From Leucosporidium creatinivorum (taxonomy: Eukaryota; Basidiomycota; Microbotryomycetes; Leucosporidiales; Leucosporidiaceae), in the NCBI GenBank assembly GCA_001600635.1, contig BCKL01000022.1, positions 372,001 to 436,000 of the forward strand: 64,000 nt of DNA, read 5' to 3'. Both the position numbers and the translations under genes were made by a program. The first letter of the stretch is position 1. Each line of letters opens with the position of its first letter. This document shows positions 1 to 64,000 of the stretch, in pieces. The notes under the pieces are model-generated. The model ran no database searches. It worked only from the letters and a program-made list of their open reading frames with translations, and was not told the origin of the DNA.

Positions 1-2183
1 CGAACGCGATAACTCCTCCCAGTCCCAACGTCTTACAAACCCCCGCCTTCATCTTCGTCGTCTCGGCATTGTCATACACCGTGAACGTCTTATCCGCCTG
101 CAAGTACATGCTGGCCGTACAGTCATCTTTGACGGCTTTCTCGGCGCCGGCCTTCACAATTTGGAAGTAGGTCACGGCGCCAGCGGACTTGGATGCAATT
201 TGGAAAACGGGTGAGGTGGCGCCTGCTGCCTTTCCGGTGGAGTCGAAGGAGTCGACCGTCCAACTGTGGCCGTAGAAGGGGGCGCCGTAGAGCCTGGAGT
301 CGCCGACGAGGGATCAGCAGGAGCAACGCTGGGGTTTAAGTGGAGAGAAGGACGAACAGCTGCTTGGCAGGGATACCGGCGTCGATCCAGCTCTGCATAG
401 CGGCGCTCACGGCGTACTTGCTTCCCTCGGGGCTGCACTTCGAGTCGATCGGCTGCGAAAGAGGACGGTGGTCAGCGTCAATCTCGCAAAGTGGAGATAC
501 ACTTGCAAAGTTGGGTCCTGTCGTCGGTCCCGAGTTCCAGGCGTCGTAGCTGGCGAGCGGTGGGAGCAAGTCAGCTCGGCGAAAGCGAGATGGGACGCAG
601 CCGACCGAAAGCGAGAGCTAGCGAACTCACGTCATGACCGTGAACTTGTTGACCGATTTGGCGAAAGCAGAGAGGTCGGTAGAGGGGGCTTTCGAGGTCG
701 GATCGAGCCATGGCGCCGAGGAGGTGTCGGTCGTGATCAAGACGCTGTCTCCCACCGCCGTCCTCAGCTCTTGGAAGAAGAGGAGGAAGTTGGGCAGGTC
801 ATGCTCCAGGTCGAGGTCCTTTGTTGCTCCTGGCGAGCCCGGGTATTCCCTGAGGAAGAGCTCGATTAGCGATGCTCGGCGAGGAGTTTGGCGAAGGAAG
901 AGTCGTTTTGATGTGGCAGAAGCTCACCAGTCGATATCTACGCCATCCCACTTATCGGCATCAATCGCGTCCTTGATGTTCTTGATGAAGGTGGCCCTTG
1001 TATCGGGTTTGGAGAGCTGTGCGGAGAGGAAGGGCATCGGCGCCGAGGTCGAAATGGAAAAGAAGGAGACGTACCAGACCGCTGAAGAGGTTTGACCCCG
1101 TCCATCCTCCCACGGTGAACAGCGCCTTGACCTTAGCGGCCTTGCATTTCGAGATAAAGTCGGCCTTCTTGTACTGGGTCGTTTCGGCGAAGTCGAGTGT
1201 GCCGCCGTCCTTGGGCACCGCGACGAACCACATGAGCTGGAGAGCAAGTCATTAGGGTCATTTCTGCTTCGTTTGACGTGTTCTGAGCGTTGGAGAGGAG
1301 AGAAGTATGACAAACGTGAGTGTCTGTCGGCGACGAGCGGCGAGGTCAGCTTGATCCACCTCCAAAGAGGCCGAGAGAGCTCACACTTGTCAAAGGGAAT
1401 GTCTGCTAGCGGCAGATCTGTCTGGTAGCTGTTGCAGTGTTGAGGAGCAGGTCAGCTCTACCCAAACGGCGATCTCGGCGACGGTTTCGAAGCCCGAACT
1501 CACGTCTGCCAAAAGCCTGCGATCCACGCATCGCCTGTATCTCCTCCCTTAGGAGCTCCAGACCCTGTGTTGGCTGGTGCTGAGGTTGTAGTCGAGCCGT
1601 TTGCCGCTCCTGCACCGGCGGCGGGACTTCCACTGCCGCTCGGCGCTGCTGTCCCGCCGCCCGTGGCGCCTGTAGCGCCGGTAGCTGCTCCTCCTGTAGT
1701 TCCTCCTCCACCTTTTGCCCCTCCTGCTCCTCCTGCTTCTCCTGCTGCTCCAGTCCCTCCAGCTGCTCCCCCTCCACTGCCTCCCAAGCTCGGCGATGTT
1801 GAGCTCGGCGAATCTTCTGAGCCTGGACCCATGAGGAAGTACCAAGCTCCACCTAGTAGAGCAGCGACTACGAGACCTATTGCGAGGTACATCGCCCAGC
1901 CAGGGAGTCCTCCGTCTTCGTGCTGTCGCTTCGAATGCTTTTTGCCGTGGTGATGGCCCTGCGAACAGCGAAGGATCAACTTGACGGTCTCTGTCTACGT
2001 ACAGACTGCCCTCACCCCAATGAGCGCCTCCTGGTCATGATGCCGCTTCTTAGAATGTCGCGGACGATCCGACCCTGTCGAGCTGGCCTCCGAGTCCGAG
2101 CCCGAGCCCCTTGAATCGTCGTCGGAGCCATTTGAGTCGGCAGTTGTTGGGTCATCGTCGCTGTAGGCATGCTTCTTGCCCAT
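1..2183 (-). CDS. Membrane-anchored GH18 chitinase (3' end outside window)
   Basis: Cleaves chitin, presumably in the fungal wall, from an extracellular position. Exons read from the start: 2016-2183, 1504-1958, 1385-1428, 1316-1323, 1075-1236, 928-1016, 631-849, 501-549, 358-452 and 1-293 (continuing past the window). The first about 77 residues are Ser/Asp and His/Lys rich, a membrane segment lies near residues 78-98, then a long Gly/Ala/Ser/Thr linker to about 195. The catalytic domain shows the substrate-binding strand FTVGGW and the GH18 signature DGVDIDWE, with the catalytic acid at Glu310. The topology is that of a type II membrane protein rather than a secreted GPI enzyme. An 8-nt exon (1316-1323) is needed to join FDK to THLMWF in frame. 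The donor of the 500-453 intron was chosen as GTATCT because it alone keeps the frame. Family call is firm; the individual chitinase subgroup is not. Confidence 0.9.
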
Positions 2184-2773
2184 CGTGCTATTGAAGTGGA
2201 AGACGCAAACCCGCTTCGCCGTTCGTCCTCGGCCCAAGTCCCCTCGGAGGTCAGGGGAACCGCGCGAAGAAAGGTGATTCTGTAGGGAGGCAGAGCGTAA
2301 AGCTGTAGAGCGGAATTTGCGTGATACTGAGGTCAAAGTAGAGTACTGGGAAGCTGAGCCGCAACCCAGCTAGCGAGCATTTCAGTGCTCGGCGTTCATC
2401 TTTCGGCGGATCTGCAGCGTTGCAGAGCTGAGCTGGGGGTCTCGCGAAGCCATGGTTCACAAGCTAGGATTTTTTTTGAATCTGCCATGGCTTCAAGCTC
2501 CCTGATTCACTGCAGAGCATGCACCCCTCTCAGCACAGACCCCTCCTTCCTCTCCCAAAATCGCGCCTCCGCCTCTTCGTCTCTTCCGCATCACGCAAAC
2601 CTCACCAATTATCGACAGCTGGACTCTCGACCGGCACTGTAGCAGTACACCCACCCACACTCGTTTACACCTCTACGGCCGCCCTTCCCTTCCTCCCTTT
2701 GCTCTCCCTTCACCGCGCTCGAAGCTCCCGCACACGCCCTCTTCGATTCGGCACCTCTTCAAGTCAGCTCAGC
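2184..2773. promoter_or_regulatory. Divergent promoter region
   Basis: 590 bp between the start codons of the chitinase and the Lys-Arg membrane protein. The half next to the second gene is strongly pyrimidine-rich on the plus strand from about 2520 to 2770, as in many fungal promoters and 5' leaders. No clear TATA box or operator was recognised, and the small open frames here look like chance. Confidence 0.5.
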
Positions 2774-4353
2774 ATGGGCGAACGCGACTCCCTGCAGCTG
2801 TGGTCGACTTCTCCTACAGTCCCAGCTTTCGTCGCGGTACCCTCACAACCTCGGCCTGCTCTAAGCACCTACCCCTCTTCGCCGGCCCAACACCAACAAC
2901 AGCCTCCCTACTACCAGCAGGATATGACCCCCGCCGAGAAGGAGAAGGAGGACTATTACGGCGAGCAAGGCCACTGGGCGGATGCACCAGCTTACCCGTC
3001 CCAAGCGCTCCGAGCCAACGATTTCGGCGGAGGCGCACGCAAGGCGGCCCCTCCGGCGCTCACCATCCTCGCACCCCCTCGAGCCAACTTCACGGAAGCT
3101 CCCACCACCCCGAGCTCCCCTGCCGCGCAAGCGTTCGGAGATGAGGCCTCCTCGGTCAGGGGAAGGCAGGCTATGCATAAGGCAAAAGCCTCGATGGACT
3201 GGAGTCGGTTCTCCATCTTGGTCAAGGAGAAGGAGAGGCGGGGGGAGAAGGAGTGAGTTCTTGCATCTGCATGCGGAAGGGACGAGGCGTATCGAGGGCG
3301 CGCAAAGTTGACCCTCGCCTTGTTCGGCGCCGAGCAGCTCCGAGTGGTTGGAGAGCAAGCAGTCGACTTGGCGCAAGTACCACAAGCTCGGCTGGGTGGG
3401 AGTAATTGTTGTGATCGCTGCGTGAGCTTCGTTTTTCTCCGGTGGTCAAAAGTCAGCAGCTGACTTGCTTCCGCCGACCTTCAGTGTCGCCGGCGCGCTC
3501 GCCTACCACTTCACCCACCTCAAGGACAGCGTCGAGCCGACGTCGCTCAAGCTCGGAGGTGAGGATCTGCTGCCGACTCTCTCGGTATGCCCGACTGACT
3601 CGCTATCCTGTAGGCTTCAACGGCGAAAACGAGAACAAGACGTCGACCACCTCGGGTCTCTCTTCCGCCGCCGCCGCCAACTCGGGATCCACCTCCCGCT
3701 CATTCACCCAGTCCTCCTCCTCAATGTACTCTACCACCGCTCGCATTGCCTCCACCACAACCTCGTCGCCCGCTGCCGCCGCGACGACAAGTTCGGCCGC
3801 CCTCGTCGAGGAGGAGCAGGAAATCGCTACAACCCCCGTCGCCCGCGTCGTCACCACCACTCGCGCTCCCGCCAAAGTCGTTGAAACACCCACTACCAGC
3901 GCTCGAGGTGTTGTAAGGACCACGGAAGGGAGCACCAGGGAGGCCATCATCTCGACTTCAACGTCGCTCAAAGCTTCGCCTTCCTTGACCACGTCGGCCA
4001 AGGGCTCCGCTGTGACGGCTGAGGACCCGGCTGAGGACCGCCTGAGGAAGCGGTTCTTCAACCCCGTCCACATCAACTACGTCGCCATCGAGGAGGAGGA
4101 GGCCCTCGTCAAGCGCGCCGAGTGGGAGAAGATCGCTTGGACCTCGCCTGGATCGGGGAAGGGCAAGAGGAGCACCGGAGGATGGGAGGAGACCGAGATG
4201 ATGTTTGTAGCCGAGCACGAGCAGCAGGAGCAGGATGCTCAGAGCCTGGAGAAGCGCGATTGGAGGAGCATCGAGTTCAGCAAGCCGGCGGCCGAGGCCG
4301 CCGAGCTCGGGTTGAAGCGCCATGTCTCCCATTGTCGACACCAGCGCATGTAG
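2774..4353 (+). CDS. Type II membrane protein with five Lys-Arg (Kex2-type) sites
   Basis: Not a family I recognise. Exons 2774-3252, 3338-3421, 3485-3558 and 3614-4353 give 458 residues. Residues 1-176 are Pro/Ser-rich and would be cytoplasmic. A membrane segment lies near 177-196 (GWVGVIVVIAAVAGALAY), so the rest would face the lumen or outside. Residues about 205-350 are Ser/Thr-rich, as in heavily O-mannosylated stalks. The C-terminal 100 residues carry Lys-Arg pairs at 358-359, 379-380, 397-398, 426-427 and 447-448, cutting the tail into pieces of 21, 18, 29, 21 and 10 residues. The first three peptides after the arginines are acidic, and three pieces hold a Trp near their start. Regular dibasic spacing is the mark of Kex2-processed fungal precursors; that processing occurs here is inference. 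The intron phases all agree, so the model is sound. Confidence 0.75.
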
Positions 4354-4673
4354 GGGACGAATACAGTGCTTTCCGACAATTGCCTGTCGCTGGCTCGCAG
4401 TGCGATCCTGTCAGTATTTGGCTGCCCTTGCCCCTTCTTTTAATACCCCTCTTCGGCTTCTTCCCCATCGTTCGCTTTCGAGCTCTTACCTACTAGCATT
4501 TTCTAAGTTACCTATCTCTCGCAATCGCAAACTGCCTTTTCGATGGAAATTTCACCTCGGCTGACTGAGATGCCAGCTCCGCTCTACGGCCGAAGGTGTA
4601 AGCGAGGAGGGGGCCAAGTTCCGGTTTCCGACCTGCCTCATCCTGCTCGTTGCTCGCTTCGACTACAATAACA
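4354..4673. other. Intergenic, nothing recognised
   Basis: 320 bp between the stop of the Lys-Arg protein and the start of RIB1. It must hold the terminator of the first and the promoter of the second gene. It is T-rich around 4430-4510. I see no RNA gene, repeat or conserved element in it. Confidence 0.5.
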
Positions 4674-6784
4674 ATGCTGCACGCTCAGCAGCAGCACTCG
4701 TTCAGCCCCTTGGACCTCAACATCCTCTCCATGCTCACCGCCGATGGAGCGCCTCCGACCTCGCCGCCTCACGCTCATCCCCACCCGACTCAGGCGGCCA
4801 AGTCGAAGCAATCCGACCGGCGCCCACCTGTAGATCCTTTGATGGTAGCTGCAGCTGCTTCAGCAGGTCCCGAGTGAGTAGCTTCGTACCTTCCTACACC
4901 TTGACTCGCATGGCGTCGCCGCATCGGCCTCTTTCGCCATCGCTAAGCGGGAAAGAATCTCTCCGAGCTGATTCCGAATTGATCTGCAGTATTACGAGAA
5001 ATCACTATCTACACGAGTTCTTCCCCCATACGCTCGCCTACGCCTCTTGCGACGATGAGCGGCCACTCGCCCCCTCTGCTCCTCGTCCCAAGATGCAGTC
5101 CCAGCAGGCTCCTCGGCGGGTCAGGCTCGCAACCGAGGCCGAAGAACGACGGCAGCAGGAGCAGAAGCAGGGGAAGGACGACGCTGTACCCCAACAGCCC
5201 GCCTCAAGCGCTACGGCCGCCGTACCCATCCCTGGAGCTTCTTCGAACCCCGTCGCTTCGCCTGGCCTGACCGCGACTACCGCTCAGGTCAGCTCCCCTT
5301 CCTCGGCTTCGGCTCGGCGGCTGAGCGTGAGCAACCCCGACACCATCAAACTACTACGACAGCCCCTCGCCGCCTCACCCACCTCGCCAAGTCGGTCAGC
5401 AATCCCTCTTCCAGCAACAGGCCCGGCGTCGCTTCTCGCCGCCGCCGCGGCTTCATCTCCAGCACCTTCCTCCCTCCCTCCCCTCGTAGTGAAATGCGAG
5501 GTCCGCACTCGCATCCCTACACCACACGGTCACATCTTCCTCCACCTCTACTCCAACAATCACGACTCGAAAGAGCACCTCGCCTTCGTCGCCGATCAGG
5601 CGCAAATGGACGCTGTCCTTCCCGCCGACGTGGGCACTCCTTCCCTTCCTTTCCTTCGCTCTGTTTCGCTCGACTCGGAATGGAGGGAAGGCGAAACAGA
5701 GATGGAGCGCATCGTTCGAGGAGCCTACGTCGGCCGACTCTCCGCTTCGACAATCCATCCTTCGACTTCCCCCTCCTCCTCCAACGCACCACTCCCTTCC
5801 ACCTCGACATCCACCAATCCCGAACCGCCACTCGTCCGCATCCACTCCGAATGCTTCACCGGCGAGGTCATCGGCTCGCAACGTTGCGACTGCGGCGAGC
5901 AATTGGACGAAGCCTTCCGGCTCATCACCCTCCATCAACGAGGAGTCGTCGTCTACCTCCGTCAAGAAGGCCGCGGCATCGGCCTGTTGGAAAAGATGAG
6001 GGCGTACAACCTCCAGGATCTGGGCCACGACACCGTCACGGCCAATTTGATGCTCGGCCATGGAGCGGATATGAGGACGTATGATATTGCGGGAGCGATC
6101 CTCCGGGATTTAAAGGTTGCGGAGGTGAGGCTGTTGACGAACAACCCGGACAAGATTGAGCAGATTGAGAAGGAGGGGGTGAAGGTCGTGGAGAGGGTGG
6201 CGATGGTGCCGAGGAGTTGGATCCCGAGTAGCCGGCCGTCGAAGAAGAGGAAGGGAGGGAGGCGACCACCACCACGGATGAGCGGAGCGGCGCTACTGCA
6301 GCAAGGACTCGACAGTATGGCCTCCTCGATGGCCAGCTCGGTCCTCCCCTCCTCCGACGAATCCTACTCGGAGGACGACGTCTCCTACACGGACGACTCG
6401 GAAGCAGAGGACGACGATGAAGGCGATTCGTACTCCTCCGACTCGGACGCCTCGCACAACCTCCGCCGCTCGGGAGTAGGCATGATTGGCGCTTCGGTCA
6501 CTCGTTCCGCCGAGCTGGAGAAGTACCTCAGGACCAAGATTGAGAGGATGGGCCACATGCTCGAGGCGCCGACCACTCCTATCGACTCAGCGCCGGCTTC
6601 GAGATCGGAATCCCCCGCTCCATCGTCGACAAAGAAGCATCGCAAGCCCAAGATGTCGAGGACGGCTTCCACCGCATCGGCGACGGCAGCGGGCAAACCC
6701 CATCCGTTGGCGAGCTCGGTGGTGAGCGTGGCGCCGGAGCAGGAGGCTGCCGAGTGTGGGAGTGGGTGCGAGGAGTGCAAGTAG
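4674..6784 (+). CDS. RIB1: GTP cyclohydrolase II
   Basis: First step of riboflavin synthesis: opens GTP to 2,5-diamino-6-ribosylamino-4-pyrimidinone phosphate with loss of formate and pyrophosphate. Exons 4674-4873 and 4990-6784 encode 664 residues, far longer than the roughly 350 of yeast Rib1. The zinc site is plain: Cys355 in SECFTGE, then Cys366 and Cys368 in QRCDCGEQL; the GTP-binding and catalytic stretch RQEGRGIGL follows, and the domain ends near VPRSW. The extra length is a Pro/Ala/Ser-rich N-terminal half and a C-terminal tail of about 200 residues with Ser/Asp/Glu clusters, basic patches and a final Cys-rich end (CGSGCEECK). The ATG at 4674 was chosen because the intron then joins in phase. 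Convergent with TRM10. Confidence 0.95.
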
Positions 6785-6940
6785 GGAGTGAGTGGGTGAG
6801 GCGTGAGACTGTTAGAGCTGTTGGGGTAGACTTCGCGGGGCTTCCGGAGCTAAGACGGTGTATTAGTATCCTTTAGTAACAGCTTTCCGGTCCCTCGCTG
6901 GTTTTCGAAGAGAGGTGATAGGGCAAAGCGAATTCGTTGC

Positions 6941-8380
6941 TCATGCCTCGGTCTTCGGCGCGTCTGCTGCTTCTACGCTGATCTTCGTCGACTCCGCCTC
7001 AACCTCCATCCCATCGCTTCTCACCTCGTAGACGGCGTCTCCCTCATCTCCCTCCGCCTCGCCCTCGTCTTCGCCCTCCTCGCCTTCAACCTCGCCATCC
7101 TTCCCAGCCCCAGCCCTCCTCCCTTTCCTTCCTCCCGGTCCTCCATGCTCCATCTTCCTCGAAGGCATCACCGCTTGCAATGCAGTGGACCAGGATTGCG
7201 TCTCGACGTATTGGATGAGGATGTCGTAGACCTGGGGGGGAGAGGTCAGCGCCGAGCTCGAGCCAGCGAGGCGATGGAGGATGGAGAGGGAGAGGGAGAA
7301 GCAGGGAACACACCTGGTTAACAGTCAGCACCTTCCTCGTCGGCATATCGGGCATGTACTGTCCAATAGGTAGCTGGGCATGCTGGATCCCGTGCTGCTC
7401 GGCTTTATCGAAACAAAGCCTCTTGTAGCGGTTGCGGTCGACAATCCCGCCGAGGATGTAGGTCTTCCCCTCCTCGATGGAGGTGAGGACGTTCGGACTG
7501 TCGCCGGTGAGGTAAACGATGGACGATTTGGGGACGCGGGAACGAGGTTGGCCGGAGAGGGAGCCGATGGAGATGGGAGGGATGGAGGGCGAGGGAGGGA
7601 GAGTTGAGGGGGTGGTGGAGACGATAGGTGCGTCGGTCGGAGCGAGAGGAGTAGCGGGGGTGGGGAGGACGATCTCGCCCTTTGCCTCGGTCGAGGAGGA
7701 GGAAGAAGCGCTCGGCTCGGCCCAAAGTTCCTCGTAGCCTTCTTCCCACCACTCTACGCCCTTCCATGCCTCGTGTGGCTTATCCGGGGTGGAGTCGAAC
7801 TTGGCCTTCATCCTGCCGCTGAGACCTGAGATCATCAGGTCCAATGGACGGGAGGAGGCTCGGTTGGAGGAGTAGCAGAAGGCGAGTTGGGCAGCCATGG
7901 ATTTGACCTCCTGCTCAGCGACGGAGGGGGGTCAGCGATGAGCTTGAGCTGTAAAGGAGTAGCGAGACGTACCTTCTCCGTCATCTTATCATCAAAAGCA
8001 CAATCCACCACCACCCTCGCCTTGAACGGCTCCTTCTTGCCCGCCTTTGCCCTCTTACTCTCCGGCTTCTCCAACACGCCCAACTCGATCAACTTGCGCT
8101 TCTCAGCTGCCTTCTCCTTCTTCTGCGCGCGCTCCTTGGCCCGCCGAGCGGGCTTGGCAGCGTCGAAGGCAGCTTGCTTGAGCCAGCGCTTTTGGGCGTT
8201 CTTGGAGAGACCCGAGGGCATGTCGGCGAGGAAAGGGTTGGGGGTGCGGTCGTGCTGTGGTGTAGTAGAGGTGGAGGCGATGGGAACTGCTGCCTCGGAG
8301 GTCTCGGCGCTGGGAGCGGGAGCTGCTGCTTCGGCGGGGAGAGTGGTAGCTGGAGCTGGAGGAGGCGAAGGAGCTGACAT
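6941..8380 (-). CDS. TRM10: tRNA (guanine-9-N1)-methyltransferase
   Basis: Methylates N1 of G9 in tRNA using S-adenosylmethionine, as a SPOUT-fold enzyme. Exons 7973-8380, 7314-7910 and 6941-7231 give 431 residues. Family marks in order: a basic Ala/Lys-rich N-terminal region with LSKNAQKRWLKQ, VVVDCAFDDKM, YLTGDSPNVL, GGIVDRNRYK, LPIGQYM and VLTVNQVYDIL, the last three forming the cofactor-binding knot. A Pro/Ser/Thr-rich insertion of about 60 residues sits between WWEEGYEELW and SSIVYLTGD, and the C-terminus is a long acidic tail (GEVEGEEGEDEGE type) not found in yeast Trm10. Diverges from MPP10 with 190 bp between start codons, so the two may share a promoter. Confidence 0.93.
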
Positions 8381-8570
8381 GGCGCGGTGGTAGTGGGCGC
8401 TGCTTGTAGGGCGCTGTAGGACAGTAAGAGCGCGTAGTCGAGGTAGCAGCCGAGAAGCGATGATGATGAATGGCAGAAGCCAACCCTGCCGACTTGGGCG
8501 CCGCGACTTTTCGTCTCCTTCGCCAACAACAAGCTCGTCTCGACTTGCACCCTCTTCGCCGAACTTAGGA

Positions 8571-11500
8571 ATGGCCGGCGCCAAGAAGTCTTCGCCGAAC
8601 GGCAAGCAGAAGAAATCGCCCACCAAGGGCAAAGGAAAGGCTACAGCACCCGCCGCCGCCCCTCCTTCACCACCGCCCAAAGCTTCGTCTCCCCCTCCTG
8701 AAGTCGAGGACAACGACCTGTTGGACCTAGCAGAATCCATCACCGCCAAAGCTCATTTCCTCGCTCCTGGTCTCACCGATGCCGAGCTACAGCAAAAGGC
8801 GCAGGACGTCGTAAAGGCCTCTTTTGACAGAGGTGCGTTTTTTTGTGGTGTCCGAGAGATGTGGTGGCAGTTCAAGCCGCTAGGGAGGTCGACCGGACTG
8901 GTCAGAGTGCTGTAGGCTATCCCGCGGCGCTGCAGCGGCGTTTGTGGGGGAAGCGCGTCGAGTTGAAGGCCGCTGCGAAGGGGGCGACGAAAACGCGGCG
9001 CGTTGTAACGAGTAGGAGCTGTAGCATGGCAGGAACAGTCTCAGGGATATATCCAGAAGCCGATCAATCCGCTCGGGTTGTCGGCGCTGTGGAAGACCAC
9101 CTCGCTAACTTTCGGCGCTCCCCTTCGCAGCCCTCGCCTCCGAATCCATCTCCTTCCCCCACCTCCAATCCCTCTTGAAATCCCTCAACCCCTCCTCCGG
9201 TCCCTCTACTCGTTCCTCCTCCTCCCGCCCCGAATCGACATCCGATGAACCCTCGCTTTCGCTCTCCCAAACGCCGTTGGAGGAGCTCACGACCGAGGGA
9301 ATGGACCCCGAGATGATTTGGGAGCAGATGGAGATGAGGAGTGGGGTTGTTGTGGAATTGCTGGATGAGATGTTTGGTGGGGAGGGAGAGGAGGATGGTA
9401 GTGAGAGTGGAGAGCCGATGGCGGGAGAAGACGATGAGGATGAGGAGATGATGGAGGGTGAGGATGATTGGGGGGCGATGATGGGCGAGGGAAGTGAGGG
9501 CAGCGATGAAGAGGAGGAGGATAGCGAGGAGGATGACGGAGAGGAGGTCCCCTTCGAGGAGGAGGAGCCACATTTCCGCAAGCTCGGCGGACCAGAGGGG
9601 ATGAACTTTGACGGCGAGCCTGAGGCGGAGGATCCCGAAGCAGATGCTACTAAGGACCTGTCGATCGATTCGTTCGATAAGCCTGGATCTGGTCGGCCTT
9701 CGCGTCGGTGAGTCTTATCCTCTCTCTCCCTTCCCATCTCGGCGCCGACTGACCTCCCCTCTCTTGACGCTACTAGCGCCCCCGGTCCCGCCTCCGCCGT
9801 GGACGACACCTTCTTCTCCCTACACGACTTTCACCAACAGACCGACGAAGGCGAGTTCGAGATGGCCAAAGCTCTTCGCGGCGAGGTCGATGCGGACGAC
9901 GACGACGAGACGGCGGGAGAGGACGACTTTGATCTCTTCGCGCCGGTGGACTTGGGCATGGACGAGGATGGAGAGGAGGATTTGGATAACGCCGGTGAGT
10001 TTGAGCGCCGACTGAGCAGGAGATGAGTGGCTGCTGATTTGAGCGAGCGCCGAGCAGACATCATGTACAAGGACTTCTTCGAGCCTCCTCCCCGGCCATT
10101 GACCAAGGACAAGAAGGGCAAAGGCAAGGGTAAGGGTCGTGGCCCTCACGCCGGCGAGGAGGAGGTCGCCACTCCGGCCAAGAAGGCTCCCGCCGCCGCC
10201 GTCGCCGAAACTCCTTCCGCCGAAACACCATCAGGCAAGCGAGGCGTCCGCTTCTCCGAGGCCGTCAAGGTCAAGCTCATCGCCCCTCGAGGGAGCGAGT
10301 TCGATAAGCTGGTGAACAAGGTTGGGTGGGAGCAGGCGGAGGAGATCTTCAAGGCTAGGGAGGCTGAGCAGGCTGCTGCTGGAGACGAGGGTGAGGGTGA
10401 GGAGCTGGAGGAGGAGCTGCCGGTGGATGAGGAGGAAGATGAGGAGGACGTCGAGATGGAGGACGGTGAGGATGAGGAGGGAAGCGAGGAAGAGGGAGAG
10501 GAGGATGGCGAGTTTGAGAGCGAGGAGGATGATGTTGATGAGGGACAGGAGACGATTGAGCGGTTGAAGTCGTCGCTGTTTGACGATGACGACGAGGAGG
10601 CAGAGGATGGTGCTACTCCTGGTGAGCTTCTCACCGTTCCCCTTCCGCTCGCTCGCCGCTGACCTCTCCCTCCGCTTCAAACAGCCCAACAACTCTCCCG
10701 TCAAGAACGACGACTGCTGGCCCTCTCGTCTCAGATCGCCGCCCTCGAAGCCGAGAACGTCGGTACCAAGAACTGGGCGACCAAGGGAGAGGCCAAAGCC
10801 AAGGATCGGCCGACCAACTCGCTGCTCGATGAGGACCTCGAGTACGAGAGGACGGGCAAGGTCGTCCCTGTTATTACAGAGGAGACGACCAAGACGATTG
10901 AGGACCTGATCAAGAAGAGGATTCTGGATGTGAGTCGTCTTGCTCACTCTTCTTCTACGCCCGAGCTGACCTCCCCTCCCTCTCCGAACAGAACCAATTC
11001 GACGACGTCGTCCGCCAACGCGCCGTCGATCCCAACGCCTTCCTCCCCTCGCGCTTCATGGAGCTACAAGATTCCAAGTCCAACAAGTCGCTCGCCGAGA
11101 TCTACGAGGAGGACTTCCAGACGGCCAAGGATAAGGAGGAGGGCCGGACGGTCACGCATGAGTTGGACAAGGAGCTCGAGGATAAGCATGCCGAGATTGA
11201 GGAGCTGTTCGGTGAGTTGAGTGGCAAGTTGGATGCGTTGAGTAATGCGAGGTTTACGCCGAAACCGGTCAGTCTCTCTCCTTCCCCCTCTTTCTCCTTC
11301 TCACCGAGCCTTTCACTGATCTCTCTCGCGCGCGCTCTAGCCCAAGGCCACCATCTCAACGATCACCAACCTCCCGACCATCACCATGGAGTCCGCCCTC
11401 CCTACCACCACCTCCGCCGGCACAATGCTCGCTCCCGAAGAAGTCTTCGTCCCCGACCCAACCAACGAGGACCGCTCCGAGTTCACTCCCTCGCAGAAGA

Positions 11501-11730
11501 AGCAGGCTAGGCAGAAGAGGAGGAAGCAGAGGGCCGCTATGGCCAAGAGCGCGGAGAAGTTCGTCAAGGGCGTCAAGGGGGAGAAGGAGAGGGCCACGAA
11601 GGAGCTGGTGGGAACGAAGGGAGTTACTGTCATTGGGAAGGGGGGTAAGGCGGTGGAGGGGGGAAAGGGCGTGAAGAGGAAGAGAGGAGATGATGCGCCT
11701 GTTAGTAGTGGTGTCGGGTTGAAGCTGTAG
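8571..11730 (+). CDS. MPP10: U3 snoRNP protein Mpp10
   Basis: Scaffold of the small-subunit processome, needed for 18S rRNA cleavage in the nucleolus, acting with Imp3 and Imp4. Exons 8571-8832, 9131-9707, 9777-9994, 10058-10621, 10685-10929, 10992-11267 and 11341-11730 encode 843 residues. The N-terminus is Lys/Pro/Ala-rich; then come long acidic runs (Glu/Asp clusters around residues 150-260 and 420-540), the conserved YKDFFEPPPRP motif, the Imp-binding KNWATKGEAK region and the C-terminal FLPSRFMELQDSKS, KSLAEIYEEDF and EFTPSQKKQ-RQKRRKQ blocks. Intron 3 (9708-9776) contains one copy of the TCGGCGCCGA palindrome. An in-frame ATG is not present upstream except in a 37-residue extension lacking family resemblance, so 8571 was chosen. 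Confidence 0.93.
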
Positions 11731-11874
11731 AGCTGGCTGGAAAGCACCCGTCCGTTTTACTTGTGATCTCGCCTCGGCGCGCGAGAGTGCAACCCGATCT
11801 GCAAGCAACTCGCTGCCTCCTCGCTTGCTACTTGTACTGAATAGACCGCTCTATTCATACAGCACATGTCCAGT

Positions 11875-12859
11875 CTACTGTCTCTCGATCCAGCCGATGA
11901 CTTCCTCCAAGCTAGCGACCACCTCCAGATCTTTCTCCTCGCCCGACTCGTCCTCATAGCTCGACCGAGCATGTTCTCCCGTTGCTGATGGGCGTCTGAG
12001 TAATAGCGACTTCATCCCTACGCTCCGAGGTGTGAGATAGTCTCTGACAGAGGGATCGAGGTCAGCGCCGAGAAGCCGAGCGGGAGGCAGAGGACGAACG
12101 AGATGAGCTCATCGCCTACGACGAGGACCTCTGAGGGCTTGATGGGAGCTAGAGATAAGGAAAAGTTGAGCCTCTCCATCACCTTCAACCAGAACGCCTC
12201 GTCCTTCTTCTCCTTCTCCAGCTCCCACGTCGTCCAGATATCTTCCTGCTTGATCCCGCCTGGTAGATCCGGTCCTGCCGTCACTCCCAGAGAGTCTAGT
12301 ACCTTGATTACGCCTCTGTCTGAGCCGGAGACGACTGCTGGATGTGGCGAGAGCGAAGAGGAGTGGGAAGCGAGGGAAGTGAGAAAGGGCCGAACGTCGT
12401 CGTGGCGGGCGTAGCCTTCTATTGACCAGAAGCGTTGGATGAGGGTTGAGGTTAGAGGTGTCCTGACAGATTCGAGGTCTGTTTGCCGGGAAGGATCAGC
12501 AGCTGGACCGAGCAGAGAGGAGGAAGGACTGACCTGAAGCCGAAACGCCGGCGTGGAGGAAGGTGTCGTGGATCAGGCCGCCCCACCAGCTCTCGGGAGT
12601 GAGTGGTGGAGTCGAGAGCTTGCCGTACATGGGATGCGAGCTTGCCCAATGCTTGTAGGCTATGAGCGAGGGCCGAAGGGAGGTCAGCGAGCCGTTCAAG
12701 ACCGAAGCGAGGCTTACCCTTCTTGAAACCGATATTGATCTGTTCAACATCTACCGAAAGGCCATGCTGACGCGCTACCTGGGCGTATTGCACGTGTACG
12801 GGAGTGCGCGGGCTGAAGATGGTGCCGAAGGCGTCGAGAAGCACCTTGCGAATGGCCAT
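11875..12859 (-). CDS. HAD-like hydrolase (HDHD3 / haloacid-dehalogenase type)
   Basis: Member of the haloacid dehalogenase superfamily; the substrate is not known. Exons 12718-12859, 12534-12659, 12100-12478 and 11875-12043 encode 271 residues. Motif I is LLDAFGT with the nucleophile Asp9; motif II VVSGSD, a lysine region, and motif IV VVGDELISDYLTPRSVGM, whose aspartates bind magnesium, are present in order. Residue 11 is Phe where phosphatases of this fold have a second Asp, which resembles haloacid dehalogenases (DxYGT) and HDHD3 relatives more than phosphatases. The last intron uses a GTTCGT donor; with it the frame passes ISDYL. Diverges from UBA1 with 213 bp between starts and converges with MPP10. 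Confidence 0.82.
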
Positions 12860-13072
12860 CGAGCTGTAGGCTAGTCTTGGGTGGTTCAAGTGAGCTGTAA
12901 GTTGGTAAAGCGAATACAGCGAGAGATGCAAGAGGGCAAGAGGTGATCGCTCGAAGCGAGCCGAGTTGGGACGTCCTGGGCGATTCCAAAGCGCGACGGT
13001 CTCTCGCTCCATCCACAACCTCCCTCTCGCGGGATACTCAGCACCACCTTTCTCTACCGTACTACAGCAGCA
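12860..13072. promoter_or_regulatory. Divergent promoter of HAD gene and UBA1
   Basis: 213 bp between two start codons. Pyrimidine-rich toward UBA1. No specific binding site recognised. Confidence 0.4.
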
Positions 13073-16000
13073 ATGGAAGTGGACCCAGTTATCGGAGGAG
13101 GTGAGGAGCAGATTGATGAGTCGCTCTACTCGCGCCAGCTGTGAGTCGCTTCGCATCTCGCTGAGGTCATCAATCGAGACGAGGGGAGGGATGAGCTACA
13201 GAGGGAGCTTAGCGGAGGGTTGAGGGTAATAGCCGTGCTGCTCCTGGCTGCCTGAGCGAGCTGTAGGAAAGGCTACAGAACAGCTCCGCTCTTGCTCAGC
13301 AGCTCGTGGCCAGAGCAGCTTCGCCTGCACCTCTCAGCGCACCTACAGAGCTACAGCTGACTCTCTGACTCTCTAATGCAGCTACGTTCTCGGACATGAA
13401 GGTAAGCAGACTCTCACTGCTCCCTTACAGCGAACGCGCAAGCTGACAGCTCACCCCGCACCTCTTTCCACGCCCTTCCTCGCCACTGTACAGCTATGAA
13501 GCGCATGGCCGCCTCGGACGTCCTCATCATCGGACAGTCGGGATTGGGCGTCGAAATTGCCAAGAACGTCTGCCTCGCCGGAGTGAAATCCGTCACCCTC
13601 TCGGACCCTACCCTCACCACCATCCCCGACCTCGGCACCCAGTTCTTCCTCCGCGAATCGGACGTCGGACAGCGTCGCGATGTCGCTACTCGTCCCCGCC
13701 TCGCCGAGCTCAACGCCTACACGCCCGTCTCGGTCCTGGAGGAGCTCACGGAGGACGCCATCCGCCGCTTCACCGTCGTGGTCCTCGTCAATGGCTCCAC
13801 CGATGAGCAGCTCAAGCTCAACGACTTTACCCACGCCAACGGAATCAAGTTCATCGCCACCGAGACCGCTGGACTCTTCGGATCCGCCTTCTGCGACTTT
13901 GGCGAGCAGTTCCCCGTCGTCGACCAGACGGGAGAGACCCCGCTCTCGGGCATGGTTGTCGAGATTGAGGAGGCCGAGGAGGCTATGGTGACGTGCTTGG
14001 ACGAGACGAGGCATGGACTCGAGGACGGCGACTTTGTGCGCTTCTCCGAGGTTGAGGGATTGGACATCAACTCGGAGGGTGTCGACAAGGCCCGCAAGGT
14101 CACTGTCAAGGGTGAGTGGAGACCGCTCGGACTGTGAGGATCTGTGTAGAGCTGACCTGCTCTTCCACAGGCCCCTACACCTTCACCATCGGCGACACTC
14201 GCGGCCTCGGCCAGTACAAGCGCGGAGGATGGTTCCACCAGGTCAAGCTGCCCAAGCTCATCGACTTCGTATGTACAGCTTTCTAATGGACCTGTCGAGC
14301 ATTCGCCTGACCGCGCGTCGCTCTACAGAAACCCCTAAAGGAGTCGATCCTCGCGCCCGAGTTCCTCATCTCCGACTTTGCCAAGTGGGATCGCCCTGCC
14401 ACCCTCCACATCGGATTCCAGGCTCTCTCCGCCTTCCGTGCCGCCCATTCTCGCTTCCCCACTCCCCGCGACGACAAGGACGCCGCGACCTTCATCGCGC
14501 TCGCCAAGGACGTCGCTTCCAAGGCCAAGTTCGAGGGCGACCTCGACGAGAAGATCCTCACTGAGCTCTCGTACCAGGCCGCCGGTGACCTCTCGCCCGT
14601 CAACGCCTTCATGGGAGGCTTCGTCGGCCAGGAGGTCCTCAAGGCCTGCTCCGGCAAGTTCGGCCCCCTCTACCAGCACCTCTACTTCGACGCCCTCGAG
14701 GCTCTTCCCGACGTCAAGCCCACCGCCGCCGACTGCGCGCCTTCCNCCCCTCCCGCCCGCCACGACGGACAGATCGCCGTCTTCGGTCGCGCTTTCCAGG
14801 CCAAGATTGAGAACCAGCGTCAGTTCCTCGTCGGCGCTGGAGCTATCGGTTGCGAGATGCTCAAGAACTGGGCGATGATGGGATTGGGCTCGGGAGAGAA
14901 GGGTCACATCTATGTCACCGACCTCGACACGATCGAGAAGTCCAACCTCAACAGGCAGTTCCTCTTCCGCCCCAAGGACGTTGGAAGCTTCAAGAGTGAG
15001 GCGGGAAGGAGGGCGGTCACCGAGATGAATGAGAAGCTCGAGGGCAAGGTCGAGGTCTACAAGCTCGCTGTGGGAGGAGAGACGGAGGGTTAGTTCTTTG
15101 CGCTCGCCGAGGTTCGACTCGAAACTGATCTTCTCTTTGCGCTCAGGTGTCTTCGGCGACGAGTTCTTCGACGGCATCGACGGCGTCACTAACGCCCTCG
15201 ACAACGTCGCTGCTCGTGAGTATAGCCTCTTTGCGCTCACTGTCGGCGCCGATGCTGACCTGTTCTTTCCCTCGCTCGCAGGCCAGTACATGGACACCCG
15301 CTGCGTTTACTACGCCAAGCCCCTTCTCGAGTCGGGAACCCTCGGCACCAAGGCCAACGTCCAGGTCGTCCTTCCCTACGTGACCGAGTCCTACTCGTCG
15401 TCGCAAGACCCACCAGAGAAGAGCCACCCTTCCTGTACGATCAAGAACTTCCCCAACCAGATTGAGCACACCATCGCTGTACGTTGATCTATCAGCTACT
15501 ATGACGAACGAGAACGCTACTGACTTCCGTCCTTCCACAGTGGGGCAAGGAGCGCTTCGAGGAGCTTTTCGAGAAGCCCGCCGAGGTCGTCAACTCGTAC
15601 CTCTCGCAGCCCAACTTCATTGAGGCGGCCAAGACTTCCGGTGAGACCGGACAGCTCCTCAAGATCCGCTCCTACCTCGTCGACAACAAGCCTCTCGGGT
15701 TCGACGAGTGCATCGCGTGGGCTAGGCAGCAGTTCGAGGTCGAGTACAACAACGAGATCAGGCAGTTGCTGCATTCGCTGCCCAAAGACCTTGTACGTTC
15801 GAGCTTGGACCGATACCGAAGACGGAGCTGACCTCGCTTGCACCTCTACAGCTGACCAAGGAGGGCACTCCCTTCTGGTCCGGACCCAAGCGCGCTCCCG
15901 AGCCATTGCAGTTCGATTACAACGTGGTGCGTATCCGCGCTCGCTCGTCTCTAGATATCCCTCGCTGACCCTCTCCCCGACGCCCACAGAAGGAGCACCT

Positions 16001-17123
16001 CGACTTCATCATCGCCGCCGCCAACCTCCACGCCTTCAACTACGGCCTTAAGGGCGAGACGGACCACGCCGTCTTCCGCAAGGTGCTCGACACGGTGGTC
16101 GTCCCCGACTTTACCCCCAAGTCGGGCGTCCAGGTGCAGATCAAGGACGACGAGCCCGTCGCCAACGCCGCTCCCGTTGCCTCCTCGGACGACGATGACC
16201 TTGCCACCATTGCCGCTGCCCTTCCTCAGCCTTCGAGCCTCGCTGGATACCGCATGGTTCCCGCCGAGTTCGAGAAGGACGACGACACCAACTTCCACAT
16301 GGACTTCATCTGCGCTGCTTCCAACTTGCGCGCGATGAACTACGGTATCGTCACCGCCGACCGTCACCGTACCAAGCAAGTTGCTGGCAAGATTATTCCC
16401 GCCATCGCTACCACCACTTGCTTGGCCACTGGTCTCGTCTGCCTGGAGCTGTACAAGGTATGCCCCTCCTCGAAGCTTGGACGAACGGCGAGCTGACTTG
16501 GCTTCACCTCTCGCAGATCATCGACGGTAAGAAGGACATTGAGCAGTACAAGAACGGTTTCGTCAACTTGGCGCTTCCCTTCTTCGGCTTCTCCGAGCCC
16601 ATCGCCATGGCGAAGAACAAGGTTGGTTCATCTCTCCGTGCCCTGTACGACTCGGCGCTAACCCTACTTTTTCCTTCTAGTACTACGACATCGAGTGGAC
16701 CATCTGGGACCGCTTCCTCGTCGAGGGCGACATCACCCTCAAGGAGCTCGTCGCGCACATGAAGGAGAAGCACCGTCTCGAGATCACCATGCTCAGTTCG
16801 GGAGTGTCGATGCTCTACTCGGGTTTCATGCCCAAGAAGAAGGTCGAGGAGCGATTGGCTATGCCGTGAGTTGCCGTCCTCTGCTCGAACGAGGAAGCAC
16901 CAGCTGATCCCCCCTCCACCGCTCGTAGTCTATCGCAACTCGTCGAGACCGTGTCGAAGAAGCCTCTGCCCGCTCACGCCAAGAATATCACCTTCGAGAT
17001 GATGGTCGATGATGAGAGTGGAGAGGACGTCGAGGTACGTTGCTCGCTCCCTCGCTCCGAGACCCTCGCTGACCTTTCGGCTCGGCATCGCAGGTCCCCT
17101 ACCTCCAGGTTCGCTTCCGTTGA
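13073..17123 (+). CDS. UBA1: Ubiquitin-activating enzyme E1
   Basis: Adenylates ubiquitin with ATP and passes it as a thioester to E2 enzymes. Fourteen exons: 13073-13140, 13382-13401, 13494-14111, 14171-14268, 14329-15088, 15147-15215, 15282-15478, 15541-15792, 15852-15926, 15990-16457, 16517-16621, 16681-16865, 16929-17034 and 17094-17123; all phases close to give 1016 residues, close to the 1024 of yeast. The N-terminal SLYSRQLYVLGHEAM and first Rossmann repeat ([12 protein letters not shown]) are followed by the active adenylation repeat ([22 protein letters not shown]), the active-site cysteine Cys596 in [11 protein letters not shown], and the C-terminal ubiquitin-fold domain ending VPYLQVRFR. 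Exon 2 is only 20 nt and the last 30 nt. An ambiguous base (N) at 14746 makes one residue unknown; it lies in a variable stretch. Confidence 0.97.
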
Positions 17124-17350
17124 GCAGCTAGAGCTCGCTTCCTTCGTTCCCCTTTTCGTACATCTATACCCCCTCGTGCTTGAAGATTGCAAAAAGAAGA
17201 TGCATCCCAAAGCGACGGCCAGGCAAGCGAGCATCCAGCGCCGAGGGCCGAAGCTCGCAAGGCAAGGCTACGGACCGGAACGAATAAATGGCACTGAGCT
17301 CGGCCTCTTGCACAACACTATAACCGAGCCGCGAATGAACGGATGAACAA

Positions 17351-20096
17351 CTAGTACGCCTCCCTGAACATGTCCCTCGCCCTCAACTTTTCGTCAATCG
17401 CGGCGTAGCTGACTCCTCCCTTCCTTCCCAGCGGTACCCGCTGACTGTCCCGGGCCTCGACCACGTACTCCTTCTCCATCACGCCGTTCTCCCTCGCCTC
17501 GGCCCTTCCCTTGGCGAGCAGGTCGTTGAGCGACTCGCAACCGCCCGTTTGGACGACGACTCCGGCGACCGAGTCGACGAAGGAGGCCCACTCGCCGCCT
17601 GAGGTAGTAGCATTGGCGGAAGAGGCGGTGTTTGATCGGTTGTCCATGATGAGGACGTCGAGAACGTCGCTGTAGCAGAAGCCGAAGCGGGTTTCGGGCG
17701 AGGAGTTGGCCGAGAAGGAGTCGAGGACCGAGTCGACGGGGAAGACTGAGAGCAGGTGAGGAGGGTCAGTCTCAGTTGTAGAGGGATACAGCTGGAACCG
17801 ACTCACAGGTTGAGGTCGTCCAGTTTGCTGCCTTGCGTTCGGCTGGGCTAAGGCCGCTTCTAACTCGACCGAGCCATAGATCTGCCTTCGAACAGCAGCT
17901 GCAGCCTGGCGTTCTGCACATGTTGGACATGCGATTAGGAGATGGAGGCAAATGGGTGATTTCGAGGGTGGTGGCGTTGCGAGCGAGGACGACGAAGCGG
18001 TCGGAAAGGGCGGAAAGAGCGACGAGAGTGGAAGTCGACCATTCGTCGTCGAGGGGCTGTAGCAGGCGACGTGGTCAGCTCTGCGTTGCCTCAAAGTAGT
18101 ACAGTAGCCTTGTGGATCGAGAGCCGACTCACCATCTTGCAGTAGATCCACCCTCGCTCCCACTCTTCGACGAGCACCGTCTTTTTCTTGCTCGCCCGTC
18201 CGCGCCCTCCACTCTCCTTCTGCTCGATCCTCTTCACTTTCTTCCCGCAAGTAGCCATGTTTGAAGCGCAGAGCCAGATGCCGGCGAGGCGGAAAACGTG
18301 CTCGGCGGGCGTGTCGGATGGGCAGAGCCAGGCAGGGTAGGCGCCGAGAATGGCGAGACGACGGTTGCGGATGAGGGAGGCGAAGCTGCGAGTCATCGAG
18401 AGGGAGCATCCCGAGCAGGAGATCTGTGGCTCCGGGGGAACAAGCGAGGGTTAGCAAACCCATTCACCGAGCGAAGAAAGCGAGCGGGCGAGAAGGACTC
18501 ACGAACTGGTAGAACAGATCCCATCCCTCGCCAGGCAGATCCACCAAACTCGACTCCTTGTACACCCTCCCACCGAGCAGCTCCACATAGACTCCAGCTG
18601 AATCTTGGTCTCGGAACACATCCGCAATCGCATCGCCTAGCACACCAACGCCGAGCATCCCCGTCGCTTCCTCGCTCCGTCCTTTCTTGGTCGGCGCGGT
18701 CGACGATCTCGCAAACTTCATGCCTCTCCAAAGCTTGTCCACTTCCTCGCCGCAACGTGTGTCGATCCTGTCCTCCAGCAGGTCGAGGAACTCCTCGATG
18801 CTGGCGAGAGGCTCTCCATCCGCCGAGCTGGTAGTGAGGGCGAGGGGAGCGAGGGCAGAGGTGCGAAGGATGACATAGCGGAAGAGGGTGGAGATAAGAT
18901 TGTGCCAGGTAGATGAGGTGACGGTGCTGGGAAGGTCGGGAGGAGGGACGAGGTAGCCACGCAGGCGAGAGAGCTGAGAGGTCGGCCGAGAGTGCAGCTC
19001 ATGCTCATCTGACGCTGAGGGGCAGCAGGCAGGGGAGAGAAGGAGGTCGAGGTCGGACGACGCGGCGGAGGAGATCGAGTTCTTGCGAGCCGCCTTGCGT
19101 TGAGCCTTCTTCCGCTGGTTCTTGTTGAGGCTCGGCGTCGAGGGTAGATGTTGATTGGCGAGAGGAGGAGTAGGGGGAGGCGTGAGGGGGGCGTCGTTGG
19201 GAGAGGACTTGTTGGGGGACGGCTCGTCACAAATGAAGTTGGCGGTGGGAGTGGTCAAGATCCACTCGGCTTCGGACTTGGCGAGGGTGAGCTGGGAAAA
19301 GCGACGAGTGAGCTTCTTGAACCGCTCGTCGAGGGCAGCAAAGGACTTACAGCGTAGGCGCGTCGGTCCAGCGCACGCATGAGACGCTCCAATCTCTCGC
19401 CCTCCGTTTTGCTGCATGTGCAAGCGCGCCTGGTCAGCTTCGGCGGTGAAGTCGGTTGTCTGCTAGCGACTCACAGCGAATCAACGAAGGTCGTGTGACC
19501 CCAGTCACCTCCTGCATAGAACTGTTGGTGATGCTCGGCACGGGCGACGATGACGCGCTGGGTCAAACCCCACTTGAGCCGTGCAGCCTCACTCCAAGAT
19601 CGCAGCTGGCTCATGTCCTCCATCCCCGACACGGCATCGACAAAAGGAGGGAGCTTTTGATCGTCGAATGACTCGACAGCCAAAGTAAGACGCTTGTAGG
19701 ACTTGAGCAGTTTGGCCTGTTGGCAGCGTTGTGGAGTCAGCACTGTCGGTGAGGGAAGCCAGCTCGGCGAAGGGGGAGATGCTCACCTGTAGGCCTTCAT
19801 GCTCCTTGCACCACTTGCTGCCTAGCGTAGATGGAACCTTGGAGCAGAGCGAGCGTGTGTGTCTATCGTAAGCGAGGCAGTGCGTGCAAGATGGCGGGCA
19901 GGCGGGTCTGCGAGCAGGGGGAGGGATCGCCGAAGGGAGGGGGGTGAGCTCTGGCTTGTTGCTGACTCTGCTGCAACTCACGGGTGGTCGCAAAGCATGG
20001 CCAGGATAGGCGAGATGTTGTTGAAGGAGCTGTTGATGTCGAAGGAGCTGTTGATGCCTAGCGCGGTCGCAATCTTGAGGCAACGGCGCGGTACCT
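17351..20096 (-). CDS. Unrecognised Cys-rich protein (5' end uncertain)
   Basis: I do not recognise this protein. Exons that join in frame: 19982-20096, 19787-19907, 19475-19716, 19351-19411, 18503-19291, 18133-18423, 17807-18056 and 17351-17745, about 753 residues. The first exon lies further upstream or the start is the internal ATG near 20003; I could not settle this. The N-terminal part has a small cysteine/histidine cluster: CPPSCTHC, then RSLC, then KWCKEH, which looks like a zinc knuckle of the C...C...G..C..H kind. A basic stretch (KNQRKKAQRKAARK) follows in a Pro/Ser-rich linker, then two more cysteine groups, ISCSGCS and CRTPGCSCCSKADLW, and a hydrophilic C-terminus. It may bind nucleic acid; that is inference only. 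Converges with UBA1. Confidence 0.6.
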
Positions 20097-20615
20097 CTGG
20101 TTAAAGGTCAGCGGTCCCCACAGGCGTCCAGCAGCTGTTATGAGACGTCTAGGGAGCTGAAACAGCTTCGGAGTCAGATTGGGCCAACAGCTGAAGCCGT
20201 AAGCGAGAGCGAAAGACGAGAAAGTGGCCCGAACGAGGTCCCAGCACGCCGAGAAGAGACGAAAAGGCGAGCTTGGAGCTTTGCGAGGGCAGGTGACTTG
20301 AACGCGAGCAGGAGAGAGAAGCTATCATGTCAAGATAGATCTTGTAGGAAAGCCCCAAGCGACGTCAGCTTCCTCTGATCAGCCTTGCGAGATGAACGGC
20401 GAGAATCAACGCCGAGCTCGAGGTCGCCGCTGGAAGGTGAAAGCTGGGGTTACTGCGAGCTTGCTGAGCGTGCTAATGAGTTGAGATGAAAACGGCTGAA
20501 CGAGGAGATGGTAGGAAGTAGAGCCTCCTTTCGTCTCTCGTTCTGCGCCTTGGCCTCGCATCCTTGCTCTTGCTCCTGCCACTCCTCGCTCTTGTCTCTT
20601 CACCTCCGAACCGTC
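20097..20615. promoter_or_regulatory. Region between the Cys-rich gene and F-box-like gene A
   Basis: About 520 bp that must hold the first exon and promoter of the Cys-rich gene (minus strand) and the promoter of the F-box-like gene (plus strand). A candidate first exon for the former lies around 20160-20330 on the minus strand, but no donor gave the single leftover base needed. Nothing else recognised. Confidence 0.4.
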
Positions 20616-21877
20616 ATGTCGATTGCTAAGCTACCTACTGAGCTACTGAAAGCTATCGCTGGTGAGTCTCCGCCTGGCTGCTCCTTGCGCATTCGCCTGC
20701 TGACACTCTCACGCAGGAGAAGTCGACGAAGCTGAGCAGCAGAGCACTTGGGCCGCTCTGGCGCGCGTGAACCGTACTTTCAACGCTATTTGTACCCCTC
20801 TCATCTGCCGCCGACCTCTCCTCGTCGACAGCGACGCTCTCAAGGCCTGGCTCCTCACGGCCGGAAGCTAGAGCAGGGCGAGCAGCAAGAGGGAGCAGCT
20901 GCCTCGACTTGAGAAGGTGAGCTATCCTCGACTTCTTGAGAGCAGGAGCAAGAGCTGACTTGCCTCCCCAGCTCTACCTCCAAGGCGTCGGCCGAGCTGT
21001 CGCGACTTGTCAGTTCTGTCACGAAGGACACGGCACCGAGCACCACGATTACATCATTGACACTCTCCTTGAACACCTCCCTCTCGCCTACTTCGAAGAC
21101 CTCACCACGCTGTCCATTGTCAAATCGAGAGCCGATCCCGAAACCCTCGCTCGCCTCCTCGGTCCTCGCGCTGCGCTCCGCCAGACTCTCCAACGCCTCG
21201 TCCTCGACGAGCGTGCTTTCCAATTTGATGCGGTCCCCATCTATCAGTTCCTCTTCCTCCATCTGCACTTTGTGAGGAGCTCAATCGTCACCGAGGCGGG
21301 AAGAATGGCAACGATTACCGCAAAGGTTCGCAAGGCGGGAGCGGAGGACTGGGACGACTTCGCAAGGCTCAGGATCAGTCGCGTTGACGTCGACAACGAG
21401 CCCGTCTGCCTTGCGCAACCGCCTACTCTCTTCCCCTTCACCGCCCTCACCGAGCTCCGCCTCCAAGTCCTCTCCGCCCTTAAAGGAGACGAGCTGCCCC
21501 TCATCTTCTGCACCAACCTATTCCCCAATCTCAAGAACCTCGAGCTCACGGGACAGCTTGTGATCGACTTCTCCTTCCTTTTCTCGTTCAGGCGGGCGCT
21601 CCATCGGTAAGCAGTGCTGCTCGACTCTTCCGCTCCCCGAGTCGACTAAGCTGACTCGCTACCTGCTGTGCTCATACACCTCTGTAGAGCGGACCCTCTT
21701 TCCCCCGGCAACCTCGCGCCTCCCAAGCGCATCATCGGCGCACCTTACAACGTCCCTCTCTGGGAGCCTCTTACCACCGCCGAAGTCGCCTCGCCCAAAT
21801 TCTCGACCTATCGAGGACCGTCGCTTGAAGAGCTCGACTTGTCGGACATGGTGCTCTCGTTTCGTTTGCGTCGCTAG
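20616..21877 (+). pseudogene. F-box-like / LRR-like gene A with in-frame stop
   Basis: Paralogue of the genes at 46182-47472 and 47804-49073. Exons 20616-20661, 20717-20916, 20972-21606 and 21688-21877 would encode 356 residues. The start MSIAKLPTELLKAIAG and ALARVNRTFNAICTPLI form an F-box-like helix pair; the body has the family marks CQFC-x3-H-x4-HD, LLGPRAALRQTL, LPLIFCTNLFPNLKNLELTG and the ending ASPKFSTYRGPSLEELDLS. Exons 1+2 total 246 nt and exon 4 is 190 nt, exactly as in paralogue B, so splicing is conserved. Yet codon 67 is TAG (20869-20871), inside exon 2. Everything after it stays open, which suggests a young pseudogene, a sequence error, or readthrough. F-box proteins recruit substrates to SCF ubiquitin ligases; substrate unknown. 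Confidence 0.75.
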
Positions 21878-22310
21878 TAGAGAAAGGCTTGCTCGGCGGC
21901 GCCAGCGACGAACTGCCGGGTCGCTTCCTCATGTCACATAGCTCACAACCAGGACGATGGAAGGATGTAGAGGACTGAAACGCTTGACTGATCGGCTTCG
22001 TACGAGGAAGACTCGAGAGCGCGAGCATCGAGAGCGTGAGAGTGAGAGCTGAGCTCGGCGATGACTGTCAGAGCGTTCTGTACCTCGGCGGCCGGCTCGA
22101 GCTCTTCGTGTGAGCGAACGAAAGTTTGCTACTCTCTTGGACTCTCGACTCGACCTCCAAAACTGCACCCTCAACAGCACTTACTCCTCTCAAAGCCCGC
22201 TCGCTCGCCTTTCTCGCTTGTCTCCCTCTCGCCACACACCAGCCTCGAAGACCGCGACTCGTCATTACTCACAGCCAGCTTCTAGACGGCTTCTCTTCAC
22301 GACGCAGCAT

Positions 22311-23400
22311 GCACCCGAGCACCTCGACTCAGACCCTTACCGGTCACGCTACAGCAGCGTTCGAGCGCTCCTCGTCAGCAACTTCTCTCGCCTCGAGTTT
22401 GACCTCGGTGCTCGCTCTCCCTCCTGCATACGATGGATGGAACTCAGATGTGCTCGCTGAGCTACGTGTCTGCCTCCGCTCGTACTCATGGTAAATGTCC
22501 GCAATGCGGTGCTGAGACGAAACGAGGTGGGCGACCAGCAACTCGAGCTTCAAACGCCCAAAGATCCCTGGCTGTTCGAGTACAGTTCGCTGGAAAGGAT
22601 GTCAAGATAGGAGGAGGGCTCAGCGGAGGAGTGGATCGCAGCGACCGAGCGTCGAACGAGCGGCAAGATTGTAAAGCAAGAGGGCGCCGAGGGAGCGAGC
22701 GATGAGCAGGAAAGTTCGGCTTGTAGAGCGGTGGTGGTCGCCTTGGATGGCCAAGTCTCTCACGGGAGATCTTGTGCTGCACTTTGCTCGACCGCTGCTG
22801 CTCTTGCTGATCTGGTACAGCTCTCGCTCGCTTGAGATTCGAGACTCGCGGCGGGAGGTAGCAGCGCTTCGTTGCTCGTCAAGGTCAACAAGGTCAACAA
22901 GGTCGCTTCACCAAGAAGAAGAAGAAGAAGAAGAAGAATAAGATGACGCAGAAGCAGCAGCAGCGTTCGATCTACAGGAGCCCCGAGAACTGACTGAGGA
23001 AGATCGCCGAACGGCCCGAAGCCGACGCCAAGAAGCCCAAGCCACGAACGGAGCAAGGAGGTGAGTTGAGCCTTTCTCCCGAGGGGACGATGGCTGATCC
23101 ACTGCTTTCAAAGGTTCCTCGCCGATGAGATCGACGACCTCGACAGCTCACGAACTACGACGTAAGAAGCCACGACGCCCAAGCACCGAGCAACGCCTAC
23201 CGAGCACGAGCAGGAGCATCGAGCGCGAGCACATCGAGCCAGATCGTCTGGAGATCGTCATCGTCCTCATCCGCCGCCGCGCACGCCGCATCGAGACGCC
23301 CCCGAGCAAGCAGCATGGAGCAGTCACGGTCGAAGAAGAGCGCCGAGTCGCAGACGCCGAGGAGCCAGGACGGAGGTCTACGTACTCTCGATGATCTTTA
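22311..23400 (+). pseudogene. Probable decayed protein gene
   Basis: Reading frames with coding-like composition follow each other but do not join. From the ATG at 22311 a Ser/Thr-rich frame runs to about 22490 (ending PPAYDGWNSDVLAELRVCLRSYSW). A different frame then continues (NAVLRRNEVGDQQLELQ, DPWLFEYSSLERM), meets a stop near 22610 and carries on with EEWIAATERRTSGKIVKQEG. Further on are a polylysine run from an AAG repeat, KMTQKQQQRSIYRSPEN and KIAERPEADAKKPKPRTEQ, followed by a frame that ends DGGLRTLDDL before the stop at 23398. No splice pattern reconciles them. I read this as one or two broken host genes; it could also be a badly modelled gene with unusual introns. No homologue recognised. 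Confidence 0.35.
22913..22939. repeat. AAG trinucleotide microsatellite
   Basis: About nine AAG/AGA units in a row, directly preceded by tandem GGTCAACAA copies. It lies within the decayed coding stretch, where in one frame it would encode polylysine. Confidence 0.85.
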
Positions 23401-24141
23401 GATCAGATGATGAGCGCCTCAGCTTACGCTTCGCCACCAAAACTACGTATAACAGGTCCAACCGCGACAACGTCGGACTCGAAGCAGCCGGCGCCTCCTC
23501 CTAGCCTTACTCGGGTGTCTCTCAAGGCTGGTGTACCTCTCTATCGTCTCTTCGAGATGTATGGAAGGCTGCTGGATGATGATTGCGGAGGTCTCACCCC
23601 CCAGCGCGCTCCCTCGAGGAGCAGCTGGTGAGGACGAGACCGACGCCGAGGTCGCCCCCTCCTTCGCGAGGTGGGCGTCTCGCTTCTGATCAAGGCAGTC
23701 GAGATGAGAAAAGGGTACTATCCTACACTGCAACTGAATGCGGCTCCTCGCATCTTCTATGGAGCCTTCAAAGCGCTGCGAGAGACCGAGTTAGCCAACG
23801 CCGAGAAGCCCGAATCTCGCGCTGAGGCTTCCGGCTCGACTCAGGACACGAGAGCTACCAATCACGAGTACCGAATTACTTTGAGCTCTTTCGCCGAAGC
23901 TCTGAGAGTCTGTAGGACTACGCGCTTCGAACGATCGCCGAGAAAAGGGCTGCCTTGTTTCTCGGCTGGCATAGTCAGCTACAACGCTCGGGAGCGGCTC
24001 TCGAGCCTCTGCTGGTCACTGAGAACACTTCTGGTCGCGTTGCAGCTCTCAGCTGCCTACAAAGATCTGCACCATTCGCCGCCGCCGAACGCTTTCGTCT
24101 CTCTTGCTTCGTCGTTTCCGCTGCTTACTTCTCGCTCGACC

Positions 24142-26717
24142 ATGCCTGCCGACCAATCGGAGAAGACGCTCAAGAAGAAGAAGCCACCTTCCTGCGACCG
24201 CTGCAAGTCGAAGCGTGTGCTCTGCCATCCTGCACCGCCAGGCGAGAGCTGCCCTCGCTGCTTGGAGAATGAAGTCCCGTGAGTGCTTGCAGAGCCGACT
24301 GAGGAGGGGCTCAGCTCACACTTCAATATCTTAGATGTACTACTACACCCGTGGTCCGTCGCAGGCCTGTACGCAAGGATCAGAGCGCCCCTTCGACGAC
24401 CAACAACAGCGCCTCGCCGGATGCTCTCCCTCTCGCTGTTCCACCACACTTTGCTCAGCCGATAGCTTCAGGCTCAGGATCAGTATCGAACTCGCCGCAA
24501 GGAGCTTCGCCCGAGTCACTGGCCCTCCTCACGTCGTCTTGGGCGCAAGCGCCGGGCAGCCTCGACGAGCTGCCGAAAGAGCTGCTGATCAGCCTCTTTG
24601 ATGGTGAGCACGGCTCAGTTTCGTCGTCGAAGTCGATGAAACTTGCTGTAGCTTCCGAAGACGCTGACCCGCGTTCTTGCCGACAGACTTCCGGCGCTGC
24701 CCTCAAGCCAACCACCCGGCTCTCCCCCACACCTCCCTTCGCAAGTCGCTCGAAAGCCTAGGATGGCGCACCTCTCTACTCATCCCAGAGCTTCGCGCCT
24801 TGGCCTACTGCGTACTCGCCTCGGCCGCCCTCATCTCGCTTCATCCTCTCATTCTCGGTCCAGGACCCATCCCTGCTACTCCGCAAGAGCTGGATTCGTG
24901 GCCTACTACCACCGACTGGAGTTCTTTCGGCAGACGACGACAAGCTGCCTACCAGGCTTTGCGCGATGCAGCCTTTCGGCTGGGGAAGGAGGCCGAGGTC
25001 ACGACCGAGCCGACCGATTACAACGCTGCGACCTGCTACATGCTCGACTTTTTATCCGAGACTGGTGAGTCAAGTCTAGGCCTTTCTGTAGCTCGACAGC
25101 AAGCCGACCTCCCACCCCCTCAGGCGCACCCGAGAAGTCCATCTCTCGTCCTTACGCGACGGCGTACATGGCTCATACTCGAGCACTGGCGGAGAACCGA
25201 CCAGAGGTGGAGATTGCACATTCGGTCCGATGGGCGACATTCATGGCCGGCGAGGCAGTTCGCTCGACACAACTCGGGGCGCCCATTCTCTTGTGAGTCC
25301 GCTCGGCGCTGGTCGCGTGAGCGCAGCGAGCTGACATCTCCTTGCACAGCTCCCCAAGCGATCAAAAGATCCTTCATGGCGATGACAACATGTCCTTGGA
25401 TCAGGTGGAGGCGATGCTGAGCGATACGAGCCTTCAAGAACAGCAGCCGATATTCACTGCGCTGAGGCCTTGTAGGCTCGCTTCCGTCCCTCAAACCGCC
25501 AGAGTAGCAAGCTGACGATTTGCGGATCTTGCAGATGGTATCTACGTGATTGAGGTCGCTCGCAAGATGGACGACGGCATCTCGGGCTGCAAGCATTTGC
25601 TGATACGCCCCTCGCTGCCCTTCGCTGATCTTCTCGCTGCCAAACAGCTTTCGCACGACGCCGCCCTCTCTCTGACAAGACGCTCAGTGAATGCCTCGAC
25701 TCGATCACTCGCCTCGGCGACGTTCACGCCCAGCTACGCGACCGCTTGCACGTCCAGCGCCCCATCCCTCACTTCTCCTTCTTCCCTCCCACCGTCAACA
25801 TCGAGCACGACATTCAGGCAATCTTTCAATCAGTCCGCATCTTCTACGCGCTGGGCTACTCGTCAGCCATCCTCTCGCTGCACTCGGAATTGCATCGCCG
25901 AGCTCGGACAGACACCCAGCAAGCGTCCACGCCGGCGGAGGAAAGGCAGCAGGAGCGGATCGCACTGCTGAGGAAGCAGGTCAAGGAGATGGCTCGAGAT
26001 GCGGCGAGGGAGTGGGCGCGCGCCTCATGCGACTTGCCTTCGGTCGCCCACACTACGCACGTCCGCTTTCTTCATACGGAGCATTGGGCGTTGGTGCTGC
26101 TGGAGGAGGTGCAAGAGACTGGAACGCTATCGCTGGAGAATGCCAAGGCGCTCGAGTCGTGAGTCCTTCACCTCTTTCATGGACGACGAGGCCGACGAGC
26201 TGACCTCATCTCGGCGCACAGGATCCTCTTCGTGCTCAAGCTCGTCGGTTTCTCAACCGTCGATCCGTCTCTACAGCCCATCATGGACGCTATCGAGCAT
26301 CAACTTCACCCTCCTTCCCCCATGCTCAACCTTCTTCCCGCCCCTCTCGCCTCGAACGCCTTCCTCCCCATCTCCGAAACGAGCTCGAACGCCGACTTCC
26401 TGCAAGGCTTCAACACCGCCGCTCCCTATCCCTCCCAGCTCAACTATACTACAGCTCTCCACCCTCCTTCCCACTCTCACCTCTCTACCACCATCCCCCT
26501 CGACCTCGGTCAACTCGAAAACGATCTAACAACGGCGCACGGAACCGACCCGTTACTGCAGTTCATGGATGGGATGGGGATGGAGGAGTGGTTCTCGACG
26601 GCTATGATGGGAGGTCTGGGAGGGCAGCAGCAGGGGTTTGGGTTGGAGGTGCCGAGCTTTGCTGGGCCGAGCGGACGGTTCGAATGGGGAGCGGGCGGGG
26701 GTGAGAGTAGTGTCTGA
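24142..26717 (+). CDS. Zn2Cys6 (fungal zinc-cluster) transcription factor
   Basis: DNA-binding regulator of unknown targets. Exons 24142-24278, 24335-24603, 24687-25064, 25124-25292, 25350-25471, 25535-25686, 25734-26158 and 26222-26717 give 715 residues. The six zinc cysteines are Cys18, 21, 28, 37, 40 and 47 (C-x2-C-x6-C-x8-C-x2-C-x6-C), preceded by a Lys run that can act as nuclear signal. The middle region resembles the fungal-specific regulatory domain: SLRKSLESLGWRTS, LIPELRALAYCVLASAAL, YNAATCYMLDFLSETG and VRWATFMAGEAVR. The C-terminus is Pro/Ser/Leu-rich and ends in Gly/Met/Gln-rich sequence, perhaps activating. The 47-nt intron at 25687-25733 is the weak point: a frame change is needed there, and the skipped bases themselves read as plausible helix in another frame, so a frameshift or another splice is possible. 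Confidence 0.85.
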
Positions 26718-26844
26718 TGGGCGAGAGGGTCGTGTGTACATAGAGCGGACATCTTGCTTGTATCCTAGAGCGGTCGACCATCCCTACCTTGGCCCTCGAG
26801 CGAGCCAGCTGTCAGCTCTCGGCTTCGTTCTCCTCTGCTCTCCC

Positions 26845-27070
26845 TCTTCGGCGTTGCGTTTCGGGGCTGGCGGTGAACGCTGCACCTCGACCCAAAGTCA
26901 AGGTGCAAGGCCGGGTAGATGCTTTGTGGTGGGATCAGAGAGAATTTAAGATCATCGAGGCGGTCACCATGTGCTCAAACCACCCAGCCGGAGAGATCTA
27001 ACGGGATCCCCAGTCTGGGCGGCGAACGGAGCCTCCTCTAGCTCAAGAGGTGCCATACCATAGTCCGAAG
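26845..27070. repeat. Direct repeat, copy 1
   Basis: About 226 bp matching 28603-28827 in the same orientation. The first about 85 bp differ at several places; the last 140 bp (26931-27070) are identical to 28688-28827. The identical core can form hairpins, for example CCTCT/AGAGG at about 27037-27052 and CCC/GGG around AGTCT. It has no open frame in common with a known protein. Selection or recent copying of a noncoding RNA or regulatory block would explain the sharp conserved core; which one is unknown. Confidence 0.85.
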
Positions 27071-28602
27071 GTATATCTGTCACTCATGAAGGCAGCGAGG
27101 GCCTCTTAAAGTGAAGGGTACAGATCGGAGGCGACCGCCGAGCCGAGCAACTCATCGCCGAGCTTGCTTCGCTGTGCTGCTCCTTCGCAATTCTGGGACC
27201 CTCTGAAACTCGAAAGCGACACAAAAGGTGTATTTCTAGCTGTAAAACTCTCTACGGGTCGCCAACGCCCTTCATTCGCGAGAAAGCCCTCCGAACGAAC
27301 TTCATGCGCTCACCCTCCCGGCGAGGTGCTCCTCGGGGGCAGCCCAGCGACCGATGGGCCACCCCTTCGACGCCCTAGCGGCGACTATCAAGAGCTACAG
27401 TAATCTAAACAAACTTCTACCACCTCAACCGACAAGCCCAGCTCCCTACTGCAGCTCCATCGGCTCTCTCCTCCCCTTGATCTCCCAGCACGGTCATGGG
27501 ACGCCCGAGATCCTCCTCGTGAGCTAGCGGTGTGGGGGTAGAGGTGGGTCTTACGCACTGAGGCTGCCTGGGACATGATCCTCGCGACACTTGAACCGTG
27601 GCCTAGCTCGAGGATCTGGGTAGAGCAACCCGCCCGCCGAAGCAGGGAGGGAGTGCTCGGGTTTGGCTGGGAGGGTCGGGAGAGGAGAGAAGAGGGGTAG
27701 AAGGGGGGAGGGAAGACAGGTAGGTAGAGAGATGGCTATCAGTGAGGAGCGAGGAGGTAGCTGGGAGGAGTGAGGAGAAGCGGAAAGGAAGTGAGGCGAG
27801 TGAATAGGCAGGGAAGGATAGCGGGCGCGAGGGTGGACCCTCAGTCTGGAGGGAGGGATGCAGCTAAGCAGAAGGAGGATACAGCTAGCGAGGACAACTC
27901 TCTCTAGCAGAGCAAGATGTGGTAGGAAGGCAAGATACAAACGCTCCAACGACCGTTGACGACCTCTTTCTTTGCTTGAGACGCTCGGACCCCCGATTTG
28001 GCTCAGCAGCTCTCCAGGTGCAGCTAGGCTTCTAGGGGTATGGAGCGTTGCATCTGTAGCTTGATAGCGGTACTAGCGCCTCCCTGAGCGAAACAGCGGC
28101 CTCGGAAGCTACTCTTGGTGAGAAGTAGCTCAGACTCTTCGCCGAACGACTCGCTCTCGCTCTTCTCTGCCTTCACGAGCCAGAGTCGCTTCTTCTGCCT
28201 TTGTGCGTGACAGCGCAGACACCAGGCTCCCCTCTGCGAGCTCCCTGCACCCTTGACCATGAGTCTGCAACCCTTTGCACCTGCTCCAGCTCGTCGCCGA
28301 ATGCCTCCTTCCTGCTGCAGGCGAGTCAGCTCCTCGCAAGAGTCGCTCATACACTCGGGAAGCGGCTCTCTAGATATATTCGCGCTTACTTCCTGCAATC
28401 GATGTAGGAGAGAGACGAAGTGCATTGACAGCGAGAAGATAGACAAGAGGACTCCGAGGCGCCGACGGCCAATGCGAAGCATGCAGCCCGCCAACAGCAT
28501 CTCCATCAACCTCCTCGTACTCGTGACACTTTAGGTGGTCATATCAGGCCTGCCTCGGCGATATTCTGTAGTCGAAGAGAGAGCGAAAGGGTCAGCTCTC
28601 GT

Positions 28603-28827
28603 TCTTCGGCGTTGCGTTTCGGGGCTGGCGGTGACGCTGCACCTCGACCCAAAGTCAAGATGCAAGGCTAGGTAGATGTTTCGTGTTGGGATCAGAGAGA
28701 ATTTAAGATCATCGAGGCGGTCACCATGTGCTCAAACCACCCAGCCGGAGAGATCTAACGGGATCCCCAGTCTGGGCGGCGAACGGAGCCTCCTCTAGCT
28801 CAAGAGGTGCCATACCATAGTCCGAAG
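28603..28827. repeat. Direct repeat, copy 2
   Basis: Second copy of the 225-bp element, about 1.76 kb downstream of copy 1. The match ends abruptly after TAGTCCGAAG in both. Relative to copy 1 the left part carries a few substitutions and a one-base deletion, while the right 140 bp show none. Confidence 0.85.
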
Positions 28828-29289
28828 ACCGATTCATCACTTCAACACGAAGCATCGCGCCGCAGGAGGGGGAAGAGGATGGAGGAAAGGACTAACGCGT
28901 TCGGCGCCGAGAAAAAGTTCCGGTGGTCGGCTTTGCGCTGGAGAGCTGATGTCGAGTACAGAGAGCAGAGGGAGGGTAAGAAGCTGCTACTGGAGCAAGC
29001 TGTACGTGTCGGAGTGTCGGTGTCGACGTGGTGAGGGCGAGGGGGCAAAGGAAAGGCGAGTGCGAAGGGTCAGGCTGGCCGAAGCATGGCAGGCGAGGTC
29101 GAGGTGCAGCTGGTCGAAGGCGAAGGTCGATGAAGGTGAAGCTTTTCCTAGCAAGGTGAAGTAAGAAGGCAAGAGGTGAGAGTTGGAAACTCGCAGGCAG
29201 GCTCCCATCGAAGCTGGCTCGAGCTCAGAAACGAGGGCAGACTTTGCAGCCTCAGCTCAGCCTCTTTCCTTTCCCTCGTGTCCCCCAAA

Positions 29290-30668
<1,379 letters not shown>

Positions 30669-31166
30669 ACTCCTCGTGCAGAGGTTGGAGTGGTACTGCA
30701 ATTCTGTTGGGTTGTACACTGCTGTTTTCGTTCCACTGAGAGCGAGCGAGATATCGGGGCGCCGCGAACGCCGAGAGCCGTTCTTGAGGGAGCAGACAGT
30801 CGCTCTACATCTCACCAGGCTGCCAGATAGCTCTCACAAGTCTTCCTCGGCTCAGCTCCGAGGTTTGCAGTCGGTACAGCTCTTCCGTATACCCTTCGAC
30901 AAGTCGCGTGAGGGGGAGCGTGAAGTTCGGCGCCGAGGTGCGAAAGTCGTGCCGATCCGCCTCCTGCTGCTTCTTCATGATGCCTCCATCGTCCAAATTG
31001 ACGCTCAAGTACACTCGGTACAGACACAGCTCGCATACATCCTCTGCTCGTTCGCATGACGCTCAGCTTCCAACTGACGAACGAGCCCCACCAGCTTTCA
31101 TTCAATTCACTCTCTCCTTCCTACCACACACTCGCACTTCACCACACCACACCACACCACATCATC
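30669..31166. promoter_or_regulatory. RPS3 terminator and promoter of the 101-aa gene
   Basis: About 500 bp. One TCGGCGCCGA palindrome lies at 30927-30936. The 5' leader of the next gene ends in a tandem ACCAC repeat (about 31137-31160) just before the split start codon. No TATA box was identified with confidence. Confidence 0.5.
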
Positions 31167-31876
31167 AGTAAGCTTCCCTCTGCTCCTACATGACCCTACA
31201 GGACCTCCTCGCTAACCTCTCCACCTCCGCTTCAACTCCCCCTTCCCCCGCAGTGGACTTCATCAACAAGCTCGGAAACAGCGCCGGAGGAGGAGGAGAG
31301 CAGCAGCAGGGCGGCGAAGGAGGAGGAGGAGGATTCATGGACAAAATCAACTCGGCTGCTGGTGGTGGACAGCAGGGCGAGAAGAACGAGGACTACCTCG
31401 ACAAGGGAGTGGACTACGTTCAGCAGAACTTCATGGGCGCGGGAGATCAGAGCAAGTGAGTTAGTGCCTACTACTGCGCTACGGCGGACAGCCCTCGCAC
31501 TGCTTCAAGTCGAGATGCTCGGCGAAGGCGGCGACGTTCGGCGAACGGCAAGCTGACCTGATGCTCCATTCCAACAGCGAGAACGCCGTCGAGCAGGCCA
31601 AGGATGAGGCTATCAGCGATGCCATCCGCGACAAGTACAAGTCGACCATGGGTAGCGTGAGTTCCCTTCGCCTTTCGCTGCTCGGTTCTTGCTTCGGCGC
31701 TGCTGAGCATGTTGCGCTGAGGGTGGATTGAGCGGCACGGAGCCGTCGAGAACTCAGAGCTGACCTGCCATTTCATCGCTCACCTACAGGACTTCCCCAT
31801 CGCGTAAGCTGCCGCCTCCTCACTCCCGACACCGGCAGCGCCGAGCTGACACCTTCCAACTCCCAGCGACAAGTAG
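31167..31876 (+). CDS. Small acidic Gly-rich protein, start codon split by an intron
   Basis: Matches a widespread fungal family of about 100 residues with unknown function, often stress-linked, whose members begin MDF(I/V)xKL and end DxP(I/V)ADK. Exons: 31167 (the single base A), 31254-31455, 31578-31656, 31790-31803 and 31867-31876, giving 101 residues. The A at 31167 precedes a good donor (GTAAGC) and the acceptor CAG is followed by TGGACTTC, so splicing creates ATG-GAC-TTC. Family marks: MDFINKLGN, GGGGFMDKINSAAGGG, KNEDYLDKGVDYVQQ, ENAVEQAKDEAISD and DFPIADK. An unspliced in-frame ATG at 31190 would add 21 residues that the family lacks, so I prefer the split start. The last two coding exons are 14 and 10 nt. 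Confidence 0.85.
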
Positions 31877-32147
31877 ACGCCTGAAGCGTGGCCTCTTCAC
31901 GCCACCTGATTCCAAAAGCAATGCAAATCCGTTCAGTACCATCCCGGTCGTTGAATGACTGAGCAGGGCGAGGAGAGCGGGGCGAGAAGGAAGCGAGCGG
32001 CTCGCAGACGAGCTGGGTTCGCGAGCGATGGTCTAGCTTCGTACGTCGAACTCAGCGTATTGCGAAGCGTATTGCGAGTCAGAGACCAGAAAGTACAAAG
32101 GTCACAGAAGAGATCGACAACGCATCCTACACGTACCCCTCCCTCCC

Positions 32148-33012
32148 TCAAGCCACCTTCTCCAGCTCGCCCGTCTCGACCTACGAACGCCGAAATCTCA
32201 TCAGCTCCTCACGTCTCACAACCCTTCGCCGGCCAGAATCAACTCACATGGTACTTCCACCCCGAGACCTCAGTCTCCTTCAGAATGAGCGGATGAGCCT
32301 TGAGGAAAGCGACGTCGTCGTTGATGGATTGATCGAGGTCGCTGAATTCGAGGGCGGCGAGTTGCTCGACCGAGGCGTGATGGGCGGGGTCGACACGCTT
32401 CTTGACGAGGGAGTGAAGGTGGGAGGTGTTAAAGGTGAGCATGCCGCAGTCGCTGTGGGAGAGAGAGAGAAGCAGGGTCAGCTCGGCGATGATAAAGAAG
32501 AGACCGAGGAGGGAAGCGAGTTGACCGAGGAAGAAGGGGAAGGTGAGAGAAAAGAGTACATACGTGTGGTGAATTACGATGATCTCCCTCGTTCCCAAGA
32601 GCTCTTGCGAAATGACGAGCGACCTCAGAGCCTCAGCAGCCCTTCCTCCGGCGTTTCTGATGTGATGAGCATCGCCCTCGTGCAGTCCAGTTGCGGCCGA
32701 AGTGTCACTGAAGCAATCAGGAAGATCCATGGAAGAAAAGCGAGGCAAGAAGCGAGGTACGGGGGAAGGGAACCAGCGAGCAAGATCAGCGCCGAGCAAG
32801 AGAAGAAGGAGCATGCTGCAGCTCACAGGCGAGCGTCCATACAGCCGACGATGGCAATCTTCTTGCCAGGAGGGAGAGGAAGCGAGCCCTGCTAGCTATT
32901 GGGTCAGGTCAGTGCTCTCCGAGACGACGAGAAGCTTGCGACTCGCCTTGGAGCCGAAGCTCGCTTGGTAGGTCTTGTTGGCGGCGGGAAGAGACTCAGC
33001 AGCGTAGGACAT
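32148..33012 (-). CDS. Beta-class carbonic anhydrase
   Basis: Interconverts CO2 and bicarbonate with zinc. Exons 32947-33012, 32827-32888, 32564-32707, 32248-32452 and 32148-32180 encode 169 residues, the short form of the family. Zinc ligands are Cys38 in VGCMDARLD, His90 and Cys93 in IHHTDCGM; Asp40 and Arg42 form the active-site dyad, and GDAHHIRNAGGRA follows. No targeting signal is visible, so a cytosolic place is likely. Intron 1 appears to use a GC donor (GCGAGT, starting at 32946): it joins QASFGSK to GSLPLPPGKK as in relatives. A GT donor 12 codons downstream would add residues the family lacks. Its tail overlaps nothing; the small Gly-rich gene converges from the left. Confidence 0.92.
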
Positions 33013-33366
33013 GTTAGTTCGGGAAGGGCGTAGAAGGAGTAAAAGTGTCGAGGAGCGAGCGAGCCGTCGAACGATGGAAGGTGAAGTGGGGCGCAAGGAA
33101 GGCGTGCTTAGAGCATCGACCGAGCAAGGGGTTCGGAGTTCCGGGCTGTAGGTGAGCAGAGCAGTCCCAGATCTTCGCTCTTTCGGTGCTCTTGGTAGCT
33201 CTCTGGCGCAGCACAAATGTCGCTCATCGAACGAAGCCTTCCCAATTGCATGCAAGGCTTCCTCGCCGGCGCCGAACCGGTTCTCAAGCTAAGCCCTGAT
33301 AAGATCCAACATCCCTTTTGAAGTGTGATGGTTGCAAACGACTAATAAGTAGTAAACAGATTAAGT
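33013..33366. other. Intergenic: carbonic anhydrase promoter, RPL22 terminator
   Basis: 354 bp. The only visible features are TA-rich DNA near 33340-33366, next to the RPL22 stop, and a mixed region upstream of the carbonic anhydrase. Nothing else recognised. Confidence 0.45.
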
Positions 33367-34141
33367 TTACTCCTCGTCATCGGCGGCCTCCTCAGTGTCG
33401 AAGAACTTGAGGGTGTAGGTCGAGGGGGAGGTCGAGACGACACGGAGCCACTCGCGGAGCGAGTTGCGCTTGAGGAAGCGCTTGGAGAGGTACTTGATGT
33501 AGCGCTTCGACATGGGGATCGAGGAGACGACGGTGATGGTTCCGGGGGCTGTTAGGCGAGAGTAGGTCAGCGCTCGGCTTCGGCGAAGAAGGAGGGAGGC
33601 GACGTACCCTCCTTGACGATCTTGACATCGTCTCCGAGGTTTCCGGTCTTGCCCTCGACCTTGATCGAGTCGATAAGGAACTTCTCGAAAGCGGCCTCGT
33701 CGAACTGAGGGCGGCGAAGGGAAAAGGGAGGAGAGGAAAGGAGCGCCGAGGGGATGGAGCGAGGAGGGCGAAAGGATGGGCGGTTGGTGATGGGAGAGCA
33801 GGACAACACAGTCAGCTCTGCTACAGCTTCGAGGCTACTATCTACTCACGATCTTGTTGTCGGCGGGTCCGGAGAAGTCGACGGTGAACTTGTGGGCACT
33901 GGCGACCTTGACGGGTCCGGCCTTCTTCTTGCTCTGTGGTAGATTCAAATAGATGCAACAAAAGAGTCACGTCGGAGAGGGTCAGATACACATGTCGAGG
34001 ATTTCTCTCGCGGGTGCAGACTGGACCCAGCTCGTCTCGTCAGGTCGCGGTTCGAAGGAGATGCTGCTCCCCTGCAGCACCGCTCGACAGCTCGGGGGAA
34101 TCAGGGTGTGGATTTGAACGTACGACGAGGTTGGGGGCCAT
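33367..34141 (-). CDS. RPL22: 60S ribosomal protein L22 (eL22)
   Basis: Structural protein of the large subunit. Exons 34124-34141, 33850-33933, 33608-33704 and 33367-33548 give 126 residues, the normal size. Marks: KVASAHKFTVDFSGPADNKI, FEKFLIDSIKVEGKTGNLG, ITVVSSIPMSKRYIKYLSK, then RFLKRNSLREWLRVV and an acidic end. The first coding exon is just six codons (MAPNLV) and is followed by a 190-nt intron, longer than the gene's others, a usual trait of ribosomal protein genes. Confidence 0.95.
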
Positions 34142-34888
34142 TTCTGTAGGGCGGCAGAGCGAGGTCAGCGGGCTGCACGCGACCTTGGAACGGAGCGAGG
34201 GCTTGAAAAGTCGTCTCGAAAGCGGGCGCTGGGTCGTGTGAGGTTGGTAGGGTGGTGTAGGCAGGTAGGGCGGGGATGTAGGGGATCAGAGAATGAACAC
34301 TTACCGACTAAAGGAAAGGTTAGTGAAGGGAAAGTGGGTTGACGACGAGGTGGAGGAGTAAGAGCTGTTGCAGCCCTCGAGTTCAGATGGCCTGCCAGCG
34401 ACAAGGTCGAAGCATTCGCCTACAGAGCACTGTAAAGAGTGTGGCGGGGATGCATCTCATTCTTCGTGAGATTCTACGCTCTCTGCTGCTCTACAGCGGT
34501 CACCAGAGCTCTTCTCGGCGATGGACCCCTGAGGAAAGGAGGGCGAGGCCGGCTTTGTCGACCCTGTAGCTCACTGGGTGCTCCTCAGCAGCAGGGGCGG
34601 GCGGGTCCAGTGTGTCGGTACTGTATCGAGCTTGCTACGAAGTTCCGCGAGCTGCTGCTGGAGAGCAGGAGCCGTTCACTCGCAGCAAGCAGCTACTCCT
34701 CCAGCCGAGCTCATGGCTTTGCAGCTTCCTGGAGGGCCGAAGAAAGCTCGGAGGTGCATCAGAGAAGCTCTATACTGTGCTACCTCGCTCTGCCTGATGC
34801 ACCTTCATTTACTTGCGCGCCTCGACGTCCAGCTCTCCGACGCGCTGCACTTCTCTGCCTCCTTCCAAATTCGGCTCTCGCTTTCGCC
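34142..34888. promoter_or_regulatory. Divergent region between RPL22 and the LIM gene
   Basis: About 750 bp. It should hold the RPL22 promoter and the LIM-gene promoter and leader. Several plus-strand frames of 60-180 codons run through it but none resembles a family, and they overlap each other. A pyrimidine-rich stretch lies just before 34889. Confidence 0.45.
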
Positions 34889-37800
34889 ATGGGATTCTGC
34901 CGCCGGTGCGGAGAGATTACGACTGCAGATCGCTGCAAGTGCGGAGGTACCAGCAAAGGTGAGCTTTGCTCGGCTACAACTTGCCCGTGTTGACTGAGAG
35001 AACTGACCTCGTGCTGCTGCAGAGCCTGCCGTCAAGCCGCTCTTCAACTCGTCCTCTACGGGTGACAAATGGGGTCAACGGTGAGTCTAAGCTGGAGCTG
35101 CTCAGCTACAGACAGAGGCGGAAGAGAGCGCTGATCCCGCGCGCTCACACCGCTCAGCTACCTCTCCAAGTCGCCATCAAGCTCGCCGACAAGCTCACCC
35201 GGCAACAGATCGCCTGTACCACAGCTCGGATTCTCTCCCTTCCCCTCCGCCAGCTCCCAGCGACCGCCCCTGCGCCCTACCGCCAGCTCGAGCTCGCGCC
35301 CTCCCTCTCCTTCAAAGCTACGCTCCTTCATCGGCGAGGACGACGGAGAGCTCTCCAGCGTATTCGGCAGTGTGCTGAGTCCTAAGGATAATTGGTGCTG
35401 CGTCGCTTGTCAGAGTCATTTTGTTCAGGTGAGCTCGGCGGTGCTTCAGCGGACTGGAATGAAAGCTGATGTCTGTTACAACGTACAGGAGGAAGTCATC
35501 TACCCTCACCCGGACGCTCAGACGAATCCCGAGTTCAAGGAGGTCTACTTTTGCCGCCCCTGCTTCGCCGACCGGTTCGCCAAGGGAGTGTGCTGAGCTT
35601 CGCCGAGCGTTTCGACCGAGCTACGCTGATCCATCTACAAACCCAACAGCAAGAAGTGCAAGTGCGCTGTCCTCTCGGATGCGCCCTTCATCAAGCACAA
35701 CGACAAGCTCTGGCATGATGTGAGCTTCTCTCGTTCGAGCTCAGCGCCGCAGCTTGAGTTGACACGAATATCCTCCGCAGACCTGCTACTCGTGCTCGTA
35801 CTGCCCTGTGAGCTCCCCTCGCTACCTTTGGGCACTCCCTCTCACAAGCCACAGCCTTTCGGAATCTTGCTGACCTCGGATTCTCCCTCTCCTCTTTTCG
35901 ACCGCTCGCCCTTCTCCAGGCGACCGAGGACATCATCATCGACTTTGGGGGTCAGCCTGCGTGCGAGGCGTGCTTCGACTCAGCAGCCTACAAGACTCGC
36001 GGCGTCCCGCCTTCGCCTCATCTCGCCCAAGAAGGCTTCTTCGCCCCTCCCGCCCAGCTCAGGCCAGCGCCGAGCAAGTGGGGAAGGGACAGCGTAGGCG
36101 GCAAGACGAGGGAGAGCCTTAGCGTCGGTGGATCCAACCTCCCTCGAGATGCGAGGAGGGAGGAGAGGAGTGGGGAGAAGGAGAAGCCGTCGAGGTTGAG
36201 GATGGAGAGGGAGAAGTCGCCGATGGTGCCTTCCTTTGAGGAGCTGGGCGAGAAGCTGAGGAGAGCTGGTCTGGACGACACGAATCCAACGCGCCCTCAG
36301 AAGCTGCCGGTCATCGACGGCGTCAAGCCGGCACCGAGCTCAATCTCGAGTCCGAGGGAGACAACTCGCCCTCTCGCCACCTCTTCGCCCTACCAGAGGG
36401 CGGTCAAGCCCCTTCCCATTCCTCCCGCTTTCTCCAACCCTCCTTCCCCCACCAAGCCCACTCCTTCCACCACTCCTTCTCGTCCAACTCACGCCCGAGC
36501 CTGGTCAATGAACCCAACGCCGACCTCGAGTCCAGCACCCGCCTCGCCGACTAAGACCTCCTCCGCTGCCGCTCGCCCAACTCACACTCGCGCCTGGTCT
36601 CTCAGCGCGACTCCGACCACCACCACGCCCACCCCCTCGCAGCCCTACGCCTCGGCCGTGACACCTCCAGCTTGGGCGAGGCCGAGCTCGGCGGCCGTCT
36701 CCTCGTCGCCATGGAGCAAAGCTGTCCAAGCCGAATTCCAGCCTCCCAAATCTGATCCTCCCACCACTTCCTCGCCCTTCCGACCCACCCCTCTCCTCCC
36801 CATCGTCCCCCGCCGTCACTTGCACGTCTCCCTCAAGCCCTTCGACACCACACCCATCCCCTCCTCGCTCGCCTCGCCCATCAAAGGCGTCAACTCGCCC
36901 AAGAAGGGCGGTCCCGTGGCGGAAGAGACTTGCCCCGCCTGCACCAAGCCGCTGGGGTACGGCGAGTTCATCCAGCTGTCCAAGACGGGGGAGGTGCTGC
37001 ATCGGGGTTGCTTTGTTTGTGGTGGGTGTGGGGAGCAGTTGGATGCGGGGAGGCATACGGAGGCGGAGGGGAAGGTTTGGCATGCGCAGGTGAGAAGATG
37101 AGGCTGCTCGCCGAGCGACTCGAGGCTTACCATTCGCGACCGAGCAGTGCGCGCCGGCTCCTCAACGCTACCGCTCCATCGTCACTTCACTCGCCGAGCC
37201 TTCTTCCCCTTCTTCTTCCTCTCCCACCTCGCTTATCTCCCCCACTTCGCCCTCTACCCACGCGCCCCTCGCACTCCCCGTCGCCGAAACTGCCATCTGC
37301 TCGGCTTGCAGCAAGGACCTCGGCGTAGGGTACTCCATCACCATCCCTTGTAGCGGCAAGAGCTATCATACCGATTGCTTCTCCTGCCGTGGGTGTGGGA
37401 AAGGGTTCGGCGCGGTACAGGGTCAGCGGTCGTTCGTCGAGGTCGATGGAGAGTCGTTCCATTCGCATGTGAGTTGGTGTTCGAGTTCTAGGTGAGCTTG
37501 GGCTGATCTGATCTTCTTTGCAGTGCGCACCCAAGCTCCCTCCTATCGCCTCTGCGCCCTCCCTTCACGCTCGCAACCCCCTCCACACCTCAACCTCCCG
37601 CGCCTCTCCACTCCCCACCGCTCCCTCACCCCCCAAGATCGCCCACCCACCACCTCGCGACCCACTCACTCCTCTCATCCCTGGCGCTCTACCCAAATCT
37701 CCCTCCCAACCCTCAATCTTCGCGACCCGCCCTCGCCCTCCGTCCAACCTCGGCGGCCTGCTCATCTGCTCGGGATGCTCCGTCAGGGCTACTATGAGCG

Positions 37801-38045
37801 AGACGGTCTCGGGACCGAGGGGGAGGAGGTATCATGCGAGGTGTTTGGTTTGTGGGGGGTGTAAGAGGGGGTTGGATAGTGAGGCGAGGGTGGGGCAGGG
37901 AGGCGAGTTGAGGTGCGAAGCTTGTAGGGTGAGTTGCGACTTGCTGCCGGTCGCTAGCGAGGGACGCTGACTTGCTTTTGGGGTTGGGCAGAAGACGGAA
38001 GCGAGGTCGAGCTACAGAGGCAACGCTGTGCGCACGGTCGTCTGA
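34889..38045 (+). CDS. Multi-LIM domain protein
   Basis: Adaptor-type protein; LIM zinc fingers bind partner proteins, often at actin and polarity sites. Exons 34889-34958, 35023-35080, 35158-35428, 35489-35589, 35650-35719, 35781-35807, 35920-37089, 37148-37468, 37524-37928 and 37992-38045 encode 848 residues. The N-terminus is itself Cys-rich (CRRCGE, CKCGG). LIM 1 lies near 122-210 (WCCVACQSHF, CYSCSYC, CEACF), LIM 2 near 537-592 (CPACTKPLG, CFVCGGCGEQL), LIM 3 near 642-699 (CSACSKDLG, CFSCRGCGKGF) and a fourth, LIM-like, near 777-830 (CSGCSVRA, CLVCGGCKRGL, CEAC). Long Pro/Ser/Thr-rich linkers with repeated HARAWS/HTRAWS lie between LIM 1 and 2. Resembles paxillin-like Pxl1 in layout, but order and linkers do not allow a firm name. 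Exon 6 is 27 nt. Confidence 0.85.
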
Positions 38046-38184
38046 GATTCGAGGAGCGCCGAGCAGGGAGGCGATCGAGATGGGTCGAGCAGGTTCTCGT
38101 TGATTTACGACCCGAGTTGATGTGTATTATCACCGCTTTGCAATTTGGCTTTACTCGGACGTTGTGCTTTCGTACCCTGCGAGA

Positions 38185-38490
38185 GGGAAAGAGAAAGCGA
38201 GGTCAGCTTGAGCTTCGACTCGAGGTTGGCTGAGCCGAGGGGTGGGGGAAAGGCGGCGTACTGAAGCGAACTCCGGGGATATCTCTAGGGGTCGCGGAGA
38301 TGTGTAGTGATGCAGAAGTGTATGGAGAGGTAGTGCAGGGTGTGATGGAGGTGAGAGAGAGGCAAGAGAAGGGGAGAGGAAGGGTCAGCTCTTGCTCGGC
38401 GCCGAAGGAGGCTCCTCCAGCCTCTCTCAGTCGTAGTTACGCACCCCTTGGCCTTGCCCTTGCGTATGAAACCGGCGGGGGACCTCGTCG
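38185..38490 (-). pseudogene. Truncated duplicate of part of RPS23
   Basis: About 306 bp matching 41743-42055 of the RPS23 gene in the same orientation, with roughly 90 percent identity by eye and a small deletion near 38412. It keeps the 23-nt exon unchanged (38262-38284 against 41818-41840), part of the RKGKAKG exon and the intervening introns, so it arose from DNA and not from mRNA. It lacks both ends of the gene and cannot encode the protein. It lies between the LIM gene and BMT5, about 3.5 kb from the source. Flanks 38046-38184 and 38491-38620 hold nothing else I recognise. Confidence 0.88.
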
Positions 38491-38620
38491 GACGTCTGCG
38501 TACTCCAGCACTGCTCTCGCCTGTAGTAGTCATGCCTGAACCTCTCGTTCGCCATGCTCGACTCGACTCGTGTCGGGGTAGGCTCTAGCAAGATACAAGT
38601 TACAACGATCACGCTAATGC

Positions 38621-40212
38621 TCAGTCGTACAAGTCATCCTCGTCCTTCACCGGCACCAACTCGAACTCGTACGTCCTCATCAGCGCCTTGCCTCCCTTCC
38701 TCACGAGCTCTCCTCCAGCCCTTTCTTCCCGCTCGCTCCTCTCCTTAGCCTCCTTCTCCTCCCTACGCTTCTCTCCCCTTTCCCTAGCAGTGAGGGAAAG
38801 ATCGTCGTTCTTCTCCGAACTGACACCCTCCTTGAATCCAATCGTACGGCGATGCTCGTATCCCTCCCACTCGGCGGGGTCGAACTCGAATGAGCGAACG
38901 ACGAGGTAGTTGGGCTGAGCGGTCTTGGGCAGAGGACGGGGAAGGATGGAAGGAGCGAGGAGGGAACCACGGGTACCGAGATGGGTGAGGCACCAGAGGG
39001 AGTAGGGAGAGACGGTGCGGAGGGTGATGAGAACTGTTCCGGAGGTAGTGGGCGGTGGGGGTACGAGAGCGAGGTTGACAGGGAGCTCCTCATCCTCAGA
39101 GTAGACACCCTCGTCTTCAGGAGCGACGGGCTCCTCCTCGTCGTCCGAGTCGGCGCGGGTGCGCTTGCCCTTGACGGGAGCCTTGCCCTTGGTGAGGACC
39201 TTGCCCTTCTTGGCGGCGTTCGACTTGGCGAGATGAGGGTTGGTGGCGGAGGAGGTTCCGACGCGAAGAAGAGGGCCGACCGAGCGGAAGAAGTTGAGGA
39301 TGAGGGTCTGGTTGGCTCGAACGTTGCGGTCCTGGTCGGTGATACCTTGTCCTGTAGTCGGGAAAAGCTCCGGTCAGCTACTGTAACAGTCGAGAGTTAT
39401 CTCGGCGCTCCAACTCACCGACGTGAGGGAAGTTGAATACGACTCGGTCCCAGAGGCCCTTGTGCTCGGTGATGTCCCTGTTCTTGTGGAGGTTGGCAGC
39501 GTCCACTCCAAAGATGACCTTGGCTCCAGCGTCGCGGATGGCCTTGACGTGGACCATGAGGTCGGGGTACTTCTCCTCGGCCTCGGCTTGCGAGTCGAAA
39601 GCGGTCGCGATGAGAAGCTGCGGGGTGACGATGGGAGGGGACTGGATGAGGAGCGAGTGGGCGAAGGAGAAGTTGCCTATTGAGCAAAAGAGGTTAGCTG
39701 GTAGGGCGGTGAGTCTAAGAGAGCAAGTACTCACCTTCGCCGACGAGGAGGATCCGCTGGCCGAGAGCGTAAGGGACGGGTCCTCGGCGCTTCTTGACGA
39801 CGGGGGCCTTGGGGACGGCCTTGTCGTCCTTCTTCTGCTTTTTGCTAGCGGGCTGATCGTCATCAGAGTCGGAGTCGGAGTCCTGTAGCCCAAGAGCGGC
39901 GGCATCCTCGAGGTCCTTGGCCTTGGCCGCCTCAATGTCGCGCTCGCGCTGGCGCTGAACCTTGCGCTGCTTCTTGGCGCGAGCAAGGTCGAGTCCTCCT
40001 TCCTTGTTCTTCTGCTGCTCTGCTTTGGCAGCCTCGACCTGCTTGGCCCGAGCACGACGAGCGACAGCGTCCTGATCTTTCGCGAGCGCTGTTGAAACCG
40101 AGAGATCAGCCCTAGTCCCGTCGTGAACTGCCGGGCGGGGCTACGTACCATTCTGTAGCCTTCCCTTGGTCTTGGGAGCTCCTCCCCTTCTGTTCTTCTT
40201 GGCTCCACTCAT
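38621..40212 (-). CDS. BMT5: 25S rRNA (uridine-N3)-methyltransferase, Bmt5 family
   Basis: Methylates N3 of a uridine in large-subunit rRNA in the nucleolus. Exons 40149-40212, 39735-40088, 39419-39676 and 38621-39351 encode 468 residues. A basic Ala/Lys/Glu-rich N-terminal coiled region (AKQVEAAKAEQQKNKEGG) leads to the Rossmann-type domain (DUF2431): RILLVGEGNFSFAHSL binds the cofactor; then IATAFDSQ, FGVDAANLHK, WDRVVFNFPHVGQG and LILNFFRSVGPLL. An acidic insert and GTVLITLRTVSPYSLWCL follow; the C-terminus ends VPVKDEDDLYD. The introns fall inside the conserved GEG-NFSF and HVG-QG motifs and splice them correctly. Its start is 100 bp from the left arm of the inverted repeat, which must carry its promoter. 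Confidence 0.93.
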
Positions 40213-40311
40213 GTTAAAGGCGGGCTTGACGAGTATTTACTTCTGCTCAGCGCAAAGCGCCGCAAATTTCAGCGAGAGCTCTGCAGAGGATAGCCTACAG
40301 GGCTAGAATAG

Positions 40312-41062
40312 ATGTTGAACTGACGGGTCGAAGTGTAGCGAGCGGCGGAGGTGAGGCCGCTGAGGTGGAGAGAAGCGAAGAGTTGGAGGCGGAAGCGAGA
40401 CTTCGCATTTCGCGCAGGGTCGAGTACGGCGCTCCTCCGGTTCCAGCGCCGAGCTCTCAGTCGGCGCGCTTCTGAAAGATCTCACGTTCAACATTGAACT
40501 CCAATTGCTCCGAGGACCGTGCAGCGTTGTCTCCGAGCTCGGCGCGAGTGTTCGAGGGCGGGGCGGCCGCGAAGGAGCACCAGCTGCTTTCCAGGGCTGG
40601 GAAGAGCTCGTACTGCTGTGCAAGAGCAGGCAGGACATAAAGAGTATATCCTGGTCTTGCTGGCCGGCCGCGCTGACGAGGGAGGCGGCAGAGACCGCTT
40701 AGGAAACCTGATCTCGGCGATAGTTTGGCCTCGAGGGAGAGGGGCGGTGGAGGTCGTAGGGAGCTTTATGGTGAAGTGCAGAGTAGCGTCAGGGTAGTTT
40801 TGGCACTTCTTTTACGTCAGGAAGATTCTGCCAAGGAGCAAGAATGAGTCAACTCCTATTGCGCCGGGGCAGCCCTCTCTGCCAATTCCCTCGCCCTCCT
40901 CTTGCTCCGGCTTGTTCTTGCCTCATCGCTCACTATGGGCAAGTTACTTTCAGCCTGCATTCGATCTACTGCACCTGCGCCCCACCACACCACTCGTCCT
41001 CCTCCCGTACATCGACGACCCCTCCTCGCCCTTCTCCCAAGGCAAAACTCTGCCGACCTCGG
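40312..41062 (+). repeat. Inverted repeat, left arm (751 bp)
   Basis: Reverse complement of 43007-43757, same length, with only two mismatches seen (one near 40589 in CAGCTGCTTTCC, one near 40990 in CCACCACACC). It holds a copy of the RPS23 promoter and its first coding exon: ATGG at 40935-40938 followed by the GC donor GCAAGT, pointing rightward, but no RPS23 body follows on the plus strand. The left end lies 100 bp upstream of the BMT5 start, so it doubles as the BMT5 promoter. Confidence 0.95.
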
Positions 41063-41658
41063 CGCTCTGTGTGTATTCAGGGATGGATCAAACCGACCGT
41101 TCGACTGCCCCTATTTGAGGTTAAGCAAGAGAAGGAGTTCAGCTGCAGCGCCAGTTTCAACTCGAGACGGCCGAGCGTCGAGAGGGTTCAGGCCGAGATC
41201 ACACGCGCGCCGCTTCTCTTTCCTCCGCGCGGGAGATGCTGTGGACGTGCATCGTTGTCGTTTGTGGCCAGCCATTAGATAAGCGATCGCGCCATCGTCC
41301 CCTACAGAAGGGAAGCAAGCAGCTCGCTTCGGAGGACCTTGTCACCTCGGCTGAGCTCTTTCGCCCCGGCTCAGCTCAACGGCTCAAGTGTTCGCGCGGC
41401 GCGCGATCAGTCCTACTCGACTCGCCAAGACCGTGCCCTCGCTCGACGCCATCCGCACGCCCGAGCCACTGCGAAGTGCCCAGCCTCAGTCACCGAAAGC
41501 TCGTCGCTGATTCGTCGCTGACTGCACCGAGGTCGCGACCTCTCAGCCTCTCTCGCAACCCCAGGATCATGGTCCAACACAAAGCCCACGCCTAACATTC
41601 CATCGCAACGCAGATCGTACGCTGAGACAGAACTGAAAAGCAACCAAGCCAAGATCGT
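41063..41658. other. Loop DNA between left arm and RPS23 stop
   Basis: About 600 bp inside the inverted repeat's loop. No gene recognised; only short frames. It must hold the RPS23 terminator. Confidence 0.45.
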
Positions 41659-43134
41659 TTACGAACGGGGCTTCTCCTTCTTCTCCTTCCAGAGAGCGAG
41701 GAGTCCGACACCCGAAACCTTGACGACCTCTGTAAGTGGGGGAAAAGAGAAAGCGAGGTCAGCTTGAGCTTCGACTCGAGGTTGGCTGAGGCGAGGGGTG
41801 GGGGAGAGGCGACGTACTGAAGCGAACTCCGGGGATATCTCTGGGGGTCGCGGAGAGGTGGAGTGATGCAGAAGTGTATGGAGAGGTAGTCCAGGGTGTG
41901 ATGGAGGTGAGAAAGAGGCGAGAGAAGGGGAGAGGAAGGGTCAGCTCTTGCTCGGCGCCGAAGGAGGCTCGGGCCCTTTCCAGCCTTTCTCAATCATAGC
42001 TACGCACCCCTTGGCCTTGCCCTTGCGTCCGAAACCGGCGATGAGGACCTCGTCGTTCTCGTCCTGTAGGAGAGAGGGCGGTAAGCGCGAGAACGGGGGA
42101 GGGAAGCGAACGCCGAGGCGGAGGACTTACGACGAAGTTGAGGCAACCGTCGTTGGGAACGAAGGCGGTGACCTAGTGTAGTCGATTACGTAGGAAGACG
42201 AGAAGACGTGGAGAGGTGACAGGAAGGTGTAAGGGTCGTGAGAGAGCGAGGAAGGGTCGTAGGAGGGCGGAGAGGCAGCGGCTAAGTCAGCGATCGTCCT
42301 ACAACCTCTAGATCTCGTAAAACAGCAGATTCTTACTTTCTTTGCGTTCTTAATCAGCTGCACACGGACACACTTCCTGATGGCGGAGTTAGGCTGCTTG
42401 GCCTCAACTCCGACCTTCTCGAGGACGATTCCCTTAGCGTGGGAAGATCCACCGGTGGGCGACGAACGGTAAGCGGTTCCGAGGGCGCGCTTCTTGTAGT
42501 TGTTGTCGGCCTGGGAGGATGAAATAGAGGTGGAGGTTAGCGATAGCCCTCGGCGGCGATGTCGTCGAGCTGCTCCACACGAGCCTGGTTTCCCCCTCCA
42601 TGTATCATCGACCGCCTCGGTAGTTGCTCCACCCAAACCTCAAGCACCTGCTCCAGCGAGGCGTGGGAGCATACGATCCCCCGCAACGGCGCCACTCGAG
42701 CCTGCCTCAATAGCCCGGCGCTCCCTCCCGATGGCGACAGCGGCTGCCCCTGCAGCCTAATATCCTCCAAACTCGGCAGAGCACTCCTCCATCACTCCAT
42801 GCACCCGAACGTCACACCCAGAAGGCAGCAAAGGCCTCACCCAGCGGTTCTCCCTGCGGTCGTTGCGGAGCTTGCGTCCGGCGAGCAGTCCACGAGGCTT
42901 GCAGGATCCTGGTAACGTTACGATAAACGGTCAGCATTTCCCCCTTTCAACGCTGAACCTGCCCCATCCATTCTGCTGCTGTCCTGCGCCCGTAAGAGGG
43001 TCGATTCCGAGGTCGGCAGAGTTTTGCCTTGGGAGAAGGGCGAGGAGGGGTCGTCGATGTACGGGAGGAGGACGAGTGGTTTGGTGGGGCGCAGGTGCAG
43101 TAGATCGAATGCAGGCTGAAAGTAACTTGCCCAT
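41659..43134 (-). CDS. RPS23: 40S ribosomal protein S23 (uS12)
   Basis: Decoding-centre protein of the small subunit. Exons 43131-43134, 42841-42908, 42337-42510, 42131-42172, 42008-42063, 41818-41840 and 41659-41729 encode 145 residues, the family's exact length. Marks: [74 protein letters not shown], the decoding-loop region with [16 protein letters not shown] and [10 protein letters not shown] at the end. The first coding exon is just ATGG, followed by a GC donor (GCAAGT) and a 222-nt intron; it lies inside the right arm of the inverted repeat while all other exons are in the loop. MGSCKPRG fits relatives that start MGxxKPRG. The 332-nt second intron is long for this window. Confidence 0.93.
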
Positions 43135-43757
43135 AGTGAGCGATGAGGCAAGAACAAGCCGGAGCAAGAGGAGGGCGAGGGAATTGGCAGAGAGGGCTGC
43201 CCCGGCGCAATAGGAGTTGACTCATTCTTGCTCCTTGGCAGAATCTTCCTGACGTAAAAGAAGTGCCAAAACTACCCTGACGCTACTCTGCACTTCACCA
43301 TAAAGCTCCCTACGACCTCCACCGCCCCTCTCCCTCGAGGCCAAACTATCGCCGAGATCAGGTTTCCTAAGCGGTCTCTGCCGCCTCCCTCGTCAGCGCG
43401 GCCGGCCAGCAAGACCAGGATATACTCTTTATGTCCTGCCTGCTCTTGCACAGCAGTACGAGCTCTTCCCAGCCCTGGAAAACAGCTGGTGCTCCTTCGC
43501 GGCCGCCCCGCCCTCGAACACTCGCGCCGAGCTCGGAGACAACGCTGCACGGTCCTCGGAGCAATTGGAGTTCAATGTTGAACGTGAGATCTTTCAGAAG
43601 CGCGCCGACTGAGAGCTCGGCGCTGGAACCGGAGGAGCGCCGTACTCGACCCTGCGCGAAATGCGAAGTCTCGCTTCCGCCTCCAACTCTTCGCTTCTCT
43701 CCACCTCAGCGGCCTCACCTCCGCCGCTCGCTACACTTCGACCCGTCAGTTCAACAT
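43007..43757 (-). repeat. Inverted repeat, right arm (751 bp)
   Basis: Near-perfect reverse complement of 40312-41062. It contains the RPS23 promoter and start exon (43131-43134) in working orientation. Its outer end lies 77 bp beyond the amidase stop codon. The loop between the arms is 1944 bp (41063-43006). Confidence 0.95.
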
Positions 43758-43834
43758 GTGTTCGCGCGATGTACGAGGGCTGCCATCGGCGCCGAAGCCT
43801 GAGCAAGCAGCTTCATATGCCATGGTCGGACACG

Positions 43835-45942
43835 CTACCTTCCCAAAGCTTTCTCTATATCTCCAGCGAAGCCAAGGAGCTCGTCTTCACTGAACCTTCG
43901 GGGGTTGATGACCTGCAGGACGATGGGAGCATCCTTGTAGAGCTCGGGCGAATCTGTGCGCCAGGTGAGACGGATCAGTTCTCGCTTTGAGCCAGCGAAG
44001 AGGTGAAAGAGCTCACAGCCTTTCCAGTTCTCCCTATCGACATCGCTGACAGGAGTGTAGGCTTCAGCAACGGGTTTCGGATCCTTCTGCTCGTCGACGA
44101 CTCCGACCGGGAAGGTGTAGCAGGGCAGGTCGAGTAGAGACCAGAGGGTGGTGTAGGTGATGAGACTGCAGTTTCTTAATGGTCAGCTAAAGGCCTCGTC
44201 TCCAAGCAGAGCAAAGCCGAAGACTCACCCTCCAGGGCGAGGCGACTGAAGATGAGGGGCGGCGAGGTGAGGAGCAGTCGCGCAGATGATGGCGTCGATC
44301 GGTCGGCCGGTCTGCGTAGATGCAGCGGTAGCCAGCCACGTCTTGAGGAAGAGCTGGCGGTACGCGTCGCGCTTCTTGTTGAGCTGTAAGAGCATGAGGG
44401 TCAGCGGCGAGCTTCGCCGGAAGCCAGGTAAGGAAGGCGCACCTGCCAGGACTCGTGTATCGACATAGCAGGATGTTGAGATGTGAAAACTTGAGGCATG
44501 ATCGGCTGCGAGGTAGCAGATCTTCGTCAGCTGGATGCGGCGAAGGTGAGGGGAAGCGAGAGCGAACCTCGCCCGAATCACCGAGCCACTGCTTGACGTC
44601 CTCTCCGCCATCCGAGTCAAAGATCTGGCTGACGATCTCTTGAGCACCTGCATGATCCAATGGCTCCCACTCGATGACTATCGGCGAGAAGAAGTCAGCT
44701 TCGCCCTGCAACGCAACAGCGACGAGACAGCGCACCTTCATGACCCTCCTTTCGAAGAGCGGCCGTCACCTCGTCCAGCGCACGCTCGATAGGAGGATGG
44801 CACCTCACAAGCCCATCCCAGCGCATCACAGCAAAGCACTTTGGCCCCTCCACCTTCTCCTCCCTCCACTCCCGCTCGACGACTCGGCTATCCCACTCCC
44901 ACGGCCTGGCTCCCACCACCGCCTTCATAAACACCTCCAGGCTCCCCAAGCTATTTGCCATCGGGCCCAAAACACTCTCGAGCGCCTCGGCCCCCGCGAA
45001 AATGTTGCTGGCGCCTGCGTAGGGCAAACGACGAGACGTCGGCCGGAGCGAGTAGAGGCCGGTGAAGGATGCTGGCTTGCGGATGGAGCCGCCGAGGTCA
45101 GTCCCTACGCCGAGAGGTGAGCCTCGCATAGCAATGAGCGCTGCTTCGCCGCCCGAGGATCCGCCAGCAGTGAGCGAGGTATTGCTCGGGTTGAGCGTTC
45201 GGCCGAAGACGTTGTTGGTCGACTCATCGCTCTAGTGGGACAAAGGGTCAGCGTCCGTGTTCAAGAGCTGAGAGATAATAGTTCACTCACCAGGAGTGTC
45301 TGAGGAATGTTAGTGCGGCAGTGAGGGATGGCGCCGAGCGACTCGAGAAGCGAGACAATCACCGCCGAGCTCGACGAGATGTGGCCAATGCGGGATACGA
45401 AGCCTGCAGGGCGAGGCGGGTCAGACGGGGATAAAAGATAGAGTAGCTAGGACCCACCCATGGTTGACTCGACGCCCTCAATGTCGAACTGCTCCTTTAG
45501 CGAGATGGGAAGGCCGTGAAGGGGTCCGATAATCTCGCCGATCGTCTCCAAGTGCTGGTCGAGTTCCTTCGCGCGCTTCAAAGCACGATCGAAGAGCGTC
45601 TCCGTCAAGCAACATGTCTGGCAGGAGCGAAGGTCAGCCCGAACTTCGACGGAGAGGCTGAGAACTCACGAGCTGTTGAGCTATCGCCGCTCGCTTGCAG
45701 AAGGCGAGCGTGACCTGTTCCGAGCTCCACTCGCGGCTCCGGATGTTCTCCAAGATTACAGCTGCACTGTCCTGTTCCGTGATCTGCAGCTCGAGCTCGG
45801 TGAGGATGCTAGACGAGCGAGGGATGGAGCGGACGTCGCTAGGAGGGGCGGCGAGGGTCGAGGCGGGAAGGAGCCAGGCGGCAGGGATACTAGCCTGTAG
45901 TTGAGCTCGTTTGGCTGCTGCTTGGTCTTGCCATGAAGCCAT
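43835..45942 (-). CDS. Amidase signature enzyme (acetamidase / general amidase type)
   Basis: Hydrolyses carboxamides to acid and ammonia; substrate not predictable. Exons 45670-45942, 45458-45617, 45291-45403, 44736-45231, 44568-44677, 44443-44505, 44229-44383, 44017-44165 and 43835-43953 give 545 residues. The Ser-cisSer-Lys triad is complete: Lys132 in GLPISLKEQF, cis-Ser207 in AGGSSGGEAAL, and nucleophile Ser231 in GVGTDLGGSIRKPA, with the 24-residue spacing of fatty acid amide hydrolase. The N-terminal SSILTELELQITEQDSAAV and C-terminal LDLPCYTFPVGVVD match fungal acetamidases. No signal peptide. A role in using amides as nitrogen source is the common one in fungi. Diverges from the F-box-like gene B with 239 bp between starts. 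Confidence 0.93.
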
Positions 45943-46181
45943 CGTTAGGGCAGAAGGGAAAGAAGCGTCTCGGCCGAGATAAGAGATGAGCAGTCGTGGG
46001 AAGAGGGGGTGTCGAGCAGTCCTGGAGGCTAGAGAGCTACAGAAAAGGCGCTATCGACTGATTTGTAGTGCGATTGTCGAGTTGACTAGCGAGGGGTCGA
46101 AGCTCAAGCTCAAGAGACTCTCAGCGCTCCAGCTCTCTTTCTCTCCGCCTCGTCTCGCTTTCGACACGACTTTGCTACAAC

Positions 46182-47472
46182 ATGATCAAGCTGCTGGATC
46201 TGCCGCCAGAGCTACTGCGTACTATTGCAGGCAAGTCTCGCCGTCCTACAGCTCTCAAACGCCTGTCTAACGCGCGCTCCTCCTCGTAGGCCACCTTGCT
46301 CAGCCCAGGTATCAGGGGGCTCTAGCAGCGCTCGCGCAAGTAGATCAGCTTCTCAACACTATCGCCATGCCACTGCTCAATCGCGAGCCAGCCATCGTCG
46401 GTAAGGAATCGTTCGGCGCCTTCTTGAGGACAGTCAAGGCTGCCTGCTGGGAACGAGGAGCAGCTGATGTGATGGGGATCAAGACGGTGAGTCCTCAGAG
46501 TGTCGCTGCCCCTCTATCAGTGCTCACCCTCCTCCTACCGCCAGATATCCTTCGCCGACATCGACTCGGAGCAGTACGCCTTCCACGCCAAGTGCGCGCA
46601 CTGCAGGTCACCACATCACCGCACCGAGGACCACGACCGCACCTACCCCCGACTATTAGAGTTCCTGAGCTCCGCCGACAAGCTCCTTGGCTCCGATCCC
46701 TTCCTCGCTCTCCGCTCCCTCTCCTTCACCGACTCGGTCGTTCCCACCGCGCTCCTCGCCCATCTCCTTGGTCCAGGAAAGCCCCTCCGACAAACTCTGG
46801 AGAGCCTCAAGCTCGCTCGTGTAGGCGTTGAGCAAGAAACGATCCTCCAATTCCTCTTCCAGCACCTCTTATTCAATCACACCTCGCGAGCGTGGGATGC
46901 CCACGGCCATGTGATTGCCGACAGAGACAAGGAAAAGTACACTACCGACTATGACGTCTTCAAGCTCATCTTCATCGAAGCGGAGTGGACCGAGGAGACG
47001 GAACGGCTCTATCTCGCCTCGCCGCCCTCGGCGCACCCCTTCTCTCGCCTCTCCTCCCTCGGACTCTCCATCGCCTCGGAAACGGGCGACGAACTCTTCC
47101 TCATTTTCTGTACCAATCTGTTTCCTTCTCTGCGGGAGGTCACCATCACCGGTGGCTTCGAGGCGTGGGTCTTGATGGACTCGGAGCGCTTCTTCCTTCG
47201 ACGCTCGGTGTACCAGTGAGTCGCGCCTAGATGAGTGCGATATCGATGGCGTCGCTTTGCTGACCTCTCTGCTACTTCGCAGAACCGACGGCTCGGCCTC
47301 CACCTTCCTCCCTCCCATCCTCACCGGCCTTCTCCCATCCGAAGCCGAGCTCTCGCAGCTCTGGCTCCCGCTCACGGCGACCGAGATCGCTTCGGACGCT
47401 TTTCAGACGTACCGTGGACCAAGTCTGAGGCGTCTCGATCTCTCAGGCTTGACGCTGAATCTGGTGGAGTGA
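46182..47472 (+). CDS. F-box-like / LRR-like protein B
   Basis: Intact paralogue of genes A and C in this window. Exons 46182-46230, 46290-46486, 46545-47215 and 47283-47472 encode 368 residues. Start MIKLLDLPPELLRTIAG plus ALAQVDQLLNTIAMPLL is the F-box-like part; then CAHC-x3-H-x5-HD, LLGPGKPLRQTLESLKL, LFLIFCTNLFPSLREVTITG and YRGPSLRRLDLSGL, the last resembling a leucine-rich repeat. Intron 1 has a GC donor (GCAAGT at 46231). Likely a substrate adaptor of an SCF ubiquitin ligase, by resemblance; targets unknown. The F-box is weak, so another role is possible. Confidence 0.78.
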
Positions 47473-47803
47473 GCTCGAGCTCGGTCGGCGAGGTGGAGAT
47501 GATTGACGGGGTTGGAGCAGATGGTGGTTGCCGAGGAGGAGGGGCAGAGTAGCTACGCTGTAGGGCGGAACCGTTTTGCCTCATTTTGAGCCGTCAGACG
47601 GCTGCTTCGCCTACGCGAGAGTCGAGGCGCCGCTTGGCGAAGAGGTTTCCTCGTGGCTCTCGGGTCTCGCGCTTTCTGTAGCCACTCGCTGAGAGATAGG
47701 ATTGTGAGGTCTAAATTCCCTTTCCACCTTTCTATCTGACTCCAACGTCTAGGACACCTCCCTCGCGTCTCCGCTCCTCCCCCAGTCCCGAACTCGCACC
47801 TCG
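47473..47803. other. Convergent intergenic DNA
   Basis: 331 bp between the stop codons of F-box-like genes B and C; holds their terminators. Nothing else recognised. Confidence 0.5.
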
Positions 47804-49073
47804 CTAAATCAACCTCAGCTCAAGCGCCATCATAATGAGCACGTCCAGTTCCGGTCCTCGGTATCGACTAAATTCGGGAGATGCGACTTCTTCAGGCGTC
47901 AACGGCAGCCATGTCGGCGGATTGAAGGGGTTATCGGAAGGGATGTGAACTCGGGGAGGCTCGAAGATGGCGGGGGGAAGGTGGGGAGGCCTGTGCAGCC
48001 GATATAGCGAGAGATTCAGCATCGGACCGCTCAATTGATTCAGAAAATGAGGAGACTGACCGATAGACTGAGCGTCTAAACCAGAAATGCTCGTTTCTCC
48101 GCCAACCCTGATCCCTGCGCACCGTTCCCGCTAGCTCCAAGTGCTTCAATGCCGGGAAGTGATTGGTGCAGAAGAGTATGATGAGCTCATTCCCTCCATT
48201 GTCGTCCGTGTTGTACAGCAACGACAGGCGAAGCCTCCAGAGGACCGAGGATGGGTAGAGGGTAGGCGGCTGTAGAAGGCAAAGGCGCTCCGTCTCTTTG
48301 TGTTCGCCTGCACTCTTGATCCTGAGTTCGCGGAATGTTTTATAGTCCGTGACAGCGAAGTCGCGACGCCGTTCCGATACCAGCCTCGACGAGGTGGTTG
48401 AGGTCCTCTTAGTCACGACGGTGGTCCTAATAAAGTGGAGATGCTGGAAGAGGAAGAGGTGGATGTCCGAAGCTTTAAGACCACAGGTGTCGAGCGCGAG
48501 ATGCTCGATAGTGGTGCGAAGAGGGCCGAGAGGGCCGAGGAGGTTGGCGAGAAGCTCGGGCGGCACCTCGGCGTCGTGAATCTTGAGGGTTCGGAGCTGG
48601 AACAGGTAGTGTAGTGGAATGTGGTCGAGGAGGACGTTGAGACCACGGTCGTGGTACCATGTGTCGTGCGCCCTATCGCCGCACGTCTCGCATTTGGCGA
48701 AGAGGGTTCGGTCGAGGCTCGCGATGCAGAGCTGGGGAGGGGAGGCATCAGCATCTTGTCGAAGGATACAGAGGGATTCTCGGAAACGTACCTTCACCAT
48801 CTTAGGCAGCGTACGCTCGCCTTCCTCTCCCGCCTCGTCGGTCCAGCGCTTGAGCGTGAGCATCCACTCGCTGAGCTTGTCGTAGCCGTCGAGGACTGGC
48901 TGGCGGTAGAGGAGTGGGTGGCAGACGGTGTTCAAGCTACGATTGACTCGAGCCAGCCGTGTCAACGAGCGCTGAAGGTCTCTCGCGTCGTCCACCCAGT
49001 CGACGTGCTCCAGCTGGAAGATCTCGTCCGCGATGAGCGTGAGCAGCTCTGTAGGTAGATCCGAGAGTAGCAT
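47804..49073 (-). CDS. F-box-like / LRR-like protein C
   Basis: Third member of the local family. Exons 48792-49073, 48061-48731 and 47804-47990 give 379 residues. The F-box-like start MLLSDLPTELLTLIADEIF and SLTRLARVNRSLNTVCHPLL is the best of the three. The Cys/His motif is CETC-x4-H-x4-HD, followed by LLGPLGPLRTTIEHLAL, LIILFCTNHFPALKHLELAG and YRGPELDVL. The central exon is 671 nt, the same as in gene B. The family's first intron is missing here, and the intron at 48732-48791 is 60 nt with no in-frame stop, so its retention would merely add 20 residues. Tail to tail with gene B. Confidence 0.8.
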
Positions 49074-49332
49074 TTGACCTGCCGGCGCTGTTGGAGGCGG
49101 GAGACGAAAGCGAAGCGATTTGGGAGGAGCAGAAGGAGCGCAGGAGGCAGCTCTCTTGACCTCCGTCCTCCATCTGCTTGTTCCGCCGGGTCGCTCTTCA
49201 ACGAGATAGGTGAGCTTACTGTACTGCGACACAGCTCTATTAGCTACAGGCTGACCGTACACCTCGTCAGGCGTCAGCTGGACGCGAGCCCCTCCGCCCA
49301 ACACTCAACAAGCCGACGGCGGGCGCTTCATC
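49074..49332. promoter_or_regulatory. Divergent promoter of F-box-like C and exonuclease-like gene
   Basis: 259 bp between the two start codons. No specific site recognised. Confidence 0.4.
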
Positions 49333-50725
49333 ATGAGCAGCGAGGTCTTCGTCCCGCTCAAGTATGGTGAGCTACATCTCTGCAGCTGCTGCACTGCTGT
49401 TCGAGCTGTAAGAAGTGCCGAGGCAACTGCTTGTGCTGGCCCCACGCGCTTGCGACGTCTCGCTGATCTCCTGCTGCTACTCACCTGCAGTGCTCTTCCA
49501 ATGGCGCAACTCCATCACCCTCAAGAAGGATCCTCTCGCCAAGGGATGGTTCAAATCCCAAATGACCCTTCCCGGCCTCTTCACCATGCTCGGCAGCCCC
49601 CTGCCCCTCTACGAAGCTTCGGTCGGCCATCGCGCGCTAGAGCTCTTCCTCTCGGACGACCAATGCGTCATCCTCCGCGGTGGACTCGCTGGTCTCATGG
49701 GCCCGACGCGCGCCAACAATTCGTGGAAGGCCGACTCGAACCTGCCGAGGGAGAAGCTCTCGGGCTGGAGGAGGAGGACATTTGCCAATGCACGGGAGCT
49801 CGAGCAGAAGATGGGAGAACTGCAGCTCGCTGAAGACGCTGGCTCGACTCTCGGAGCGTATCAAGAGCTGGTCAGGCTGCGAGGGATCTGGTCGGCGTTG
49901 CAGGCGAAGGGAAAGGGGAGCTTCTTGGCCTGTGATGTCGAGACGTATGAGTTCGTGAGTCGCCACTAGCTTCCATCATGATAGATTCTCCTCCCCTCCC
50001 GCCCGTCGACCCTCAAGGCTCATAGACATTCCTATACTCGGCGCTAACTTCCCTTCGCCGAGCAGAACCACGACCTGCTCACCGAGTTCGGATGGGCGAC
50101 ACTCGTCAACGGCAAGCGGGAAGATGCTCATGTTGGTGGGCTTAGGTTCCTTGCGCTTGCATCACACTTTGCTGATCTCCTCGCCTTACAGTGGTCGCCG
50201 AGAACGCCTCAAAGCGAAACGGTCGCTGGTGCCCAGACGCTCGAGACGTGAGCATCGTTTTCGCTAGCGAGCTGTGCCACCCATTGACTCTCCTCTACTC
50301 TACAGCACTACGACTTCGGCAAGACGGTGACCATCCCTCAAGCCGCCCTCCACACTCGCCTCTCCAAGCTCATCACTCACCTATCCACCAACTCTCCTCT
50401 CTTCATGGTCATGCACGATCCTCGCTCCGATATCACCGCTCTCAACCTCCTCGGCATCGACACCTCTTCCTATCACCGCCAACTCAACGCCTTCTCGACC
50501 ACCTCTCCTCCGACCTCGGGCGTCTTCATTCTCGACACCCAAGCCATCTTCTGCGGCTGGTCGCGCGCCAAGCGGAAGGCAAAGCTCGAGCTCTGCTGCG
50601 AGGAGCTTTCGGTCCCCACTCGCAGGCTGCACAACGCAGGGAACGACGCGCATTACACACTGGCCCTGCTCGAGGCGATGCTGGCAAAGGAGCGCGATGG
50701 GAGTGCGGTGGCTGGAGATGTGTGA
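49333..50725 (+). CDS. DEDDh exonuclease-like protein (Gfd2 / YDR514C type)
   Basis: RNase H-fold protein related to yeast Gfd2 and YDR514C; biochemical substrate unknown. Exons 49333-49366, 49491-49954, 50066-50135, 50192-50247 and 50306-50725 encode 347 residues. The N-terminal 150 residues (LFQWRNSITLKKDPLAKGWF onward) are family-specific. The exonuclease motifs are complete: FLACDVETYE (DxE), FMVMHDPRSDI (second Asp in context HDxxxD) and RRLHNAGNDAHYTLAL (His and final Asp), so the protein is probably catalytic. Fungal relatives have been tied to mRNA export and to mitochondria; location here cannot be told. Confidence 0.85.
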
Positions 50726-51598
50726 GATAGTGTTGTATCGCTTTGAAGTGCCAGTTCCATCACCATTCTGGATTGCTCGGCTGATGAGAGTCCCAAAGCG
50801 AGCCTGTCTCGCCGATCTCGGTCGAGAATCGAGCAAGAGTTTCCTGGCCTGCACCGCAGCAGCGCAGCCAGTAAGTCGGTAAGACGAGTTGGCTCCGTCG
50901 TAGTCACAACGCGCTCTCTGTAGGTGAAGGTCTGGGATGGACGCCGCTGAGTTTGATGGACTTGAACGAGCCCGCTGAGAACGCCGAGGTGGATCGCTCA
51001 TTCCCCAATTTGGACCTGCTCCTTCGCGTCGGCTTCTCCCGCTATCACACTACGCTTGTACAAGCTACTCGTACTCGTATGCTCTTGCTCCTATCGACTC
51101 GAGAGACCAAGAGCAGTCCAGTGATATGCTCGATGGGGAGGCTTGCTCGGCGTTGAGGTGCTCGCCAACGGCATTCGGCGCTCGCTCTCGAGGATGCGGG
51201 GCGGCGATCCACAGGGTCGGACACATCTCCACAGCTCCTGATGAGAAGCAGTCATCAGCACGGCCTGGCCGTGGGCGAAACAGATTGGTCGCGGATCCCG
51301 TCCGACCTCCAACTCTTCCTTTCTCCCTTCTTCAGCCTCGGTGAGGAGGAGCTGCAGTGAGGACCTACAATCGGCGGTACTCAGAGCCGTTGTGTAGGTC
51401 CCGACCGACTTACTGGCGCAGGAAAGCAACTTAGAGCTCGATAACTCTGATGAAGTCTTGCCGAGTTAGGAAGGAGCCGCCTGCGCCGACCGCCCTCGCC
51501 CTCCTCCCTCGGCGCCGTCCCATCTTGTGCCCCGCGTTGTGAGAAAAACGTAAGATACGTGCAGCTACAGCTTGTTCTCCTCGTTTCACCTGAGCAGC
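50726..51598. other. Intergenic, nothing recognised
   Basis: About 870 bp between the exonuclease-like and CAP10-type genes. Only short frames, none with a family look. Holds a terminator and the promoter of the downstream gene. Confidence 0.5.
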
Positions 51599-54158
51599 AT
51601 GCGCATCGCTGTTCCCACAGCTGGGGAGTCGTCGGCGCCCTTTGCTCGCTTCTCATCTCCTCGCTACCGAGTGCATCCCATCCTCCTCCTGCCGCTGCTT
51701 CTCCTCGGCCATCTCCTCATCTCGCACGCATTTCCAGAGGATCTCAGCTCAACACAGGACCCCACCAACCCTCCGAGACCTCTTCATCGCCGTCTCCTTT
51801 CTCGGCTTCGCACTCGCTTTCAGCACAGGACAGCGCCACCATCGAAGCATGGCTTCTCTGAGCGACATGGATACTTCTATTATCCCGAGGCTGCTCCTCA
51901 TGTAGCGGTCAACATACCTCGAGGGACTCGGCTACATCCCGTCATCCCTTCCTCCTCCTCTCACTCCTCGGCGCAGCACCTCTCTCACCCGCTCGCCGGA
52001 CTGCACGACGACGATACCAGCTTTGATAAGCGCAGCTCTTCCTCCTCGTCTCGTGAGCAGCTGCATCCCATCAATTACCTCATTCGCGAGGCCGAGACGA
52101 AATGGAACGCCATGCTCGACCGACAGAGCCGAACGCTCGAGGAGGCGGTAGAGGAGTACGAGAGGCGGTACAGGAGGCCTCCACCGTTGGGCTTTGATGC
52201 CTGGTGGGCATTTGCGACGGAGAACTCGGTGGTCCTCGTCGATGAGTGTGAGTCCTCGTCGTCTCGGCGAGGGCTTGGCCGAGCTGACATCGTGCTGGAC
52301 GAGCAGACGACCAAATCAACGACGATATCGAGCCATTCCTCTCGTTCGAGCCCGCGGAGCTCATGCAGCAAGTCATCGCCGTCGTCAAGGATGGCGGAGG
52401 ACGGATGCCTCAGCATTCGGTGTGGGCCATCGAGGTCAGAAATGGCGAGGCGAGCATTCTACGCATGCCTTACACAAACGTTCATCGAGCCTACGAGTAT
52501 CTAGCGCTCATTCAGGTGAGTCTAGATTCAATTGGCGAGTTCGGCGACGAGCTGACCTCGGCGTTTGCTCCGCAGCGATTCGCCGCCGACCTCCCCGACA
52601 TGCTCATCCCCTTCTCCATCGAAGATGGACCTAGCGTCTTGGTATCCGGAGAGCAGAGGCAACGTCATATTGACTACGCCCGAGCAGGCCGAAGTGAGCC
52701 TGTACTTCTTGCTCCGTGCCGAGCTTATCTGACCTTCACCGCCATTACAGAGCTCACCATGGAACAACAAGAGGAGCATCTCGTTGATCATGGCTTTGCC
52801 GCTTCTCACTGGGCCGAGACCTGCAAGCCCAACTCCCCCATTCGGCGCCTTCAAGCTGGACTCCTCGCTGGACAGACACCTGTGCAGCCCAGCTTCATCA
52901 GCACCGAGCACTTCGAGGCTGCTGATGCATGCAAGCATGGGTCAGACACCATTCAGCACGGAACCACCCTCACGTGAGTCGGAGCAGCTTCGGTCGTCTT
53001 GCGCCGAGCTTAATTCGGACTTGCCCTTGCTGACCCGTTCTTTCCGACAGCGGTGGCTACATTCCCGGCAAGCTCTTCCCGATCATCTCCTTCTCCAAGA
53101 CGACCATGCACTCGGACATTCTCGCAACACCTCAAGACCAGTGGTCGATGGAAACGGGCTACGATCCAGCATGGGAGGACAAGTCGCCGAAGGTGCTCTG
53201 GCGAGGGGCTACGACTGGAATCTGGCACTCTAGCGCCATCCTCTGGAAGTCTTCCCAGCGCCCTCGACTCGTCGCCCTCACCAACGACAACTACGATCGC
53301 CGGACCGTCCTCTTCGCCGACCCCTCGGCGGGCGATGCCGTTCGGTCCATCAACGCTCCCAACGCCAATCTCAACGAGTACCTCTTTGACGTCGCTTTTC
53401 ACCCTCAGCCGCTCCAGTGCAGTCAGTTTGAGGGCGCCGACGAGACCTGCGCCGTCATGAAGGGAGACCTTCGTTTCCAAGACCTGCCGATGCCGTTCCA
53501 CGAGCAGAACAACTTCAAGTACATGCTGGACGTTGATGGGAATGCCTGGAGCGGTCGATTCCATCGTCTGATGTACATCTTGGGTCACCTTGCTCTGGTC
53601 TTTGCTCGCCAGGGCCTTGCCAAAGGGGAGGAAGCTGACCGCGCCCTTTCCTTTTCTCTCGCACCACAGGTCTACTCGGTCCCTCATTTTCAAGTCAACC
53701 ATGTATCCCGAATGGTGGAGCAAGCGTGTGATGCCATGGTACCAGTCAGTCACCCTCGCTCTTCACTTCGATCGCCCTTTCGCTTCGGCGATGACTTCGA
53801 AGCGCTTACTGACCCGGCGCTTTCCCTCAACAGCTACGTCCCCATAAAAAACGACTACTCGGATCTTCATCATGCTGCTACATACTTCATCGGCCTTCCA
53901 GACGGCACAGGAAGCCATGATCACGTTGCAAAGAGGCTCGGCGAGCAAGGCAAGGAGTGGGCCGAGAACCATTGGCGGGAGGAGGACATGGCCGCCTATC
54001 AGTTCAGGTTGTGTGAGTGCTCTCGTTGCCTTCGGGACTAGACTTAAGGAACTTGTCGGCGGGCTTGAGCTGACTTGCTCATCGCAGACCTCGAACTCGC
54101 CCGCGCCATGTACGGAGTTGACGGGTCGCATGATTTCGGCTTGGAGAACCGAGGATAA
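51599..54158 (+). CDS. CAP10-type glycosyltransferase
   Basis: Golgi type II enzyme of the CAP10 family, which in Cryptococcus includes capsule and glycolipid xylosyltransferases. Exons 51599-52247, 52307-52515, 52576-52693, 52751-52973, 53051-53572, 53670-53744, 53834-54012 and 54088-54158 give 681 residues. A membrane anchor lies near residues 26-44 (VHPILLLPLLLLGHLLISHA). The stem has a long Ser/His-rich stretch and EEAVEEYERRYRRPPPLGFD. The catalytic domain shows KVLWRGATTG, YKYMLDVDGN-type FKYMLDVDGNAWSGRFHRLM, SLIFKSTMYPEWW and HYVPIKNDYSDLHHA. The intron at 53573-53669 uses a GTACAT donor and restores RLM-STRSLIF in frame. Likely role: adding xylose or a similar sugar to cell-surface glycans; donor not established. 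Confidence 0.9.
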
Positions 54159-55317
54159 TCATGTGTCGTTTTAGTAGTACTGCATTCGCATCTCGCACTT
54201 CCCTCGTTCGCCGTCATGCTCGGGCTCGGTGCCCCTCGGCGATGGGTAGCTGCTCAGCCTCTCCCAGCGGTCTCTCTTGCTTCCCTCTTCAGCGATCTGT
54301 GAAGCTCTGTTGTCCCTCCAGCACATCAGTCTACATCTCTGCACCCACTTTACCACTAACAGGAACTATCCTCGCTCCCCTCACTTGCACCTGTTCGGTC
54401 GAGTGTGCGAATCTTTGGCCAAGTCCGAAACCAGCAGCGCGCCTGGGTTTCTGCTTCACGCAAAACAACCCGACCCATCAAAAAGCACGAAGCAACCCCT
54501 CAGAGGTGCAGCTTGGAACTAGTTCCTAACAGCACCTCAATGACCCTGCTCCGTCGTATATGGCCGTCGCAGAGCAGTGCAGAGTTCAACTCATGCTAAC
54601 CTAGGGACTTGGGTGCGGCGCCTTACTAGCCGCGAGAGCTTGCTCACAATTGAGCTCTCGTGTATCACAAATATGCGTGAAGGGGTCGCAATGTCTCGCG
54701 GGACATTTCTTTGCTGTCGAGGTGCAGCATGGCAGGAGCTCGGCGCAGGGAGGCGGAGGATGCTCGAGAAGGGGAAGTTTTTCGAGGTTGGTGCAGCTGA
54801 GGGAGAGCCGAGGGGTGTTGGAGACGTTGTTGGACTGCTGCAGAATGTATTCTTGCTCCCACTACTCGTCATGTTCGTCTACGAGAGCAGAGCGCCGTGC
54901 GAAAGCCGAGATGCGGAAAGACACGCTCGAGAGCTCGCTGCAGAGATGCAGCAGTGCATCGACGTGCTGTAGAGTCGCCTCAAGTAGTGTTCATGCTACC
55001 CCTTTGCGAATAGGCCACCGACTGTGGTGCAGAAGCGAACTGAGACGTCTCGGCGCTCGCTGCGAAGCTCTCGACGGATTCTCGAGCGGGCACAGAAGAG
55101 ATCCTTGGTCCGAAACAACGTTGAATTGCTCGGTCAATCAGTCTGAGTGGTGTGGTAGAGTCGCGCTCCAACGGGTGGTGCAGCGAGGGAGGAAGAAGAG
55201 GTAGAGGAGGGGAGAGGGGGGAATCAATGCGAAGTCTACAGGGCGGCGAGGGATAAGACAGTAGGGAGTGGATGACTAGGTGGACATAGGTGATGAGAGA
55301 AGGGGGGTATGTCTAGT
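54159..55317. other. Convergent intergenic DNA, nothing recognised
   Basis: 1.16 kb between the stop codons of the CAP10-type gene and CLU1, long for a convergent gap here. Short frames on both strands show no family resemblance. No repeat seen with other parts of the window and no tRNA recognised. Confidence 0.5.
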
Positions 55318-58300
55318 TCATGCTGATGCTGGCGGCGAAACCTTGCGTTTCCGCGAAGCCGAGCTCGACTTGCTGCTGGCCTTGGAGGCCGACGAGGGCT
55401 TGCCCTGGATGAAGTTGACAAGCTCGTCGACGCTGAGGTTGGCCTTTTGTCCGTGCTCCTTGATGGCGGGAGCCTCGGTTGCTGGGATGGCGACGCCAGC
55501 CTTGGTGCCCGAGCCGGAAGCGATGGGCGAAGCGCCGACGCTCGAAGCGAGCTTGGCGCGCATGTTCTCCTTGCCGGCGCCGGCAATCTTGGGCATCTTC
55601 TTCTGCTTCATGCGGTCCTCGAGAGCCTGACGCTCGGCGCCTTCCCTGGCGATCGCGTCGCTGACAAGCTGGATGAAGCTGGTCGACTCGGCGATCTCCT
55701 TGGCGTCGGCGGGGAGGAGGACCTGGTAGATGCGGAGGGCCTCCTTCATGTAAGGAAGCGACTCGGCGAAGGCGGCGGTGGCGGCGTGAGCCTGGGCGAG
55801 CGCCTGCTGGACCTGGGCGAAGTTGTGCGAATCGCGACCCCAGATCTTCTCGGAGAGGGCGGCGAGCTCCTCAAAGAGAGGGACGGAGGCGAGGAGACCC
55901 TGCTCAGTCTGCACCATGTTGGCGGCGTTGGTCTGCGAAAGTAAGGAGGATGTCAGCTGGGAGCGTTCGAAGTAATTATGGTCGAGATACTCACGAGAAG
56001 GCTATGGATGCTGGGGTGGTTGGGGCCGTAGACGTTGGCCCAGAGGAGCATGGCGTGCTTGGTGAACCTCAAGCCGACGGCGGTGTTGCCAATCGACTGC
56101 TCGAGGAGTCCGAGATCGGTGTACTGCTGGATCGTGTCGGGGGCGTCGAGACCGAACGTCCTCTCGGCGATAACGACACTCTGGCGGACCATGCGGACAG
56201 CCGAGTGGAGGTACGAGTCGACCTGGGACTTGAGGGCCTCGACATCCTCGAGGAGAAGGCTCTGAAGCTTCTCCTTGGCGTCGGCGGCGGTCTCGGAGTC
56301 CTTGAGAGCGTTCTCGGCAACCTCGTGAAGCTGGATCTTGCGAAGAAGGTTCTGCGAGAGCTGGTGGTAGACTGGGAGGTCGAGTGAGGTCAGCGGCAAG
56401 CGCAAGGAGCGAGTCGACGCCTTCAACTCACCGATACCGAGGTTGTGGTACTTGGTCGACGCCTCGGGATGAACGCCACCGAAGACTTGCTCGCAGAACT
56501 GGAGGCCGTCCTGGACCTGCTCGGTTCCGAGCTCGATCTGCCCCTCGTTGAGGGCGCGCTGACCGAGGGTGAAGCTCTCGTCGGCCATGGCGCTCTGCAG
56601 AGGGTGCAACGAGATCAGCGAAAGTCCGAACGAGGAGGCAGGAGAGTAACGCACCTTATGGGCGCTCGACTTGACGATGGGCATGATGTTAAGAACGTCC
56701 TCGGGGCGGAAGGTGGTCGCGGGAACGGCGACGGGCTTGCTCGCCTCCTTGGCGGCCTTGCCCTTCTTCTTCTTGCTGGGCTCCTTCTTCTCCTCCTCGC
56801 TAGCGACGGCGACGGGAGCGGAACCCTCAGCAGCGTTGCCGACGAACTGGTAATCGCGAGCGACGAGCTGGATGCCGACGCGCATCGAGATCTCGCGAAG
56901 GAGCTTGCGGTGGACGAGGGAGGTGGTGAAGATGGACTGGGGCAGGGCGTAGCGGAAGCGGGACTCGACCTGGGCGGTGATGTCCTCGCGGAGGGAGGAT
57001 GGAGTGAGGGTAGTCCACTTGCGGTCGGCCTCGACTCCGGGCGCGAGCTCGGCGACTTCGGGAACGGGGTTGGCTTGGAAGGAGGTGCCGAGGAGGCAGT
57101 TGAAGAAGTGGGAGATGATGTAGGGGTGGTCGTAGATGTCGGCGGAGCGGAGGAGGCTGTTGAGGATGTGCTTGCTGGCACGGGTGACCATCTCGAGTTG
57201 GATGATCTCCTGCGGACGACGAGAAGGGTCAGTGAAAGCTACAGAACGATGCTGCAGGGCGCGAGACGTACCTTGAGGGTCTTGAGCGAAGCCGTGACAT
57301 CCTCCTGGAGTTGGTTGCGGTCGGCGACGATCTTGGGTCCCTCCGAGTCAATCTTCTCGGCGAGCTGTCCAAGGTAGCGCATGTTGATTCCCTTGCGGTG
57401 CATGACCTTGGAGAGGAAGAAGCCGTCGGTGAAGAAGTTGGCCGAGGTAGCGATGTCGTTGATGAACGAGGAGAGGACCGTCTCGCGAAGGTACTCGGAA
57501 GCGAGGCGGACGTTCTTGCTCGACTCCTCCTCGGCGTCGAAGATGGTGACGGCCTGCTCTCCCTCCTTGGAGGCCTTACGCTCGACAAAGGCGTCGGGGT
57601 TGAAGCGAAGAACAAAGTCCTCGGCGTTGATGACGGAGGTAGGGATGTTCTCGTCGGCGGGGGCGGCGGCCGAGTCGGTGGCGGCCTCCTTGAGCTCCGA
57701 CTCGACAGATCCGGCAGCGGGCTTCTCGGCTACATCCTTATCGGCGTGCTCCTTCTCGACGCGGCCGCGCGACTCGGCGACGCGCTCTTCGAGCCAGACC
57801 TTGAGCTTCGAGGCGTGGTAAGCCTCGAGAAGCTCGGGACGGAGGAGGACGAGGCGGTGAGGGTAGTCGGCGGGGGTGTGCACACCGTTGGCCTGCGACT
57901 CGGTCGAATTCGCGAGGATGGCGCCGTTGATGTCCTTCTCGAGGAACTCGACGTCGACGCAGTGAAGGCGGGCTGCGAAAGCGAATCGAGTTCAGCCTCA
58001 GTCGGCGTGCGTGGACGGCAAGGGTAACTCACAGCAATCGATGAAGTAGCTGCGTCCGTCGGGAGCGGCGATACCGTGCATGTCGGTGCTCATGTAGAGC
58101 TCGGTCTCCTTGCCCTGGGCGTCGATGACCTTGTGCTCGGCGAAGCGCATGTTGTCGGCGACCTTCTTGGCGAGCTGGTGGAAGTACTTGCTCGCACGAA
58201 CCGACTCGTCGGGAACCTCGGGGTTCGAGGAGCCGTAGACGATGCGGAAGGGTCCGGTGGGAGGGTAGTCGTCCTTGTTGGCCGTCTCCTCCGAAGGGAA

Positions 58301-60449
58301 GGGCTTGTCGGCATTGGCGGCGGCCTTGGCAGCCTTCTTGGCCTCCTCATCGTCCGCGGGGAAGACCTCGACCTCGGTAGGCTCGTCCTCGGGATCCTTG
58401 GTCTTGAAGAGGCCGGGGATGAGCGACTGGGCGACCCATCGCTCTCCAGCGTAATCGACGACGACGGTGGCCATGGTGTGCAGTCCCTCGACATCAATCT
58501 TCTCGAGGAGGTTGACGCCGGCGAGGTCCTTCGAGGCGGCGTACTTGCTGGCCTCGTTGCCTCCGACGTGCGAGTAGGCGCCGATCGCATCCTCGGCGCG
58601 GGTGAAGAGCATGTTGTTGTGGACCCAGGTGTGCGCCTCCTGCGCCTCGTTGGGGTTGAGGGGAGGGAGGTCACCATGAGCGATGCTCATGGCGCCACGA
58701 ACGGCGGCGGTGGCGAAATCGGCGCGAGTACGGCTCTGGAGGCGCTCACGAAGGAGACGCTCCTGCAGCGAGCCCTGAGGGAGCTCCTTGTACTGCGCGT
58801 ACTCGTCGTTCCAGTCGCGAGCGGGAGGGAGAGTCTCGACGTTGGTGGAGCCGGTAAGGAGGTAGGCGAGCTGGGTGCGGAAGGGGTCGGCGGCGTGCTG
58901 AGGAGCGGCGACGAGCCAAGGGGCGGCGGGGGTGGCGTGGCTGATGGGGAGGTTGGCGAAGATGTCGGCGCCAGTCTGAACCGAGTGCTGGGACTGGATG
59001 AGGTTCGAAAGACCCTTGGCGAAGAGGGGGGAGAGCGCCGAAGCGAGCTCGAAGAAGCCTTGGAACGCTCCCGAGCGCATCTTGTTGGGGAGGACGGCGC
59101 GAGGGGAAGGGTCGAAGTGGTTGGCGGTCGTCTTGGAGATCCAGAAGCCGGAGGAGGAACCGGTGATGGTGTAGGTCTCGCCCTCGAGGGTGGTGAGGGT
59201 GAGGTAGACGATGTCTCCGCGAAGACGGCGAATGTGGGGCGGTGGGCTCCATGGCGAGACGCCGAGGGCCCTGAGGCAAGGGGAGGAGATGGAAGCGGAG
59301 GCAGCAGGCTTGAAAAAGTCGAGGAGAGCCGCAGGGGAGAGGTTCTCAACCTTGAAGTCGGCGAAGGGGTTCTCGGCGGGCGCAGGAGCGGCGGCGGCGG
59401 GAGCAGGGGTAGGCTCCGCAACCTTCTTGCCCTTACCAGCGTTCTTCCTCTTGGCGGCGGCGGCTTGAGCTGTTGTCAAAGAGCAAAGTCAGCCGGCTGC
59501 TCGGACCTCGGTCGTCAGTCGTCTTGCAACGTACCCTCCTCCTCCTCCTTGGCGGCCTGAGCGGCGAGCGCCTCCTCTGAGGGCTCTCCGCGAACCGAAG
59601 CGTAGATGGTCGTTCCTCCTCCAATCGAGAGGCTGGTAGGATCGTAAGTGCCGGTCGAGGGGAGAGTCGAGAGGTTGGCGAAGAGGGTATCGCGGACGCG
59701 GATGAGGTGCTGGTTCATGGCGAGAGCCGAGTAGGAAGCTAGTAGTGATGCGAAGAAAATTAGCTACCGCCCATAGCTCCAGTCTCTCACGATCCCGAGC
59801 AACAAAGCTCTACTCACTCGGGACGACCTTGAGACCGCGCCTCTTGCCCTCAAACGATCCACCAAAGACGGCCGAGAGGTCGGCGTAGTCTCCCAAGACT
59901 CCCTCGTTGGTCAAGCGCCACATCTTGGGGTCGACGGGGCCAGCCGAAGGGTCGACGGGAGGAGGGACCATATCGACCCAAGGACCCCACTTGATCTCGG
60001 CTTGCTCGCCCTCGGCGGGCTGCTCCTCGGACTTGATCTCATCCGAGACGACGGGCTTGAGACCAAACGAGCCGAGCCAGAACCCCTCGGGCGACTCGGT
60101 GATGATGGCCTTCAAGTCGTGAACCGCGTCCGAGAGTTGCGACGGCAGGGGGAGCTCGAGGAAGCCCTCGGCGTTGGGCTCGGCGGAACGGGGCAAGTTG
60201 AGGAAATCCTGCGAAGGTACAAGGAGTACAACCTCGAACGGCGAGTTGAGCCCATCGTCGACTGGAGGGGCGAACCGACAGCAAGCGAAGCGCGGAGAAC
60301 GAGAGAAAAATGTTAGTGAGCTGTACGTAGGCAGGGTCGCTAAAGGGAAGCAGGAGTGTAGGCTATCACACTAGTAACTCACCTTGCTCGACCTGGTCCT
60401 CGACGGCAGTGGGAGCTTGAGCCTCGATGTTGGTCTCGGGAGCAGACAT
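55318..60449 (-). CDS. CLU1: Clustered mitochondria protein Clu1
   Basis: Large cytosolic RNA-binding protein that keeps mitochondria dispersed and binds mRNAs for mitochondrial proteins; co-purifies with eIF3 in yeast (also called TIF31). Exons 60383-60449, 59818-60261, 59535-59738, 58033-59469, 57272-57972, 56655-57209, 56432-56594, 55995-56371 and 55318-55932 encode 1520 residues, longer than the 1277 of yeast. N-terminal CLU region with GFWLGSFGLKP and LRGDIVYLTLTTLEGE; central CLU domain with RDWNDEYAQYKELP, YSHVGGNEASKYAASKDL and HGIAAPDGRSYFIDC; p135-like LVARDYQFVGN; then a TPR-like C-terminal part (YTDLGLLEQSIGNTAVGLRF, NVYGPNHPSIHSLL) and a Lys/Ser-rich tail. All intron phases agree. 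Confidence 0.95.
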
Positions 60450-60773
60450 GGTCGGAGGAGCTGAGGCGAACGGAGGGCTGAGAGAGGGGGAGCTGGGGGA
60501 CTGGTAATAGGAATAAAGAGAGATTCCCTGACGCTGTACTGTAGCCGCTAGTAGGTGATTTGTACAGAAGCCCAAGCGGAGCGAGTGTTGTGAAGGCAAG
60601 CGGCTCCCTCCGCACTTTTTGAACTTCAGCCCGACGGGCGCGCCTTGCAGTCAAGCCGAGCTTCGGCTTTGCAGTGACTCGGATCAGGCTCATTCGCTTC
60701 GCTGACTATTGAGAAGCATGAACAAAGCACAAAGGAAGCTGTAGCATTATTGCTCGGCGGTACGGTACAAAAG
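60450..60773. other. Between SPP1 stop and CLU1 start
   Basis: 324 bp holding the CLU1 promoter and SPP1 terminator on the same strand order (SPP1 lies upstream on the minus strand). Nothing else recognised. Confidence 0.45.
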
Positions 60774-63700
60774 CTACCTCCTCGACCTGCGCTTGAGCTG
60801 CTCGGATCGGCTCAGGAGCTCATAAGGGATCTCGTCCTCCTCCCTCGCCATCTGCTGCTGCGCTCCCATCCCCAACTCGGGCGACGACATCTTCTTACCT
60901 CCCCTCCTGGCCATCTCCATCTCCAACTCCTTCTGCGCCTCGGCCGCCTCCCTCGCCAACGCCTCCTTCTCAATCGCCCGATCCCTCGCCGCCCTCACGC
61001 GCTCCCGGTCGGCCCTCCTCTGCGCCAACCTCCTCTCCTTCTCCTTCTCCTTGTCCGTCTGCACCGCCTCCTCGACGAGCGTGGCCATAATCTCCTCCAT
61101 CGTCAAGGGCGTCTCCCTCGGCGCTGGTCCTCCTTGCGCGGCGACTTCCTCCTCTTCCGCGACCGTCTTCTCCTTCTCGGGTGGAGGGATGGGAGCGTGG
61201 ATCGAGTGGAGGAGGAGGCGACGGGCGAGCTTCTCGTCGGGGGTGAGCTCGGCGAGGGCCTTCATCTCCTTCTCGACCGAGAGGGCTTGCACGGTGCCGA
61301 CGCGGTGGCGGTAGAAGGCGCGGAATTGAGCGTATTCCTCCTGGTCGGCGACTTGAGCGCGAAGGCTGGCTTCCTGCGCTGCGAGGCGTTCGAGACGGCG
61401 GGTCTGCGAAGGGCAGAGGGAGAAGGTCAGCTTCAACTCTCCGAGCGAGAAACGAGAACGAGAAGGCGCGACTCACAATGACGGACTTCTCCGTATCGAA
61501 ATCCGCCTCCCTGACCTTCTGCCATCCCGTATGCCTCTCGCACTTCTTCCTCGGCATCAAGCACACCCTTTCCATATCCTCCTCGTCCATGCCGAACCCC
61601 TCGCCGCCCTCCAACTCGACCTGGGCGAGGACCTCCCTCCCCTCCTCACTGTTGACCCACTCCTCCCACTGCGCCGAATCAAACACGAGGCGAACGTCCA
61701 ATCCGCACTGCGCCTCGGGGATGTTGGTCGGTCCCGTCCCGACATTGGCGACTCGGCGACTCCCACGCTTCTTGGCCTTGTTCTTGTTCTTGTTCTTGTT
61801 CTTGGCCCTCTCCCTCGCCTTGATCTCCGCGGGCGTCAACTCTTCTTCTTCCTCCTCTTCCGCTTCTTCCTCCTCCTCATCCTCGCCCTCCTCCTTGGCG
61901 CGCTCGGTTTCCTCCCTCTCGGCCTCCTCCCTCTCGGCAGCGACCGTATCTGCAGTCGCCTGGCAGAGCGCCTCCCATCTCTTGATCGCAATCTTGAGGT
62001 ACTGCGACCTCGCCTCGACGAGGAAGAGCTTGCCGTCCAAGCTCTGGCGGCGATTGACGAGTTGACCAATCTTCTCCTCCAGCCTCTTGAGCGCCCTCGA
62101 CTCCTCCTCCTCTTGCCTCCTCGACGCCTCGTCGTCCATGAGCGAAAGCTTGACCTCGGCTTGAGGAACCGTCTGGGGGGGAATGGGTTCCGTCGTCTTC
62201 ATGTCGAACACCTGCGCCTCGCGACGGCGTGCGCCGACGACGCGGGGCCAGAAGTACTCGGCGTCGAGGCCGCAGAGGTCGAGGCGAGTGGCGGCGACTT
62301 CGATGCCGCAGTAGTCGGAGCAGTACTTGGAGAGGACGGCGACGGCCTTGAGGCAGGTCGGGCGGGCGCAGCGGGATTTCCAGGTCGTGACGGTGTTGGT
62401 GGCGGCTGTCGAAAGTGGCAAAGGGTCAGTGAGATGCAGTAGAGCGTCGACGAGCAGCGAGCAACGAACGATCTCGGCAGTTGGGGCAGATGAACTGGTC
62501 GACGAGAGGGACGCTGTCCTCGGGGATCTCCATGCATTCGGTATGCCACCACTCCTCGCACCTGAATAGCAAGAGGAATTAGCGAGCGTCCTTCTCTCGA
62601 GTTGTGGAAAGATCCGTACTTGTCGCACTCGATCATCATCCTCTGCGAAAGCCGAACAGGGTCAGCTCGTACGTCTCGACGAAGCCCGGGACAGAAAGAC
62701 TCACCTCGGGCTCATACAGCCTGTGACAGATGCAGTAGAGTCGATCGTCCACCTCCTCCTCCTCCTCGCCCTGCTCTTGGCCGTTCATCGCGACCTTGAC
62801 CCTGCCCTTGCCCTTCCTCCGATTATTCCACGCCTTGGCGAGGTCGTCTTCCTCGGAGTCGCTGCCGCGAGGCGGCGCATAGCCCTCGAATGGCCCCGAG
62901 AGCGGTCCATCGGGAAGCTGAGTCTTGGGCGGCCGAACGAAGGGAAGTCGAGCAGCCTGAGCCGAGGCCGAGGGGAGGGGAGAGTTGGCCGAGGAGGAGA
63001 GGTTCGAGGTCGAGGCGTGAGGGAAGTTGGTGTTGAGAGCTTTGAGGCCATCGACGTCGTCCTCGCCGTGGCCGTTGGCGCCATTGGACGAGTCCTTGCC
63101 CTTGTCCTTGCCTTTGGCCTTGTGGCTCACGGGCGGAGGCGTAGGCTTGATGTTGTTGCCGTACAGGGCGGCACGAGCTTTGCCAGCCTTGACCTTGTTG
63201 GCCTTGCGTTGAGCGCGAGTCGTCTTGGGGCGAGGAGGAGCCTTGGGCTGTTGCGAAGAGAACAGCGAGAGGTCAGCTCAGCGCGAGAGTCGCGTCGAAG
63301 CCGCTCGCGCGAAGGATTGGCTACATACCTTGGGGACTCGCGGTACAGACGGTTTCTTGTCGTAAGATCCATCCATCGCGACATCTTCGTCCTCGGCCTT
63401 GATGCTCTTGCCGCGCAGGGCACCGCTGCTCGTGAGGCTGCTATCCCTCCCCTCGCGGTCGTACATCATGACATCTCCGTCGTCCTCTCCCTCCGCATCA
63501 ATATCCTGCTCTCCCTCGGCGTCCTCGTCCGAATCGGGGACCAGCTTGAGCGACGAAGAAGGCGAAGCGAGCTGAGAAGCGCGTCGGTTGGAGCGGCGCT
63601 CTTGGGAAGCGGGTACGACGTTGAGGGCGGGAGGAAAGGGCGCGGGACCGGCAGGGACCTGTCCTACAGCAGCTGGAGTGCTGTGCATGCTGGGCTGGTT

Positions 63701-63970
63701 GAGCTGAGCGACGTAGGCGTCGGGATCGAGGGCTTGTTGCGCTGCTTGGGAGAGCAAGTCGAAGGCGCCAAAGGGACCCGCTGCCTGCTGTGGTACAGCG
63801 GTGGGGAGGTGTTGCTGATACGTGGTGTAGTGCGGTGCATGCTGAGCGTGACTAGGCAAGCCCTGCAGCGGATGCTGCTGCTGGTGCTGTTGGAAGGCGG
63901 GCGCGTCGCCGTGAACGGCAAAGTCGTGTGCAGCCGAGTAGCTTCCGTTGCTGGTAGGGTGCGAGTCCAT
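60774..63970 (-). CDS. SPP1: COMPASS subunit Spp1 / CXXC1-like PHD protein
   Basis: Subunit of the Set1/COMPASS H3K4 methyltransferase, reading H3K4me3 through its PHD finger. Exons 63329-63970, 62705-63247, 62620-62642, 62470-62561, 61477-62405 and 60774-61403 encode 952 residues, much longer than yeast Spp1 (353). N-terminal Gln/His/Pro-rich and acidic stretches; basic PRPKTTRAQRKANKVKAGKA; PHD finger about 384-434 (LYCICHRLYEPE, MIECDKCEEWWHTECM, FICPNC); then the CpG-binding-protein C-terminal zinc domain (CARPTCLKAV, YCSDYCG), a long Glu-rich and coiled-coil segment and AKKRGSRRVAN. Exon 3 is 23 nt and contributes the MMIECDK core of the PHD, so skipping it would destroy the finger. The start at 63970 gives a complete protein; 63971-64000 is upstream DNA. 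Confidence 0.9.
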
Positions 63971-64000
63971 GCCGAGGATGTGCGGCAGCCCTCGATTCGG

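What the first reader, a model, noticed from the sequence alone, without database searches (positions are those of the whole stretch)
40312..43757. RPS23 sits in the loop of a 751-bp inverted repeat whose arms both carry its promoter and start exon
The arms 40312-41062 and 43007-43757 are equal in length and I find just two mismatches. The RPS23 start exon (ATGG) lies in the right arm, with an identical copy in the left arm at 40935-40938 pointing into the loop; exons 2-7 lie in the 1944-bp loop. Recombination between arms would invert the loop and splice the gene body to the other start exon, giving an intact RPS23 on the other strand. The locus is thus built so that inversion is harmless, and such an essential gene could exist in two orientations in one culture. 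High arm identity means recent origin or ongoing gene conversion.
Basis: partly seen in the sequence, partly recalled or inferred. Interest (0 to 1): 0.78.

Follow-up and report, generated by a model that had tools for sequence, protein, structure and literature searches.

The report
Ribosomal gene between near-identical inverted repeats
A fungal gene for an essential ribosomal protein sits between two near-identical mirror-image copies of its own start region, a real local duplication like others in this genome, which would leave the protein unchanged if the stretch flipped, although no flip has been seen.

Summary
Arms 40312-41062 and 43007-43757 are 751 bp with exactly two differences around a 1944-bp loop. 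A search of the 27.7-Mb assembly finds the arm only at these two places and the main RPS23 exon at one. RPS23 has seven exons; exon 1 (ATGG, 43131-43134) and its upstream region lie in the right arm, whose inner edge falls inside intron 1. Flipping the loop in silico gives an identical CDS. Real flipping is untested: no reads, isolates or relatives were available.

(1) The left arm begins 100 bp upstream of the BMT5 start codon, so the arm may be an old BMT5/RPS23 divergent promoter; the two copies now point at each other across RPS23, which predicts antisense RNA. (2) The locus is not unique: a 314-kb sample holds three local inverted and three local direct duplications after exclusions. (3) Other pairs carry marks of gene conversion, so arm identity does not date the event.

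Most likely: the scar of a small staggered-break inversion or local inverted duplication. "Built so that inversion is harmless" is not shown.

The parts
40312..41062 (+). Left arm of the inverted repeat: copy of the RPS23 upstream region, orphan start exon and first part of intron 1, pointing into the loop; its first base is 100 bp upstream of the BMT5 ATG
43007..43757 (-). Right arm: upstream region, start exon and first 124 bp of intron 1 of the intact RPS23 gene
41063..43006 (.). Loop, 1944 bp: rest of RPS23 intron 1, exons 2-7 and 3' flank; one place in the assembly apart from one decayed fragment
41659..43134 (-). RPS23 (uS12) gene: exons 43131-43134, 42841-42908, 42337-42510, 42131-42172, 42008-42063, 41818-41840, 41659-41729
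40935..40938 (+). Orphan start exon ATGG in the left arm, followed by a GC-type donor (GCAAGT)
43131..43134 (-). Start exon ATGG of RPS23 in the right arm
40587..40587 (.). Arm difference 1 (partner 43482), 348 bp upstream of the start codon
40988..40988 (.). Arm difference 2 (partner 43081), in intron 1, +53 from the start codon
38621..40212 (-). BMT5-like rRNA methyltransferase gene, divergent to the orphan start exon; ATG at 40210-40212 read from the sequence, 3' end approximate
43835..45942 (-). Amidase gene, 3' end (TAG 43835-43837, read from the sequence) facing the right arm; exon structure not modelled
38185..38490 (-). Decayed direct copy of part of RPS23 (most of exon 5, intron 5, exon 6, most of intron 6), about 92% identical, with deletions

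Best explanation
This is a real, local, two-copy inverted duplication of about 750 bp that carries the RPS23 upstream region, start exon and the first part of intron 1. I think it most likely arose when RPS23, formerly divergent from BMT5 and sharing its upstream region, was inverted by staggered breaks: single-strand breaks at both ends of the shared region, fill-in, and rejoining of the flipped gene body. That gives each junction its own copy of the region and keeps BMT5 and RPS23 intact. The arms can since have exchanged sequence by gene conversion, as other local repeats in this genome appear to have done. A crossover between the arms would flip the loop with no change to the protein. Shown: the repeat, its copy number in the assembly, the gene model by sequence, the harmlessness of a flip at CDS level, and conversion marks in other pairs. 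Inferred: the shared promoter, the inversion origin, and present-day conversion or flipping at RPS23. I hold the core claim (real local inverted duplication, passive, flip-tolerant) at about 0.85 and the inversion origin at about 0.45.
For: Two places only in the assembly search; abrupt edges; two differences between arms, so not a plain copied stretch of assembly. RPS23 is intact through the inner edge of the right arm, so that junction is taken as ancestral. The arm's outer end, read toward BMT5, has a pyrimidine-rich tract (0.71 over 75 bp at -101..-175 from the BMT5 ATG; 5% of windows reach this). RPS23 and amidase have similar tracts (0.73, 0.72) in the 75 bp before their ATGs. The upstream region BMT5 would have had if the left arm were a plain insertion shows at most 0.61. 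If the left outer and right inner junctions are both old, each arm keeps one old junction, as staggered-break inversion predicts; Drosophila inversions show such duplications (PMC5080602, passages read). A calcipressin gene is flanked by a comparable inverted repeat, about 93% identical. Conversion marks: a direct pair in C1 with all 7 mismatches near the ends and 404 bp clean (0 of 20000 permutations), and the inverted pair at 54360-55072 with a near-identical core and a 144-bp outer flank still recognisable (score 56 versus a maximum of 15 in 300 random pairs).
Against: The pyrimidine tract is weak evidence: about 5% of windows, many windows looked at, only three genes compared, and for BMT5 the 75 bp right before the ATG are not pyrimidine-rich (0.53). 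Direct local duplications are as frequent as inverted ones in the sample (3 and 3), which suits orientation-blind local duplication better than inversion. No relative was available to give the ancestral gene order. Not all pairs show conversion marks: calcipressin pair P 0.15, RPS23 fragment P 0.50, and the RPS23 arms cannot be tested (2 mismatches, P 0.65).
Confidence: 0.45

Rival explanations
1. Local duplicative insertion without inversion: a 751-bp piece around the RPS23 start was copied, in inverted orientation, into the BMT5/RPS23 intergenic region during repair or replication (template switching or break-induced synthesis). BMT5 then acquired a borrowed upstream region.
For: The sample also holds local direct copies (window 26834/28592 and 38185/41740; C1 113403/115915). 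Two of them were searched in the assembly and show two places each, so a general local copying process seems to exist. The 38185-38490 RPS23 fragment is itself such a copy. In C. elegans newborn duplicates were often adjacent and inverted (PMC2728529, passages read).
Against: It leaves BMT5 cut 100 bp from its ATG, and the implied older upstream region lacks the pyrimidine tract seen in the two other genes checked (weak).
Confidence: 0.38
2. Active flip-flop: the arms recombine often enough that both loop orientations coexist in cultures or among isolates.
For: Near-identical 751-bp arms 1.9 kb apart; the flip leaves the CDS letter-identical; conversion marks between local repeats are visible in this genome. 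Inverted-repeat flip-flop is established at yeast mating-type loci, including arms that hold the 5' end of a gene in Ascoidea rubescens (PMC6692504, passages read).
Against: No direct evidence: one assembly, one orientation, arms found only twice. Arm identity is equally explained by recent origin. No benefit of switching is apparent because both orientations encode the same product. Compatible with either origin model, so not exclusive.
Confidence: 0.2
3. Assembly artefact: the second arm was created by the assembler or by chimeric template molecules.
For: The assembly has gaps: one 4946-base N run in the C1 stretch, 936 N in the C22 stretch, isolated N bases. A conserved 5.8S primer sequence has no exact match, so rDNA may be missing. 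These would fit a short-read assembly, in which repeats are risky; the sequencing method is not known to me.
Against: The arms differ at two sites, and both have unique sequence on either side without gaps (the window has a single N, at 14746). Other local pairs show graded identities from about 92% to 98.5%, which an assembler does not invent.
Confidence: 0.08
4. The left arm is kept because its promoter makes an antisense transcript that tunes RPS23 output.
For: The two upstream copies differ at one site (-348) and point at each other across the gene, so antisense initiation is expected from sequence alone.
Against: No expression data; a by-product of duplication is simpler.
Confidence: 0.05

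Closest known systems
Inverted duplications at staggered-break inversion breakpoints (Drosophila subobscura O4, O8; PMC5080602, passages read)
   Same: A segment flanked by inverted copies of one breakpoint region, with genes or gene parts inside the duplicate.
   Different: There the ancestral arrangement is known and the inversions are chromosomal; here the segment is 1.9 kb with one gene and no ancestral order could be checked.
Flip-flop mating-type switching between inverted repeats in yeasts (PMC6692504, passages read)
   Same: Inverted repeats in a fungal nuclear genome, with part of a gene inside the arms (5' end of MATa1 in Ascoidea rubescens, part of SLA2 in Ogataea).
   Different: Those invert larger regions (44 kb between the MAT genes in A. 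rubescens, about 138 kb in Komagataella phaffii) and change mating type, with both orientations seen; here the product is the same either way and only one orientation is known.
Newborn inverted gene duplicates (Caenorhabditis elegans; PMC2728529, passages read)
   Same: Short-span, local, often structurally incomplete copies in inverted orientation.
   Different: Here the copy holds only upstream region, start exon and part of an intron, so it makes no second gene.

Membership tests
Staggered-break inversion scar | Inverted duplicates flank the rearranged segment | tested here: met
Staggered-break inversion scar | Each duplicate keeps one ancestral junction | tested here: inconclusive
   Right inner junction taken as ancestral because RPS23 is intact; left outer junction only weakly supported by composition
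Staggered-break inversion scar | Relatives carry the segment in the opposite orientation with one copy of the duplicate | not testable with these tools
   The genome tool holds no relatives of this genome; genome contigs returned its best 80 of 495 relatives, archaeal by title apart from one titled as a bacterium of an archaeal family; viral contigs gave one partial hit
Inverted-repeat flip-flop switch | Long, near-identical inverted repeats around a unique loop | tested here: met
Inverted-repeat flip-flop switch | Orientation changes which product is made | tested here: not met
   CDS letter-identical after in-silico flip
Inverted-repeat flip-flop switch | Both orientations observed | not testable with these tools
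   One assembly only; no reads or isolates
Transposable element or foldback element | Terminal repeats belong to a dispersed multi-copy family | tested here: not met
   Two places found in the assembly
Transposable element or foldback element | Target-site duplication at the outer edges | not tested
   No dedicated test was run; flanks were only inspected by eye
Local segmental duplication | Few-copy sequence repeated within a few kilobases, with abrupt edges | tested here: met

The most novel reading that the evidence does not exclude
This fungal lineage keeps generating small gene-scale inverted duplications that gene conversion then keeps alike, so that many genes, the single-copy RPS23 included, are invertible and exist in both orientations within populations, with facing near-identical promoters producing antisense RNA.
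Probability: 0.13. Interest if true: 0.75.

Novelty: new member of a known kind. Interest (0 to 1): 0.42.

Why it matters
If the loop flips, a single-copy ribosomal protein gene would be found in two orientations without loss of product, a clean natural assay of how often inverted repeats cross over in a fungus. Even without flipping, the locus suggests how a break inside a single-copy gene can be survived when the rearrangement duplicates the start of the gene. It also creates two near-identical promoters facing each other, which can be tested directly by stranded RNA-seq. The other local inverted and direct pairs found in 314 kb suggest a record of small rearrangements that could be read genome-wide.

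Tried and rejected
Transposon or foldback element: rejected on copy number, as the arm search finds two places only. Structured RNA at the locus: no Rfam match at E 0.5 in 38000-46000. Strong hairpin at the outer end of the arm as a cause: the DNA fold of 40300-40520 is no better than shuffles (z 0.07). Decayed homology beyond the RPS23 arms: not significant. Organism identification by rRNA: two Rfam searches errored and a 5.8S primer sequence had no exact match; the species was not identified. The bacterial promoter/terminator scan is not informative for a fungus and was not used. Literature: no paper in the held library has RPS23, inverted repeat, inversion and promoter together; a basidiomycete search gave one paper, seen only in the listing. 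That RPS23 is essential is recalled from yeast and comes from no call.

Rows dropped from the survey count (pairs of at least 200 bp within 10 kb). (a) The 323-bp 84% inverted pair L026:2112-2434 / 8422-8738: the left copy lies in a long ORF (65590-66471 in continued window coordinates), and I judged the pair to be paralogous genes; the right copy was not examined for ORFs. (b) The C1 inverted pair 8269-9183 / 19033-19929 (79%, spacing 9850), which also matches further places. (c) The C1 direct pair 181104-181348 / 187829-188077 (82%, spacing 6480), not examined. With all three included the counts would be 5 inverted and 4 direct. For C1 the sensitive settings were printed only for spacings under 8 kb; from 8 to 10 kb only the stricter list applies.

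Full report
Observation. The inverted repeat is as described: arms 40312-41062 and 43007-43757, 751 bp each, loop 1944 bp. A base-by-base comparison in register finds two differences, at 40587/43482 and 40988/43081. A DNA search of the window's own assembly (27.7 Mb, 63 contigs) finds the arm at these two places (the tool calls counts of repeats lower bounds, but both first-look candidates were scored). The loop matches itself and one fragment about 92% identical, and the large RPS23 exon matches one place.

Gene anatomy. On the minus strand the exons are 43131-43134 (ATGG), 42841-42908, 42337-42510, 42131-42172, 42008-42063, 41818-41840 and 41659-41729. They translate to a full uS12 protein beginning MGSCKPRGL and ending KEKPRS, and the ORF holding exon 3 matches solved fungal uS12 chains. 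The splice sites are read from sequence; no transcript was available. Intron 1 is a GC-AG intron of 222 bp, and the inner arm edge (43007) lies within it, so each arm carries upstream region, start exon and the first 124 bp of intron 1. Flipping the loop in a script and splicing from the left-arm start exon gives the same CDS letter for letter. The arm differences are 348 bp upstream of, and 53 bp downstream of, the start codon.

Neighbours. To the left is a BMT5-like methyltransferase gene on the minus strand (PF10354) whose ATG is at 40210-40212, so 99 bp separate it from the left arm. To the right is an amidase gene (PF01425), also on the minus strand, with its stop at 43835-43837, 77 bp from the right arm. 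The left arm is therefore the present upstream region of BMT5, and its orphan start exon points into the loop against RPS23. The two near-identical upstream copies face each other. If both are active, RPS23 is overlapped by an antisense transcript; this is a prediction, not a result.

Is it unique? I surveyed C1:1-200000 and C22:342001-456000, 314 kb of 27.7 Mb including 5,884 N. Counting pairs of at least 200 bp within 10 kb, and dropping three pairs named under Tried and rejected, there are three inverted pairs: the RPS23 pair; a pair around a calcipressin gene (C1 147114-147684 / 149375-149967, about 93%, loop about 1.7 kb; Pfam calcipressin 8.3e-17); and window 54331-55073 / L026:373-1114 (743 bp, 98.1%, loop 9.3 kb). 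There are three direct pairs: window 26834-27070 / 28592-28827; window 38185-38490 / 41740-42055, the RPS23 fragment; and C1 113403-113864 / 115915-116376. With the three dropped pairs the counts would be 5 and 4. Of the six pairs, three besides RPS23 were searched in the assembly with one of their copies, and each shows two places. The RPS23 fragment shows as one extra place in the loop search. The 54331 pair was not searched genome-wide.

Gene conversion. In the C1 direct pair all 7 mismatches lie close to the two ends, leaving 404 of 462 bp clean (0 of 20000 permutations). In the window 26834 pair a 141-bp run is clean (P 0.0017). In the third inverted pair the core is near-identical, but for 144 bp beyond its outer edge the flanks still align with a score of 56, where 300 random pairs reach at most 15: I read this as an old repeat whose core was refreshed. 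Against this, the calcipressin pair (P 0.15) and the RPS23 fragment (P 0.50) show no significant clustering, and the RPS23 arms cannot be tested with two mismatches (P 0.65). So conversion between local repeats probably happens in this genome, and arm identity cannot be read as age.

Origin. Two models fit the arms. In a staggered-break inversion each arm keeps one ancestral junction; in a plain inverted copy one arm keeps both. The right inner junction is taken as ancestral because RPS23 is intact. For the outer junctions the only evidence is composition: read toward BMT5, the outer end of the arm has a pyrimidine-rich tract (0.71 in 75 bp; 5% of windows), resembling the tracts just upstream of RPS23 and amidase (0.73, 0.72), while the alternative ancestor has none above 0.61; but the 75 bp right before the BMT5 ATG are ordinary (0.53). 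That favours an ancestral BMT5/RPS23 divergent pair, weakly. Adjacent co-regulated ribosome-related pairs are described in eukaryotes (PMC3500266, seen in the search listing with the start of its abstract). The equal number of direct local copies favours general local duplication instead. I put inversion at 0.45 and plain duplication at 0.38.

Flipping. Inverted repeats in fungal nuclear genomes can flip: yeast mating-type loci do so, and in Ascoidea rubescens the 2-kb arms contain the 5' end of MATa1 (PMC6692504, passages read). A template-switch route that both homogenises arms and inverts spacers is described for short repeats (PMC8604942, start of abstract in the search listing). Nothing in the data at hand shows that RPS23 flips.

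Artefact. The assembly has gaps and the 5.8S primer sequence has no exact match, so caution is due. Two differences between the arms, unique sequence on both sides, and graded divergence of similar pairs make an artefact unlikely (about 0.08).

Verdict. A real local inverted duplication that leaves RPS23 intact and flip-tolerant, one of several local duplications in this genome. Interesting as a natural case of a single-copy gene between facing copies of its own start region; ordinary in kind.

Noticed in passing
window 38185-38490: Decayed direct copy, about 92% identical, of most of RPS23 exon 5, intron 5, exon 6 and most of intron 6, downstream of BMT5; exon 6 is unchanged, the exon 5 part has a 2-bp deletion.
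   Followed up: partly
window 54331-55073 and L026:373-1114: Inverted repeat of 743 bp at 98.1% around a 9.3-kb loop; core near-identical, outer flank still alike over 144 bp (score 56, random maximum 15), read as a mark of gene conversion. The right arm lies just beyond the window.
   Followed up: partly
L019:7114-7684 and L019:9375-9967 (C1 147114-149967): Inverted repeat of about 590 bp at 93% around a calcipressin (RCAN) gene; the right arm includes the end of its last open reading frame.
   Followed up: partly
L016:3403-3864 and L016:5915-6376 (C1 113403-116376): Direct repeat of 462 bp at 98.5% flanking open reading frames that overlap a multi-copy family (F-box-like by eye, no Pfam hit at E 0.05); all 7 mismatches near the ends.
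   Followed up: partly
window 26834-27070 and 28592-28827: Direct repeat of 237 bp at about 96%, mismatches confined to the first 96 aligned columns.
   Followed up: partly
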